From Spirochaetaceae bacterium (GTDB taxonomy: Bacteria; Spirochaetota; Spirochaetia; Treponematales; Treponemataceae), in contig JAGAAX010000055.1 of the NCBI GenBank assembly GCA_017614995.1, positions 1 to 52,508 of the forward strand: DNA of 52,508 nucleotides, written 5' to 3'. Shown here piece by piece: positions 1 through 52,508 of the stretch. Made by a program: the position numbers and the translations under genes. A model generated the notes under the pieces. It was not told where the DNA came from. It was given only the letters and a program-made list of their open reading frames with translations, and ran no database searches. The number at the start of each line of letters is the position of its first letter. Positions within the stretch are counted from its first letter, which is position 1.

Positions 1-136
1 CATAAAGCAAGGTCTACTGCCGGAATGTTCAGACATTTTTTTTACAGTATTGTTGCTTTCATGCTAAACAGGAACCTGGATTACTATAAAAATTATTTTA
101 GAATCCGTTTAGCATGAAAACTCGAATTTCAGGCTA
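1..136. repeat. Left arm of a 136-bp inverted repeat at the contig ends
   Basis: Positions 1-136 match the reverse complement of 52372-52507 base for base; the match breaks at position 137. Inside the arm is a second, shorter inverted repeat: TTTCATGCTAAAC at 57-69 and its complement at 107-119. This is read directly from the sequence. A contig bounded by two inverted copies of one sequence most often means that assembly stopped at a dispersed repeat. The element itself is not recognised. Confidence 0.9.
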
Positions 137-185
137 CATAGATTATTTCTTCCCATGTCCATTTGTCAAGCAAAATCATGTAAAT

Positions 186-215
186 TTGTATATACTCCGG
201 CTAATATGCTATACT
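186..215 (+). promoter_or_regulatory. Sigma-70-type promoter directly abutting a start codon
   Basis: TTGTAT (186-191), an 18-bp spacer and TATACT (210-215). The ATG at 222 follows after only 6 nt, so transcription would begin at or next to the start codon and give a leaderless mRNA. Confidence 0.55.
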
Positions 216-221
216 GTCTGC

Positions 222-1376
222 ATGAACGAAGAAACAACAATAGATGTGGAACAGGCTGACGGCACAATGCAGGCTGACGCTTCCGCAGATTCTGCTAAAA
301 AACCTGAAAGCGTAATTCAGCATAAATGTCCGGGCTGCGGTGCGCCGCTTTTTTACTCGCCTGATGACAAAGCGGTTGTGTGCGAATATTGCGGCGGCAC
401 ATTTGCCTTATCTGAATTAAAAGACACAGAGGCAGAGACCGAAAAGCAGTTTGACTGGGGCGAATACAAGAAAAAGCTTTCGGGCGAAAAGCTTAAAGGC
501 ACACTGACCTACGAATGCGGCTCTTGCGGCGCGGTTATAGAAACACCAAAAATAACAATGGCGACAATCTGCCCCTATTGTAGCAACAATATCGTCTTAA
601 AGAATTCTGCTACAGGCGGACTTAAACCGAATCTGATTATTCCGTTTGCAATTACAAAAGACAAAGTAAAAAGCATTTTGCGCGAAGTTGCATGGAGCAA
701 AAAACTGCTGCCGTTCAATTACTTCAACTCATGCAAAATAGGCGACATTCAGGGAATATACGTTCCATACTGGCTTTTTTCAAGCAAAATTGCAGGCAGC
801 GTAACCATTCATGGCGAAAAAAGCAAAACTTCATACTCCACCAGCAGTTATACAACCAGAACGTCTGTTTACGCACTCAAGCGTTCAGGCAGTCTTGAAA
901 TTTCAAGGCTGCCGGTAGACGCAAGCGTTAAAATCGACAACGAGATGATGGATTCAATCGAGCCGTTTGACTATTCAAAAATTACGGAATTTGACAGCAA
1001 ATATCTTGCCGGTTTTCTTGCAGACCGTTTCGACAGCCCGCCGGATGTAGAACTGCCACGCGCACAGCAATTTATGATGAGCGTTGCAGAAAGCAAATTT
1101 GACGGAACTGCGCCCGGCTACACATCAACATGCATAACAGGCAATAACTTAAATCTTGTAAATCCCGGCGTTGAATACGCGCTTTTTCCTGTCTATCTTG
1201 TCAACTGCGAATTTGAAGGCAAAACTTACCGCTACGCCATAAACGGCCAGACCGGCAAATTTGTCGGAGACTTTCCCGTTTCAGCCAAGAAAAAACGCTT
1301 TTTGACCGCTTTGAGTTTTATGATTCCGTTCAGCATTTTATACGGAATCCTGCTTTTTATTCAGATTTTCTTTTAA
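222..1376 (+). CDS. Double zinc-ribbon protein with a C-terminal membrane anchor
   Basis: Protein of 384 residues. Two zinc-ribbon-like modules lie in the first 140 residues: CPGC...CEYC and CGSC...CPYC, each with two CxxC knuckles. A central domain of unknown fold follows, and one hydrophobic segment of about 20 residues (LSFMIPFSILYGILLF) lies at the extreme C-terminus, so the protein is probably tail-anchored with the ribbons in the cytoplasm. The reading frame stays open upstream to 114, but that part lies in the end repeat and has no ribosome site; the ATG at 222 sits 6 nt behind a good -10 box. The TPM-domain gene follows after 11 nt, so the two are probably one operon. Function is unknown; a TFIIB-type zinc-ribbon family assignment is likely. 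Confidence 0.75.
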   Translation: MNEETTIDVEQADGTMQADASADSAKKPESVIQHKCPGCGAPLFYSPDDKAVVCEYCGGTFALSELKDTEAETEKQFDWGEYKKKLSGEKLKGTLTYECGSCGAVIETPKITMATICPYCSNNIVLKNSATGGLKPNLIIPFAITKDKVKSILREVAWSKKLLPFNYFNSCKIGDIQGIYVPYWLFSSKIAGSVTIHGEKSKTSYSTSSYTTRTSVYALKRSGSLEISRLPVDASVKIDNEMMDSIEPFDYSKITEFDSKYLAGFLADRFDSPPDVELPRAQQFMMSVAESKFDGTAPGYTSTCITGNNLNLVNPGVEYALFPVYLVNCEFEGKTYRYAINGQTGKFVGDFPVSAKKKRFLTALSFMIPFSILYGILLFIQIFF

Positions 1377-1387
1377 GGGAACATTAC

Positions 1388-3175
1388 ATGAAAAATATAA
1401 AGATTTGTATTGCTTTTCTACTTATGCTTGCGGTAGTGCCGCTTTTTTCTTGGGCAGAACCGTACAGAGCAGACATAAACCGTATAAACGACTATACACA
1501 CAGCATTAAAGAAGCCGATCTTGCAGAATTAAACGGAACTTTGTTGCGTGTAGTAGATGTTTTTAAGTTTGACACGCCAATCTGCCTAAAAACCGAATAT
1601 GACCAGACTTTTGGCTCTTTTGCGGACGATTTTTTTAACGGCAACGGTTTCGGTTACGGCACAAACAAGAACGGGCTAATGCTGCTTATAGGTACAGACA
1701 ACGACATGATTTATATAAAAGGCTACGGCGCAGGTGCAAAAATCTTTACCGATGAGGAAAAAGCAAAGCTTATCGACTCAATGCGTGAACTTCGCGCCCA
1801 AAATATGTCGTGGCTTGCGTGTGCCTGGACTTATACAAACGCAATATTAAAGGTGCTTAAGCAGCACAAAGACATTCTTGCAGAATATGCAGACGGCAAT
1901 ATAGTTGAAGCTGAACCGAAACGCAACGCCCCGGACTGGTGGCCTAAAGACGTAAAAGCTTTTACAGATTTTCACGACGAGAAGGCAAGCCGCGTAATTG
2001 ACGATGCGCATATTTTCAGCAAAGAAGAAATTGCCGTAATGAAAGAGCGCATAAAGAAGATTCAGGACGAAAATGACTTTGACCTTGTTGTTTTTACGGA
2101 CAAGACAAGCTACGGCTGGAGTCATGGCCTTTATGCGGCCGACTTTCATCATTTTAACGGTTACGGTTTCGGCGACGATTTTTCTGGTACAGTGCTTTTT
2201 ATCTGCATGAAGGAAGGCGACCGCGGCTGGTGGACTGCGGCAACCGGCAAATGCCAGGGTATATACACTGAAAAAGTTATAAACGCCATTGACGACAATC
2301 TTGAGCCGTACATGAAAGGCGGAAAATACGGCGAGGGCGTAATCAATTATCTTGATGACGTGTACAATCTTTACAAGCTGCCTGACTGGTACCCGAAAAA
2401 CCCTGAAAAATTTGAGCCGTTCAAGGCAGAAAACAAGCCCCACGTTGTAGACCAGACCGGCGTCTTTACAGAAGAACAGAAAGCTGAAATCGAAAAACAG
2501 GCGGCGGAGCTTTCTTTGCGCTACGGCACAGATTTTGTCGTGCTTACAACAGACAAAACAATAAGAAACGGCACAATTGCAAATTATGCACGCGATTTTG
2601 CCAAATATAACGGCTACGGAGAGGGCGAAAACAGCGACGCGTGCGTTCTCTGCCTTAAATTAACGGAACAGGGAAGCTGGTTCAGCATCGCCTCAACGCT
2701 TTCAGAAGAAGGACGGAAATGCTACACAGACAAAAACCTCACCAACATTTTGGGTCACTCAAAAAAGAAGCTGCTGAAGCGCGGGCCTTATGAAGCCGCA
2801 TTGCAGGCAATTTCTTTTGCAGACAAAATGTACTCAAAGGGCAGGGTGTGGCACGAAATCTATTTTATCTGGCCAATCTGGCTTTGTGCGCTGCTTGGCT
2901 TAATTGTTGCGGTCTGCGTTCTTGACCCTCTTGAGGCAAGTATGGGCAGCATCAAAGACAAGAAAGACTGCTTCCGCTATTATGTTGAAGGCAGCTTTCA
3001 ACTGACCGGCGAAGAGGACGAGTTTATAAAAACATATTCAACAACAAAGCAGAGAGAAAGCTCATATTCAAGCTATAGCAGCAGCAGTCACAGCAGCAGC
3101 GGACGCTCGTCTTATTCGTCAAGCTACAAATCTTCCGGCGGCAGAAGCTACAGCGGCGGCGGCAGAAAATTCTGA
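1388..3175 (+). CDS. Secreted membrane-anchored protein with three TPM-like domains
   Basis: 595 residues with an N-terminal signal peptide (hydrophobic core IAFLLMLAVVPLFSWA). Three repeats of the TPM (YgcG/TLP18.3-type) fold follow, at roughly residues 25-165, 195-330 and 350-490. Each begins with a turn such as VIDDAHIFSKEE or VVDQTGVFTEEQ and contains a glycine-rich YNGYGxG-like loop. A transmembrane segment near residues 500-525 (IWPIWLCALLGLIVAVCVL) precedes a low-complexity tail rich in Ser, Gly and Tyr. TPM proteins are usually bacterial membrane proteins of poorly defined, sometimes phosphatase, activity and commonly carry one domain; three in tandem is unusual. It follows the zinc-ribbon gene by 11 nt and probably shares its transcript. 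Confidence 0.75.
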   Translation: MKNIKICIAFLLMLAVVPLFSWAEPYRADINRINDYTHSIKEADLAELNGTLLRVVDVFKFDTPICLKTEYDQTFGSFADDFFNGNGFGYGTNKNGLMLLIGTDNDMIYIKGYGAGAKIFTDEEKAKLIDSMRELRAQNMSWLACAWTYTNAILKVLKQHKDILAEYADGNIVEAEPKRNAPDWWPKDVKAFTDFHDEKASRVIDDAHIFSKEEIAVMKERIKKIQDENDFDLVVFTDKTSYGWSHGLYAADFHHFNGYGFGDDFSGTVLFICMKEGDRGWWTAATGKCQGIYTEKVINAIDDNLEPYMKGGKYGEGVINYLDDVYNLYKLPDWYPKNPEKFEPFKAENKPHVVDQTGVFTEEQKAEIEKQAAELSLRYGTDFVVLTTDKTIRNGTIANYARDFAKYNGYGEGENSDACVLCLKLTEQGSWFSIASTLSEEGRKCYTDKNLTNILGHSKKKLLKRGPYEAALQAISFADKMYSKGRVWHEIYFIWPIWLCALLGLIVAVCVLDPLEASMGSIKDKKDCFRYYVEGSFQLTGEEDEFIKTYSTTKQRESSYSSYSSSSHSSSGRSSYSSSYKSSGGRSYSGGGRKF

Positions 3176-3189
3176 AAAACAAAAGCAGT

Positions 3190-3250
3190 AAACGTAATGA
3201 TTACGTTTTAAAAAATTCGTAAAAGCTGCAAACGTAATCATTGCGATTTG
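3190..3250. repeat. Two AAACGTAAT palindromes about 40 bp apart
   Basis: AAACGTAATGATTACGTTT at 3190-3208 is a perfect palindrome around a central base. A second, imperfect copy (CAAACGTAAT-C-ATTGCGATTTG) spans 3229-3250. The centres are about 40 bp apart, roughly four helical turns. They lie between the TPM gene and the transporter promoter. They could be operator sites or a transcript-end structure; there is no T-run after the first. Confidence 0.5.
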
Positions 3251-3326
3251 GAAAGCTAAAAGTGACAATCGTCATAATGAACCGCGCTAAAAATGCAAAT
3301 TTTATAAAGATCTAAAAATTGTACAA

Positions 3327-3425
3327 GTAAGAGCCTTCGGAGGTGGAATTTGTGACGAAAATTGCATGAACAGCGAAGCTGTGAATTAATTTTCGGAACG
3401 AATTACACCGAGAGAAGGCTCTTAC
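3327..3425. repeat. 99-bp imperfect inverted repeat (long hairpin)
   Basis: The arms GTAAGAGCCTTC (3327-3338) and GAAGGCTCTTAC (3414-3425) are perfect complements. Pairing continues inward with mismatches, including GAAAATT against AATTTTC, to a central ACAGC-GAA-GCTGT hairpin. It ends 11 bp before the -35 box of the EamA gene. It has the shape of a MITE-like or REP-like element or a structured leader. No second copy was seen in the window. Confidence 0.65.
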
Positions 3426-3436
3426 ATTGCTCGTAT

Positions 3437-3465
3437 TTGATAGCATTTCTTAAATTTGATATGCT
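3437..3465 (+). promoter_or_regulatory. Promoter of the EamA transporter gene, leaderless type
   Basis: TTGATA (3437-3442), a 17-bp spacer and TATGCT (3460-3465) with an extended TGA in front. The ATG at 3472 is 6 nt downstream and has no Shine-Dalgarno sequence. Confidence 0.6.
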
Positions 3466-3471
3466 ACACTC

Positions 3472-4404
3472 ATGGAATCTCAAAACAATAAGACTCAGCT
3501 TAAAGGCGTGCTGATTCTTCTTTTAACGTCTATAATCTGGGGCGCATCTTTTGTCTCTCAAAGTGTCGGTTCTGCGTCGGTTGAGCCGTTCACTTTTATG
3601 GCTATACGAACATTGATGGGCGCGACATTTCTCGTACCATTCATTCTTATCCGCGACAAAATTGCCGCAAAAAAGCTGACAGAACAGCAAATCAGCGAAA
3701 GAAAGGCAAACGACAAAAAGACTGTTGGTTACGGCGCAATTATCGGTGTTTTTCTTGCAATTGCAACAAATCTTCAGCAGTACGCTTTCAATTATTCAAC
3801 AGCCGGAAAAATCGCATTCATTACGGCAATGTACATGTTCTTTGTTCCGATTTTCGGGCTTTTCATAAAAAAGCGCATTCCGCTCATTACATGGTTCTGC
3901 ATCGCGATGGGTTTTGTGGGGCTTTTCTGTCTGTGCTTTAAAGGCGGCGAGAACTTTGCCATAAACAGAGGCGATATGCTTACATTGATTTGCGCCTTGT
4001 TCTTTACATGCCAGATTCTGTTAATTGAACGCTTCTCGCCAAGCTGCGACGGCATCAAGCTTTCGTGTGCGGAATTCTATACGGCAGGGCTTATTTCGCT
4101 TGTACTCATGCTGATTTTTGACAAGCCACAATGGGCAGGCATAAAGCAGGCAGGGTTTGCACTGCTCTACTCCGGAATAATGAGCTGCGGCGTTGCATAC
4201 ACACTTCAAGTTGTCGGGCAAAAATACTGCGAAGCAACAATTGCCTCGCTTTTAATGTGCATGGAATCAGTTTTCGCCGCGCTTTCCGCCGCAATCTTGA
4301 TTCACGAGCGGCTTGCAGGACGCGAAATTCTTGGCTGCGTCATAATGTTTACGGCAATTATCATCTCTCAGCTTGTCGGCCTGAAAAAACCAGCCAAAAG
4401 CTGA
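3472..4404 (+). CDS. EamA/DMT-family transporter
   Basis: 310 residues with about ten hydrophobic segments in two homologous halves, as in drug/metabolite transporter (EamA) permeases. The first half opens with GVLILLLTSIIWGASFV, whose WGxxF signature is typical. The second half ends with MESVFAALSAAILIHERL, matching the family's E-P/S-V-xA...L-x-E motif. Length is normal. The substrate cannot be read from sequence; relatives move amino acids, nucleobases or metabolites across the inner membrane. The start at 3472 is the first ATG of the frame and is leaderless. A lone gene; the next gene is separated by a repeat array. Confidence 0.85.
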   Translation: MESQNNKTQLKGVLILLLTSIIWGASFVSQSVGSASVEPFTFMAIRTLMGATFLVPFILIRDKIAAKKLTEQQISERKANDKKTVGYGAIIGVFLAIATNLQQYAFNYSTAGKIAFITAMYMFFVPIFGLFIKKRIPLITWFCIAMGFVGLFCLCFKGGENFAINRGDMLTLICALFFTCQILLIERFSPSCDGIKLSCAEFYTAGLISLVLMLIFDKPQWAGIKQAGFALLYSGIMSCGVAYTLQVVGQKYCEATIASLLMCMESVFAALSAAILIHERLAGREILGCVIMFTAIIISQLVGLKKPAKS

Positions 4405-4490
4405 AAAGTTGGAAAAGTGTCAAAAACAAGGTCTAAAAAAGTTGGAAAAGTGTCAAAAACATGGCTTAAAAAAGTTGGAAAAGTGTCAAA
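4404..4490 (+). repeat. Three direct repeats of 33-bp period upstream of an ATPase gene
   Basis: GTTGGAAAAGTGTCAAA begins at 4408, 4441 and 4474, exactly 33 bp apart, each copy preceded by an A-run. The spacers differ slightly (ACAAGGTCTA against ACATGGCTTA). The TTGGAA of the last copy doubles as a -35 box for the following gene. The layout suggests an operator array, or iteron-like sites for an autoregulator. Too few and too uneven for a CRISPR. Confidence 0.8.
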
Positions 4491-4503
4491 GCTGTGATAT
4501 AGT
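4475..4503 (+). promoter_or_regulatory. Promoter embedded in the 33-bp repeats
   Basis: TTGGAA (4475-4480) inside the third repeat, 17 bp, then TATAGT (4498-4503). The ATG at 4510 follows after 6 nt, so the transcript would be leaderless. Confidence 0.55.
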
Positions 4504-4509
4504 TATGAT

Positions 4510-5874
4510 ATGTACAGACAGGCGGCGGATACTTTAAAAGAATGGTATAAATCAGACTCAAAAGCGATTCTGCTTACAGGTGCAAGACAGGTTGGCAAAA
4601 CATATATTATCAACAAATTCTTAAAAGAAAACTGCGAATCGTTTTTTAGCGTAAATCTGTTAGAAAACGAAGATATAGCGTTTCTTTTCAATTCTTCAAA
4701 GACAGCAAAAGATCTTCTTATGAAGCTTTCTCTTGCTGTTCAAGAGCAAAAGCTGATTCCGCACAAAACTGTGATTTTTTTAGACGAGATTCAAGTCTGT
4801 AAGGAAATTGTTACAGCGATAAAATTTCTTGTCGAAGAAGGCAGCTACCGTTATGTTTTAAGCGGTTCACTTTTGGGTGTAGAACTTAGTGACATAAATT
4901 CTGCTCCAGTTGGTTATCTTCGGATTTTAAAAATGTTTCCGATGAATCTTAGGGAGTTTTTTATTGCAAATGGGGTAAATAACGAAGTTTTTCTGCACAT
5001 TGAGAAAGCTTTTAACAACAAAACTCCTGTTGATTCTTTTGTCCACGAAAAACTGATGGAACTTTTTAAGCTTTATCTTATTGTTGGTGGAATGCCCAAA
5101 GCTGTACAGACTTATCTTGATACAAATAATATTCAGAATGTAATTGCCGAGCATAATTACATCCGCGAACTTTATAAAGTAGATATTTCAAAATACGACA
5201 AAGAAAAAAAGCTTTATCTGAATGAAATTTTTGACCTTATTCCAAGTGAACTGAATCAGCAGAACAAGCGTTTTATCTTAAAAAATTTGAATGAAAAGCA
5301 AAGGTTTTCAAGAGTAGAAAACAGTTTTATCTGGCTCAAAGATGCCGGAGTTGCCCTGCCGACATTCTGTGCAGATGAACCTAAATATCCATTAAAATTG
5401 AGCAAAAATTCAAATCTCTTTAAGCTGTTTTTATGCGATACAGGTATGCTCTGTTCTATGTTTATGAACAATGTTCAGATAAAAATTTTGAATGGAGAGC
5501 AAGACATCAACTTTGGCGCTGTTTATGAAAATTTTGTAGCTCAAGAACTTGCTGCACATGAAATAGACCTATATTACTACAAAAACAAAAAACAGGGAGA
5601 ACTTGATTTTATTATAGAGCTTTCCGAGCAGGTAATTCCAATTGAAGTAAAAAGCGGTAAAGATTATAAGGTTCATAATGCGTTGAACCATGTGCTTGCT
5701 TCAGAAGAATACAAAATTCAAAATGCCTATATTCTTTCAAATGCAAATCTCACCGTAAAAGACAACAAAATCTATCTCCCAATGTACATGACAATGTTTT
5801 TGAAAAATCCAGTTTCAGACATAGGCGTTTACAAGGTTGATGTTTCAAGTCTGAATAGCTGGCATTTTTCTTAA
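4510..5874 (+). CDS. AAA ATPase with DUF4143 (restriction-nuclease-like) C-terminus
   Basis: 454 residues. The N-terminal AAA domain has a Walker A motif TGARQVGKT near residue 24 and a Walker B motif VIFLDEIQ near residue 90; sensor-like SGSLLG follows. The C-terminal DUF4143 half carries GELDFII...PIEVKSGK, which is the D-(E)xK arrangement of the PD-(D/E)XK nuclease fold. Full length for the family. These ATPases are common, often multi-copy, in gut anaerobes; their role is unsettled and a link to mobile or defence functions has been proposed. The gene is alone between the 33-bp repeats and a terminator. Confidence 0.88.
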   Translation: MYRQAADTLKEWYKSDSKAILLTGARQVGKTYIINKFLKENCESFFSVNLLENEDIAFLFNSSKTAKDLLMKLSLAVQEQKLIPHKTVIFLDEIQVCKEIVTAIKFLVEEGSYRYVLSGSLLGVELSDINSAPVGYLRILKMFPMNLREFFIANGVNNEVFLHIEKAFNNKTPVDSFVHEKLMELFKLYLIVGGMPKAVQTYLDTNNIQNVIAEHNYIRELYKVDISKYDKEKKLYLNEIFDLIPSELNQQNKRFILKNLNEKQRFSRVENSFIWLKDAGVALPTFCADEPKYPLKLSKNSNLFKLFLCDTGMLCSMFMNNVQIKILNGEQDINFGAVYENFVAQELAAHEIDLYYYKNKKQGELDFIIELSEQVIPIEVKSGKDYKVHNALNHVLASEEYKIQNAYILSNANLTVKDNKIYLPMYMTMFLKNPVSDIGVYKVDVSSLNSWHFS

Positions 5875-5875
5875 T

Positions 5876-5912
5876 CAACAGCCCCACAGCAAGCTACGGA
5901 GCTGTTGTTTTC
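5876..5912 (+). terminator. Rho-independent terminator after the DUF4143 gene
   Basis: CAACAGC and GCTGTTG pair across an 18-nt loop and are followed by TTTTC. It lies 4 nt after the stop and could also slow transcription from the convergent gene. Confidence 0.6.
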
Positions 5913-5952
5913 ATAAGGAATCGCAGCCGGGCATTTTACCCTTTGCCCTGAT

Positions 5953-7641
5953 TCACTCTGGGAGACCGCCGAAAAGTTCAACGCGGGTGTCTAGCTGCTG
6001 CTGCATAAATTTGTTGTATACATCTGTAAGCGGCTTCATAAGTTCTGCATACTCAGCCCATGTTTTTTCAAAGTCAGAAGGTTTGCCCATAATCATCTTT
6101 GGAAGATACCATTTTTGAAGCGGCTGAAATCCGTACAGGGCGTTATATGCTTCTTTTTCAATTCCGCCGTTTTCCTCAGACGGGCTACACTGCCACAGCG
6201 GATACCAGCCGGCATTTTTGGGCGGATTTTTGTCCATCAATTCCGCATAAGAATTGACACCATAAGCTTTGAAGATTTCAAGATCGAGCTTATTCTGTCT
6301 TGCGGCATATTCCCAGGGAAGGTCGTCCATAACGCATGTGTATCCGCTCGGCATTGTTCCTTCTAATTTTGGAGCTTCTTTTGCCCAGAATGTAGCGCGG
6401 TTTTTCAGAAGCCATATAGGGTTGTTTTGCTGTGCACGCTGTCTGTCGGTTCTGTAAGGGCGGCCGTCGGCATCTCTCTGCCAGTCTTCGCCTTCAAAGC
6501 CCCAGTAAAGCACACGCTGGTTTTCTTCTTCAAGCATTTCGTCCATGAACTGAAGAATCTTAATAGCCTTATTTTCTGAGCAGCTTGTTGTAATACCATA
6601 ACCATGCTGTAGATTTGGAAGTGACTGATCGCGGTAATAAGGCTTAATTGACTCATCAAATGTAAGCGGAAGTGGAACATAAGTTCTTTCTTCTTTTCCT
6701 GCGGCGCGAAGAATCCGTTCCGGTTCACCCTTAAACTGCCAGCCCTGAATAAACATTCCGAGAACACGTCCTTGTGCAATTTTGGTATAGTATTGGTCGC
6801 GGTTGTCTGTAAAAGAAGCAGGGTCTATCAAACCTTTGTTAAAATATTTGTTGGCGAGCTTGAACCATTTTTTAGCATTTTCATCAGTATAATTGTCTTT
6901 ATAAACATATTTTCCGTTTTTTAAATCAACGTGGCCGTCGCCGTCATTTGAATAACCTGCAAGAAAATTCGGCGGATTCCATAAGTCAAATGCTTCCCAG
7001 TCGGCTGTGATAATACTGAATGGAATTGTCTGCATTCCGTCGATTGTCGGGTGTTTTTTGTAATAGGCTTCGATAAGGTCAAAATACTGATCTACAGTCT
7101 TGATTACAGGGTAGCCGAATTCTTTGAGAACGGCTTTTTGAATCCACCATGCATTTTGATTGAAGTATGTATCGGATGGAGCTCCGTCAATTACACCGTA
7201 GTTTGGCAGAGAATAGATATGCTCTTTTATGATTTTTCCATTGGCATCTTTTTCTGAGTCAATGTAAATCATCTGCTTCCAGGCTGAAGCATAGTGCTTT
7301 TTTAAGTTCGGTGCATATTTTTCGATAAGCGGCTTAAGGTCGCGGAGACAGCCCTCATTCTGAAATTTATCAGAATCAACTTCTACCAGGTCTGGAAGTC
7401 TGCCGGTTCCTATAAGCAGGGCGATTTTTTCATTTTTGTCACCGGCGAGAATATCCCAAGTGAATGTTACGCCGAATTTCGATTTAATCCATTTGTAAGT
7501 TTTGTTGTTTACAGGCGGCTTATCGCCTTTCTGCATTGTAAAAACAGAAATGTTAAGATTTTTATTTGAGTCTCCTGCTACAACAGACAGAGGCATAATA
7601 AAAAACAGAATAAGAACTAAAAGAATGAGTGACTTTTTCAT
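5953..7641 (-). CDS. Extracellular solute-binding protein (family 1, LplA/aldouronate-type)
   Basis: 562 residues. A signal peptide (SLILLVLILFFIMPLSVVAG) is followed by a long periplasmic binding-protein fold: NLNISVFTMQKG at the mature N-terminus, then LIGTGRLPDLVEV, typical of large sugar-binding proteins of ABC importers. No lipobox Cys is visible. Length and motifs fit the LplA / aldouronate-binding subgroup, so an oligosaccharide ligand is likely but not shown. No permease or ATPase gene lies nearby, so its membrane partners must be encoded elsewhere. A strong AAGGAGAG ribosome site precedes the ATG. The promoter is annotated separately. Confidence 0.8.
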   Translation of the reverse strand: MKKSLILLVLILFFIMPLSVVAGDSNKNLNISVFTMQKGDKPPVNNKTYKWIKSKFGVTFTWDILAGDKNEKIALLIGTGRLPDLVEVDSDKFQNEGCLRDLKPLIEKYAPNLKKHYASAWKQMIYIDSEKDANGKIIKEHIYSLPNYGVIDGAPSDTYFNQNAWWIQKAVLKEFGYPVIKTVDQYFDLIEAYYKKHPTIDGMQTIPFSIITADWEAFDLWNPPNFLAGYSNDGDGHVDLKNGKYVYKDNYTDENAKKWFKLANKYFNKGLIDPASFTDNRDQYYTKIAQGRVLGMFIQGWQFKGEPERILRAAGKEERTYVPLPLTFDESIKPYYRDQSLPNLQHGYGITTSCSENKAIKILQFMDEMLEEENQRVLYWGFEGEDWQRDADGRPYRTDRQRAQQNNPIWLLKNRATFWAKEAPKLEGTMPSGYTCVMDDLPWEYAARQNKLDLEIFKAYGVNSYAELMDKNPPKNAGWYPLWQCSPSEENGGIEKEAYNALYGFQPLQKWYLPKMIMGKPSDFEKTWAEYAELMKPLTDVYNKFMQQQLDTRVELFGGLPE

Positions 7642-7691
7642 TTTTGTTCTCTCCTTGAATACTTAAAATTACATTTGCGCTCCGGAACTGG

Positions 7692-7729
7692 AACATTTAG
7701 ATGTTATTTTGTAAAAGATTAGATGTCAA
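7692..7729 (-). promoter_or_regulatory. Promoter of the solute-binding protein gene with an overlapping palindrome
   Basis: On the minus strand TTGACA (7724-7729), a 17-bp spacer and TAACAT (7701-7706). The palindrome AACATTTAGATGTT (7692-7705) covers the -10 box and start site and could be an operator for a sugar-responsive repressor (inference). Confidence 0.6.
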
Positions 7730-7751
7730 GCTATTTTTTGCTTTTTCTAAG

Positions 7752-8321
7752 CTATCTGTTCAATTTTGAAAACGGAACAAATCCTTTTTGCGGGCTATAA
7801 TGTTCGCCGATGATTTTTTCCATGTAGATGAGATTGTACCAGCGGTCAAATTTATAGCCGATGTGGCTGAAATTGCCTATTGTTTTATAACCGGCGGCTT
7901 TGTGAAAGTGCTCGCTGTTTTTTGTAAGATATGGATCATTCTCTACGGCTGGATCTGCGGCGCCGGCATAAAGGTTTGTGACATTCTGCGCTGTTAAATA
8001 TTCTTCAAGCTTTTCGTAGAGCTTGCTTCCAATTCCAAGACGGTGAAAGCCTTTGTCCACATAAATCGAAGTTTCTGCAACCCAGTCATAAGCGGTTCTC
8101 GGGCTGAATCTGCCTGCATAAACATAGCCGACGATTTTTCCGTCTGTCTCTGCAACAAGATACGGATAATTTTCGAGCGTAGTGCAAATGCGCCTTTCAA
8201 ATTCTTCTAAAGACGGAACTTCATATTCAAAAGATACGGCGGTGTTTTTTACGTAATAAGAGTAAATTTCAAGCAGCGCCGGCGCATCTTCTTTTTTAGC
8301 AATTCTGATTTTTACTTCCAT
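7752..8321 (-). CDS. GNAT family N-acetyltransferase (phosphinothricin acetyltransferase-like)
   Basis: 189 residues. The acetyl-CoA binding motif A is visible as FHRLGIGSKLYEKL near residue 96, preceded by the strand AETSIYVDKG. Overall pattern matches the PAT/YncA subgroup, which acetylates small amine or amino-acid-like toxins and metabolites with acetyl-CoA in the cytoplasm. It starts 48 nt after the thiE stop on the same strand and so may be the last gene of the riboswitch operon, although nothing links it to thiamine. The substrate is unknown. Confidence 0.8.
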   Translation of the reverse strand: MEVKIRIAKKEDAPALLEIYSYYVKNTAVSFEYEVPSLEEFERRICTTLENYPYLVAETDGKIVGYVYAGRFSPRTAYDWVAETSIYVDKGFHRLGIGSKLYEKLEEYLTAQNVTNLYAGAADPAVENDPYLTKNSEHFHKAAGYKTIGNFSHIGYKFDRWYNLIYMEKIIGEHYSPQKGFVPFSKLNR

Positions 8322-8369
8322 TATAATTCTCTGCTTTTATTATTTGATTGCCGGCGCGTTCTGGCGCGG

Positions 8370-9014
8370 TCAATTAAAAAGTTCTGCCGCTTTTGTATGC
8401 AGCTTTTTTGAAGCTTCTTCTATATCGGTTGCTCCAAAAATTGCGCTTATTACAGAAATTCCTGCAATACCGGAACATTTTAGTTCATCAACATTATTAA
8501 TGCTTATGCCGCCGATTGCCACAACCGGAATTTTTACTGCGTCACAAATCTCTTTTAAGGTTTTGTGCGAAACCGATTCTGCATCGTCTTTGGAACTTGT
8601 TGCAAAAACTGCACCGACGCCAAGATAATCTGCGCCCTGTTTTTCAGCAAGAAGTGCCTCTGCTACAGTTGATGCAGAAACTCCAAGAATTTTTTTAGAG
8701 CCTATAAGTTTTCTCACATCAAGGGCGTTCATATCTTCCTGCCCTACATGAACTCCGTCTGCGTCAATTTTTTTTGCAAGCTCCACGTTGTCGTTAATCA
8801 CAAACGGAACGCGGTACGCGCGGCACACTTTCTGGACTTTAAGTGCAAGTTCTAAAAATTCGGCTTCGTCTGCATTTTTTTCGCGGAGCTGAACAAAAGT
8901 TGCGCCGCCTTTTATTGCAAGCTCAACCTGCTGTTCAAGCGTCTGACCGTTAAGCCAATGCCTGTCGGTAACAGCATACAGTAAAAGTGATTTTTTTAAT
9001 TCGTTTTTAGTCAT
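8370..9014 (-). CDS. thiE: Thiamine-phosphate synthase ThiE
   Basis: About 214 residues with the ThiE TIM-barrel signatures: LYAVTDRHWL at the N-terminus, VQLREKNADEAEF, FVINDNVELA, ADGVHVGQEDM, YLGVGAVFATSSK and VVAIGGI. The enzyme joins HMP-pyrophosphate and thiazole phosphate to thiamine phosphate in the cytoplasm. The upstream gene's TAA overlaps the ATG at 9014 (TAATG). An in-frame ATG at 9021-9023 and a longer frame to 9059 exist, but the latter runs far into the upstream gene. Part of the TPP-riboswitch operon with thiM; thiD is not seen here. Confidence 0.9.
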   Translation of the reverse strand: MTKNELKKSLLLYAVTDRHWLNGQTLEQQVELAIKGGATFVQLREKNADEAEFLELALKVQKVCRAYRVPFVINDNVELAKKIDADGVHVGQEDMNALDVRKLIGSKKILGVSASTVAEALLAEKQGADYLGVGAVFATSSKDDAESVSHKTLKEICDAVKIPVVAIGGISINNVDELKCSGIAGISVISAIFGATDIEEASKKLHTKAAELFN

Positions 9015-9703
9015 TATTTCCATGGTCGTTTGTTTCCTGTCCAGCCTTTTTCTTTCCAATAAAGGCGGTCTTTTTCAGTAATTCCCTTGCGCTGCAAAAG
9101 ATGCATCAAAAAGAAGAAAGCCTTTGTTTTTAAGCCCGGCTTAACTTTTCCGTTTCTTCTTGAAATTTTCTTTGCAAGTTTTGTTGTTGCCTTATCAATA
9201 GACTTGCGCTTTTTGTCAGGAACTCCGTCCCAGTTAAGCGAGGCAACAGCAATTCCGTATTTATAGATTTTTGCAACGCCCCAAAAATAAAGGCTGTCCT
9301 TCAAATCTTTGAGTGTAGAACTTAATCCGGCACCGGCGGCAGTAGTTATGCACACAGCCTGCTTTTTGAACATTGATTCTTCAGGGCTGTGAACCATCCA
9401 TCTGTAGCCGTAGTGATCAAGAAATGCTTTCATTGAGCCTGTCACATGGTAAACATAAACCGGACTGTCGAAAATCAATACGTCAGCCGCGTCAATTGCT
9501 GCTGTCAAAGGCTGTGTCTTTTCATAGTGCGGGCACTTTTTTTCGCTTGTGGTAAAGCATGTTCCGCAGCCCAGGCAAAATTCATCGAAATCTTTAGGCA
9601 GAAAAAACTCCGTTATTTCGCCATTCAGTTTTTCAGCAAGCTCATGCACAATATTATAGGTTGAGCCTTTGTGATTCTGTCCATGAATAATTGTAATTTT
9701 CAT
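9014..9703 (-). CDS. NADPH-dependent FMN reductase-like flavoprotein
   Basis: 229 residues with a flavodoxin-like fold: ITIIHGQNHKGSTYNIV is the FMN phosphate-binding loop, and FDSPVYVYHVTGSMKAFLDH is the typical core of NAD(P)H:FMN or quinone reductases. The cysteines in CLGCGTC (followed by CPHY) resemble iron-sulfur flavoproteins. It probably reduces flavin or a small acceptor in the cytoplasm. It sits between thiM and thiE and overlaps the thiE start, so it is presumably under the TPP riboswitch, which is an unusual partner. Ribosome site TGGAG precedes the ATG. Confidence 0.75.
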   Translation of the reverse strand: MKITIIHGQNHKGSTYNIVHELAEKLNGEITEFFLPKDFDEFCLGCGTCFTTSEKKCPHYEKTQPLTAAIDAADVLIFDSPVYVYHVTGSMKAFLDHYGYRWMVHSPEESMFKKQAVCITTAAGAGLSSTLKDLKDSLYFWGVAKIYKYGIAVASLNWDGVPDKKRKSIDKATTKLAKKISRRNGKVKPGLKTKAFFFLMHLLQRKGITEKDRLYWKEKGWTGNKRPWK

Positions 9704-9716
9704 TATGTCTCCATGC

Positions 9717-9779
9717 GGAAGGCAGCAATAAGTGTGCGCAGAAACTGGTTTGAATCTACGCTGCTGATGCAGCCTTCCG
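9717..9779 (-). other. Intergenic hairpin between thiM and the FMN reductase gene
   Basis: GGAAGGCTGCA and TGCTGCCTTCC on the minus strand can form an 11-bp stem with one mismatch across about 40 nt. No T-run follows; the next gene's ribosome site starts just after. It may stabilise or process the operon transcript (inference). Confidence 0.4.
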
Positions 9780-9841
9780 GGCAGGGCATTAGATATGTTC
9801 GAAAACTAACCGAGTTTTCGGACAGAGCATTAATCAGCACT

Positions 9842-10696
9842 TCATCTAAGTTCTATTTTTGCCTCAGCCTGTAGGACATTGTCGTCAATATTCATAAAAC
9901 CGTCAATAATCTTATCACGCAGTGTGATGTTTCCTTCTCCGTTTGCAAGCGATTTTACTGCGCGTTCTCCGCAGATGCCCATTGCGCAGATGCAGGCGGC
10001 AGCCGCTTCAAGTTTGCGGTCGGCATTAGCTGCAACAAATGCGCCCATCAAGCCGGAAATCATACAGCCTGTTCCACAGACTTTTTCCATAAGTTCATGG
10101 CCGTTCTGGATTACGTAGCATTTTTCGCCGTCGCTGACTAAGTCAATCTTGCCTGTAACGGCAATAATGCTTCCGGTTGCCTTGGCAAAATTCTTGACAA
10201 GCGCAATATTTGCTGCAAGGTTGTTCTCTGAAATGACGTCGTTCTCGTTTACATCAACGCCTTTTGTCTGATTAACTTCGTTATTTCCATTTGCTGAATT
10301 TTTGCAGACTGCTGAAGCGAGTGTCTTAATTTCAGACATGTTGCCTTTTATTACATCAAAGTGAACTTTTTTAATGAGGTTCAGGCATGTCTTTGTCCGC
10401 AAATCTGTTGCGCCTGCTCCAACCGGATCAAGAACTGCAACGCGGCCGTTGGCGTTTGCAATTTTTCCCGCAAGAAACATCGATTTGATTGTGCGCTTGT
10501 TTAAAGTGCCGACATTAATGTTTACAGCGCTGCTTATTGCAGACATCTGCTTAACATCAGCAGCTTCATCAGACATAACCGGACTTGCGCCGACGGCTAA
10601 AAGAATATTCGCAACATCATTTACTGTTACATAATTTGTAATGTTGTGAACCAATGGATTTTGATTTCTAAGATTGGATAAAAATTTGTCAAACAT
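9842..10696 (-). CDS. thiM: Hydroxyethylthiazole kinase ThiM
   Basis: 284 residues. ThiM signatures: NPLVHNITNYVTVNDVAN near the N-terminus, MSDEAADV, VLDPVGAGAT and the catalytic loop VCGTGCMISGLMGAF. The enzyme phosphorylates 4-methyl-5-(2-hydroxyethyl)thiazole with ATP for thiamine salvage. An insertion of about 20 Asn-rich residues (NSANGNNEVNQTKGVDVNEN) in the middle is longer than usual for the family. First gene behind the TPP riboswitch, whose 3' end contains its ribosome site GGGAG. Confidence 0.93.
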   Translation of the reverse strand: MFDKFLSNLRNQNPLVHNITNYVTVNDVANILLAVGASPVMSDEAADVKQMSAISSAVNINVGTLNKRTIKSMFLAGKIANANGRVAVLDPVGAGATDLRTKTCLNLIKKVHFDVIKGNMSEIKTLASAVCKNSANGNNEVNQTKGVDVNENDVISENNLAANIALVKNFAKATGSIIAVTGKIDLVSDGEKCYVIQNGHELMEKVCGTGCMISGLMGAFVAANADRKLEAAAACICAMGICGERAVKSLANGEGNITLRDKIIDGFMNIDDNVLQAEAKIELR

Positions 10697-10701
10697 ATTT
10701 T

Positions 10702-10786
10702 TCTCCCTACGCTGGCATTACCCTGAACAGGTTCTATGGGTCAAGGAAAACTTCCTACTCTCAGCCGGCATTGCGCCAGCTCCCCT
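10702..10786 (-). promoter_or_regulatory. TPP riboswitch (THI element)
   Basis: Read on the minus strand, the conserved pieces occur in order: GGGGAGCTGG, GGCTGAGA, GACCC, GAACCTG and GGGTAATGCCAGCGTAGGGA. This is the classical thiamine pyrophosphate aptamer. Its last helix runs into the GGGAG ribosome site of thiM 8 nt before the ATG, so TPP binding would most simply block translation. No terminator hairpin lies between aptamer and gene. Confidence 0.95.
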
Positions 10787-10795
10787 TGAGCAGAC

Positions 10796-10824
10796 ATATT
10801 AGCGGAAAACATATTTGAATACAA
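10796..10824 (-). promoter_or_regulatory. Promoter of the thi operon
   Basis: Minus strand TTGTAT (10819-10824), 17-bp spacer, TAATAT (10796-10801). The start of transcription would fall just before the riboswitch aptamer. Confidence 0.6.
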
Positions 10825-10882
10825 GCCTGTTTTTCACGATTTTGTTCACAATTACGTTGCAGCCCGTATCGCGGTCGGTATA

Positions 10883-10912
10883 TTGAAGTTTTTATTCATT
10901 TCATGTTACAAT
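10883..10912 (+). promoter_or_regulatory. Promoter of the aryl polyene operon
   Basis: TTGAAG (10883-10888), 18 bp, TACAAT (10907-10912) with an extended TGT in front. It is 29 nt upstream of the first ACP gene, which has a GAGGA ribosome site. Confidence 0.6.
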
Positions 10913-10941
10913 CTTTCAGTTTATTCTGTTGAGGATTATTT

Positions 10942-11205
10942 ATGGAAGACTTAAAAAAGAAGATAAAAGAAGTTATTATTTCTTCTCTTGAATTGGAAGA
11001 TATTACCCCGGAAAATATCGTTGATTCTGAACCTCTTTTTGGTGCAGGGCTTGGACTTGATTCAATTGACGCGCTTGAACTTGGCGTTGCATTAAAGAAG
11101 AAATTCGGTGTAAAATTTTCTTCAGAAAGTGCAGACAATAAAAAGTATTTTTCATCTGTCAATGCACTTGCCGATTATATTTCCTCACAGCAGAACAATA
11201 ACTAA
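10942..11205 (+). CDS. apeE: Acyl carrier protein, aryl polyene type
   Basis: 87 residues. The phosphopantetheine serine lies in GLGLDSIDALELGV, the canonical DS(L/I) motif of carrier proteins. It would carry the growing polyene or starter acyl chain in the cytoplasm after activation by a phosphopantetheinyl transferase, which is not in the window. First gene of the polyene operon, followed by a second carrier gene 11 nt later. The symbol follows position and order in known APE clusters. Confidence 0.9.
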   Translation: MEDLKKKIKEVIISSLELEDITPENIVDSEPLFGAGLGLDSIDALELGVALKKKFGVKFSSESADNKKYFSSVNALADYISSQQNNN

Positions 11206-11216
11206 GGATTTGTGTT

Positions 11217-11468
11217 ATGACAGAAAATGATGTTTTTGAAAAACTGAAAAGTGTTATGGTTTCGGAATTTGAAGTAGATGAATCTAAAATAAAACTGGAA
11301 GCAACACTTTTTGAAGATCTGAATTTTGATTCTATTGATGCTGTAGATCTCATTGTAAAAATGAAGGATTATATTCCTGAAGGCAAAGGTCCTATCGATC
11401 CGTCTGTATTTCAGTCTGTACGGACAATACAAGATGTTATAAAGGTTCTTATGCCGTATTTGTCTTGA
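11217..11468 (+). CDS. apeF: Second acyl carrier protein, aryl polyene type
   Basis: 83 residues with the carrier motif DLNFDSIDAVDLIVKM. Acidic overall, as expected. Paired carrier proteins at the head of the operon are a hallmark of APE clusters. Its TGA overlaps the start of the next gene by one base, indicating translational coupling. A GGATTTGTGTT stretch with a weak ribosome site precedes the ATG. Confidence 0.9.
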   Translation: MTENDVFEKLKSVMVSEFEVDESKIKLEATLFEDLNFDSIDAVDLIVKMKDYIPEGKGPIDPSVFQSVRTIQDVIKVLMPYLS

Positions 11469-13462
11469 TGAAACGGTACCTGAAAGTATTACTGTATATT
11501 GGTGCGGCTGTTTATCCGCTGTTTGTTTTTCTCGGGCTGGTTGTGCTTAAACTGCCTGTACGGATTTTTTCGCTGTGTATTGTTTCAATTGCGGCAGTCT
11601 ATTTTTTGTATGCAACCGGCTCGCGCGGCTCTGAAAAAAAACGGAGCATACTTGATTACCGGCCGGTAGCAGCATCTTTCCTGCTTATTTCGGCAGGGCT
11701 TGTCTGCTTTTTTACGCAGCAGACTGTTTTTCTAAAGCTGTATTCTGTAATTATAAACGGAATGCTGCTGCTTTTTTTTGGAAGTACGCTTTTTTTTGAG
11801 CCGACTGTTATTTTCAGGTTTGCAACGCTTGCTGACAAATCTATAAAGGGCTCTTCATTTGAGCCGCAGGTCCGCGCGTACTGCCGGAAAGTCACTATTG
11901 TCTGGTGCTGCTTTTTTATTGCAAATGGTTCCGTTGCGGCATGGACTGCATTCTGTGCTTCAGACGCTGTTTGGTCGCTGTATAACGGCGGCATTTCATA
12001 TTTACTCATGGGCTTGTTGTTCAGCATTGAGTTTATAATCAGAAAAAGTGTGGACAGAAAAATGATAAAAGCATTTCCTATATCACAGTTTAAGCATGAT
12101 TCACGCAAAGATTCAGATATTGTCTGCTATGAAGACACCTGGAACAAAAAATCATATAAAACATGGAAAGATTTCTTAACCGGCACTGCAAAAATGCGCC
12201 GTTTTATTGAATCGCAGAATGCTGACGAATGGATTCTGCACTGCGAAGATTACTGGTTCTTTCTGATTACGTTCATTGCGCTGCTTCAGTGCAAAAAAGC
12301 AGTTTATCTTACGCAGAATATTTCTGAATCTTTTATGCATGAAATTCTAACAGAAGGCAGGCGCTTTCTTACAGATCAAAAAGATGTTTCTGCTGCATCA
12401 GATTTTATTCCGGACATTATTGAAGCTGAAAGCCAGCCTGCCGAAGCCGAAATCCGGAGTGCGCCGGCTTTTTCTGGCGAAGAGACACGCATTTTCCTGT
12501 TTACATCAGGAAGCACAGGAAAACCAAAAGCTGTTCCGCAGCGCATGAAAGAATTTGAAGAAGACAATGCATTTATCATTTCAAAATGGGGCAAAGAATT
12601 TACCTCGCGCAAGCTTATAACCACTGTAAGTCAGCACCATATATACGGCTTTTTGTTCGGCATTTCTCTGCCGTTTGCGCTTGGTGTGCCGTTCCGCCGC
12701 CGCCGCGTAGAGTTCCCAGAAGAATTTGAAAAACTGACAGATACAGAATATATACTTATTGCAACACCGGCTTTCTTGAAGCGCACCGTTGAAGCAGAAG
12801 ATTCTCTCAACATGAAGAATGTCTGGATTTTTACAAGCGGCGGCGCTGTCAGCCCTGAACTTGCTGTTCAGACAGAAAAGGTTTTCGGCTTTTGTCCGCT
12901 TGAGGTTTACGGTTCTACAGAGACTTCTGGAATTGCATACCGTCAGCAGAATAAAGACAAGCTTATGTGGACGCCCTTTGACAATGCCAAAATCTGGCTT
13001 GGCGATGACGGCTGTATCCGCATTATTTCACCGTACATTAAAAACCCTGAAGGTTTTGCAACGGCAGATCTCGCTGAAATATTCCCTGACGGACGGTTTC
13101 TGCTTAAAGGCCGTTCCGACTCAATTGTGAAAATCGAAGAAAAGCGCATTTCTATGACTGAAGTAGAAAACCGCCTGCTTGAAACAGGGCTTGTTGCTGA
13201 TGTAAAGGTTATCGCGCTCAGCAATGATACGCGCCAGTATCTTGCCGCTGCAATTGTGCTCAATGCAAAGGGGAAAGAGCAGTTCGCCGGTGTAGAAAAA
13301 TTCCGCATAAACCGGTATTTCCATGACTTTTTGCTGAATTATTTTGAGAATGTAGTTATTCCAAAAAAATACCGCTTCCTTGATGCTCTGCCTGTTGATG
13401 TTCAGGGCAAAAAGCACAAAGAAGAAATAGAACTGCTTTTCAAGGAAAAGGAAAATGACTGA
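11468..13462 (+). CDS. apeH: ApeG-ApeH fusion: membrane domain plus AMP-dependent acid ligase
   Basis: 664 residues. Residues 1 to about 190 contain five or six hydrophobic segments (YLKVLLYIGAAVYPLFVFL, FSLCIVSIAAVYFLYA, LYSVIINGMLLLFFG) and resemble the COG4648/ApeG membrane protein. Residues 210-664 are an adenylating enzyme with FTSGSTGKPKAVP (A3), YGSTETSGIA (A5) and a C-terminal GKKHKEE lysine. In APE pathways the ligase activates the aryl acid starter with ATP for loading. In the clusters I recall, ApeG and ApeH are separate genes; here they are one reading frame with no stop between. Start chosen at the ATG overlapping the carrier-protein stop. Confidence 0.82.
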   Translation: MKRYLKVLLYIGAAVYPLFVFLGLVVLKLPVRIFSLCIVSIAAVYFLYATGSRGSEKKRSILDYRPVAASFLLISAGLVCFFTQQTVFLKLYSVIINGMLLLFFGSTLFFEPTVIFRFATLADKSIKGSSFEPQVRAYCRKVTIVWCCFFIANGSVAAWTAFCASDAVWSLYNGGISYLLMGLLFSIEFIIRKSVDRKMIKAFPISQFKHDSRKDSDIVCYEDTWNKKSYKTWKDFLTGTAKMRRFIESQNADEWILHCEDYWFFLITFIALLQCKKAVYLTQNISESFMHEILTEGRRFLTDQKDVSAASDFIPDIIEAESQPAEAEIRSAPAFSGEETRIFLFTSGSTGKPKAVPQRMKEFEEDNAFIISKWGKEFTSRKLITTVSQHHIYGFLFGISLPFALGVPFRRRRVEFPEEFEKLTDTEYILIATPAFLKRTVEAEDSLNMKNVWIFTSGGAVSPELAVQTEKVFGFCPLEVYGSTETSGIAYRQQNKDKLMWTPFDNAKIWLGDDGCIRIISPYIKNPEGFATADLAEIFPDGRFLLKGRSDSIVKIEEKRISMTEVENRLLETGLVADVKVIALSNDTRQYLAAAIVLNAKGKEQFAGVEKFRINRYFHDFLLNYFENVVIPKKYRFLDALPVDVQGKKHKEEIELLFKEKEND

Positions 13463-13826
13463 AAACCTGCACGATGTTACGGATGAACGTGTTATTTCAT
13501 GTGAAGGCGGAAAGCTTGCCGTTGAATTCAAAATTCCTGCATCAAGCGATTTTTTTGACGGTCATTTTCCGTCTTACAAGCTGCTTCCGGCAGTCGGTCA
13601 GTTTGAGCTTGTGACAAGGTTTTCTGAAAAGTACCTGCATACAAAGCGCTGCGTTCAACGTATAAAGCGCATGAAATTTACTGCGATGATACGCCCTGAA
13701 ACAGAACTTCTGCTTGAAGTGACGCTCCACCCTGAAAAAAATACTGCATCATTCGTTCTTTCTGATGCAAAAACTAAAGCATTGTATTCTTCCGGCTCTT
13801 TTGAAGCGGCGGAGAAAACGGCATGA
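13455..13826 (+). CDS. apeI: 3-hydroxyacyl-ACP dehydratase, FabZ-like (ApeI)
   Basis: 123 residues, one hot-dog domain. DGHFPSYKLLPAVGQFELV matches the catalytic H-F-P-x-x-x-L-L-P segment of FabZ/FabA-like dehydratases. It would remove water from the 3-hydroxyacyl-ACP intermediates, giving the conjugated double bonds. It overlaps the ligase stop by 8 nt and has AAGGAAAAGGA in front of the ATG. Confidence 0.85.
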   Translation: MTENLHDVTDERVISCEGGKLAVEFKIPASSDFFDGHFPSYKLLPAVGQFELVTRFSEKYLHTKRCVQRIKRMKFTAMIRPETELLLEVTLHPEKNTASFVLSDAKTKALYSSGSFEAAEKTA

Positions 13827-14554
13827 AATACGGCTTTATTGTTCCTGTATACAATCATGGCACAGCTCTCAAAGGTGTTGTTGAAAAACTTGCAGCATAC
13901 AATCTGCCTGTGATTATCGTTGATGACGGAAATGATGCTGAAAACAAAAAGCATATTGAGGACATTGCAAAAAGCTATAAAGATATACATCTTGTTGTTC
14001 ATGATAAAAACCGCGGAAAGGGTGCTTCTATAAAAAGCGGCATACGCAAGGCCGCAGAAATTGGGCTTTCGCATGTTCTTCAGATTGATTCTGACGGCCA
14101 GCATGATACAGCCCGGATTGCGTATTTTCTTGAGCAGTCTGAAAAATACCCGGATTCTGTAATCTGCGGCTATCCTGAATATGACGAAAACGCGCCGGCA
14201 AGCCGCGTGAACGGACGCAAATTTGCAAACGGCTGGATTCATATTGTTACGCTGTCGCGTGATATAAAAGACTCAATGATTGGTTTCCGCGTTTATCCGG
14301 TTCTGCCGGTCATGAATCTGATTCAAAAGAGAAGAAGCCTGCCGGACAGAATGGGCTTTGACATAGCAATACTGGTTCATCTTCATTGGAGCGGAATCCC
14401 TGTCAGATCTGAATCTGTAAAAGTATTTTATCCTGCGGACGGCATTTCTAATTTCAATTATATACGCGATAATCTTGGAATTTCTGGAACATATACAATG
14501 CTGTTCTTCGGGATGTTGTTCCGTCTGCCAAAACTGCTTATGAGGAAGATATGA
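13823..14554 (+). CDS. Glycosyltransferase family 2, DPM1-like
   Basis: 243 residues. GT2 signatures: FIVPVYNHG at the N-terminus, VIIVDDGND, KNRGKGASIKSG and the metal-binding DSDGQHD. No large hydrophobic insert. In several APE clusters a glycosyltransferase and an LpxL-like acyltransferase form one polypeptide (ApeJ); here they are two adjacent genes overlapping by 4 nt. The product may build the sugar or lipid head group to which the polyene is attached (inference). It overlaps the dehydratase gene by 4 nt. Confidence 0.82.
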   Translation: MKYGFIVPVYNHGTALKGVVEKLAAYNLPVIIVDDGNDAENKKHIEDIAKSYKDIHLVVHDKNRGKGASIKSGIRKAAEIGLSHVLQIDSDGQHDTARIAYFLEQSEKYPDSVICGYPEYDENAPASRVNGRKFANGWIHIVTLSRDIKDSMIGFRVYPVLPVMNLIQKRRSLPDRMGFDIAILVHLHWSGIPVRSESVKVFYPADGISNFNYIRDNLGISGTYTMLFFGMLFRLPKLLMRKI

Positions 14555-15528
14555 CCGACGAAAAGACAAAGCATTGGGCAGACGAAGAAGAAGTTATAAA
14601 GACTAATCTGCCGCTAAAATTTACACTTAATCTTTTCAAAGTTTTTCCGTCAAGCATTGTGCGCCTGTGTGCATACCCTGTAAGTTTTTTTTACCTGCTT
14701 TTTTCAAGACGTGCGCGCACAGAAGCCCTGCTGTATCAGAATCATTTGCGCACCTTTTTTGGCGGCGACTTTCCAAAAAAGATAAGCTCTTTCCGTCAGA
14801 TTCTTTCGTTTGCATTCTGTGTTCTTGAAAAACTCGAAGGCTGGCTCGGCAAAGTTGAACTCAATTCAGTTGAATTTCAAAATGACGATATTGAACCACT
14901 GATTTCACAGCTTGAAATGCACAAGGGCGCTGTTATTATATGTTCCCACCTTGGAAACAGCGAACTTTTGCGGAGCCTTTCAAGCTATAACAGAACGCGC
15001 GTTTCATGGAAAGTGCCGGTTATATCGGTAATGGAAATAAAATCAACGGTACAGTTCAACAGCACCCTTAGAGAGATAAATCCTGATGCAGGCTTCAATG
15101 TAATTGACCCGTCGGAAATCGGGCCGGACACAATTATCCGTCTCGCTGAATTTGCAGAGAAAGGCGGGCTTGTTGTTATTGCAGGCGACAGAACTTCTGC
15201 CCGCAACCGCACCAAAAACATAAAGAAGAACTTCTTGGGCGAAGAAGCCTGTTTCCCTTATGGAACGTATCTTATTCCGTTCCTTTTGAGAATTCCTGTG
15301 TATTATATGTTCGGAATGCGCAAAAAAGATGTTGTGAGAAACCCGAAATATAAGGTGTTTGTTGAAAAATCTTCGGTTGCGCTTGATGTACCGCGGAGCA
15401 AAAGAGATGCTGCTATAGAAAGTCTTTGCGGAGAATTTGTTTCAAAACTTGAAAAATATTGCAAATTGTATCCTTATCAGTGGTATAATTTTTATAATTT
15501 CTGGTTAAAGATGGATGACGATAAATGA
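14551..15528 (+). CDS. LpxL/HtrB-like lipid acyltransferase
   Basis: 325 residues. VIICSHLGNSELLRS near residue 132 fits the HxxxE-type active-site block of LpxL/LpxM acyltransferases, and LVVIAGDRTSARN fits the second conserved block. Basic and probably membrane-associated through the segment FPSSIVRLCAYPVSFFYLLF. In the APE context it should transfer an acyl group (polyene or fatty acid) to the lipid anchor. Overlaps neighbours by 4 nt on both sides, indicating coupled translation. Confidence 0.82.
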   Translation: MTDEKTKHWADEEEVIKTNLPLKFTLNLFKVFPSSIVRLCAYPVSFFYLLFSRRARTEALLYQNHLRTFFGGDFPKKISSFRQILSFAFCVLEKLEGWLGKVELNSVEFQNDDIEPLISQLEMHKGAVIICSHLGNSELLRSLSSYNRTRVSWKVPVISVMEIKSTVQFNSTLREINPDAGFNVIDPSEIGPDTIIRLAEFAEKGGLVVIAGDRTSARNRTKNIKKNFLGEEACFPYGTYLIPFLLRIPVYYMFGMRKKDVVRNPKYKVFVEKSSVALDVPRSKRDAAIESLCGEFVSKLEKYCKLYPYQWYNFYNFWLKMDDDK

Positions 15529-15959
15529 AAAGTGCTGTTTATACGGTAGAAACTCCGTTTACTGTAGAATTCTACGATGTTGATTCCATGCAGATTGTGT
15601 ATCATGGAAATTATATCAAATACATGGAAGTCGGCAGATGTGCTCTGCTTAATGATATTGGGTATGGCTATACTGAAATGAAGGCTTCAGGCTATTTGTT
15701 TCCTGTTACGTCTGTAAAGGTCAAGTATATTCATCCGCTTGTGTTCGGTGAAAAAGCCGTAATAAAAAGCGGTTTGACAGAATACGAAAATTGCCTGAAA
15801 ATCGAATATGAAATATTTAATTCGGACGGCAAATTGACGACAAAAGGCGAAACAACGCAAATGGCAGTAAATATGAAAACAAACGAGTCTGAAATGGCGT
15901 GCCCGAAAATATTTATTGATCTTGTAGAAAAAAAGGTGAAAGATGCCAAATCTGTATAA
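15525..15959 (+). CDS. apeK: Acyl-CoA/ACP thioesterase, 4HBT family
   Basis: 144 residues. FYDVDSMQIVYHGNYIKYME is the 4-hydroxybenzoyl-CoA thioesterase signature with the catalytic Asp-containing loop. A single hot-dog domain acting in the cytoplasm, either to edit mis-primed carriers or to release product. ATGA overlap with the acyltransferase gene. Confidence 0.85.
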   Translation: MKSAVYTVETPFTVEFYDVDSMQIVYHGNYIKYMEVGRCALLNDIGYGYTEMKASGYLFPVTSVKVKYIHPLVFGEKAVIKSGLTEYENCLKIEYEIFNSDGKLTTKGETTQMAVNMKTNESEMACPKIFIDLVEKKVKDAKSV

Positions 15960-16575
15960 AAAAATACTGCTCCCGCTTATTTGCATATTTGTTGCTTCTC
16001 AGGCTTATGCCGTTACAATGGAAGATATTTGCACATTGCTTGCAGCTCATGAAAATACAGCCGGTGATTTTACGCAAATAAAGACGGTGTCATCTGCAAA
16101 ACGCCAGCTTAAGTCTTACGGCACGTTTTTAATCTGTCATGAAGGCATTGTCTGGAATACGCAAAAACCATTTGCTTCTGTTCTTGCTGTCAAAAAAGAC
16201 GCAGTAATTCAGCAGAATGCATCAGGTGCTAAAACTGTAATAGAAGCTTCAGGCAATCCAATGTTTTCAAGCATCGCCGAATCGCTTGCTTCTGTTTTTT
16301 CAAATGATACAACGGAACTTGAAAAACATTTTTCTGTTTCTTTTTCAGAAGCAGAAAACGGCACATGGTTTTCTAAGCTAGTTCCAAAGGACTCAACGAT
16401 TTCTTCTGTAATAGAATCAATCGATTTGTCCGGCTCGTATACCGCAGAAAATGCTTCTATCAGTTCAATGCAGGTAACCGAAGCTTCTTCAGGCGTTATT
16501 ACGTACATCTTTGAAAATCAGCGGTATCCTAAGGAACTTTCGGCGGATGAAAAAGCATATTTCTCTTTTAAATAA
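15943..16575 (+). CDS. apeL: LolA-like periplasmic carrier of the polyene cluster
   Basis: 210 residues with a signal peptide (KILLPLICIFVASQAYA). The mature part shows the LolA-type pattern AGDFTQIKTVSS, then GTFLICHEGIVWNTQKPF, the region that in LolA lines the hydrophobic groove. It probably carries the lipid-linked polyene across the periplasm. It overlaps the thioesterase gene by 17 nt; AAGGTGAAAG before the ATG supports this start. Confidence 0.8.
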   Translation: MPNLYKKILLPLICIFVASQAYAVTMEDICTLLAAHENTAGDFTQIKTVSSAKRQLKSYGTFLICHEGIVWNTQKPFASVLAVKKDAVIQQNASGAKTVIEASGNPMFSSIAESLASVFSNDTTELEKHFSVSFSEAENGTWFSKLVPKDSTISSVIESIDLSGSYTAENASISSMQVTEASSGVITYIFENQRYPKELSADEKAYFSFK

Positions 16576-18979
16576 ACCGTATTTTTCAGTCTGGTGCATT
16601 TTTCATGCAGCGGTGCTGCTTGTCTTTTTATGCGTGTTTTTGTTGTTTCAGGGCAAAAAAGGCTTTGACGCTGATTTATTCAATATGATACCAAAATCGT
16701 TTGAAGATGCTTCCGTCCGCGCTGCAAACGATAAGCTTACAAAATCATCATCGCAGAACGCCATAATCTTAGTTTCTCATTCAGATTTTGACGCTGCAAA
16801 AAAAACTGCCGAAGAAGTATACCGCTGTTTAAGCACAAACGGAAATTTTGACGATGTTTCGCTTTATGCGGACGGAAACAGTGTCTCTGAAATTACAGAC
16901 TTTATGCACCGCTGCCGCTGGAATCTGCTTGATGAAGAAACTTCTGAAAAGCTTTTGTCTGCCGGTGCTGACGGCTCTGGTTATATCGGGCAGTTTGCGG
17001 CAGAAGCTCTTGAAAGAGCATTCAGTCCGTTTTCTGTGTTTTCTGTTGATGCAATAGAAACAGACCCGTTTATGCTGTCTCAGCTTCATTTTGAGCGCTA
17101 TGTGTCGCTGCTTCAAAAATCGGGAATGGCACTTTCTGTAAAAGACGGTGTTCTTGCTTCAGCTCATGAGGGCAGGTGGTACATAATGCTCCGCTGCCTT
17201 TTGAGCAAAAAAGGCGCGGCTCTAGCAAACCGCCGGAATGGTGTGGCAGAAATACACAGCGTCTGCTCGCAGCTTGAAAAAGACGGCGTGCGCTTTGTTT
17301 TTTCTGGAACACCGTTTCACAGCTATGAAAGTTCTACACAGGCATCAAGAGAAATTACAATCATTACAACAGCGGCAATGCTTCTTGTTGTTCTTCTTCT
17401 GCTTTATATATTCCGCTCGCCAAAGCCCATTCTTGCTTCAGTTTTTTCTATTGGAGTGTCTGTCTGCACCGGCTTGTGCGCAACTCTTGCGGTTTTCAAG
17501 ACAATGCACGTGATGACGCTTGTGTTCGGCACGTCGCTGATTGGGTCTTGCATAGACTACAGCCTTCACTTTTTTACGCATTGGGCGGCAAATTCCGGGG
17601 CGGCTTCCGGCGCTGATATCAGAAAACGCCTGATGAAGCCGCTGACAATGGCAATTGTTTCTACGACAATTTGTTTTGCCATGCTTTTGTTTGCGCCGTT
17701 TACGCTTATAAGGCAGATTGCTGTATTTTGTACAGCAGGGCTTTTCAGTTCATTTTTGACTACAGTTTGCCTGTTTCCCTCGCTTGCTTTGCCGGAAGGC
17801 ACGCGGCAGATTCCGCTTGTCCGTTTTTTTGAAAAGAAAAGCCCGGTGCTTTTGCAGACTGCATCTGCTTCAGGCAAGTGGAACATACAAAAAAAGGCTT
17901 CTCTGATAATTCTGCTGATGCTTTTTGTCTGTTCAGTGTGTTTCACCGCATGTTTCCGAAGCAATCTAAAAATTGAGAACAATCTTGCAAAATTGTACAA
18001 GATGAAAGGGCGTCTGCTTGCTGATGAAATTGAGGCTGCTTCAGTCATTCAGTATAGTCCGGCTGGCTGGTTTATTGTAAGCGGCAAGTCTGAAGAAGAA
18101 CTTTTACAGCACGAAGAAATTCTCTGCAATGCTCTTAGAAGCCAGGCTGGTTTTGACCGCCTGCTTGCGGCTTCTCAGTTTGTGCCGTCTGCCGCTGCAC
18201 AAAAAAAATCGCAGCAGGCATGTGCTTTATTGCTTCAGTATGCGGAAGAACAGTTTTTGATGCTCGGTTTTGATGAAGCTGAAACACAAAGTCTTGTTTC
18301 AAGTTTGCAAAGCGGTTTAGAAGCGGCTGCCGGAAAGTTCATTTCAATTGAAAACGGAACCGTTCCGCCTTTTATTTTGAGCGCATTTTCTTCTGTGTGG
18401 ATTGGCGAAAGTGACGGCACGTTTTATTCAGCTATTATGCCGAATTCTACAAGTGAAAAAGCTTTGTTTGAGAAAATAGGCGCGCAATACGAATTTGTTC
18501 ATTGGATTAATACAGTTTCTGATATAAGCAGCGATTTGGACAGACTTACAAAGATTATGATTTGGTTCTTTGCCGTTTCGTTTGTTCTTGTTTTTATTAT
18601 CCTTAAGTTTTTGTATCCGCTCCGCGACTCGCTTCAAATTATTTCGATACCGCTGCTGATTGTTCTTGTGACATGTGCTGTTTTTTCGTGCTTTAACATT
18701 GCGTTTGAGTTTTTTTCTGTGACAGGCATTGTGCTTGTGTTCGGGCTCGGCTTGGACTACATCATTTATACGGTTTCAGGCAGCCGTTCTGATACCGAAG
18801 ATACTGCGCTTGAGCGGACGGCTGTGTTCCTCTCTTTTGTGACGACGGTGCTTTCTTTCGGCGTGCTTGCGTTCAGCTCGTTCCGCCCTGTGCATCAGAT
18901 TGGGCTGACCGTTTTCATCGGGCTTACAGTGGCATATCTTGCTTCGGTTTTATACGGGGTTTTGCGAGATGAAGCTTAA
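16547..18979 (+). CDS. apeM: MMPL/RND-type lipid exporter of the polyene cluster
   Basis: About 810 residues. Two blocks of five to six transmembrane helices follow two large extracytoplasmic loops, the MMPL layout: N-terminal helix AAVLLVFLCVFLLFQG, loop to about residue 270, helices to about 410, a short helix near 460, a second loop to about 665, then helices to the C-terminus. GLGLDYIIY and GSCIDYSLHFF are the paired DY motifs of MMPL proton relays. It should use the proton gradient to move the aryl polyene lipid out of the inner membrane. Start at 16547; a longer frame begins at 16511 inside the previous gene. Confidence 0.87.
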   Translation: MKKHISLLNKPYFSVWCIFHAAVLLVFLCVFLLFQGKKGFDADLFNMIPKSFEDASVRAANDKLTKSSSQNAIILVSHSDFDAAKKTAEEVYRCLSTNGNFDDVSLYADGNSVSEITDFMHRCRWNLLDEETSEKLLSAGADGSGYIGQFAAEALERAFSPFSVFSVDAIETDPFMLSQLHFERYVSLLQKSGMALSVKDGVLASAHEGRWYIMLRCLLSKKGAALANRRNGVAEIHSVCSQLEKDGVRFVFSGTPFHSYESSTQASREITIITTAAMLLVVLLLLYIFRSPKPILASVFSIGVSVCTGLCATLAVFKTMHVMTLVFGTSLIGSCIDYSLHFFTHWAANSGAASGADIRKRLMKPLTMAIVSTTICFAMLLFAPFTLIRQIAVFCTAGLFSSFLTTVCLFPSLALPEGTRQIPLVRFFEKKSPVLLQTASASGKWNIQKKASLIILLMLFVCSVCFTACFRSNLKIENNLAKLYKMKGRLLADEIEAASVIQYSPAGWFIVSGKSEEELLQHEEILCNALRSQAGFDRLLAASQFVPSAAAQKKSQQACALLLQYAEEQFLMLGFDEAETQSLVSSLQSGLEAAAGKFISIENGTVPPFILSAFSSVWIGESDGTFYSAIMPNSTSEKALFEKIGAQYEFVHWINTVSDISSDLDRLTKIMIWFFAVSFVLVFIILKFLYPLRDSLQIISIPLLIVLVTCAVFSCFNIAFEFFSVTGIVLVFGLGLDYIIYTVSGSRSDTEDTALERTAVFLSFVTTVLSFGVLAFSSFRPVHQIGLTVFIGLTVAYLASVLYGVLRDEA

Positions 18980-19607
18980 AATAGTTTTTGTTCTTTTAGC
19001 AGGCGTTCTCTTTTTCAGTTGTACCTCTCTTAACCGGCAGAATTCTTCTAAGCAGGAAACCTCCGGTGAGGCAGATGCTTTAGGTTCGCAATATTTGGTG
19101 TATGTTACAAACCGCCATAAAGTGCCGCTGCTTCTGCCCTGCGACATGAAAGGCACTGTGGAAACATACCAGGTCATGGAAGGTTCTTACGGAAGTCAGC
19201 ATTTTTCTATGCTTTTATATTTTTTTTCAGACCAAAACGAAATGCAGCTTTCGCTTTTGAACGATTTTGGCACTGATATGGGCTCGCTTTCTTATGACGG
19301 CAGAGAAGTCCGCTTTGAGTCAGCTATGTTTCCAAAAAACTTAAAGGCTGAATATATTGTCTGTGATATTCAGAACGCATATTATGATTCAGCGGCATTA
19401 GAGGCTAATTATAAGAACGCCGGTCTTAGTTTTGAAAGCGTGCGCACTTTGTATGAAACTGGTGAATCTGTTGAAGTGCGGAAAATTTTTGAAGAGAAAA
19501 AATTGATTGAAGAAATTACGCTGAAAAACGAAATTGAAGAGCAGACGGTTACTATCAAGAATTATCTCCGCGGATATGAATATAAGCTTACGAAGGTTGA
19601 GGAATAA
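18969..19607 (+). CDS. apeN: DUF3261-type outer-membrane lipoprotein of the polyene cluster
   Basis: About 212 residues. The signal sequence ends in the lipobox VLFFSC, so Cys is lipidated. The mature protein shows LVYVTNRHKVPLLLPCDMKG and resembles the DUF3261 lipoprotein that follows the exporter in APE clusters; it may act like LolB in receiving the product at the outer membrane (inference). The frame continues upstream to 18939, but the ATG at 18969 gives a normal signal peptide and overlaps the exporter stop by 11 nt. Confidence 0.78.
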   Translation: MKLKIVFVLLAGVLFFSCTSLNRQNSSKQETSGEADALGSQYLVYVTNRHKVPLLLPCDMKGTVETYQVMEGSYGSQHFSMLLYFFSDQNEMQLSLLNDFGTDMGSLSYDGREVRFESAMFPKNLKAEYIVCDIQNAYYDSAALEANYKNAGLSFESVRTLYETGESVEVRKIFEEKKLIEEITLKNEIEEQTVTIKNYLRGYEYKLTKVEE

Positions 19608-19609
19608 AA

Positions 19610-20815
19610 ATGAACCTGTACATATCAAAGCCGGGTGTCTTATGCGCCGCCGGTGCTTCGCTTGAAACATTGTGGAAGTCTGTAACAGAAGGAAACCAGA
19701 GCGGCATAAAAAAAACTGAAATTTCGACCGGCAGAGCTTTTTATGCAGCCAGAATCAAAGACGGACTTTCTGAGCCGTCATCAGCCAGATACGATATGCG
19801 CATAATGCGCATTGAAGAAGCCGCTCTGAAGCAGATTGAAGCTGATATTGAGCGCGCAAAGTCGCTTTACGGAGAAAAGCGTGTCGCAGTCTGTGTCGGT
19901 TCATGTGACAATGGAACAGAAGCTTCTGTTGCGGCGCACAGGGCATATTTTGAGACAGGCTCTTTTCCAAAAGATTATGCCATTGAGGTGCAGGGCGCAG
20001 ATTATGTTTCTACGTTTATCGCGGAGCGCTACAAGCTTTGCGGCAGTGTAAATACATTCAGTACGGCGTGTTCATCAAGTGCAGGCGCGCTGATAAAAGC
20101 CGCGGAACTGATTCTTGCAGGCTTTGCGGATGCGGTTGTGACCGGCGGAGTTGATATTGTTTCTGATACAGTGCTCATGGGCTTTGATTCGCTTGGTGCG
20201 GTATCGCCGGAAATTACGAACCCGTTCAGCAAAAACAGAAGCGGCATTACACTTGGCGAAGGCGCGGCTTTTTTTGTGCTGTCAAAAGACCGGCTCGACG
20301 GAGGCAGCGCGCCCGTCAAATTGCTTGGCTGGGGCGAAAGTGCCGACGCCTATCACATGACATCGCCTGATCCGTCCGGGGCGGGTGCAGCTCTTGCAAT
20401 GCAGCATGCGCTTGAATCTGCGTCACTTAAGCCTGAGCAAATTGATTATGTCAATCTGCATGGAACAGGCACGCACTTTAACGACGCAATGGAAGGCTCG
20501 GCTGTACATGCTGTTTTTAGTCCGTACAATGTGCCTGTAAGTTCAACAAAACCTGTTACCGGGCACACGCTCGGTGCTGCCGCCGCAATTGAATTATCAA
20601 TCTGTTACGCGGCGCTGGTTGAAAATATTGGAAAAAGCGGTAATAATATATGCCTGCCGGTTCAAATTTGGGACGAAGAAACAGACAGTGAAATTCCGCC
20701 GGTTCACATAATTGACAGGAATAATCCTGCAAACCCTGGTCGGAATGTTTCAGTCTGTATGTCAAATTCATTTGCGTTTGGCGGTGCCAACAACAGCCTG
20801 ATAATCGGGCTATAA
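19610..20815 (+). CDS. apeO: Beta-ketoacyl-ACP synthase, chain-elongating (ApeO-like)
   Basis: 401 residues, thiolase fold. The catalytic triad is complete: Cys in TACSSSAGAL near residue 149, His in LHGTGTHF near residue 285 and His in VTGHTLGAA near residue 322. It would extend the ACP-bound polyene by condensing malonyl-ACP. In characterised APE systems ApeO pairs with the catalytically altered KS-like ApeC, which is encoded by the convergent operon here. Start 2 nt after the lipoprotein gene, with GAGGAATAAAA in front. Confidence 0.88.
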   Translation: MNLYISKPGVLCAAGASLETLWKSVTEGNQSGIKKTEISTGRAFYAARIKDGLSEPSSARYDMRIMRIEEAALKQIEADIERAKSLYGEKRVAVCVGSCDNGTEASVAAHRAYFETGSFPKDYAIEVQGADYVSTFIAERYKLCGSVNTFSTACSSSAGALIKAAELILAGFADAVVTGGVDIVSDTVLMGFDSLGAVSPEITNPFSKNRSGITLGEGAAFFVLSKDRLDGGSAPVKLLGWGESADAYHMTSPDPSGAGAALAMQHALESASLKPEQIDYVNLHGTGTHFNDAMEGSAVHAVFSPYNVPVSSTKPVTGHTLGAAAAIELSICYAALVENIGKSGNNICLPVQIWDEETDSEIPPVHIIDRNNPANPGRNVSVCMSNSFAFGGANNSLIIGL

Positions 20816-20873
20816 AATACCGGCTTTATAAAAAATAGCATACGCCGCTTTATGCCGGCGAACAGGATTTTGT

Positions 20874-21359
20874 GTGCTGTCTCAGAGAATAGAACATGAT
20901 GAATTGATAAATCTCCTGCCTCATAAAGGAAAAATGTTCCTGCTTTCGAGGGTTATCTCTTATGATATAAAAACGTATTCCATTACTACAGAATACGATA
21001 TAAGAAAGGAATGTATATTCTATGAGCCGGAAAATGACGGCGTTCCATGTTGGGCAGCTTTTGAATTGATGGCGCAGTCAATTTCTGCAATGTCTGGAAT
21101 CGCACATCATATAAGAGGCGACAGTCCGCTTCCGGGCGTTATTCTTTCAGTTGTCGGATTTGATTCGTCAGTATCATATTTTAAGAACAACACAACTGTG
21201 CGCATCAGCGTATCACAGGATTTTATGGACGAAACGACGCGTGTTTCACGCTATATATGCAGATTATATACGTCGCCGGATGATGAAGCACCGTCAGTAA
21301 CTGCAAATCTTTCTGTTATGGAAGTCCAGGACGCATCTGCATTTTTTGCAGAAAATTAA
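20874..21359 (+). CDS. apeP: Hot-dog dehydratase, ApeP-like
   Basis: 161 residues. LINLLPHKGKMFLLSRV near the N-terminus and CWAAFELMAQSISAMSG mark the ApeP/FabA-like hot-dog family. It probably dehydrates 3-hydroxyacyl-ACPs alongside ApeI. The first usable start is GTG at 20874 with AGGA 6 nt upstream. A 58-nt gap with short GC-rich inverted segments (CCGGC/GCCGG) separates it from the KS gene, the largest gap in this part of the operon. Confidence 0.8.
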   Translation: MLSQRIEHDELINLLPHKGKMFLLSRVISYDIKTYSITTEYDIRKECIFYEPENDGVPCWAAFELMAQSISAMSGIAHHIRGDSPLPGVILSVVGFDSSVSYFKNNTTVRISVSQDFMDETTRVSRYICRLYTSPDDEAPSVTANLSVMEVQDASAFFAEN

Positions 21360-21377
21360 AAAACGGAGGAACTGAAT

Positions 21378-22130
21378 TTGGAACAGACGACAGCCGCAGA
21401 CGATAAAAAAGTTCTTGTTACAGGTGCAAGCGGAGGCATCGGAAAAGCCGTTGCTTTAGCCGTTGCAGCCGCTGGTTATTATGTAATCTGTCATTATAAC
21501 AGGAATAAAAACAAGGCAGAAGATGTGCTTGCTGCCATAAAGCAAAACGGCGGAGACGGTGAACTTATTCAGTTCGATATTTCAGACAGAGAAGACTGCC
21601 GCACAAAGCTTTCAGCATTAACTGAAAAGTACGGCGCATTGTGGGGAATCATAAACAATGCCGGTATCACAAAAGACAACACATTTGTAGCTCTTTCCGG
21701 TGATGACTGGGATTCAGTTGTGCACACAAATCTTGACAGCTTTTATAATGTGCTTCAGCCGCTGGTTCTTCCGATTGCAAGCAGAAGAAACAAACGTGGC
21801 GGTAGAATTATCACAATAGCTTCTGTCAGCGGAGTTATGGGAAACCGCGGTCAGACAAATTACAGTGCCTCAAAAGCCGGAATTATCGGTGCAACAAAAG
21901 CACTTGCTGTTGAGCTTGCCAGCCGCGCTATTACGGTAAACTGCATTGCGCCTGGTGTAATTGAAACTGATATGATAAACGGAGCTCCTCTCGACATAAT
22001 TCTTGAGTCCATTCCGATGAAACGGGTTGGAAAACCGGAAGAAGTTGCTGCGCTTGCAGTCTTTTTGCTTTCGGAACAAGCCGGATATATTACGCGGCAG
22101 GTCATTTCTGTTAATGGTGGTATTGTATAA
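21378..22130 (+). CDS. apeQ: 3-oxoacyl-ACP reductase, SDR family (FabG-like)
   Basis: 250 residues. Short-chain dehydrogenase signatures: TGASGGIG cofactor loop, NNAGIT, catalytic Ser in ASVSGV and YSASKAG with the catalytic Tyr and Lys. It reduces 3-ketoacyl-ACP with NADPH. Initiates at TTG (21378) with GGAGGA 7 nt upstream; no earlier ATG is in frame. Its last base overlaps the start of the next gene. Confidence 0.9.
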   Translation: MEQTTAADDKKVLVTGASGGIGKAVALAVAAAGYYVICHYNRNKNKAEDVLAAIKQNGGDGELIQFDISDREDCRTKLSALTEKYGALWGIINNAGITKDNTFVALSGDDWDSVVHTNLDSFYNVLQPLVLPIASRRNKRGGRIITIASVSGVMGNRGQTNYSASKAGIIGATKALAVELASRAITVNCIAPGVIETDMINGAPLDIILESIPMKRVGKPEEVAALAVFLLSEQAGYITRQVISVNGGIV

Positions 22131-23392
22131 TGGAATTTACAAAATCGAACGGCGCGCGACGTGTTGTTGTTACCGGCGGTGGAATGGTTTCAGCGCTCGG
22201 ACGTGACTGGCCCAGTGCCTTGCAGAAATTGCAGAGCTGCACCAACTGTATCCGCACAATACCTGAATGGGATTTTTACCGCAAAATGAATACACGGCTT
22301 GCCTGTCCGTATGATGAGCCGCTGCCTTCTTACCCGCGTAAGAAAATCCGTGGAATGGGGCGTGTTGCACTTCTTTCGCTTGTGGCTACAGAAGATGCTT
22401 TAAGAGATGCCGGTTTTCTTTTGGAAAACGGTGATGTAATTGAAGAACTTAAAAACGGCAGAACAGGAATTGCGTATGGTTCTTGCTCAGGCAGCTTGTC
22501 AGGAATTTCTACACTTTTCTCTTTTGTAAAGAACGGCGAAGTTTCAGGCTTTGACTCTCAGACTTATATAAAGGCAATGCCGCAGACCTGCGCATGCAAC
22601 CTTTCGGTGTGCTATCAGCTTCGCGGCAGAATAATCATAACAGACACGGCATGTACTTCAGGCAGCCAGGCAATAGGCTATGCTTACGAGGCTATTTCAG
22701 ACGGCAGACAGACTGTAATGGTTGCAGGCGGCGCAGAAGAATTGTCTGTGGTTTCCGCTTATGTTTTTGATACACTTGGTGCGGCAAGCATAAAAAATAC
22801 TACACCGGAACTTACACCGCGCTGTTTTGACAAAGCCCGCGATGGCCTTGTTATTGGTGAGGGTGCCGGAACGCTTATTCTTGAAGATTTGGAACATGCT
22901 GTTAAGCGTGGTGCTAAAATTTATGCAGAAGTTGCCGGCTTTGCAACAAATGCTGACGGCACACACATAACAAACCCAAATGCCGAAACACAGTCTCATT
23001 GTATGAAAATGGCGCTTGAAAATGCCGGTATTGATGCCTCAGAAATTGCGTACATTAATGCGCATGGAACGGCAACAAGAAACGGCGATATTTCTGAAAC
23101 AGATGCAGTATACAGGATTTTTAACCGGCCTGTTCCGATAAGCTCAACAAAGAGTTATATCGGTCATACATTAGGTGCCTGCGGTGCAATAGAATCATGG
23201 CTTTCAATTAATATGATGAATGAAGGCTGGTTCCATCCGAACCTTAATTTTACTCAGGCAGACCCTGCGTGTGCGCCGCTTGATTATATAAGCGGAAAAG
23301 GCAGAAATATTGATGCAAATTATGTTATGTCTAATAATTTTGCATTCGGCGGTGTAAACACCTCGCTCATTTTCAAAAAGTGGAAGGAATAA
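22130..23392 (+). CDS. apeR: Beta-ketoacyl-ACP synthase, second (ApeR-like)
   Basis: 420 residues. Active site Cys in DTACTSGSQAIG near residue 175, His residues in NAHGTATRNGD and SYIGHTLGACG, so a complete KS. By position it corresponds to ApeR, which is thought to act early, on the aryl starter (from memory of the family). Coupled to the reductase gene by a one-base overlap. Last biosynthetic gene of the plus-strand operon; no strong terminator follows. Confidence 0.88.
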   Translation: MEFTKSNGARRVVVTGGGMVSALGRDWPSALQKLQSCTNCIRTIPEWDFYRKMNTRLACPYDEPLPSYPRKKIRGMGRVALLSLVATEDALRDAGFLLENGDVIEELKNGRTGIAYGSCSGSLSGISTLFSFVKNGEVSGFDSQTYIKAMPQTCACNLSVCYQLRGRIIITDTACTSGSQAIGYAYEAISDGRQTVMVAGGAEELSVVSAYVFDTLGAASIKNTTPELTPRCFDKARDGLVIGEGAGTLILEDLEHAVKRGAKIYAEVAGFATNADGTHITNPNAETQSHCMKMALENAGIDASEIAYINAHGTATRNGDISETDAVYRIFNRPVPISSTKSYIGHTLGACGAIESWLSINMMNEGWFHPNLNFTQADPACAPLDYISGKGRNIDANYVMSNNFAFGGVNTSLIFKKWKE

Positions 23393-23494
23393 AACACTTA
23401 TAGCTTGTTCCAATTCCTCAACTTGAAAAAAACAGCTTTTATATAGTAGAATAATTTCACAACACAATATTTAGAGAGCTGCGTAAACGCATAA

Positions 23495-24406
23495 ATGAAA
23501 ATGAAACACACCAAAAAGCTTCTTGTAGCACTGCTTATGTTTTCTGTCTGTGCTGTAGTTTTTGCACGAGAAAAATTTAATGTTTATATCTGGGAAGGTG
23601 TAGAAAACCTTGAACAGACACGCATATATATGGAAGTTTCCATTCCTGACAACCCGAACGGAACAACTGTAATTATTTGCCCGGGCGGAAGTTACCACCA
23701 TCTTGGCGTTCGTTTTGAAGGCTATTGTTCCCAGGATTGGTTTAACAGCCATAACGTTACAACATGCATTCTCCGTTATAGAGTTTCACAGAGAGGGTTC
23801 CATTATCCTGCAATGATGCAGGACGTACAGCGTGCGCTTGAGCTTGTACGCGAAAACCCTGAAAGATATAAGGCTGAAGAAGGTAAAATCGGGCTCATCG
23901 GTTATTCAGCCGGCGGGCATCTTGTTACATGGGCTGGTGCGTTTGCAAACCGCGCTAATGAGCTTGAAAAAATCGGCATAGATGTTAATGTCAGCCTGCG
24001 CCCTGATTTTGTTATTTCTGTTTATCCTGTTGTTTCAATGCAGGAAGATATTGCACACAAAAAGTCTGTAAAGAATCTTCTTGGCAAAAACCCTACACAA
24101 GAACTGCGCGATTTATTTTCGCTTGAAATGCAGGTGCCTTTAGATATGCCGCCAACATATCTGCTTGCCTGCCGCGATGATCCGGTTGTGCCCTATGAAA
24201 ACAGCGAACGGCTGTATCAGGCACTTGTAGACAGTTCTGTTCCATGCGAGTTCAAAACCTATGAAACCGGCGGGCACGGCTTTGGCATGCGCGACACGCC
24301 GTTTATGAAGCAGTATCACTGGAACGATGATTTGTGGAAGTGGCTTGTAAGCGAAGGCTTTGTTCCGTCTGCGCAGAACGAATCTATAGCGTCAGCTTCA
24401 AATTAG
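23495..24406 (+). CDS. Secreted alpha/beta hydrolase, BD-FAE/acetylesterase-like
   Basis: 303 residues. A signal peptide (LLVALLMFSVCAVVFA) is followed by an alpha/beta hydrolase: the oxyanion region ICPGGSYHHLG, nucleophile in GYSAGG, acid in CRDDPVVP and base His in GGHGFGM. Close in pattern to bifunctional feruloyl/acetyl-xylan esterases and other carbohydrate esterases of gut bacteria. It lies 102 nt after apeR with a possible -10 box TATAGT in the gap, so it may be transcribed alone. Either a plant cell-wall esterase or a hydrolase acting on the polyene ester; sequence alone cannot decide. Confidence 0.75.
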   Translation: MKMKHTKKLLVALLMFSVCAVVFAREKFNVYIWEGVENLEQTRIYMEVSIPDNPNGTTVIICPGGSYHHLGVRFEGYCSQDWFNSHNVTTCILRYRVSQRGFHYPAMMQDVQRALELVRENPERYKAEEGKIGLIGYSAGGHLVTWAGAFANRANELEKIGIDVNVSLRPDFVISVYPVVSMQEDIAHKKSVKNLLGKNPTQELRDLFSLEMQVPLDMPPTYLLACRDDPVVPYENSERLYQALVDSSVPCEFKTYETGGHGFGMRDTPFMKQYHWNDDLWKWLVSEGFVPSAQNESIASASN

Positions 24407-24427
24407 ACCTACGGCAGGCTGCAATTT

Positions 24428-25303
24428 CTAGTAATTGTTAAGCGTTTTGCAGAGCGGGTGACATTCACTGTATTGCCGGGCCGCATCCATAATAGTATTT
24501 TCAACTTCATCAATCAGGCGTTTTGCCGCAATCGGAGCAGATAATTCCGTATAAGGCGCAATCTTAATTTCTGGAAGCAGCTTAAAATCATAAAGATACT
24601 GCTCTACAGGATTGTAAGACCAGACTATGTCGTGCTTGCCGAGCCCGTATTTGTCGCTGCCGCCTATAAAGATTGGCTGAATGTCGCAGCCGCAATACAA
24701 AGCAATACGCACAGCGCCTTTTTTGTAGACGTTTCTTCCATGCCTTGGGGTTCTTGTTCCTTCCGGAAAAATTATGACATTACAGCCCTGGTCTATAAGT
24801 TTTTTGCATTCGCGGCAGACAGTTTCAAAATCAGTTGAATTCAATATATATGCGTATTTTACTATTGCGGCGAGCGGTGTTTTTGCAAGATGCTCTGACA
24901 CAATACATGTCGCGTTTGGAACCATAGACATGATGTAGACAAAATCAAGAATTGACGGATGATTTGCAACAATAATCTTTTTGTGCATATTTCTGTATTC
25001 TTCGCGGTTTTCGGTTTTCAGTTGCGCACCCTGCAGAACGCTCAGAAAAAACAGAAAAACCCTGAACACATGTGAGATGAAGCAACGCGCCTTTATGCCG
25101 AATTCTTCGTTATTTTTACTTGAAAGCCTTATAAAAGGAAACGAGGCAGTGACAATCAGAATAGAACCTATACCGAAAATTACATAAAACAGGTTTTTTA
25201 TGATGCAGCGGTATGCGTATAAAAATGGGTTTGATACGGGCGGCAGACCTTCCGGACTGTAGCGCGCCTTAAGTTCCTCGGCGGACATTGTGTTTGCTGG
25301 CAT
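24428..25303 (-). CDS. apeD: PlsC-like 1-acyl-glycerol-3-phosphate acyltransferase (ApeD-like)
   Basis: 291 residues. The HX4D motif is NHPSILD and the phosphate-binding block is FPEGTRTP. An N-terminal hydrophobic stretch (NLFYVIFGIGSILIVTASFPFI) anchors it to the inner membrane. In APE clusters ApeD is a second acyltransferase that helps assemble the lipid to which the polyene is attached. Its ATG overlaps the TAA of the upstream apeC-like gene, with GGAG in front. It ends 22 nt from the convergent hydrolase gene. Confidence 0.8.
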   Translation of the reverse strand: MPANTMSAEELKARYSPEGLPPVSNPFLYAYRCIIKNLFYVIFGIGSILIVTASFPFIRLSSKNNEEFGIKARCFISHVFRVFLFFLSVLQGAQLKTENREEYRNMHKKIIVANHPSILDFVYIMSMVPNATCIVSEHLAKTPLAAIVKYAYILNSTDFETVCRECKKLIDQGCNVIIFPEGTRTPRHGRNVYKKGAVRIALYCGCDIQPIFIGGSDKYGLGKHDIVWSYNPVEQYLYDFKLLPEIKIAPYTELSAPIAAKRLIDEVENTIMDAARQYSECHPLCKTLNNY

Positions 25304-25977
25304 TAATTCTCTCCGTTGTTAAGCAGGAATTTCAGAAATTGCTTTGGTTCTTCTGGAATATGGTCAAAATCGCTTAATTGAACAGCACCTGCCGACGGTT
25401 CGGCTGAAACAAGTGCCGCAAATGCAAGCGGTGTATTGTCTTTGGGGCGTTTGTCGCCGTAGCATTCCGGCACAAGCTCGTCTGCATAAACAAAAAGGCA
25501 CGCCTTTTCTGTTCCTGCGCGGATGGGGCTTACAGCCGGAATAACAGCAGATGCAAAATTGTTTTTTGACGGGTATAAAACAGAATAACCGCCCGTCAGA
25601 TGAAATGCTATTGTTGCAGATGAAACCGGCGTGTTAAATACCGAAAGTGAGAAAGGCGCCGGAAGAATCTCATTATCTTCGATTAGCTGTTTGTTTATTG
25701 AAAATTCGCGGGCAATTTCACCCCGCAGTGAGACAAAAACTATTTTAGTTTCGCCTGAAGTTTTTGTTTTTTCCAGCAGATTATGAATTACATGCACTGT
25801 CATGCGTGTAATCTGGCTTAAGCGGCGTCTGAATAACGGCGATGTGTATTCAAGTTTGGGAGCTTCGTCTGTCTGTTCTATCTGCTTTGTTCCGGCTGCC
25901 CATTCCTTCCAGAGTTCTGTGTCATCATTTAAGCTGGGCGCCCAAGGGCAGATGCTGGAAAAATAAACTGGATTCAC
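25303..25977 (-). CDS. apeC: Beta-ketoacyl-synthase-like chain length factor (ApeC-like)
   Basis: About 224 residues, the usual small size of the ApeC KS-like domain. It resembles the N-terminal half of a ketosynthase (VNPVYFSSICPWAP start; SVFNTPVSSATIAFHLTG in place of the active site region) and has no catalytic Cys-His-His set. Known ApeC proteins pair with ApeO as chain length factor. The frame is open to 26064 but lies within the methyltransferase gene; GTG at 25977 with AAGG 6 nt upstream and directly after the upstream TAG is the more likely start. Confidence 0.78.
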   Translation of the reverse strand: MNPVYFSSICPWAPSLNDDTELWKEWAAGTKQIEQTDEAPKLEYTSPLFRRRLSQITRMTVHVIHNLLEKTKTSGETKIVFVSLRGEIAREFSINKQLIEDNEILPAPFSLSVFNTPVSSATIAFHLTGGYSVLYPSKNNFASAVIPAVSPIRAGTEKACLFVYADELVPECYGDKRPKDNTPLAFAALVSAEPSAGAVQLSDFDHIPEEPKQFLKFLLNNGEN

Positions 25978-25978
25978 A

Positions 25979-27106
25979 CTATGCCTTTTTAAATACCAGA
26001 AGCGAATATGCGTTTGAACCGAGATTATGGTGCGCACAGTCGAGCTTGAATCCTGCTTTTTCAACAGCTTCTTTCAGTTCTGCAAAACGGTACATTTTGC
26101 TGTTTCCGTTTGCCATGCATGTAAAATACAGAGAGGTTGCCTGAAGCGAATAGGCACTCGCTTCAAAACGCTGTTTGTCCCAAAGCGGCTCAAGCACATA
26201 AACAAGCGTGTCTTTGTCTGCTGCATCGTGCACTTTCTTAAGGATTTTGGTAATCTGCGAAAGTGAAAAGCAGTCAAGAAACTGGCTCATCCAAACTGCG
26301 TCTGGCTTTGCAGGCAGAACAGTTGATTCAGCCAGAACATTGCCACTGTGTGTCTTTATCCGGTCTGCAAAGCCTGCTTTTGCCGCATTCTGCTCGGCAA
26401 CTGCTGTCTGACCGGGCAGGTCAACAATTGTTACATTAACTCTGCTGTCATAGTTGCAGCAGGCAACCGCCCATTTTGCTGTGTTTCCGCCGATGTCTAC
26501 CAATGTTTTCGGTTTTTTTTCAAAAACAATAGGCAGGGCTTCTGGAAAAGCTATGTCTGAATAAAAATGGTCAAAGTCAAACCAGCTTTTCTTTGCCTTT
26601 TCCGGCAATGTTGAAAGTGCCTCGTATATAGTTGTCCATTTATCGCCAAAAACTGTAAGACCGCGCGGTTTGCCGTCTTTAATTGACTCTTCAAGATTCC
26701 ATGCACCCTGATAGCAGATATCGTTTGTAAACCAGAAATTGACTTTTGTGAGGTCATCTTCAAGGAACATCCAGCCGGTTTTTGCAAGAACAAATTTTTC
26801 ATGTGCTGTGCCTGCGTCTGAATCAATTGAATCTTTTGTCAGTTTAATGAGATTCATGCCGAGTGCAATTTCGCAGAGCACGTCAACGCCGTATTTAGAA
26901 ACTCCGGCTTTCTTGGAGAGTTCGTCTGCTGTTATGCCGTTATCGCCGGCATCTGAAATGAGCTGAAGTATATTAAGGTCAAGCATTGCCCTTACAGCCT
27001 GAAAAGTAAGCGGAGCAAATGCAATTTTTTGTGCTTCATATTTTGCGTCTACCGCACGGATTTTGTCGTCGGTGAATTTCTCGCTGGTAAAAAAAGCTGG
27101 ATCCAT
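25979..27106 (-). CDS. apeB: SAM-dependent O-methyltransferase-like protein (ApeB-like)
   Basis: About 375 residues. An N-terminal winged-helix dimerisation region (AVRAMLDLNILQLI...GITADELSKKAGVS) precedes a class I methyltransferase fold with VDIGGNTAKWAVACC as the SAM-binding loop and VTIVDLPGQ as the acidic strand. This is the plan of small-molecule O-methyltransferases. In APE pathways the methyltransferase modifies the aryl head group. The frame opens at 27178, but ATG at 27106 has GAGG 5 nt upstream and gives the normal N-terminus. First gene of the minus-strand operon. Confidence 0.8.
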   Translation of the reverse strand: MDPAFFTSEKFTDDKIRAVDAKYEAQKIAFAPLTFQAVRAMLDLNILQLISDAGDNGITADELSKKAGVSKYGVDVLCEIALGMNLIKLTKDSIDSDAGTAHEKFVLAKTGWMFLEDDLTKVNFWFTNDICYQGAWNLEESIKDGKPRGLTVFGDKWTTIYEALSTLPEKAKKSWFDFDHFYSDIAFPEALPIVFEKKPKTLVDIGGNTAKWAVACCNYDSRVNVTIVDLPGQTAVAEQNAAKAGFADRIKTHSGNVLAESTVLPAKPDAVWMSQFLDCFSLSQITKILKKVHDAADKDTLVYVLEPLWDKQRFEASAYSLQATSLYFTCMANGNSKMYRFAELKEAVEKAGFKLDCAHHNLGSNAYSLLVFKKA

Positions 27107-27237
27107 AAAAACCTCATGTATGCGAAACGTTTTTTTAAGATTATCTGAAAATAAATAATCTTTCAACCTTGTGACCATGCCCGCCAGTGTTCAGACGCAA
27201 AAAACGGATTTGGATTATAAAACAAGTTCAAAAGAAG

Positions 27238-27365
27238 TTGACACGCAGTATTTGTACTCTATAATCGCTCATTGACTGCGTAAACTGCCGTCATCGCGAG
27301 CTGAAAGGAAGCAATTCAAAAAAAAAAGCTGGTGTACAGCCAGAACGGTGTACACCAGCTTTATC
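27238..27365 (+). ncRNA. Putative small RNA: consensus promoter followed by a terminator, no ORF
   Basis: TTGACA (27238-27243), 16 bp, TATAAT (27260-27265): the best sigma-70 promoter in the window. It points into an 80-90 nt stretch with no reading frame that ends in the strong hairpin AGCTGGTGTACA...TGTACACCAGCT followed by TTTAT. Downstream genes lie on the opposite strand, so a short RNA is the natural product. It includes a degraded copy (27288-27317) of a genome-repeat motif, also seen at 42182-42216. No known family recognised. Confidence 0.45.
27319..27362 (-). terminator. Strong rho-independent terminator of the hsp20 unit, usable on both strands
   Basis: On the minus strand the 12-bp stem AGCTGGTGTACA / TGTACACCAGCT is followed by a run of about ten T. 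On the plus strand the same stem is followed by TTTAT. Confidence 0.85.
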
Positions 27366-27381
27366 TGGAACAATCTATAAA

Positions 27382-27486
27382 TTAGACTTCAGGAGCGCGT
27401 TCGTGCTCTTTCTTCTGATGCCTTTCGAGCTTCTTTTCTTTAAGGCTCTTCTTAGGTTTATTCATTTTGTTTTTTGCATTAGCCAT
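27382..27486 (-). CDS. Small, highly basic protein of 34 residues
   Basis: Reads MANAKNKMNKPKKSLKEKKL and then ends ERHQKKEHERAPEV, with about one third Lys and Arg. A GGAGG ribosome site lies 7 nt before the ATG, and the terminator follows the stop. It is 14 nt downstream of hsp20, in the same unit. Its charge suggests binding to RNA, DNA or ribosomes (inference). I recognise no family. Confidence 0.65.
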   Translation of the reverse strand: MANAKNKMNKPKKSLKEKKLERHQKKEHERAPEV

Positions 27487-27500
27487 AATGTCAGCCTCCG

Positions 27501-27938
27501 TTAAGCGCAAGTTATTGTAATCTGTTTTGGTGCAGTAATAGCTTTTTTAGGCATATTGATTGTCAAAACGCCGTTTTTAACTGTTGCAGCCAGCTTTTCG
27601 TTGTCTACATCCTCTGGCAGGCTGAAACTTCTTGAGAACTTAGAATATCTGCGTTCTCTTATAAGATATTTTGCGCTTTCTTTTGTTTCGCCCTTTTCTT
27701 CCTTCTGGTCTTTTACTTCAGATTCAGAAGAAATTGTAAGGATATTGTTCAAAAGTTTAATGTCAATGTCTTTGTCGGTTTTTCCCGGAAGATCCATTTT
27801 AAGAGAGTATTTGTCTTTGCTCTCTTTTACATCGACTTTTGGGGTCGAAAAAGCTTTCTTAAAATTGAAAGATGGCAATGTGTATCCGTCATCCTCAAAA
27901 TCATCAAACAAGTCGTTAAAAAGTGTAAGTTCGTTCAT
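27501..27938 (-). CDS. Hsp20 small heat shock protein
   Basis: 145 residues with the alpha-crystallin domain: YSLKMDLPGKTDKDIDIKLLNNILTI, then YLIRERRYSKFSRSFSLPEDVD, and the C-terminal AxVKNGVLTINMPK motif, ending with a short tail containing the ITI-like IxI element. It is an ATP-independent holdase in the cytoplasm. Start supported by AGGAGG upstream. Forms a two-gene unit with the 34-residue basic protein. Confidence 0.92.
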   Translation of the reverse strand: MNELTLFNDLFDDFEDDGYTLPSFNFKKAFSTPKVDVKESKDKYSLKMDLPGKTDKDIDIKLLNNILTISSESEVKDQKEEKGETKESAKYLIRERRYSKFSRSFSLPEDVDNEKLAATVKNGVLTINMPKKAITAPKQITITCA

Positions 27939-28249
27939 AAGTAACCTCCTGATTATTTTAAGAACTTTGGAAAGAAATGCGCTTTTGAATTACTGCATTT
28001 CTGAAGGTTTAACCTTCAATAACTATATTGCATTTTCTGTGCCAACTTTTGTGCGCATGCAGAGCCAATAAACACGCCTTTTCAAGGTAAATCAGGCTTT
28101 TCTTAAAAACTGAAAAGAATTCCCATGAGTAAATTTGCTTTTGAATTTCAGGGCAATTTTTGTATTTGGGGAATTTTGACCCAAAAAGCAGGCACAAACA
28201 TGGCGGTGTGCGCATCATTTACGCGGAAAACGCAGAATGCAGATAGTTC

Positions 28250-28300
28250 TTGACAAGTATACTTTGCAATGCTATATTCTTTTATGACAAGTTAACTTGG
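28250..28300 (+). promoter_or_regulatory. Promoter with two operator palindromes upstream of the XRE pair
   Basis: TTGACA (28250-28255), 17 bp, TATATT (28273-28278). CAAGTATACTTTG (28254-28266) overlaps the -35 side and CAAGTTAACTTGG (28288-28300) covers the start site; both are preceded by TGA and are 34 bp apart. Two related palindromes around a core promoter are the usual setting for autorepression, here plausibly by the XRE protein encoded at 28698. Confidence 0.65.
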
Positions 28301-28334
28301 CAAATGCAGATTCATACCAAAAAGGGGATTATTT

Positions 28335-28655
28335 ATGACCAAAGAAGAAATCCTTGAGAAAAGTCGCAGCGAAAGCAAAGGCGGAGACTATTACGAGGGC
28401 GAAGTTATAAGATGGGCATCTTCGTATTCCGTTGTAACAGGCTGGTTTCTTTGCTTTGTTATTACAGTTATTGATTTTTTGAGTAACAGAAAAATCAATT
28501 TATCGATTTACGCTGTATGTTTCGGAATGAGTTTTGTATTGTTCCTGCTTAAAAGCATAAAGCTTCACCGGAAACATGAAATTATAGTTACTGTTTTTTA
28601 CGGCTTAGCGTTTGTCTTATTCATCTTTGCTTATATTAAAGGAATAATCGTATGA
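28335..28655 (+). CDS. Small membrane protein, DUF6442-like
   Basis: 106 residues. A cytoplasmic N-terminus (MTKEEILEKSRSESKGGDYYEGE) precedes four hydrophobic segments between residues 32 and 105. Such proteins are commonly paired with a short XRE regulator, as here. GGGGATTATTT gives a ribosome site. Function is unknown. Promoter and operators precede it, so the pair may be self-regulated. Confidence 0.7.
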   Translation: MTKEEILEKSRSESKGGDYYEGEVIRWASSYSVVTGWFLCFVITVIDFLSNRKINLSIYAVCFGMSFVLFLLKSIKLHRKHEIIVTVFYGLAFVLFIFAYIKGIIV

Positions 28656-28697
28656 CATTAGTATTAAAGCGTTGTGGTGTAATTTAAGGTTAAGCGT

Positions 28698-28904
28698 ATG
28701 GACGAAGCATTAATTCTGAAGAACCATCTCAAAGAGATACGCGCTGAAAAGAAGCTTTCGCAGACGGAGCTTGCTGAAATGGTCGGCGTTTCACGCAATA
28801 CGATAAGCTCAATCGAAACAGGCCAGTTCTGCCCGACGGCCAAGCTTGCGCTCATATTGTGCATTGCGCTGGATAAGAAATTCGAAGAAGTGTTCTTTTT
28901 TTAA
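28698..28904 (+). CDS. Short XRE-family transcriptional regulator
   Basis: 68 residues, nearly all helix-turn-helix: LKEIRAEKKLSQTELAEMVG, then VSRNTISSIETGQFCPTAKL, ending LALDKKFEEVFFF-like, the YozG/Cro subgroup. It likely binds the two CAAGT palindromes at 28254 and 28288. It starts 42 nt after the membrane protein gene, with AAGGTTAAGCGT upstream of the ATG. Confidence 0.85.
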   Translation: MDEALILKNHLKEIRAEKKLSQTELAEMVGVSRNTISSIETGQFCPTAKLALILCIALDKKFEEVFFF

Positions 28905-28931
28905 TTTGGCACTTGGAAGTGCCGGAACTTT

Positions 28932-29147
28932 GAAGGGGAAGGCAAAACCCTTAATTCGGAAGCACGGTTTTTCCTTCCCCTTCGACCCCATCCTTTTCTG
29001 GCACCGCCAAAGGGCTCAGCCCTTTGGAAACCCGGGTGCACAATTATTATTGATGGAACTCCGCTTGAACAGATTAATTCGGTCACTGAGCGTTGGTTAG
29101 TGAGCGTAGTCGAACCAAGTCGAAGTGACCAACAGTGCGGGCTTTTG
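28932..29147 (+). repeat. Structured dispersed repeat, copy 1
   Basis: About 215 bp that recur at 41906-42124. Three hairpins can be drawn: GGGGAAGGCAAAACC with GGTTTTTCCTTCCCC; CCAAAGGGCT with AGCCCTTTGG; and GGTCACT...AGTGACC enclosing TTGGTT/AACCAA. Between them lies the conserved line ATTATTGATGGAACTCCGCTT. Both copies start within about 30 bp of the stop of an upstream gene. No ORF is credible. Confidence 0.8.
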
Positions 29148-29288
29148 TACAAAGCTGTCACAAGTTTTCGCGAAGTGAAAACTAGCTGGGGTTGCCGAAC
29201 TGACATATTATGTAGATTAGCCTCAATCGCAACCCCGTTATTGTCGGGCGGACCCGGCAATCTTTTTAGGTTGATGAACATAAAGCGA
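29148..29288. repeat. REP-like hairpins downstream of repeat copy 1
   Basis: Contains AGTTTTCGCGAAGTGAAAACT, then GGGGTTGC pairing with GCAACCCC around 29190-29240, and a GTCGGGCGGACCCGGCAA segment of a type seen between genes in many bacteria. No gene is seen. Confidence 0.5.
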
Positions 29289-29999
29289 CTACGCATTTTT
29301 CAGCTTTTTTCTTAGGCGGATATTATCGATTACTAGATAAACTAGAGCAATGAATAATGCAAACAAAAATATTGTCGCAAACGGGAACTGCTTCTTTCTT
29401 TTTATCGCAGTTCGCTCAAAAACAACCTTTCTCTGTCTGCCGTTAGGGTAAATGACAAATCCTTCACCATTCAATTCACCTTTTGTCCATAGCCCAACAT
29501 ATTTAATCCCATCAGAATGGGAAAACACGCCTTCTCCATCATAGTAATCATCTTTGAATCCGCCTTGATAAAAACCTCCGTCAAAAAAATTGAAAAATCC
29601 TTCTCCATCTTTTAATCCACCTTTAAAATCACCTATATACACGCTACCATCATAATAAATAATTCGTCCTTTACCGTATAAATCATTATTCTTAAAATTA
29701 CCGGTGTACGTTGTACCGTTGAAGTATTTTAGTTCGCCCTGCCCTTCCATCAGACCGTTAACATAATCTCCAGTATACGTATACAAATGAGATTCATATG
29801 TTCCATGACCGTTATACAGACCATTTGAAAATTCACCGGTATATTTCGCGCCACCTTGAAAAACTTGAGTTCCAGAACCTTCAAACAAGCCGTTTTTCAT
29901 TTCCCCAAAATACACAGAACCGTCCGGCAGTCTGTATTCTTCAGCAAAAACTGAAATTGAAATCGAGCAAATAAAAAACACTAATACTAACTTTTTCAT
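29289..29999 (-). CDS. Secreted or membrane MORN-repeat protein
   Basis: 236 residues. Signal peptide (LVLVFFICSISISVFAE), then seven MORN repeats of about 23 residues such as YTGEFSNGLYNGHGTY and YIGDFKGGLKDGEGFF, then a transmembrane helix near residue 210 (FATIFLFALFIALVYLVI) and a basic tail. MORN repeats form an elongated beta sheet that often mediates contacts with membranes or partners. It follows the GH5 gene with a 59-nt gap containing a hairpin, so co-transcription is possible. Confidence 0.8.
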   Translation of the reverse strand: MKKLVLVFFICSISISVFAEEYRLPDGSVYFGEMKNGLFEGSGTQVFQGGAKYTGEFSNGLYNGHGTYESHLYTYTGDYVNGLMEGQGELKYFNGTTYTGNFKNNDLYGKGRIIYYDGSVYIGDFKGGLKDGEGFFNFFDGGFYQGGFKDDYYDGEGVFSHSDGIKYVGLWTKGELNGEGFVIYPNGRQRKVVFERTAIKRKKQFPFATIFLFALFIALVYLVIDNIRLRKKLKNA

Positions 30000-30023
30000 T
30001 TTTTACATTCCTTTTTTTGCAAG

Positions 30024-30046
30024 ATTCCCCGGTCAGGCCGGGGAAT
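30024..30046. repeat. ATTCCCCGG...CCGGGGAAT hairpin between two genes
   Basis: Perfect arms ATTCCCCGG and CCGGGGAAT around TCAGG. Similar sequences are common intergenic repeats in bacteria. It has no T-run. Confidence 0.6.
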
Positions 30047-30058
30047 GACACTAAATAT

Positions 30059-31336
30059 TTAGTTCATTGCTTTTGTTGCTGCTTCTATCAGGCTTGGGAA
30101 ATACCAGGTCTGGGTTTCGCGGTTGTAGAAGCCGTAAAGCTCGTTGTAGCTTTTTGACTTGGGTACTTCCCAGATGCCGTTGTCCCAGAGAATGGCTGCC
30201 ATATTACATGATTTTGCCTTAGTGCAGAAATATGTAAACCATTTTTCGCGCTCGGCGAGATTGTCTTTGTTGGTTGCGCCCATTTCGCCAATTACTACAG
30301 GAATTCCCTTTTTGACGAATTTTGTATCAAGCTCTCTAAACCAGTAGTCGAGGTCGCTTTTGTGCTTCTGCGCAAAGGTTCTGTCGCCGCCTTTGTCCTG
30401 CATTGCAAAGTTATATGGTGAGTACATGTGCACAGAAAGCGCAAGGCAGTTTGCCGGGTCGTCAGGCTTTTTGAATTTCGGGCTTATTGCCGCACCAGGC
30501 GAAGCAACATAAGACGGAATCATCAGAAGGCGTGTCGCATTGTTTCCGCCTGTGGCGCGTATTGTGTCTACGCAAAGCTGATTGTATTCATTGATGCAGT
30601 TCATCGCGTCGTTGCATGTCTTGCATGAGGCTTCCCAGTTCCATTCGTGAGGGTCTCCCGGAAGCCGCGGCTCGTTGAGCACTTCAAAAATAAGGTGCTC
30701 GTCATAGTCGTTGTTGAAAACTTCGGCAACCTGCTGCCAGATTTTTGTGATGTACTTCTCTGATTCTGCCTTGCATTTAGACGCGGGGCTGAATCCTTTG
30801 CGGCTGTTGTCTTTCAGTGTGTTTGCAGCAACATTGTCGTGGTGAATGTTTATGATTACATAAAGACCTTCGTCCATTGCCCAGTCTACAACGGTTTTTA
30901 CGCGGCTCATCCATGCAGGGTCTATGTTATATTTGGCGTCAATGTGGTCGTGCCAAGAAACTGGAATTCTTATAGTAGAGATTCCGCTTGCTTTCAGCCC
31001 TTTTATCATAGCCTGTGTTGTTTTGGGCATTCCCCAGTATGTTTCGGTGTCTATTCCAAGCGATTTGTTTGCGCCGTTCCAGCCGTTTGCAGGATCGCCG
31101 CCGGCAAATGCATCAAGCGTGTTGCCGAGATTCCAGCCGAATTTCATGTTCTTTACAATTTCTGCGGCAGAAATTGCAGCGGCAGGCTTTGCGGCATCTG
31201 CTTTTGCGGCAGATGTCTGTGCTGCTGGGGCAGGTGTCGGTGCGGCAGCTTCTTTCTTAGATGCAGAAAAGGCGGAAGCGCAGCTTGCAAAAACAAATGC
31301 GGCTGCACAAATTAAAGTTAAAAGCTTATTAGTCAT
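30059..31336 (-). CDS. GH5 endoglucanase-like lipoprotein
   Basis: 425 residues. A lipoprotein signal ends at FASC near residue 19; a linker of about 40 residues rich in Ala, Pro and Thr follows, then a glycoside hydrolase family 5 TIM barrel. FGWNLGNTLDA, IRIPVSWHDH, HHDN, FEVLNEPRL (acid/base Glu) and VIGEMGA (nucleophile Glu) are all present. The opening motif is typical of subfamily GH5_4, active on beta-glucans and xyloglucan. It would sit on the cell surface or periplasm as a fibre-degrading enzyme. The start at 31336 has GGGAG upstream; the longer frame to 31420 lacks a signal peptide. Confidence 0.88.
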   Translation of the reverse strand: MTNKLLTLICAAAFVFASCASAFSASKKEAAAPTPAPAAQTSAAKADAAKPAAAISAAEIVKNMKFGWNLGNTLDAFAGGDPANGWNGANKSLGIDTETYWGMPKTTQAMIKGLKASGISTIRIPVSWHDHIDAKYNIDPAWMSRVKTVVDWAMDEGLYVIINIHHDNVAANTLKDNSRKGFSPASKCKAESEKYITKIWQQVAEVFNNDYDEHLIFEVLNEPRLPGDPHEWNWEASCKTCNDAMNCINEYNQLCVDTIRATGGNNATRLLMIPSYVASPGAAISPKFKKPDDPANCLALSVHMYSPYNFAMQDKGGDRTFAQKHKSDLDYWFRELDTKFVKKGIPVVIGEMGATNKDNLAEREKWFTYFCTKAKSCNMAAILWDNGIWEVPKSKSYNELYGFYNRETQTWYFPSLIEAATKAMN

Positions 31337-31367
31337 TGTTGTTTCTCCCATAAATTGGTAAAAAATC

Positions 31368-31464
31368 AACAACCTCGACGCAGAGCGACGAGGTATGTTG
31401 TTCTTAATAAGTAATTGCACTCGGCTTTGATACCCTTTATTTCGACGCAGAGCGTCGGGGTATC
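31368..31464. repeat. Two CGACGCAGAGCG hairpins upstream of the GH5 gene
   Basis: AACAACCTCG...CGAGGTATGTTGTT (31368-31402) and GATACCC...GGGTATC (31429-31464) each enclose a CGACGC-AGA-GCG core; the inner core of the second (31443-31457) is perfect. They lie in the upstream region of the GH5 gene and may be REP-like elements. Confidence 0.6.
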
Positions 31465-31601
31465 AAACCCTCGGCACGAATGAACAGCTTTATTATACAT
31501 TCAAATTTGCATTTTTATAAATTTTTTGCGCGAATTTTTCTCCGGTTTCCAACTAAAATTGAAAAACTGTGGTATACTTCTAGTTCAATAGGGGAAATTC
31601 T

Positions 31602-32231
31602 ATGGATTCAAAAGCCTTATTCAGTCTTTCTTACGGTGTGTTCATTCTTGGAGCAAAAACAAAAGCAAAAATAAGTGCATGTGTAACCAATACCTGTATG
31701 CAGGTCGCAAACGACCCTGTCCGTATAGCAATTTCCCTATTGAACAGAAATTATACTTGCCAGATGATTAAGGAGTGCGGCTCTTTTGCACTTTCTGTGC
31801 TTGATAAGTCTGTAAGCTTTGACACGATTAAGCATTTCGGCTTTCAAAGCGGCCGCGACGTTGAAAAATTCAAGGATTTTGAATATTCGCTTGATTTAAA
31901 CGGAAATCCGTATATTAAGGCTGAAACTTGCGCCGTTATTTCTGCAAAGGTGATTTCGTCTCAAGACTTGGGCACGCACACGCTTTTTATTGCAGAAGTT
32001 ACTGACGCGGAAATTTTGAGCAGCCGCGCGCCTGTAACGTATGCAGACTATCAGAATGAGATAAAGCCGAAACCCGCCGCGCAGAAGCCGGCTCAGTCTG
32101 AAAAAAAGATAATCGGCTGGCGGTGCAAGATATGCGGCTACGAGCTTATGCAGGCGGAGCTTCCGGCTGATTATGTATGTCCGCTTTGCGGTCATCCGGC
32201 TGAAGATTTTGAGCCGATTTATGAGGCTTGA
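31602..32231 (+). CDS. hrb: Flavin reductase-rubredoxin fusion (Hrb, high-molecular-weight rubredoxin)
   Basis: 209 residues. Residues 1-150 are a flavin-reductase-like FMN-binding domain (LFSLSYGVFILGAKTK; ACVTNTCMQVANDPVRIAIS). The C-terminal 45 residues are a rubredoxin with CKICG and CPLCG knuckles that bind one Fe. Such Hrb proteins pass electrons from NADH oxidoreductases to flavodiiron proteins. It is the first of four genes on one strand that handle O2 and its products. GGGG precedes the ATG and TATACT lies at 31573-31578. Confidence 0.88.
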   Translation: MDSKALFSLSYGVFILGAKTKAKISACVTNTCMQVANDPVRIAISLLNRNYTCQMIKECGSFALSVLDKSVSFDTIKHFGFQSGRDVEKFKDFEYSLDLNGNPYIKAETCAVISAKVISSQDLGTHTLFIAEVTDAEILSSRAPVTYADYQNEIKPKPAAQKPAQSEKKIIGWRCKICGYELMQAELPADYVCPLCGHPAEDFEPIYEA

Positions 32232-32303
32232 ACTTAAAATGTGATGTTCATGGCAGACGTTGTGCCTTGAAGAATATATAAGAGACAATCAGGAGGATTG
32301 GCT

Positions 32304-32681
32304 ATGGAGATGAAGTTTTACAAGTGCAAGACTTGCGGAAAAATTATTGCAATGGTTGAAGAAACAGGAGTTCCGACAGTTTGCTGCGGCGAATCTATGG
32401 TAGAGCTTGTGCCTAACACAACAGATGCTGCTGTTGAAAAGCATGTGCCTGTTATTGCACAGAAGGGTAACATCGTAGAAGTCACTGTTGGTTCTGTTGA
32501 ACACCCTATGACACCGGAACACTACATTCCGTGGATTGCAATTCAGACAAAGACCGGCAACCAGCGTAAGACTCTTAAACCGGGTAATCCTCCAAAAGCA
32601 ACTTTTGCTTTGGTAGACGGCGACGAAGTTGTAAAAGCTGTTGCTTACTGCAACCTTCATGGTCTTTGGGCAAATAAATAG
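32304..32681 (+). CDS. dfx: Desulfoferrodoxin (superoxide reductase)
   Basis: 125 residues. An N-terminal desulforedoxin centre (CKTCG and the adjacent pair VCCGE) and a C-terminal iron site with His and Cys ligands in EKHVPVI, EHPMTPEHYI and YCNLHGLW. The enzyme reduces superoxide to peroxide without forming O2, typical of anaerobes. The AGGAGG at 32291-32296 places the start at the ATG at 32304 rather than the upstream TTG. Confidence 0.95.
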   Translation: MEMKFYKCKTCGKIIAMVEETGVPTVCCGESMVELVPNTTDAAVEKHVPVIAQKGNIVEVTVGSVEHPMTPEHYIPWIAIQTKTGNQRKTLKPGNPPKATFALVDGDEVVKAVAYCNLHGLWANK

Positions 32682-32730
32682 CGCAAAATTCAACTTACAA
32701 CAATAAATGTAATTTTATAGGAGAAAAACA

Positions 32731-33267
32731 ATGAGCAAGTACGCAGGTACACAGACAGAAAAAAATTTGCAGGCTGCTTTTGCAGGAGAATCACAGGCTA
32801 GAAACAAGTATACATACTTTGCTTCAACAGCTAAAAAAGAAGGCTATGAACAGATTGCCGCTATTTTTGAAGCAACAGCAAACAACGAAAAAGAACACGC
32901 AAAAATGTGGTTCAAAGAACTGAACGGCATAGGCGATACAGCTGCTAACCTCAACGCAGCTGCTGACGGCGAAAACTATGAATGGACAGACATGTACGAA
33001 GATTTTGCAAAGACAGCTGAAAAAGAAGGCTTCACAGCTCTTGCTGCAAAATTCCGCGCAGTCGCAAAAATTGAAAAACGCCACGAAGAGCGCTACCGTG
33101 CATTACTCAAGAACATAGAAACAGCTGCTGTTTTTGAGAAGAGCGAAGTTAAAGTTTGGGAATGCCGCAACTGTGGACACATTGTTGTTGGTACAAAAGT
33201 TCCGGAAGTATGCCCTGTTTGTGCACATCCGAAAGCATATTTTGAAATCAGCGCAGAAAACTACTAA
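32731..33267 (+). CDS. rbr: Rubrerythrin
   Basis: 178 residues. A four-helix diiron domain with [22 protein letters not shown] and [10 protein letters not shown] carries the Glu and His ligands, and a C-terminal rubredoxin has CRNCG and CPVCA. It reduces hydrogen peroxide with electrons from rubredoxin. Codon use is highly biased to frequent codons (GCA, ACA, GAA), which suggests strong expression. TAGGAG precedes the ATG. Confidence 0.96.
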
Positions 33268-33296
33268 TTTTTCCGCAAGCTTTTGTAAGCTGATAT

Positions 33297-33348
33297 TGCC
33301 GGATTTCTCTGTTGTCTGCATTCGTCAGGCGGCAGCATGAATCCGGCA
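33297..33348 (+). other. Intergenic hairpin between rubrerythrin and flavodiiron genes
   Basis: TGCCGGATT (33297-33305) pairs with AATCCGGCA (33340-33348), and a loosely T-rich run follows. It could be a partial terminator or a processing site that sets the ratio of the two transcripts (inference). Confidence 0.5.
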
Positions 33349-33377
33349 GTTAATTTTTAAAAAAACGAAGGGAAACC

Positions 33378-34535
33378 ATGGAAATTTCTAAAGCTATTAA
33401 GTACGTTGGTGTAGATGACCACAAGATTGATTTGTTTGAAGGGCAGTTTGTTGTGCCGAATGGAATGGCATACAACTCCTATGTGATTTTGGACGAAAAA
33501 ATTGCCGTTATGGACTCGGTGGACGCTGCTTTCGGCAAAGAATGGCTGGCTAATATCAAAGCTGTTCTAGGCTCAAAAAAGCCTGGCTACCTTGTTGTTC
33601 AGCACATGGAAATGGACCATTCTGCAAACATTCTTGCTTTCACAAAGGAATTTCCAGAGGCAAAGATTGTGTCTTCAAAAATGGCCTTCGTTATGATGAA
33701 AAGCTATTTTGAAACTGATTTTGCTGAAAAGCAGGTGGTTGTAGGTGAAGGCTCAAAGCTTGAGCTTGGCAGTCATGTGCTTAATTTTATTACAGCTCCG
33801 AATGTGCACTGGCCTGAAGTAATTATGACTTACGAAAGCACAGAAAAAGTGCTTTTTGCTGCGGACGGCTTCGGTAAATTCGGTGCAAACGATGTTGAAG
33901 ACCCTGAAGGCTGGGCTTGCGAAGCACGCCGCTATTATTTCGGCATTGTAGGCAAGTTCGGTGATTTTGTTCAGGCTGTTCTTAAAAAAGCGGCAGCGCT
34001 TGATATAAAGACGATCTGCTCTCTTCATGGTCCGGTGCTTTCAGAAAACATAGGCTATTACGTCAATTTGTATGATATATGGTCTTCTTACGGGGTTGAG
34101 TCTGAAGGAACAATGATTGCCTATACTTCGGTTTACGGCAACACAAAGCAGGTTGTTGAAAAACTTGCGGAAATGCTCAAAGCAAAGGGCTGCAAAAAAG
34201 TTGTGGTTGCAGATCTTGCCCGTGAAGACTTGCATGAATGCATAGAAGACGCTTTCCGCTACGGCAAGCTGATTCTTGCTTCTACAACGTATTGCGGCGG
34301 TGTGTTCCCCAAAATGCGCGAATTTATAGAGAACCTTACCGAGCGCAATTATCAGAAGCGTACAGTTGCATTTGTTGAAAACGGCTCGTGGGGGCCGCAG
34401 GCAGCAAAGACAATGGCTTCGCTCTTTACGGAATCTAAGGACATTAAGTTTGCGGAAAACAAGGTTACCGTAAAGATTTCCATGAAAGCTGATACACTGG
34501 CGCAGCTTGAAAAGCTTGCCGAAGAAATGAAATAA
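33378..34535 (+). CDS. fprA: Flavodiiron protein, FprA type
   Basis: 385 residues. The metallo-beta-lactamase-like domain shows the diiron ligands HMEMDHS, then NVHWPE, DGFGKFG and CSLHGPV. The C-terminal flavodoxin domain begins at AYTSVYGNTKQVVE. It reduces O2 (or NO) to water (or N2O) with electrons from Hrb or rubredoxin. Completes the oxygen-defence set of this region. GGGAAACC precedes the ATG and a terminator follows. Confidence 0.95.
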   Translation: MEISKAIKYVGVDDHKIDLFEGQFVVPNGMAYNSYVILDEKIAVMDSVDAAFGKEWLANIKAVLGSKKPGYLVVQHMEMDHSANILAFTKEFPEAKIVSSKMAFVMMKSYFETDFAEKQVVVGEGSKLELGSHVLNFITAPNVHWPEVIMTYESTEKVLFAADGFGKFGANDVEDPEGWACEARRYYFGIVGKFGDFVQAVLKKAAALDIKTICSLHGPVLSENIGYYVNLYDIWSSYGVESEGTMIAYTSVYGNTKQVVEKLAEMLKAKGCKKVVVADLAREDLHECIEDAFRYGKLILASTTYCGGVFPKMREFIENLTERNYQKRTVAFVENGSWGPQAAKTMASLFTESKDIKFAENKVTVKISMKADTLAQLEKLAEEMK

Positions 34536-34541
34536 CGCAGA

Positions 34542-34576
34542 AGCCCCAGACACAAGCTGTCCGGGGCTTTTTTATA
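34542..34576 (+). terminator. Rho-independent terminator after fprA
   Basis: AGCCCC-A-GACA pairs with TGTC-C-GGGGCT, followed by TTTTTT. Confidence 0.88.
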
Positions 34577-34590
34577 TAGAAAAGTTCTAT

Positions 34591-34596
34591 TACAAT
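34591..34596 (+). promoter_or_regulatory. -10 box 6 nt before a start codon
   Basis: TACAAT at 34591-34596, then GAGTGC, then the ATG at 34603. The -35 side is weak and overlaps the terminator T-run. Confidence 0.4.
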
Positions 34597-34602
34597 GAGT
34601 GC

Positions 34603-35970
34603 ATGACGAATAACATGAATAAAAAGGCTTTTCCCGTTTTGTTTCTGATTTTTCTGTTTGTTTTTCAGGTGGGGGCACTTTTTGCTGAAACAAAATGGTA
34701 TCCGGTTGACGAGATTAAGCTGAACACGTCTGACAAAGTTACTGTCAAAATAAGCGTAAACATTGCCTATGATTCTGCAAATGAGAAGCAGTTCAAAAAC
34801 TACGGCGGCGCAATTCCTTTAAGGCTCAAGCTTTTTGTTTTTAAGAATCATTCTTATGCGCAGATGATTGATGCTGACAAGGCAATAGCTGAAATTAAAG
34901 ATTATCTTGAAACGAATATATTTGATTACCCTGTGATTACAGCAATTGAATATGTCTGCCGCGACAAAAAAGCGTCTGTGCTTGCACAGAAAACTCTGTC
35001 TTACACAAGCGCTGTTGTAAAAGCTGAAACGCAGAAACAGACTGTTGTTATTGAGCGCCCAAGTTCGTCGGTTATTACTTCAAGTACGCAGTCAGAGGCG
35101 GAAAAAACGCCTGCAAAATCTGATAGCAGCACAGACCGAACTGTTACTGTTACAATTCCGGCAGGAACTTCATCTGATGACATTGACTGGAACATGATAT
35201 TCGGTTCAATCTTTTCGCCGCGCGGCTCTTCTGTTGAGATTAACGAAAGCGGCATGACTGTAGAAACACGGATTGCTGTGCCGGAAGGCTATGAGCGCGT
35301 TTCTGTTGAAAAAGGCTCTTACGAGGAATTTTACCGCAAGCTTCCGCTAAAACCGGCAGGCACAAGCGTTTATTATTATGACGGGCAGAAAAAGAACAGC
35401 AGCTATCATGCCGCAGTTTATGATTTTCCGAACTTGAGCGAAGATCTGCTTCAGTGTGCTGACGCCTGCATGAAAATGCGTGCCGAATACTATTATGCTC
35501 GTGGCGAGTACGACAAAATAGGGTTTAATGCCGAAAGCGGAACATACCTTCCGTTTAAGAAGTTTATGGACGGCTACCGGCTTACAGGCAGCGGCTGGAA
35601 AAGCGGCTATGCAAAAGGCACTTCCCGCAAAATTTTTGATGAGTATCTGCGCATTGTGTACAGCTATGCGAGCACACGCTCTATGGCAAAAGAAGTGCTC
35701 CCGATTGACATAAAAGACCTTAAAATCGGCGACGTTTTTGTGCAGAGCGGTTCGCCCGGTCACGCAGTTTTTGTGACCGACATGGCTGTTGACAAAAAGA
35801 CCGGCAGAAAGATTATGCTGATAGGGCAGGGCTATATGCCGGCGCAAGACCTTCACATTGTTGAGAGCTTTGAGTCGATTTCGCCCTGGTTTTATGTCGA
35901 AGATTCAGGCTTAAGTTATGCCGGCTACGTTTTCCCCAAAGGCTGCCAAGGACGCTGGCCGGAAAGATGA
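34603..35970 (+). CDS. Secreted DUF4846-domain protein
   Basis: 455 residues. Signal peptide (FPVLFLIFLFVFQVGALFAE). Residues 25-140 form an uncharacterised N-terminal part, a Ser/Thr-rich linker follows to about 190, and the C-terminal 240 residues match DUF4846: VPEGYERVSVEKGSYEEFY, KPAGTSVYYYDGQ, DLLQCADACMKMRAEYYY and SPGHAVFVTDMAV. The family's function is unknown; it occurs mainly in Bacteroidota and other diderms. It is an exported protein and stands alone between fprA and a convergent gene. Confidence 0.78.
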   Translation: MTNNMNKKAFPVLFLIFLFVFQVGALFAETKWYPVDEIKLNTSDKVTVKISVNIAYDSANEKQFKNYGGAIPLRLKLFVFKNHSYAQMIDADKAIAEIKDYLETNIFDYPVITAIEYVCRDKKASVLAQKTLSYTSAVVKAETQKQTVVIERPSSSVITSSTQSEAEKTPAKSDSSTDRTVTVTIPAGTSSDDIDWNMIFGSIFSPRGSSVEINESGMTVETRIAVPEGYERVSVEKGSYEEFYRKLPLKPAGTSVYYYDGQKKNSSYHAAVYDFPNLSEDLLQCADACMKMRAEYYYARGEYDKIGFNAESGTYLPFKKFMDGYRLTGSGWKSGYAKGTSRKIFDEYLRIVYSYASTRSMAKEVLPIDIKDLKIGDVFVQSGSPGHAVFVTDMAVDKKTGRKIMLIGQGYMPAQDLHIVESFESISPWFYVEDSGLSYAGYVFPKGCQGRWPER

Positions 35971-35989
35971 GATGTAGTTTTTTACTTAT

Positions 35990-36562
35990 TTAAGTAATAA
36001 GGAATTTTATTAATTTTACAACCAGCGAAAGCAAAATTATCATTGCTATTATAAGATCAGGTCTTTTTATAAGATTAGTGAGTTTATGTTTTCTTAATGA
36101 ATCAATATTTTCTTGCTTTATAGGTTTTGATTTTAATAATTCCTTAATTTCAGAGAAATCGTTTATAAATTCATTGATTATTATATAGTTTCCTTTTATA
36201 TCAAAAACAGTTATCCGGTCTTTTTTTGAAAAATCTATTTTAGCAAGTTCATTTATCTTAAGTGTTTTTGTGAATCTTTTAGTTTTCTCGATGATTTCTG
36301 TTTCAGAAATTTCCAAAACGTATTGTTCATAATTTCTCTTGTGCATTTTTCCAACAATCAACAAGACAAGAATTGCAATAATTGCTGTTACAGAAAAAGA
36401 AAAATATAATATCCATTTAACATCTGAATATTCTTTTGAATCAAAGATATAATTTGCCATGAGAAAATAAATAGGCAATGCTATTAAAATTGGGATGCCC
36501 ATTGTCATATAATATTTCTTTATGAATTTACTTTTGCTTTCAATATTGTTTTTGTAAATCAC
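35990..36562 (-). CDS. Membrane protein with a YcxB-like C-terminal domain
   Basis: About 190 residues if the GTG at 36562 with GAGAGAGG upstream is used. Two hydrophobic helices near residues 20-65, then a YcxB-like (PH-type) domain (YVLEISETEIIEKTKRFTKT), and a final transmembrane stretch (LIIAMIILLSLVVKLIKFLI). The open frame goes on to 36721, but that part crosses tRNA-Gly and cannot be coding. Rich in Ile, Lys and Asn compared with neighbours. Function unknown. Confidence 0.6.
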   Translation of the reverse strand: MIYKNNIESKSKFIKKYYMTMGIPILIALPIYFLMANYIFDSKEYSDVKWILYFSFSVTAIIAILVLLIVGKMHKRNYEQYVLEISETEIIEKTKRFTKTLKINELAKIDFSKKDRITVFDIKGNYIIINEFINDFSEIKELLKSKPIKQENIDSLRKHKLTNLIKRPDLIIAMIILLSLVVKLIKFLIT

Positions 36563-36606
36563 TTTTGGTATTTCCTCTCTCTCAAGTTGGTGATGTGGCT
36601 TTGTTA

Positions 36607-36678
36607 AGCGGTTGACGGGAGTCGGACCCGCGTCTCGGGCTTGGGAAGCCCGGATAATAGCCGTTATATGACAACCGC
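36607..36678 (-). tRNA. tRNA-Gly(CCC)
   Basis: Acceptor stem GCGGUUG/CAACCGC, anticodon arm CGGGC-UUCCCAA-GCCCG with anticodon CCC, T-arm GGGUCCGACUCCC and discriminator U. CCA is not encoded. 72 nt. Confidence 0.9.
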
Positions 36679-36799
36679 AAAAAATCATATAGAACATATC
36701 AAAGACAGACACGAAATTCAACCGTTTTGTAAATAATTCGATTGACTTCGAGGCGTTTCAGAAATAAACTAGCGCATAACTAAACGGAGTTTCTTATAA

Positions 36800-37621
36800 A
36801 TGAAGAATAAATTGAAAGTTGTTTTGCTTGGCTTGCTTTTGTGCGTTTGCGCAAATGTTTTTGCGGCAGAACAAATCATGCTTGAAGGCAAGAACGAGTA
36901 CAATGGCATTTCTCAAAAATTTGTGTTTCAGCCGGAAGACGCGCAGTTCAAGCAGTATCAATATGCCATAGTTCATTTTGACGAAGCCGGAAAGCAGCGG
37001 AAAATCTCTTATTGCCTTTCAGAAGCGCTGCAAAAAGAATCTGGCTTTGAATATCAGGAAGAAATCTACGAAAACGGCGTTGTTACAGAATACAGGTGCA
37101 TTTTTTCTGACAAAGAATTTACCAAAAAAGGCATACGCTGCCAGATAGAAAAAGTTGACAGCGCAGACAAGCCTTATATGTACGGTTTTACTGACGGAGT
37201 TCATACAGCTTTTTTTCCGGCTGATTTTTTTATGATTCAGTACCCGTGCTACAACCTGAAGTATCTTTCTGCGCTGTTTTTTAGCGCCGAAGGAGCAAAG
37301 GGCAACCGCTACGTTTTCAGCAATAAACTCGCAAAAGGCGCAACTTTTGTTAAGATTGTCTCTGACGTTGAGCCGCTTTCAAATTATGATGCCGCGCATG
37401 TGATTAAGTTTTCTAATTTTGTGGGAAACGAACAGGTTCGCGAGATTTATAACTGCAAGGTGCGTGTTTCTGCCGCCGGAAAAGAATATACGGCGTATAT
37501 TCAGAAAAATTTTGCCGCCGGTCTCAAAAAGAATATGGGTTGTCTTTTAGCTTATTGCACAATGGGCTATAACGAGAATCTTTATTTGTTTGCAACCGCT
37601 TTTGTTGAAAACCAGAAATAA
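36800..37621 (+). CDS. Secreted protein of unknown function
   Basis: 273 residues with a signal peptide (VVLLGLLLCVCANVFAAE). The mature protein is rich in aromatic residues (FKQYQYAIVHFDEAGKQRK, ADFFMIQYPCYNLKYLSALF) and has five or six cysteines. No family recognised. GGAG lies 10 nt before the ATG. The next secreted protein follows after 7 nt, so the two are one operon. Confidence 0.7.
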   Translation: MKNKLKVVLLGLLLCVCANVFAAEQIMLEGKNEYNGISQKFVFQPEDAQFKQYQYAIVHFDEAGKQRKISYCLSEALQKESGFEYQEEIYENGVVTEYRCIFSDKEFTKKGIRCQIEKVDSADKPYMYGFTDGVHTAFFPADFFMIQYPCYNLKYLSALFFSAEGAKGNRYVFSNKLAKGATFVKIVSDVEPLSNYDAAHVIKFSNFVGNEQVREIYNCKVRVSAAGKEYTAYIQKNFAAGLKKNMGCLLAYCTMGYNENLYLFATAFVENQK

Positions 37622-37628
37622 TTAGAAA

Positions 37629-37985
37629 ATGAAGAAACTACGCAACTTTTTCTTTTTAGTTGTTGTCTTCTCAGTCTGCCTGCCTTGCGGAAGCGTTTCT
37701 GCGCCAAAGATTAACGCAGATGCTTCAATTTGTGCTTACGCAGATAATGCACCGGCTGCAGACTATTACGTTAATCAGACAAATGAAAGCCGCGCTTGTT
37801 TTGAAAATCTGAAAATTGAAGAAAAAACAGGCGTTTTTAAAAACACAATAGACTTTGCTTTTTCGGATATTCAAAAAAAGTTTCTGGCTGTATTTTACCC
37901 GCCTTATCTTTGCGCCTGTTCTTTAAGGTGCATAAATCTTTCAAAATTCAAGAAACTTACAATTTATTTTCAGACTGTTCTATAG
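37629..37985 (+). CDS. Small secreted protein of unknown function
   Basis: 118 residues with a signal peptide (FFFLVVVFSVCLPCGSVSA). The mature part has paired cysteines (PYLCACSLRCINLS) and no recognisable domain. Located 7 nt after the larger secreted protein with AGAAA in front, weak for a ribosome site; coupling is likely. Confidence 0.55.
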   Translation: MKKLRNFFFLVVVFSVCLPCGSVSAPKINADASICAYADNAPAADYYVNQTNESRACFENLKIEEKTGVFKNTIDFAFSDIQKKFLAVFYPPYLCACSLRCINLSKFKKLTIYFQTVL

Positions 37986-37989
37986 ATTT

Positions 37990-38024
37990 CTCCAAGTTTC
38001 CGCTTTTATCAAAAAACTTGGAGG
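37990..38024 (+). other. Hairpin that hides the ribosome site of the 23-aa ORF
   Basis: CTCCAAGTTT (37990-37999) pairs perfectly with AAACTTGGAG (38014-38023). The ribosome site GGAGG (38020-38024) lies in the 3' arm. No T-run follows, so it does not look like a terminator. Confidence 0.6.
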
Positions 38025-38031
38025 ATTACTC

Positions 38032-38103
38032 ATGTTATATACAATTATTGGGCTTGTTGCGTTTGCTATAATTGTGGCAATATGCGCCTATTTCTGGAGC
38101 TAA
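38032..38103 (+). CDS. 23-residue single-pass membrane peptide
   Basis: MLYTIIGLVAFAIIVAICAY followed by FWS: one hydrophobic helix over nearly the whole length. GGAGG sits 7 nt before the ATG. The ribosome site can be sealed by the perfect 10-bp hairpin just upstream. Small membrane peptides of this type can tune a larger membrane complex or act as type I toxin-like peptides; neither is shown. The stop overlaps the end of the convergent 2H-phosphoesterase gene by 4 nt. Confidence 0.55.
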   Translation: MLYTIIGLVAFAIIVAICAYFWS

Positions 38104-38684
38104 AATTCAAGCGTGGCGGCGGCGTTCCATCTGCCGCCGTTGCGCTCAAACACCGTTATGTTGTCAATCTGAAAATCTTCGACAAGGTTAAGCTCGTTAA
38201 AAGCCTGCAAAGCTTCGGTTGAAGCTCCCGCCGGAATGTCGCGGTTTGCTACGGTAAGGTGCGGCTGAAAAGGGCGTGTGTCTTTGCGCAAAGAGCCGGT
38301 TACTGCGCCAGAAACAGCAGAAAAAACCTTGTCGCGGAAATTTGTCCACTGCTTTGAGACTGAAACTTTGGCAAAAACCGTCCTGTCGCCGAATGCGTCA
38401 AAATTGTCGATGTGCGCTGTAAAGCCCGAAAATTCCGCAGAAGAAACAAGCTTTTGAACGGCGGCTGCGATGTCTTTTGTTGTGTAGGCTTCGTCTGAAC
38501 GGAAAGGCGGCACAAGTGTTATGTGAATGGGTGTGCCGTAGCCGCTTTTGCAGCCGTATTTCTGGTTCATGTAGCGGCGGCAGCTCTCAAGAGTTTCTGT
38601 AATGTCGTCCGGCACAAGCACGCCTATAAAATGCGTCTGCTGCGGAAAATTCTGATTTTGCGGAAAAAAGTTTCGGTGTTTCAT
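38100..38684 (-). CDS. 2'-5' RNA ligase / 2H phosphoesterase family protein
   Basis: 194 residues with both HxT motifs: HITLVPPF near residue 55 and HLTVANRD near residue 143. This is the LigT/ThpR fold, which opens cyclic phosphates or RNA 2'-5' linkages. Start at ATG 38684 (MKHRNFF); the frame is open further to 38762 but crosses the tRNA-Leu 3' end and terminator. No ribosome site is visible; translation may rely on a short leader starting after the terminator. Confidence 0.8.
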   Translation of the reverse strand: MKHRNFFPQNQNFPQQTHFIGVLVPDDITETLESCRRYMNQKYGCKSGYGTPIHITLVPPFRSDEAYTTKDIAAAVQKLVSSAEFSGFTAHIDNFDAFGDRTVFAKVSVSKQWTNFRDKVFSAVSGAVTGSLRKDTRPFQPHLTVANRDIPAGASTEALQAFNELNLVEDFQIDNITVFERNGGRWNAAATLEF

Positions 38685-38690
38685 GTCTAA

Positions 38691-38719
38691 TAAAAAAGGC
38701 TGCCTTTTTAGACAGCCTT
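38691..38719 (-). terminator. Terminator of the tRNA-Leu gene
   Basis: On the minus strand AAGGCTG-...-CAGCCTT followed by TTTTTATT, directly after the tRNA. Confidence 0.85.
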
Positions 38720-38721
38720 GA

Positions 38722-38804
38722 TACCGGCGATGAGACTTGAACTCATACACGGTCGCCCGCAATAGATTTTGAGTCTATCGTGTCTACCATTCCACCACGC
38801 CGGC
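38722..38804 (-). tRNA. tRNA-Leu(CAA)
   Basis: Acceptor GCCGGCG/CGCCGGU with discriminator A, anticodon loop CUCAAAA (anticodon CAA), long variable arm GCGGGCGACCGU typical of class II tRNA, T-arm GAGUUCAAGUCUC. 83 nt without CCA. Confidence 0.92.
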
Positions 38805-38866
38805 AAATAAATGATGATGAAATGTAACATATAGCAAAAAAAATTACAAGCCTAAATTGCAAATTT

Positions 38867-40198
38867 CTATTTAGTCAGCCGGCGGCATTCCATGTAGAAG
38901 CGTTTTTCGCTTGCTTCGCCCATAGAAAAGCTCTTGCGCGGAAGAACGCCGCACGAGGCGATTGTCTTAAAGAAATTGTCCTTTGAAATTTGCGGAAGCA
39001 GAATGCCGATTGTGTTTTCCTGTGCGCCAAGACGGAAAATCTCGTCGCTGCCATGGATAAAGTCAAGCTCTGCATCGCCAAAAATCGAAAGGAATGTGTC
39101 GAGAATCGGCTGAAAATAGCTTACCATCAAATCAGGGCAGATTGCGTCTATCATAACGTAGCGCTGCTCGCCTTTTTCGGTCTTGTAAACCATGCCGATG
39201 ACTTCCTGTGAAGATTTAACCTCTTCGTTGAGTTCTTCTGCCGATTTAAGGTGATAGACTGTAGCAGAAAGTTCTGCCGAAATATAGCGGATAAGCATTT
39301 CTGGCAGCGAACCGAACAAAACGCGGTGAATCGGCTCAAAAGTAAGACCGTCGTCGTAGATGTTTACAATTTCTACAAGCGCATATCTTAACGGGTGGTC
39401 TGTAACGCCCGGGTTTTTTGTCTTAAATTCGTTCCAGACGGCTTTTGCTGTTGCAAGCGAATGGTTTCCGTCGCCGACTGCGAAAAGCGGGGCGGCTGTG
39501 CCGTCAGTTTTGTCTACGCCGTTCTTTTCGGCAATTTTCAGAATGCTCTGGCTTATATGCTCAAAAATTGCCTCATCTTTGACAGCCCAGCCTGTAATGT
39601 GGCCTGATTTCAGCATTAAGTCTGTGTCGTAGACAACCGGTGCATTTGCGGCTTTTGCCTTTTTGCCGGTTTCTTCAACAAGCTGTTTGTCGCTGTCGCT
39701 TACAAGAAGCATGATGTGCGGGCTTTCAAGCGGTGCATCGCGTCTGATTTCCATTCTTGGCGGAATGCGCGATTCAATTGTCTGCTCTGTTGCGCGGATT
39801 TTTGTCTGTGAATATGGCTTCCATTCATAGGCTTCAAGGTCAACTGCTGTAACAAGTCCTTTGCGGATTCTGCCGTAAGCGGTTTTTCTTTCAAGATAAA
39901 CCATGCCGTTAAGCGGTTCGGCGAAAACACCCGAATCAAGATATTTCTGCATGGTGCTGTTTATGTCGGCAAGGCGTTCTTTTCTGTCGTTGTCTTCAAG
40001 ATAAACTTCTGGAAGAATGCAGTGCAGCATTGAAGGTTTGCCTGCGGCGGTGTCAGCCACGTCCTTCCAATACTGGCGGTTTTGCGTATATTGATCGCAG
40101 GCGATAACCGCCCACGCATTGAGGTCTGTTCCCTGTTTGGGAAGTAAAATCTCCGGCACAGCAATGCCGTATTTTGTGAATGTATCTTTGTAATTCAT
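38867..40198 (-). CDS. DUF1015 family protein
   Basis: 443 residues. DUF1015 signatures: LNAWAVIACDQYTQN, LVTAVDLEAYEW, FAVGDGNHSLATAKAVW and FIHGSDEIFRLGAQ. The invariant GDGNHS suggests a catalytic or nucleotide-binding site, with no agreed function; the family was noted near amino-acid metabolism genes in some bacteria. The ATG at 40198 is preceded at 6 nt by TATAGT, so the mRNA is probably leaderless; the extension to 40255 covers the promoter. Confidence 0.88.
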   Translation of the reverse strand: MNYKDTFTKYGIAVPEILLPKQGTDLNAWAVIACDQYTQNRQYWKDVADTAAGKPSMLHCILPEVYLEDNDRKERLADINSTMQKYLDSGVFAEPLNGMVYLERKTAYGRIRKGLVTAVDLEAYEWKPYSQTKIRATEQTIESRIPPRMEIRRDAPLESPHIMLLVSDSDKQLVEETGKKAKAANAPVVYDTDLMLKSGHITGWAVKDEAIFEHISQSILKIAEKNGVDKTDGTAAPLFAVGDGNHSLATAKAVWNEFKTKNPGVTDHPLRYALVEIVNIYDDGLTFEPIHRVLFGSLPEMLIRYISAELSATVYHLKSAEELNEEVKSSQEVIGMVYKTEKGEQRYVMIDAICPDLMVSYFQPILDTFLSIFGDAELDFIHGSDEIFRLGAQENTIGILLPQISKDNFFKTIASCGVLPRKSFSMGEASEKRFYMECRRLTK

Positions 40199-40204
40199 GC
40201 TTCC

Positions 40205-40210
40205 ACTATA
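40205..40210 (-). promoter_or_regulatory. -10 box 6 nt before the DUF1015 start codon
   Basis: On the minus strand TGTATAGT, then GGAAGC, then the ATG. The -35 region is weak. Confidence 0.4.
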
Positions 40211-40275
40211 CAGCAAAACCCGCGCTTTTGCTAGTGCACGCCATAAGCCGCACAAAACATAGAACTACAATTTTG

Positions 40276-40397
40276 CTTGGCGGAAATCCGTTCCATTGCG
40301 TCCGTCTCACTGCTCGCGTGGGATAATAGGTGGTTAGACTCGCTTTCGCTCGCTCCCACGAGGCAGTTCGCGTCCGCAAGTCACTACTTTCCGCCAG
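40276..40397 (-). repeat. Structured dispersed repeat B, copy 1
   Basis: On the minus strand: GGCGGAAAGTAGTGACTT, GCGGACGCGAACTGCCTC, GCGAGCAGT, GACGGACGCAATGGAACGG and ATTTCCGCCAAG. The outer arms GGCGGAAA/TTTCCGCC pair. The same blocks in the same order occur on the plus strand at 44932-45022, on the far side of rpoN. Copy 1 has a longer middle, containing CTCGCTTTCGCTCGCTC on the plus strand. No ORF. Confidence 0.7.
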
Positions 40398-40468
40398 AAA
40401 AATTCAATCTACAGCGGTGCGCCAGATTAAGCTCTATCTGTTGAACTAACACAAACGCGCACCCAATA
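40398..40468. other. Non-coding stretch before the rpoN promoter
   Basis: Contains a GGTGCGC/GCGCACC inverted pair (40425-40463) and a tRNA D-arm-like string on the minus strand (GTTCAACAGATAGAGC) without the rest of a tRNA. No gene is seen. Confidence 0.4.
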
Positions 40469-40497
40469 ATGACAAAACAGTAATTTGCTATTATACT
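40469..40497 (+). promoter_or_regulatory. Promoter of rpoN
   Basis: ATGACA (40469-40474), 17 bp, TATACT (40492-40497). The ribosome site CGGAG lies 8 nt before the ATG at 40515, so this unit has a short normal leader. Confidence 0.55.
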
Positions 40498-40514
40498 TTT
40501 TCGGAGTGTGCATT

Positions 40515-41906
40515 ATGAAGTCTAATCAAGAGCTGGTTCAAAGTCAGCGGCTGGCGTTAAAGCTTTCGCCGCAGATGATTCAATCAATAAATTTGCTGAC
40601 ACTGCCTGTATTTGAGCTGAGAGAGCGCATCTTGGACGAAGCCGAGAAAAACCCCGCCTTAGAGATTGTTTCAGATTCAGGGCTTGAAGCTTCTGACGAC
40701 ATGTACACAAATTCCGCTGAAACAAAATCTGGCGATGCTTCCAATTCGTTCCTTCAGTTTTTAGAAAACCAGCCCGCAAAAGAAGAAACCCTTCAGGAAC
40801 ATCTGCTTGCACAGCTTTTAGAAACCAACCTGCCGCCTGAAGACCGGCTGCTTGCCGAAAGCATAATCCAAAATCTTGACGAGCATGGCTTTCATTTTGT
40901 CGCGCCAGAATCGCTTTACGAGGAATTGTTCGGCGTAAAAAGCCTTGATGACGCGCAGAAAGCGCAGCTTGAGAGCGTTTTGAACATAATACGGAATTTT
41001 GACCCGCCGGGCACAGCTTTTGAAAACGCCTATCAGAGCCTGCTTTTTCAGGCTGAAAAAAAAGACGCGCCGCCCCTTGTAATGGAACTGCTCAAAAACC
41101 ATTTTGAAGAACTTTCTAATATGCGCGTCTCAACTTTTCAAAAGCGCTTTCCGTCTTATTCCGCACAAGAAATTTCAGACGCATTTGAGTTTATCAAAAC
41201 ATTAGAGCCTTTTCCTGCAAGAGAATTCGGCGGCGCAGACGTTCAGTTTATTGTGCCCGATGTTTACGTCTACAAAATTGACAGCGATTCGCCCGAAATT
41301 GACGACCATTTTGCCGTTATCTGCGAGGAAAAAGGGCTGCCCGTCTTAAAACTTTCGCCGCTTTTTCTCGACCTTGCAAAAAACAACGGCGGTGCGGCTT
41401 CAGAAGAATCTGATTTTGTAAACGGACAGCTCAAAGACGCAGAATGGTTCTTGAACGGACTTAGCCGCCGCAATCAGACTTTGGTAAAAGTCACAAGAGA
41501 AATTGTCCGCCGGCAGAAAGCCTTTTTTCTGGGCTTTGCGTCCGCGCCGTCAGCCCTGCGCATGAGCGAAATTGCCGCCGCCTTAGACATTCATGAGGCA
41601 ACCGTCTCGCGGATTACTTCGGGCAAATATCTTCAGTGCAGCGCAGGCATTTTTGCACTCCGCTATTTCTTTACAAACGCTGCCGTTTCTAAAACTGAAT
41701 CTACTAATGTCAATGCTTCAGTTTTTTCAAAAGAACAGGTTAAAGACCGAATAAAACAGCTCATCGAAGAAGCAGAACAAAACGGCAAAAAGCTTTCTGA
41801 CGAAAAAATCTCGAAAAAACTCGAAGAATTCGGCATGTCCGTAGCCCGCCGCACCGTCTCAAAATACCGCGCAGAACTAAATATACAGTCTAGCTATGAC
41901 AGGTAA
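40515..41906 (+). CDS. rpoN: RNA polymerase sigma-54 factor RpoN
   Basis: 463 residues. Region I begins QRLALKLSPQMIQSINLLTL, rich in Gln and Leu, and contacts activators. The core-binding domain follows, then the helix-turn-helix RMSEIAAALDIHEATVSRIT and the C-terminal RpoN box ARRTVSKYRAELNI, which reads the -24 element. Complete and of normal length. It needs an enhancer-binding protein, none of which is in this window. In related genomes I recall hpf, hprK and ptsH following rpoN closely; here 4.3 kb of repeats and accessory genes intervene. Confidence 0.95.
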   Translation: MKSNQELVQSQRLALKLSPQMIQSINLLTLPVFELRERILDEAEKNPALEIVSDSGLEASDDMYTNSAETKSGDASNSFLQFLENQPAKEETLQEHLLAQLLETNLPPEDRLLAESIIQNLDEHGFHFVAPESLYEELFGVKSLDDAQKAQLESVLNIIRNFDPPGTAFENAYQSLLFQAEKKDAPPLVMELLKNHFEELSNMRVSTFQKRFPSYSAQEISDAFEFIKTLEPFPAREFGGADVQFIVPDVYVYKIDSDSPEIDDHFAVICEEKGLPVLKLSPLFLDLAKNNGGAASEESDFVNGQLKDAEWFLNGLSRRNQTLVKVTREIVRRQKAFFLGFASAPSALRMSEIAAALDIHEATVSRITSGKYLQCSAGIFALRYFFTNAAVSKTESTNVNASVFSKEQVKDRIKQLIEEAEQNGKKLSDEKISKKLEEFGMSVARRTVSKYRAELNIQSSYDR

Positions 41907-42124
41907 AAGGGAAAGGGAAAACCCCTACTTCCGAGGCGCGGTTTTCCCTTCCCCTTAAACCCCTTCCTTTTCCGGCACGGTCTAAGGGCTCTGCCCTTAG
42001 GAATCCCGTTTGTACAAACATTATTGATGGAACTCCGCTTTTTGAGATTAACCTGGTCACTGAGCGTTGGTTGGTGAGCGTAGTCGAACCAAGTCGAAAT
42101 GACCAAGAAAGTGGGCTTTTGCAA
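41906..42124 (+). repeat. Structured dispersed repeat, copy 2
   Basis: Matches 28932-29147 over about 215 bp in the same orientation. The second hairpin differs on both arms in a compensating way (CTAAGGGC/GCCCTTAG here, CCAAAGGGC/GCCCTTTGG there). It begins in the last bases of rpoN. No ORF. Confidence 0.8.
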
Positions 42125-42234
42125 ATTCTGCCGGTTTTTGCTGATTGAGCTTTAGATGTAGATTTAATTGCTACGAAAAGAAGATTGCTTCGTCGCTACG
42201 CTCCTCGCAATGACGGAGCTACTGCGAAAAGAAG
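42125..42234 (+). repeat. Left flank of the accessory island: cassette-type repeat and REP motif
   Basis: CTGCCGGTTTTTG, an ATTGAGCTTTA block and GTAGATTTAATTGCTACGAAAAGAAG, truncated here to 42158-42183, resemble 45251-45333. A REP-like motif AGATTGCTTCGTCGC...CGCAATGACGG (42182-42216) and a second fragment CTACTGCGAAAAGAAG (to 42234) follow. Confidence 0.65.
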
Positions 42235-42264
42235 TTTACTGTTTTCTGAAAATTATGGTATAAT
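42235..42264 (+). promoter_or_regulatory. Promoter of the variable lipoprotein gene
   Basis: TTTACT (42235-42240), 18 bp, extended -10 TGGTATAAT (hexamer 42259-42264). The start site near 42271 precedes a CAGGGA ribosome site and the ATG at 42297. Confidence 0.65.
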
Positions 42265-42346
42265 TCACCTTACACATAAACAGGGATTTTTCAAGCATGA
42301 CTTTAAAGGTACTTGACAGACATGAAATGCGCCTCACACTTTTTAA

Positions 42347-42395
42347 GCAACAAGCAACAAGCAACAAGCAACAAGCAACAAGCAACAAGCAACAA
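42347..42395 (+). repeat. Heptanucleotide tandem repeat (GCAACAA)x7
   Basis: Seven perfect copies of GCAACAA in 49 bp, between the candidate start codons (42297, 42322, 42327) and the signal peptide of the lipoprotein. Since 7 is not a multiple of 3, every copy gained or lost changes the reading frame. With seven copies, frames from all three ATGs end at TAG (42397) or TAA (42402). Confidence 0.95.
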
Positions 42396-42400
42396 ATAGC

Positions 42401-44761
42401 ATAAAAAGACTTTTTATAGCAATAACCGCCATTATTCTGGCTTTAAGCCTTACCTCTTGCGGAGGAGGAGGCGGTGGCGGCGGTGCTGTCTCATTTCAGG
42501 GCAGTGGCGCGCAGTACCACAACGGCGGTGATGCCAGCGGCTGGGGTACAGGCAACCAGACCGGCAACGGCTTTGACCCGCAAGGCCAAAGCATAGAAGA
42601 ATCAGAAGCCGGCCTGCTTATAAGCCAGATGGCCGCGCTTTCAGGCATAACAGGCATAACGATTGAGCTTACGATAAACGGCACGCCTTATCCTGCAATC
42701 AATGCAGATGAAACAACAACCACGGCAGTGCTGCCAAAGATAAAAGCCGGAGACAAAATTTCAGGCAAAGCCACAATAAACCTATCTAACGGAGACCCGC
42801 GCGTAGCATATCTAGACGAAACAGAAGCAGCGCTGCACGGCGTGCTGAAATTCAAAGTTCCTTACACTTACACAGCAAATAACTTGGCCGGCCAACCAGT
42901 GGCAAGCGGCACATATTATGCGCGCGACGGCATCAACCTTTCGACAGCTACAACATCAGACATTGCAGGCTGGCAGTGCGCAGAAGACGGCTCTGTGCAT
43001 TACGGCAGCTACGTTACCGGCGTGCGCGGCGACATTACGCTAAACGCCGTGTCTGCCAGTGGCGCACCAGTCTTGAACGCAAGCGCAAGCCCGGAAATTC
43101 TTTATGCAACAGCAACAAGCGGTGACACAACAACGATAACCATAACAGGCGTAACAGGCTCACCTCAAGTTAGCTCTATTTCTAATGAATTAGAGCAGCA
43201 AGGTGCGATTGTGCCGGACAATGCTTCGAATCCGACATCATATACACTGACTGTAAAAATTAAAGACGATCCAACAAGCACAATGGGTGACCCTATCTGG
43301 TTTAATGACGATACCACTGCAAACGTAACCATAACAGATGACAGCGGTGCTATAAAATCAGTGCCGCTGACGCTAAAGAACAAATATACATTTACAGTAG
43401 CAGATGCAAGCAACAGCCCATACCCGCAAGGTGATAAAGATCAAGGAACATCGTATTCTTTTGATGATTTAAAGGGCATAATACCTGCATCAGCTATTCC
43501 GGCAGGGCGCGAAGTAGTAGCGTTTGAAGAGGGTACCCGTATTTTTAAAGAAAGCGATTCCCCTATAACGTTAGGCAGTTCAACCTTCACCCAGAGACTT
43601 GTCAGATTAAAGGCAGTGCTTGACTTTACGTGCTCACTCTCTGACGGCGGATACGGAACAACGGCAAGCCCTCTCAGCTCTCAAACCGGAACTTCTACGA
43701 ATCCGTATCTGCTGAATTATTATGGAACAACTACAGAAAGGAAAATTCAGATTGAGATAAACGATTATGCATGCGGTAGCGGAGATTTGACCTTAGAGAT
43801 AGATCAAACGCAGCCAAATATAGCTAATATAAATAATGCTGATATGTTTGATCCTATAAGTCAAACAGGTAATCATTTCCTTCTAAAGCTTAAAGATGAT
43901 CTTGCAAAAAATAGTGTGTATATCAATCTGATAAAGCTGATTGCTACAGACCCGACCACAGGCGCAACAAAAGATGTTTATATAAAGGTAGTGAAAGTCG
44001 GAATCGGCAATAAAGACACCCCTGATGCGGTAGGCGATATCGTATTCACCGACGGCACGGCAATGGCTTATACAGCGTTTAACAATCTTGCTCCTGCTGA
44101 AAAAACTACAAAGGCTGCCGCCGCAATTGCAGTTATTTTCTATGCTGGTGGCAATGCAAAACTGGGCGGCAGAGTGCTTGGTTTGGGAATCAACAGCTAT
44201 AATGGAACTAATTATCAGGGAACTCAAAATGACGCTTCTGCCAAGGGCTATTTGGCTTATATTGAAGGTTTAAAAAGTGAACCGCACTGGAACGGACAGG
44301 CAAGCTCTATTGATGATTTTATCAGCTTGATTAACGGCGATGTAGACGGCAGTGATAATCTTTCAGTTATGTCCTCATATTTTAATACTACAGGAAAGAC
44401 TGATGATAGCGAAATTGCTGGTAAATATACTGCATTCCAATGGCCAAAGAATATTTATCCGGGAACAAGATCAAATTTAACAGGTACTGCATATACAACC
44501 GGCTGGTATCTGCCGACTCTGCCTGAAATGCTGATGATTTATAAAAACAAAGCCACTGTTGAAACGGCTTTGGCTGCCTGTGGTTCTGGTGTAACCTCTA
44601 CGATTCCTGGTGGAGAATACTGGACTTTCAGTGCATCAACTTGTGATTCTTCTAATCACAGTGGAAATTCTTTGACACTTTTGAATATGACAACAGGAAA
44701 CCCAGACTGGGACGATGGCTGGGCTGGCAAAAAGATACTCGCCATTCGCCGCTTTAACTAG
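42401..44761 (+). CDS. Surface lipoprotein with FGE/C-type-lectin-like C-terminus, out of frame with its starts
   Basis: 786 codons from the signal peptide on (IKRLFIAITAIILALSLTSC, lipobox LTSC) followed by a run of eight Gly. Residues 100-450 look like repeated beta-rich domains (TYYARDGINLST; YATATSGDTTTITITGV). From about residue 560 the chain reads GDIVFTDGTAMAYTAF and ends GWYLPTLPEMLMIYKNK...YWTFSAS...GKKILAIRRFN, the layout of the C-type-lectin/FGE-like targets of diversity-generating retroelements, as in T. denticola TvpA (from memory). No ATG, GTG or TTG lies in this frame between TAA (42344) and the lipobox, so translation needs a frame change in the upstream heptamer tract. The ATG at 42629 is internal, lacks the signal and is unlikely as start. 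No reverse transcriptase or template repeat is in the window. Confidence 0.75.
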   Translation: MKRLFIAITAIILALSLTSCGGGGGGGGAVSFQGSGAQYHNGGDASGWGTGNQTGNGFDPQGQSIEESEAGLLISQMAALSGITGITIELTINGTPYPAINADETTTTAVLPKIKAGDKISGKATINLSNGDPRVAYLDETEAALHGVLKFKVPYTYTANNLAGQPVASGTYYARDGINLSTATTSDIAGWQCAEDGSVHYGSYVTGVRGDITLNAVSASGAPVLNASASPEILYATATSGDTTTITITGVTGSPQVSSISNELEQQGAIVPDNASNPTSYTLTVKIKDDPTSTMGDPIWFNDDTTANVTITDDSGAIKSVPLTLKNKYTFTVADASNSPYPQGDKDQGTSYSFDDLKGIIPASAIPAGREVVAFEEGTRIFKESDSPITLGSSTFTQRLVRLKAVLDFTCSLSDGGYGTTASPLSSQTGTSTNPYLLNYYGTTTERKIQIEINDYACGSGDLTLEIDQTQPNIANINNADMFDPISQTGNHFLLKLKDDLAKNSVYINLIKLIATDPTTGATKDVYIKVVKVGIGNKDTPDAVGDIVFTDGTAMAYTAFNNLAPAEKTTKAAAAIAVIFYAGGNAKLGGRVLGLGINSYNGTNYQGTQNDASAKGYLAYIEGLKSEPHWNGQASSIDDFISLINGDVDGSDNLSVMSSYFNTTGKTDDSEIAGKYTAFQWPKNIYPGTRSNLTGTAYTTGWYLPTLPEMLMIYKNKATVETALAACGSGVTSTIPGGEYWTFSASTCDSSNHSGNSLTLLNMTTGNPDWDDGWAGKKILAIRRFN

Positions 44762-45250
44762 TTGTGTATGGCTTATGCACAGGGGCGCGAGGGTGTCGGA
44801 GTGCGCGTTTCGGGTTTGCGATTGGGCTTGTTCTATGGAATAAGCTGAATTGGCAAACCCTGCAAGTTTTGCTAACGCAAAACTGGTAACTGATGCACAA
44901 CGGGCTGCTTGGTTGGAGATGGTGTACATGGGCGGCGGAAAGCAGTGACTTGTGGACGCGGACTGCCTCATGGCTTTGCCATGCGAGCAGTCCGACGGAC
45001 GCAAAGGAACGGATTTCCGCAAGATATGTACATGAGCACGCATTGGGTGCTCTTTATGTTGAAATAAACCGGAGCTGTATCGTTCCGGCTTAAATACAAC
45101 AAACCGGCACATGCCGGAAATTGCCAAAGGAGGGAGCGTTTTGCAAGGGCCTAATCTACAGTTGGGGTTTTATCTGGCAAAACGCCAAGTTTCCGCTTTC
45201 GCGTAAACTTGTAACGGGTGCACAACGTTCCGTTTTGGCTGGTGCACATA
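44762..45250 (+). other. Non-coding, hairpin-rich stretch after the lipoprotein gene
   Basis: About 490 bp without a credible gene. It contains two related units: AGTTTTGCTAACGCAAAACT, GTAACTGATGCACAACG and GGTGTACAT (44863-44929), and AAGTTT...AAACTT, GTAACGGGTGCACAACG and GGTGCACAT (45186-45249). Repeat B copy 2 lies between them, as do GCGTTTTGC/GCAAAACGC arms (45138-45185) and a CCGGCACATGCCGG palindrome. Confidence 0.6.
44932..45022 (+). repeat. Structured dispersed repeat B, copy 2
   Basis: Shares with the minus strand of 40276-40397 the ordered blocks GCGGAAAG, AGTGACTTG, GGACGCG, ACTGCCTC, GCGAGCAGT, GACGGACGCAA, GGAACGGATTTCCGC. The middle is a perfect local hairpin here (ATGGC/GCCAT within GGACTGC...GCAGTCC). 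Confidence 0.7.
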
Positions 45251-45333
45251 GACTGCCGGTTTTTGTGTAAGCAAAAAGCGGCACTTTTCGCCAATTGAAC
45301 TTTATTCGTAGATTAAGCTACTGCGAAAAGAAG
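45251..45333 (+). repeat. Cassette-type repeat at the broken gene edge
   Basis: CTGCCGGTTTTTG, an inserted hairpin (TTTTTGTGTAAGCAAAAA), CAATTGAACTTTATTC, then GTAGATTAAGCTACTGCGAAAAGAAG (45308-45333). The last 26 bp recur at 46060-46083 and in altered form at 42158-42183. The DUF4469 remnant starts right at its end. Confidence 0.7.
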
Positions 45334-45924
45334 CGCGGCTCATCGCTCACAGAAGCCGACATAGCCGCGTACCAGAAACTGGAGAGAGAAGTAATCAAAG
45401 ACATCATCGCAAACGGCGGCCAGCTCAATACGCCGATAATCAATACTTCTTTCAGCATCTCAGGCGTGTTCACAAGCCAGACAGACGGCTTCGACAAGAG
45501 CCGCCATGCCGTAAAGCTCAACGTAACAGCCGGAACAGCCCTGCGCGAGGCACTGACAAAAGTCTCCGTGCAGAAAGTTGAGGCGTCTTCGACCGACCCG
45601 TACATCACAAGCGTTACAGACAAAGTTTCAGGCGACACCACCACAATCCGCACCGGCTCCGTCATGGAAATAACCGGCAGCCGCCTGAAATTTGACGCCG
45701 CCGACACCGAGCAGGGCGTATTCGCCGTAACCGCGTCAGGCGAGTTCAGATGTGCAACCGTAATCGAGAACAAACCCGCAAGGCTTATGGTGCTGCTCTC
45801 CCCAGAAGTTCCCGCCGGAGACTTTACGCTTGAAGTGAGAACGAAAATTACAAGCAACAAAAACTCTGGAAAAACGCTCAAACGCAGTTCGTACAACAGG
45901 GTACTTTCTGCTGTAAAAGACTAA
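45331..45924 (+). pseudogene. 5'-truncated DNA-binding/DUF4469 (Ig-like) protein gene
   Basis: About 197 codons. From RGSSLTEADIAAYQKLEREV the sequence matches the second half of the HU-like DNA-binding domain and then the complete DUF4469 Ig-like domain (DPYITSVTDKVSG; TGSRLKFDAADTEQGVFAV; LEVRTKITSNKNSGKTLK), ending in a normal stop. Intact members of this family, known from Bacteroidota and Treponema, are roughly 50-80 residues longer at the N-terminus. The missing part is replaced by the GTAGATTAAG... repeat. The only in-frame start upstream is a TTG at 45295 with no ribosome site, so the gene is probably dead. Confidence 0.72.
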
Positions 45925-45943
45925 AAAGTTAAAGACATGAAAT

Positions 45944-46053
45944 GGCACATTATAATGTGCCAGTGTAGCACAGCATAATGTGCCGGTGTGGCACAGCATA
46001 GTGTGCTAGAGTGGCACAGCATAATATGACGATGAAGCACACTATGCTGTGCT
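45944..46053. repeat. Five palindromes of GCACAGCATAATGTGC type at exact 23-bp spacing
   Basis: GCACA begins at 45945, 45968, 45991, 46014 and 46037, and each is the left half of a 16-bp near-palindrome (GCACATTATAATGTGC, GCACAGCATAATGTGC, GCACAGCATAGTGTGC, GCACAGCATAATATGA, GCACACTATGCTGTGC). The last is the reverse-complement form of the third. Seven-bp linkers separate them. No reading frame. Confidence 0.85.
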
Positions 46054-46059
46054 TTATTT

Positions 46060-46083
46060 GTAGATTAAGCTGCTGCGAAAAGA
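46060..46083 (+). repeat. Third copy of the GTAGATTAAG cassette repeat
   Basis: GTAGATTAAGCTGCTGCGAA and four more bases, one mismatch to 45308-45333. With that copy it brackets the DUF4469 remnant and the palindrome array as direct repeats. Confidence 0.7.
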
Positions 46084-46238
46084 GTGAATCTGCCTGAAAG
46101 TTGTAAGACTGTAAAAACATCAATTTTACAATTAGTTTAGGTTGCAAAATATGATTCTTCATTTATACTAGTAAAGTAAGTTTTTCTTGAAGCGTTTGCT
46201 TAAGAAAGCTTGATGATGTGCTTTATTAGGAGGTTTAC

Positions 46239-46526
46239 ATGAATGTAACATTGAGCGCCGTAGGTTTTGATTTTCAGCAAGAGCAGCAGGACTTGATTAA
46301 CAAGAAACTTGAAAGAATCAATTATGCTGACGATTTGATTGTGGATCTTCTTGTCCGTGTAAAAGACGATAAAAAAATCATTTTTGATGTTACTGCCAAT
46401 TTCCGCTGGGGTGCTTCTGCCCATGTTTCTGCAGAAGACTACGATTTTGGTGCGGCATTGAACAAGACAATGGATATTCTTGATACAAAGGTCAAGAAAG
46501 AAAAAGATAAAATCCAGAAGAAATAG
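46239..46526 (+). CDS. hpf: Ribosome hibernation promoting factor (Hpf/RaiA family)
   Basis: 95 residues, short form without the C-terminal dimerisation domain. MNVTLSAVGFDFQQEQQDLI and ILDTKVKKEKDKIQKK match the first strand-helix and last helix of the S30AE fold; the basic end contacts 16S rRNA. It stalls ribosomes in stationary phase. AGGAGG lies 6 nt before the ATG. Followed by a terminator, so it is uncoupled from hprK. Confidence 0.88.
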   Translation: MNVTLSAVGFDFQQEQQDLINKKLERINYADDLIVDLLVRVKDDKKIIFDVTANFRWGASAHVSAEDYDFGAALNKTMDILDTKVKKEKDKIQKK

Positions 46527-46547
46527 CGTTTTTCTTCCATAAAAAAA

Positions 46548-46614
46548 TGAAAAGCCGGTGTCGAAAGTGCAGCCCAAAACCGGGCGTCATTCCGATTACC
46601 GGCTTTTTTGTTTT
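46548..46614 (+). terminator. Rho-independent terminator after hpf
   Basis: AAAAGCCGGT (46548-46557) pairs with ACCGGCTTTT (46598-46607) and TTGTTTT follows. The loop holds a second small hairpin, GCCC-AAAACC-GGGC. Confidence 0.8.
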
Positions 46615-46643
46615 ATCAATGTAATACGTCTAACCTTTTGTGA

Positions 46644-46672
46644 TTGCAAATTCTCTTTTGAGCGTGTATATT
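46644..46672 (+). promoter_or_regulatory. Promoter of hprK, leaderless type
   Basis: TTGCAA (46644-46649), 17 bp, TATATT (46667-46672). The ATG at 46680 is 7 nt downstream without a Shine-Dalgarno site. Confidence 0.6.
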
Positions 46673-46679
46673 CGTATGT

Positions 46680-47669
46680 ATGGCTGAGAAGCGTTTTACC
46701 GTTTTGGATTTGCTCGATTTAGACTTAAAAGGACATAACTCTCTTAATCTTCATTGTGTTTGCGGACGCAGAGGTTTGACACGTGAACTTACAGTTCCAG
46801 AAATCAACCGTCCTGGTCTTGCGCTTTCGGGCTTTTTTGAATCTTTCGGTGCGCAGCGTGTTCAGCTTTTAGGGCGCGGTGAAGTCGCCTACCTTGCAAA
46901 GCTTATTGCAGAGAACAATCTTCAGACATTGACGCAGCTTTTTTCTTATGAGATTCCATGCTGTATTTTTACGCACAATCTTGCACCAGACCCACATGTA
47001 ATTGAACTTGCAGAAGAAGCAGGCTGTGCCATTCTTCAGACAGATTTGTCTTCAACTGAATTTTCGAGCAGGCTTTTGCGCGTATTCTCGAACATTTTTG
47101 CGCAGCACAAAACCATGCATGGTGTTCTTGTTGAAGTTTACGGTCTCGGCATTCTGATAATGGGCGATTCTGGTGTCGGCAAAAGCGAGACGGCTTTGGA
47201 GCTTGTTGAGCGCGGTCACCGTCTTGTTGCCGACGACATTGTAGAAATCCGCTGTGTAAACGGAAACACCATTCTTGGTCAGGGCGCAAACCGCGTAATA
47301 AGCCACCACATGGAAATCCGAGGTCTCGGCATTATCAATATTTCGCAGCTTTACGGCATCGGCGCAATCCGCGAGCAGAAAGAAGTTCAGCTTGTCGTAA
47401 AGCTTGAGGAATGGAACTCTGCGAAAGTTTATGACCGCCTTGGAACACAGCAGCTTTCTATGGATTTGCTCGGCGTTAAAGTTCCGCTTCTTGAAATTCC
47501 GGTTAAACCGGGACGGAATGTTCCAATTATTATTGAAACAGCAGCAATGAACGAGCGTCTTAAGGCTATGGGCTATTTTTCTGCTCGTGAATTTAATCAA
47601 AATGTATTAAAATGGATTGAGACGGACGCAGCTCAAGCTGCTTATTACGGCAGTGATGATTCTTATTAA
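46680..47669 (+). CDS. hprK: HPr kinase/phosphorylase
   Basis: 329 residues. The C-terminal kinase domain has the P-loop GDSGVGKSE near residue 162 and the HprK signature EIRGLGIINISQLYG near residue 211; the N-terminal domain (residues 1-130) is the usual regulatory part. The enzyme phosphorylates Ser46 of HPr with ATP or PPi and reverses it. ptsH follows after 18 nt, so kinase and substrate are co-transcribed. Spirochaetes often keep these with few PTS transporters, suggesting a regulatory role. Confidence 0.95.
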   Translation: MAEKRFTVLDLLDLDLKGHNSLNLHCVCGRRGLTRELTVPEINRPGLALSGFFESFGAQRVQLLGRGEVAYLAKLIAENNLQTLTQLFSYEIPCCIFTHNLAPDPHVIELAEEAGCAILQTDLSSTEFSSRLLRVFSNIFAQHKTMHGVLVEVYGLGILIMGDSGVGKSETALELVERGHRLVADDIVEIRCVNGNTILGQGANRVISHHMEIRGLGIINISQLYGIGAIREQKEVQLVVKLEEWNSAKVYDRLGTQQLSMDLLGVKVPLLEIPVKPGRNVPIIIETAAMNERLKAMGYFSAREFNQNVLKWIETDAAQAAYYGSDDSY

Positions 47670-47687
47670 TATCGGGGATTTATAACT

Positions 47688-47954
47688 ATGGTTGAAAAAC
47701 TAGTTACAGTACAAAACAGAGCGGGCATACACGCCCGGCCGGCCGCACTTATTGCACAGACTGCAAACAAATTTGCTTCTGAAGTGCTTATTGAAAAAGA
47801 TTCAGTAACTATTAATGCTAAGTCAATCATGGGTGTAATCACGATGGCTGCCTGCTATCAGACTGTGCTCACTGTGCGCGCTACCGGCTCAGACGAAGAA
47901 GCCGCCGTTGCTGCAATTCAGGCTTTGTTTGAAAACAAATTCGAAGAAGACTAA
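47688..47954 (+). CDS. ptsH: HPr phosphocarrier protein
   Basis: 88 residues. NRAGIHARPAALIA contains the active-site His, and NAKSIMGVITMA contains the regulatory Ser for HprK. Both key residues are present, so the protein can take part in PTS transfer and in Ser phosphorylation. Ribosome site GGGGATTTATAACT before the ATG is weak; coupling to hprK is likely. Confidence 0.95.
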   Translation: MVEKLVTVQNRAGIHARPAALIAQTANKFASEVLIEKDSVTINAKSIMGVITMAACYQTVLTVRATGSDEEAAVAAIQALFENKFEED

Positions 47955-48049
47955 CTGGAATAAATATCAGCGTTCCGCAGTATGCCGCTCAATAAATTGA
48001 ATAATCTCATTCGGACTTTTCTTTTTTTGAAAAATTATATGGTTTTGTC

Positions 48050-48085
48050 TTGTAAGTTAGAAAAATTATTATATACTAATGTATA
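48050..48085 (+). promoter_or_regulatory. lexA promoter with candidate self-binding palindrome
   Basis: TTGTAA (48050-48055), 16 bp, TATACT (48072-48077). The perfect palindrome TATAC-TAAT-GTATA (48072-48085) covers the -10 box and start site, just before the ATG at 48089. It is a plausible LexA box. Confidence 0.5.
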
Positions 48086-48088
48086 GAT

Positions 48089-48703
48089 ATGAAAGCTTTA
48101 ACAGAATGTCAGCAAGAATCACTGCGTTATATCCGCGATTATACTTTAGAAAATTCCCGTCCGCCGACGATACGCGAAGTTGCAGACCATTTTGGTGTTA
48201 CGGTAAAGGCGGCTCAAGACCGCATAACAGCCCTGCGCAAAAAGCAGTTTCTTGCACCAAGCGACAACTGCTCAAGATCGCTTCGCGTTCTTATTGATAT
48301 AGACGAAAAAGAAAAGGAAAATTCTGAAATGGTGTCTGTGCCGCTGCTTGGAACTATTGCAGTCGGCAAGCCTTTAATTTGTGCTGATAACACAGAAGGT
48401 CGAATTTTTGTTCCAAGTTCTTTTTTGCGGAAAGATTCAGAATATTTTGCCTTAACCGTAAAAGGCGAGAGCATGAGTCAGGCGGGCATTCTCGACGGCG
48501 ATACAGCTTTGATACAGCAGTGTGAGACGGCTGAAGACGGTGAAATTATAGTTGTGCTGCTTGATGATACGATAACGCTAAAGCGCTATTTTAAAGAGCC
48601 GTCGCGCATTCGGCTTCAGTCTGAAAACCCCGATTTTAAGCCTATTTTCTGTCAGGATGTGCGCATTTTGGGCAGACTTTCTACTATAATTAGGATTTAC
48701 TGA
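48089..48703 (+). CDS. lexA: LexA repressor
   Basis: 204 residues. The N-terminal winged helix (PTIREVADHFGVTVKAAQDRI) is followed by a linker and the S24 peptidase domain. Catalytic Ser in KGESMSQAGI and Lys in ITLKRYFKE are present. The usual Ala-Gly self-cleavage site is GTIAVGKPL here, so the scissile bond would be Val-Gly. It represses DNA-damage genes until RecA triggers self-cleavage. Its TGA overlaps the holA ATG. Confidence 0.9.
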   Translation: MKALTECQQESLRYIRDYTLENSRPPTIREVADHFGVTVKAAQDRITALRKKQFLAPSDNCSRSLRVLIDIDEKEKENSEMVSVPLLGTIAVGKPLICADNTEGRIFVPSSFLRKDSEYFALTVKGESMSQAGILDGDTALIQQCETAEDGEIIVVLLDDTITLKRYFKEPSRIRLQSENPDFKPIFCQDVRILGRLSTIIRIY

Positions 48704-49719
48704 TGGCTGCACCGCTTTATCTTTTTACAGGCCCCGAAGCAGGCGAACGAAGTGATGCTGTAAATGAGCTTCTTAAGGCATACGAAAAAAAACTTGGCAG
48801 CATTGACGTGCACCGCTTTTATGCGGCAGAAACAAGTATTGCTGATTTTATTTCCCTGCTGATGAACGGCTCGCTTTTTGCTTCTTTTAGATTTGTTGTT
48901 TTAAATAATGCTGAAGCTGTAAAAAAGAAAGAGGATATAGAGCTTATTTCAGAATGGCTCGCCTCTAACGACGGAAATTCTGCACTGGTTCTGCTTTCTG
49001 ATGAAATTTCAGTTGAAAAGAAACTTGAAAACCTTGTGCCAAAAGAGAACAAAAAAATCTTCTGGGAACTTTTTCAGGACAAAAAAGAATCGTGGGTGCG
49101 CTCGCTTTTTCAGCGCAACGGTTTCCGTATAACAGATGATGCAATTGAAGCCATTCTTGAGCTTTGCGAGAACGATACTGCTTCTTTAAAACGCGAATGT
49201 GAGCGCTTTTTTGTCTGCTTTGAAAAAGACCATGTAATATCTGCCGAGGATGTCGAGAATCTGCTCTCGCATAACCGCGAAGAAAATGCCTTTACTCTGT
49301 TTGACGCAATGACAGAGCAGTGTCCGCCGGCAGAGCGGCTTGAAAATTCGCTTGATATTCTTCAGAAAATCAGATTGTCTAAAGAATCGGACTCTATAAA
49401 AATAATTGCAGGCTTAACTTACAGTTATAGAAAACTTTTGACGTGGATTTCGCTTGCCGAGAACGGCGTTTACGATAATTTTCAGCTTAAAATCAAAGGT
49501 TTTGGCAGCAAAAAGATGCAGGACGAATACCGCCGTGCCGCCCGTTTGTGGAACAAAGACGACACTGCACAAATTCTTGCACTGCTTGCAAAGACAGATA
49601 TTTCGCTGCGTTCAGGCGGCGCTGCCTTTGAGGACACGCTTTTGCAGATGCTGGTCTATTCGATAGTCGTCAAGAACGGCGCGCCTGTAGAAGCTTACGA
49701 GGATTCGTTTGCTTTTTAG
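48703..49719 (+). CDS. holA: DNA polymerase III delta subunit HolA
   Basis: 338 residues. LYLFTGPEAGERSDAVNELL opens the RecA-like domain I, and FRFVVLNNAEAVKKKEDIEL follows; GLTYSYRKLLTW and FGSKKMQDEYRRAARLW in the C-terminal collar domain fit HolA. The delta subunit opens the sliding clamp. Overlaps lexA by 1 nt, so damage regulation may reach holA (inference). Confidence 0.85.
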   Translation: MAAPLYLFTGPEAGERSDAVNELLKAYEKKLGSIDVHRFYAAETSIADFISLLMNGSLFASFRFVVLNNAEAVKKKEDIELISEWLASNDGNSALVLLSDEISVEKKLENLVPKENKKIFWELFQDKKESWVRSLFQRNGFRITDDAIEAILELCENDTASLKRECERFFVCFEKDHVISAEDVENLLSHNREENAFTLFDAMTEQCPPAERLENSLDILQKIRLSKESDSIKIIAGLTYSYRKLLTWISLAENGVYDNFQLKIKGFGSKKMQDEYRRAARLWNKDDTAQILALLAKTDISLRSGGAAFEDTLLQMLVYSIVVKNGAPVEAYEDSFAF

Positions 49720-49745
49720 CGCGCGTTTCTGCGGTTCTGCCGTTT

Positions 49746-49970
49746 TTACAGCTCGAGCTTGTTGAGCAAATCTCTTAGAGCAGTTATTTCTTCTTTTGTC
49801 ATTGTTACGCCTTTGCCCATTTTCTGATGGTCAGGCGACCAGCTTCTTATGTCATATTTTGCAGGCCTGTCGCCCCAAGAAACTGTGTTCAGCTCAGTTT
49901 TCCAGCCTGCTTTTGATTCAGAAAGAACACCGAATGAGTCAATAATTTTAAATGAAAAATCGTCAGCCAT
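49746..49970 (-). CDS. PC4/YdbC-type single-strand nucleic acid binding protein
   Basis: 74 residues. FGVLSESKAGWKTELNTVSW, then KYDIRSWSPDH and KMGKGVTMTKEE match the YdbC/PC4 family, small ssDNA/RNA-binding proteins. Whole-length match. Convergent with holA. Confidence 0.88.
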   Translation of the reverse strand: MADDFSFKIIDSFGVLSESKAGWKTELNTVSWGDRPAKYDIRSWSPDHQKMGKGVTMTKEEITALRDLLNKLEL

Positions 49971-50044
49971 TTTTAACCGCCTTTTTTACGGAATTTATAC
50001 AGCAATTATAGCATATTCTGTTTATTTTTGTGAAAAAACGAAAA

Positions 50045-50620
50045 TTAAAGCGTTATATTTTTGGCAAATTTCTGAAGATAAAGAAGCAGGGCTGTGCTTG
50101 TAAGTGCGTGTTTGTACTGGCCATGTCCCATTTTTTTGAAGGTTTCTTCAACCGGCTCGATGATGCAGTTTACATATTCGTCTTTATCAAGGTTTTGTGA
50201 GCCTGTGTTTGTTAAATTTTCAGCTGCATAAAAATGAATGTTGTTGTGCATAATTGCCGGGTTTGGGTTTACTGTGCCTAAATGCGTAAGTTTTTGCGCC
50301 GAATAGCCTGTCTCTTCAAGAAGCTCGCGTGCCGCGCCTTTTTCAGGCTCTTCGCCGTCGTTGATTCCTCCGCCGGGAAACTCTATACTGAGGCATTTTG
50401 CGCCATGCCGCCATTGTTTTACTAGCACAAAATATTTTTTTCCGTCTTTTTCAAGTACGGGAACTGTCATAACCCAGTCTCTTGTTTCAAGAACTATATA
50501 ATCTCCGCATTTGTTTTCTGGTGAAATGCTGTGCGTTTGTGTTACGTCGAAAATACGCGTTTTGAGTAAAACTTTTTGTTCTTTTTCTTGCCAAATCAGA
50601 TGTTCATCTTCAGTGTGCAT
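50045..50620 (-). CDS. Nudix hydrolase
   Basis: 191 residues. The Nudix box is complete: G-x5-E-x7-RELLEETGY within GGGINDGEEPEKGAARELLE. The flanks (FVLVKQWRHGAKCLSIEFPG) resemble ADP-ribose pyrophosphatases, so ADP-ribose or a similar sugar nucleotide is the likely substrate. AAAAGGAAAA precedes the ATG. Confidence 0.88.
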   Translation of the reverse strand: MHTEDEHLIWQEKEQKVLLKTRIFDVTQTHSISPENKCGDYIVLETRDWVMTVPVLEKDGKKYFVLVKQWRHGAKCLSIEFPGGGINDGEEPEKGAARELLEETGYSAQKLTHLGTVNPNPAIMHNNIHFYAAENLTNTGSQNLDKDEYVNCIIEPVEETFKKMGHGQYKHALTSTALLLYLQKFAKNITL

Positions 50621-50769
50621 ATATTTTCCTTTTGACAGATTTTTTGATTGGTTTTATTCTATATTTAGCTGAAATAGAAGTAAAGCATTTTTACGCTTTT
50701 ACTGCTTTCCTTAATTTTGTAAAATCAGTTTTTCTGGTTGTTTGCCCAAGCTTTTTTGTGGAGGTTTTT

Positions 50770-51591
50770 ATGGCTGTTATTACAATTTCAAGACAAGTTG
50801 CCGCATTGGGTGACGAGATTAGTGCTGTTCTTGCAGAAAAGCTCGGATATAAATTCATTGACAGAAAATTTATTGAAAGAAAGCTTATAGAATTGGGTTT
50901 TTCTGCTGAAAAACTGAAAAAATACGATGAACGCAAGCCGGGCTTTTTTGCAGCTCTTGCAAAAGACAGAGATGAGTATCTCAATTATTTGCAGACTGCT
51001 GTTTTTGAGGCTGCAAGCGAGGGCAACTGTGTGTTAATCGGCCGCGGTTCGTTTATCATTCTTGAGGATGTGCCGAACAGATTTGCTGTACGTCTTGTAG
51101 CTTCTAATCAGGTAAGGCTTGAGCGTCTGATGAAGGAATTTTCTTGGAACGAGAAGCAGGCTCAGCAGCGCATTGATGAAAGCGATGCAAACCGTCTTGG
51201 TTTTCATAAGAGTTTCTTCAATCTTGTGAACGAAGATCCTGCTCATTATCACATGACGCTGAACACTGCATTGATGGATATTGATGCGGCGGCAGACTGC
51301 ATAGCTGATGCTGTTAAAAAGATAATTACGCCGGAAAAAGAGCAGCAGGGCGCTAAAAAAATTGAAGAGCTTTTGACGGCGCAGAAAGTTGTAAACGCCT
51401 TGATTTTTGAGTACAAGCTGCCGGTTAATTTTCTTCATGCTGTTATTGATGGCGATGTTCTTTCTCTGCATGGTGTTGCTGATTCTGTTGCGGTTGCGGA
51501 GCAGGCTGTAAGTGCCGCCGCAAAGATGCTTCCGCAGAAAAAGGTAAAGTCTTGCATCAGCATTGTTCAGGATTTTAAGCCTTATTCGTGA
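50770..51591 (+). CDS. Cytidylate kinase-like protein with a C-terminal BON-like domain
   Basis: 273 residues. The first 195 residues resemble the cytidylate-kinase-like family: AVITISRQVAALGDEISAVL takes the place of the P-loop strand, LGYKFIDRKFIERK follows, and CVLIGRGSFIILEDVP is the core strand. A classical GxxGxGK P-loop is not visible, so activity is uncertain. The last 60 residues (LPVNFLHAVIDGDVLSLHGV, then ADSVAVAEQAVSAAAK) look like a BON domain. Start at 50770 behind GGAGG; the frame continues to 50632 in non-coding sequence. Confidence 0.75.
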   Translation: MAVITISRQVAALGDEISAVLAEKLGYKFIDRKFIERKLIELGFSAEKLKKYDERKPGFFAALAKDRDEYLNYLQTAVFEAASEGNCVLIGRGSFIILEDVPNRFAVRLVASNQVRLERLMKEFSWNEKQAQQRIDESDANRLGFHKSFFNLVNEDPAHYHMTLNTALMDIDAAADCIADAVKKIITPEKEQQGAKKIEELLTAQKVVNALIFEYKLPVNFLHAVIDGDVLSLHGVADSVAVAEQAVSAAAKMLPQKKVKSCISIVQDFKPYS

Positions 51592-51644
51592 GCTTTTGAC
51601 GGCGCATTGTCCGGTGCGCCGCGGCTTAAAACCAAACTTTTTGC

Positions 51645-51673
51645 TTGATATAATTCAGAACAAATAATATATT
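51645..51673 (+). promoter_or_regulatory. Promoter of the phosphatidyltransferase gene, leaderless type
   Basis: TTGATA (51645-51650), 17 bp, TATATT (51668-51673). The ATG at 51680 is 6 nt downstream. Confidence 0.65.
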
Positions 51674-51679
51674 GGTTGT

Positions 51680-52270
51680 ATGACATTGGCTAATAAATTT
51701 ACACTTTCTAGAATTCTTCTTGCACCGTTATTTTTTATTATATATTTTGCACCGTCATGGTTTGGTTTTTCTCCTGTTGTTTCTGTCTGCATTCTGATTC
51801 CGCTGCTCGTATATATGGAATTTACTGACTTTCTTGACGGGTATTTTGCCAGAAAAATGAAAGAAGTCAGCGATTTCGGTAAGATTTTTGACCCGTTTGC
51901 GGATATTTTGCTGCACATGACGATTTTTTTCTGTTTTGCACTTTCGGGATATATGCCGCCGCTGATTTTGATTTTAATTTTTTACCGCGAATATTCAATG
52001 CTTTTTCTGCGGCTTATGGCAATTAAGGGCAGTGTTGCGATTGCGGCGCGCAAAGGCGGCAAGGCAAAAACAGTGCTTTATGTAGTTGCATGTTCTTTTT
52101 CACTGTTTCTTGAAAGCTGTATCCGCTGCGGCATAAGCTTTCCGGAATCCGTTGAATCTGTGCTTAAAATAGTTTTGCTGGTTCTGTATATTATTGCTTT
52201 GATTGCCTGTTATGCTTCTTTTGTTGATTATCTGAGACATTTCAAAGATGTTTTGAAAAAGCAGATTTAA
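51680..52270 (+). CDS. CDP-alcohol phosphatidyltransferase family protein (PgsA-like)
   Basis: 196 residues with five or six membrane helices. The CDP-alcohol motif is complete: D-G-Y-F-A-R-(8)-G-(3)-D-(3)-D within FLDGYFARKMKEVSDFGKIF followed by DPFAD. The family transfers a phosphatidyl group from CDP-diacylglycerol to an alcohol; glycerol-3-phosphate is likely but choline or inositol is possible. Leaderless start, and a terminator follows. Confidence 0.88.
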   Translation: MTLANKFTLSRILLAPLFFIIYFAPSWFGFSPVVSVCILIPLLVYMEFTDFLDGYFARKMKEVSDFGKIFDPFADILLHMTIFFCFALSGYMPPLILILIFYREYSMLFLRLMAIKGSVAIAARKGGKAKTVLYVVACSFSLFLESCIRCGISFPESVESVLKIVLLVLYIIALIACYASFVDYLRHFKDVLKKQI

Positions 52271-52300
52271 GCTTGCTTTTAGTTGTTCTGCTAATATTTT

Positions 52301-52336
52301 GAACTGCTTGAATTGTTTCGGGCAGTTCTTTTTTTA
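52301..52336 (+). terminator. Rho-independent terminator after the phosphatidyltransferase gene
   Basis: GAACTGC (52301-52307) pairs with GCAGTTC (52322-52328), followed by a run of T to 52335. Confidence 0.88.
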
Positions 52337-52371
52337 TGCGGAAATTTGCATTTAATAATGAATTTTGTAAA

Positions 52372-52507
52372 TAGCCTGAAATTCGAGTTTTCATGCTAAA
52401 CGGATTCTAAAATAATTTTTATAGTAATCCAGGTTCCTGTTTAGCATGAAAGCAACAATACTGTAAAAAAAATGTCTGAACATTCCGGCAGTAGACCTTG
52501 CTTTATG
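52372..52507. repeat. Right arm of the 136-bp inverted repeat at the contig ends
   Basis: Exact reverse complement of positions 1-136, including the nested TTTCATGCTAAAC / GTTTAGCATGAAA pair. Only one base (52508) lies beyond it. Confidence 0.9.
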
Positions 52508-52508
52508 A

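Follow-up and report, generated by a model that had tools for sequence, protein, structure and literature searches.

The tpr genes of Treponema pallidum undergo phase variation by homopolymeric G tracts, and at licA of Haemophilus influenzae several ATGs in different frames allow more than two expression states. The repertoire of simple sequence repeats (SSRs) of T. pallidum has been mentioned in general terms (PMC11868660). At the tetranucleotide loci of H. influenzae, SSRs located in 5' coding regions bring about phase variation by frameshift, while heptanucleotide repeats of the same organism lie in the promoters of hmw1A and hmw2A and tune the level of transcript (PMC2651432). A third arrangement was established experimentally by Danne et al. 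at the pil1 locus of Streptococcus gallolyticus, where a repeat controls attenuation through a leader peptide (pil1/pil3; PMC3894217).

The locus described here lies in a window of 52,508 nt, i.e., the whole stretch of DNA that was analysed (contig C32 of a draft genome of the Treponemataceae), and shares some traits with each of these systems. As at the tetranucleotide loci of H. influenzae, a perfect short repeat follows soon after a start, the copy number modulo 3 is expected to decide between a full protein and an early stop, and the output would be a surface structure; as at licA, several ATGs occupy different frames and more than two states are predicted. It differs from the H. influenzae loci in its seven-base GCAACAA/GCAACAG unit, in an array that stands ahead of the signal peptide, and in a module that is common to unrelated lipoproteins and to several treponeme genera. 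Since the array precedes the signal peptide, the ON product would carry a long polar N-terminal extension, removable by signal peptidase II. With hmw1A and hmw2A the window shares heptanucleotide repeats upstream of a surface protein, but the hmw repeats reside in the promoter whereas those of the window reside in the reading frame. Finally, T. pallidum and the window belong to one bacterial family and have in common SSR-based variation of surface proteins, by G tracts in the former and, as predicted, by heptamers in the latter; we know of no leader-array module in T. pallidum. In our literature search, which covered a minority of subscription journals, we came across no account of treponeme contingency loci built on heptamers.

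The initial annotation of this DNA had drawn attention to seven perfect GCAACAA copies, and both a sequence check and TRF (7.3 copies, 100% match) confirm them. The array is the sole perfect short-unit array of such length in the 52,508-nt window; simple arithmetic indicates that chance alone should not produce a perfect 7 x 7 bp array in a genome of 3 Mb. Its unit is not a multiple of three, and it sits inside the 5' translated region, between the ATGs and the signal peptide (Table 1). The three ATGs of that annotation (42297, 42322 and 42327, in frames 0, 1 and 0, respectively) and its two stops were found again, and the leader peptide, MTLKVLDRHEMRLTLF-, continues into the array. The lipoprotein occupies frame 2, which is closed upstream by a TAA (42344-42346) abutting the array, and the first ATG, GTG or TTG past the array in this frame occurs at 42629, well beyond the lipobox cysteine; the signal-peptide frame thus has no start of its own, as had been claimed. 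The frame table likewise agrees with the arithmetic put forward earlier, according to which eight copies join the lipoprotein to ATG 42297/42327, six to ATG 42322 and seven to none, and it carries the series further: the lipoprotein is in frame with ATG 42297/42327 at 5, 8 and 11 copies, with ATG 42322 at 6, 9 and 12, and with neither start at 7 and 10.

Table 1. Features of the lipoprotein locus, in window coordinates
Feature	Position	Strand	Remarks
P1, sigma-70-type promoter	42235..42264	+	TTTACT-N18-TATAAT with extended TG; proposed to drive the leader; 10/12 matches
AGGGA	42282..42286	+	Likely Shine-Dalgarno sequence for ATG 42297, 10 nt spacing; similar AGGA at the matching position in L009
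Leader coding start	42297..42346	+	ATG 42297 and in-frame ATG 42327; ATG 42322 in another frame; from frame analysis
P2-like pair	42313..42340	+	TTGACA (42313-42318), N16, CACACT (42335-42340); TTGACA conserved
GCAACAA array	42347..42395	+	7 perfect copies; proposed switch element; encodes (ATSNKQQ)n in any frame
Wrong-frame stops	42397..42404	+	TAG 42397 (frame 1) and TAA 42402 (frame 0), 1 and 6 nt past the array
Lipoprotein frame without own start	42401..44761	+	(I)KRLFIAITAIILALSLTSC followed by GGGG...; lipobox LTSC, Cys codon 42458-42460

From 42407 the lipoprotein ORF extends over 784 sense codons to a TAG (44759-44761) with no internal stop. Read directly, the sequence IAITAIILALSLTSC, followed by G, conforms to the lipobox rule [LVI][ASTVI][GAS]C after a hydrophobic signal, so that the intact lipoprotein signal LALSLTSC proposed earlier is borne out, with its Cys codon at 42458. 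The source genome alone contains thirteen matches to this protein. Its closest ortholog (G007, 78% identity) has an ordinary start and a different signal peptide and is devoid of the array; dN/dS against this ortholog is about 0.45, which, together with the intact 784-codon frame, argues against a dead gene. The array-free paralogs of the same and sister genomes whose starts were inspected begin with an ATG, GTG or TTG right at the signal peptide, and a ribosome site typically accompanies it. Because these paralogs and the G007 ortholog keep ordinary starts, loss of the private start tracks possession of the array. No PDB relative of the lipoprotein was found by sequence, and the match of its C-terminus to the Lcl_C (C-type-lectin-like) domain PF07603 reaches 13.6 bits, below the Pfam cut-off of 34.9. 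As the C-terminus faintly recalls a C-type-lectin fold, a diversity-generating retroelement was considered; it was rejected, since positions 36000-52508 hold no long near-identical repeat of the lipoprotein 3' end and the lectin match is below the cut-off. The search of Rfam for other RNA elements returned two matches, both sub-threshold and both on the opposite strand.

A search for GCAACAA and near variants revealed that the design recurs within the source genome. The pattern search located a second GCAACAA array on contig C24 (L009), again of seven copies, with a promoter-like TGTGATATAAT, a ribosome site, an ATG exactly 50 nt ahead of the array (the same distance as in the window) and a startless lipoprotein signal in another frame. 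The protein of L009 is of the BspA-type LRR class (LRR_5-type), akin to the window protein only in its signal and glycine tract. The mismatch-tolerant search added a third locus on contig C19 (L174), where a leader ATG reads into four GCAACAG copies and an LRR_5-type lipoprotein follows in another frame, its signal peptide again startless. With the copy numbers of the assembly, none of the three leaders shares the frame of its lipoprotein. In the sister species Spiro_07 (G001), two arrays stand ahead of homologous startless signal peptides, one of nine copies (C33) and one of at least seven (C64, whose contig starts within the array); the signal-peptide DNA is much alike across the three homologous loci. 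Two observations from this set are counted against a frameshift model: the triplet of Spiro_07 C33 that matches ATG 42297 is ATA, the second ATG alone being conserved, and the four scorable fusion loci all have assembled copy numbers that put no canonical start in frame with the lipoprotein. We also dropped one apparent regularity, namely that the codon after the array is always one step from ATG (ATA, ATA, CTG), because L174 has TTA.

Three or more GCAACAA copies occur in 8/274 Treponemataceae genomes, among them T. vincentii OMZ 806 (G043; NZ_CP050497.1), against 0/274 for the reversed control pattern. GCAACAA or GCAACAG arrays were found in three further genera of the family, and finished relatives carry 7-19 copies. 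The genome G045 (2,843,201 bp), which is probably T. denticola ATCC 35405, bears three arrays of 11, 14 and 19 copies. An array also precedes a 5'-nucleotidase-like gene (MLMKNSKFFKA...) in three related genomes, with 7, 12 and 14 copies; the upstream flanks are 95-97% identical, the loci are apparently orthologous and all three frame classes are covered. Copy number at this array varies between species. In a 120-genome sample of the phylum, the module had no match outside Treponemataceae.

The arrays fall into two layouts. In the window genus (g1) the leader is fused to the lipoprotein, whereas in g14, g15 and g17 the array lies within a leader ORF with a P1-like promoter near its ATG. Eight loci of the latter, attenuator-type layout were considered (L050, L052-L057 and L182, from g14, g15 and g17 genomes). 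The distance from ATG to array is 109, 115 or 118 nt at seven g14/g15 loci; all these distances are congruent to 1 modulo 3 and therefore support coding. An intrinsic terminator (dG -12 to -21) is found between the array and the lipoprotein or HU/DUF4469 gene at 7/8 of these loci, none being detected after the array of L057. Each of the eight has one or more frames that close no further than 15 nt past the array and another that stays open for 88-408 nt, either beyond the terminator or as far as the next start. In the assemblies the leader takes the short frame at five loci and a long frame at the three G045 loci. It is worth recalling that pil1/pil3 of S. gallolyticus likewise combine an array in a short leader ORF, an intrinsic terminator and surface-protein genes, and that in both organisms the frame decides whether the leader stops short of the terminator or passes through it, the treponeme loci being known from sequence alone. 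We consider the eight loci to be candidate phase-variable attenuators like S. gallolyticus pil1. The window itself departs from S. gallolyticus in a leader fused directly to the lipoprotein and in a repeat of 7 bp that is not GCAGA, and no intrinsic terminator was found on the + strand between its array and the lipoprotein.

At all four fusion loci, two wrong-frame stops occur 1-21 nt past the array, nearer than expected by chance. The null consisted of codon shuffles for fusion loci and Markov sequences for attenuator loci. For stop proximity, P is 0.014 in the window (codon-shuffle null) and 0.012 to 0.088 per locus, and Fisher's combination over six lineages gives about 3e-5, values that we read as supportive only because the statistic was chosen post hoc and the lineages may share ancestry.

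The promoter search returned two sites in the region against 0.5 expected. The good promoter that had been noted upstream of the array stands as P1, and the conserved element reaches further upstream than that annotation had it, to a -35 box at 42235; in related loci, too, the leader ATG has a P1-like site ahead of it. In addition, a combined pattern search detected, at 12 loci belonging to four genera, a TTGACA that lies 27-28 nt upstream of a GCARCAR array (the window, L009, L024, L174, L182, L050 and L052-L057). All 12 conform to TTGACA-N16/17-YAYAMT, and the pair ends 5-7 nt ahead of the first repeat, a spacing that would place the predicted +1 at the array. In the window the -10 of this P2-like pair is weak (3/6 matches) and the promoter search did not list the pair. 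No other feature of these loci is as unusual as this conserved pair, whose predicted +1 coincides with the array; the pair falls outside the frameshift model and is counted against it. A contig scan for TTGACA plus two copies gave, among the hits listed, T. vincentii and Spiro_07, the others being scattered unrelated taxa and one Treponema MAG; such scattered hits are as expected for so short a pattern.

In our judgment, classical SSR phase variation by translational frameshift offers the best explanation of the window locus, and quite probably the correct one. The initial annotation had proposed phase variation, and the proposal is now supported by a design found at three loci, by startless lipoproteins whose array-free paralogs have starts, and by copy numbers that vary among relatives. 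P1 would drive the mRNA, and the leader would begin at ATG 42297, served by AGGGA, with ATG 42322 as a weaker alternative; ribosomes would cross the array into the signal peptide only when the copy number aligns both frames. As 7 leaves a remainder of 1 on division by 3, every unit gained or lost through slipped-strand mispairing would move the locus one step along a cycle of three states. Three states are expected since the two starts occupy different frames: the strong start may share the frame of the lipoprotein, the weaker start may do so, or neither may. Where neither does, ribosomes would halt no more than a few codons past the array and the lipoprotein would not be made, which is the state predicted for the assembled seven copies. 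Slippage would presumably take place within the population and the protein would be displayed at the surface from the proposed starts; it is tempting to suppose an adaptive role in antigenic or adhesive bet-hedging. That the window locus is OFF is not established: the assembly is a draft (64 contigs, 3.05 Mb) in which copy number is unreliable for arrays near read or k-mer length, and the OFF call is not to be trusted because it rests on that number.

It is indeed possible, if rather unlikely, that seven is a collapsed value, the true array being longer or heterogeneous and the OFF call wrong. Both GCAACAA arrays show exactly seven copies in the 64-contig draft, one sister contig begins in its array, another locus has Ns within a heptamer array, and the copy numbers of finished relatives range from 7 to 19. 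There is nevertheless no doubt that an array with clean flanks is present, and finished genomes contain similar ones; only the copy number and the OFF call are therefore at risk, and such a partial assembly artefact is compatible with phase variation. Action of the array on transcription or on the mRNA 5' end seems improbable to us. TTGACA-N16/17-YAYAMT would then be a working promoter whose transcript starts at the first repeat, and the copy number would make an unstructured 5' end longer or shorter, in the manner of the rheostat at hmw of H. influenzae. This would account for a TTGACA held at 27 or 28 nt and a YAYAMT held 16-17 nt further on at 12 loci while the leader around them has diverged. 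Yet an RNA starting in the array could not yield the lipoprotein because no start codon lies between array and lipobox; furthermore, the window -10 is the weakest of the set and escaped the promoter search, and a separate P1 with a leader ATG is present.

Could translation simply start after the array, the latter being incidental? ATA 42401 occupies the conventional start position, its product would have a normal signal peptide (xKRLFIAITAII...), and the matching codon is ATA in L025 and CTG in L024, but it is TTA in L174, and a Shine-Dalgarno sequence is impossible inside a GCAACAA array. Given also the canonical starts kept by array-free paralogs and the wrong-frame stops close to the array, we judge a non-canonical start very improbable. 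We attach an even smaller probability to a decayed gene, invaded by the array, deprived of its start and permanently silent. The lack of ON-frame assembled alleles in the genus and the apparent 5' truncation of the neighbouring HU/DUF4469 gene would fit such a pseudogene, against which stand the 784 stop-free codons, a dN/dS below 1 and the recurrence of the design at three loci with intact ORFs.

Beyond the frameshift reading of the window, we suggest tentatively, with a little less than even confidence, that P1, the leader ORF, TTGACA/-10 and a GCAACAR array at the predicted +1 may constitute a transferable Treponemataceae module that has come to stand before surface-protein genes of unrelated types in four genera or more. 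It would operate in two modes, direct frameshift fusion in the window genus and repeat-controlled attenuation via an intrinsic terminator in oral and other treponemes, and its internal promoter might serve a second function, for instance the synthesis of a repeat RNA. If the reading of these arrays as contingency loci is right, repeat number would govern the switching of BspA-like and related surface lipoproteins in several treponemes, including T. vincentii and probably T. denticola, heterogeneity from cell to cell and from strain to strain would be predicted, and repeat-controlled attenuation would be found in a second lineage, far from streptococci.

Some further arrays and the neighbourhood of the locus deserve mention. 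L051 (G040:C1:2589122-2589212, g14) comprises thirteen GCAACAA copies, with neither TTGACA at 28 nt nor an obvious downstream target. In Spiro_07 (G001:C17, L175, 1898-4312, - strand), a TCAACAA array, with 7 and 8 copies flanking a run of N, is read in frame within a PTPS_related membrane protein of 804 aa, whose gene is a further candidate for phase variation. In the window, an rpoN-like gene (40485-41906) lies upstream of the lipoprotein locus. The HU-DNA_bdg and DUF4469 gene (45295-45924) appears to have had its N-terminus replaced by a dispersed repeat; its intact relatives begin with MLKYCLREN... and adjoin arrays in other treponemes. A dispersed repeat, ...GATTAAGCTACTGCGAAAAGAAG, of about 35-40 bp, occurs in the window at 42150-42232, 45300-45331 and 46052-46083, and more than 12 partial copies of it are present in the genome, often close to lipoprotein genes. 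A tandem 23-bp repeat, TGGCACAGCATAATGTGCCAGTG, made of palindromic units (45943-46057), separates the HU gene from a ribosome-hibernation-factor-like gene.
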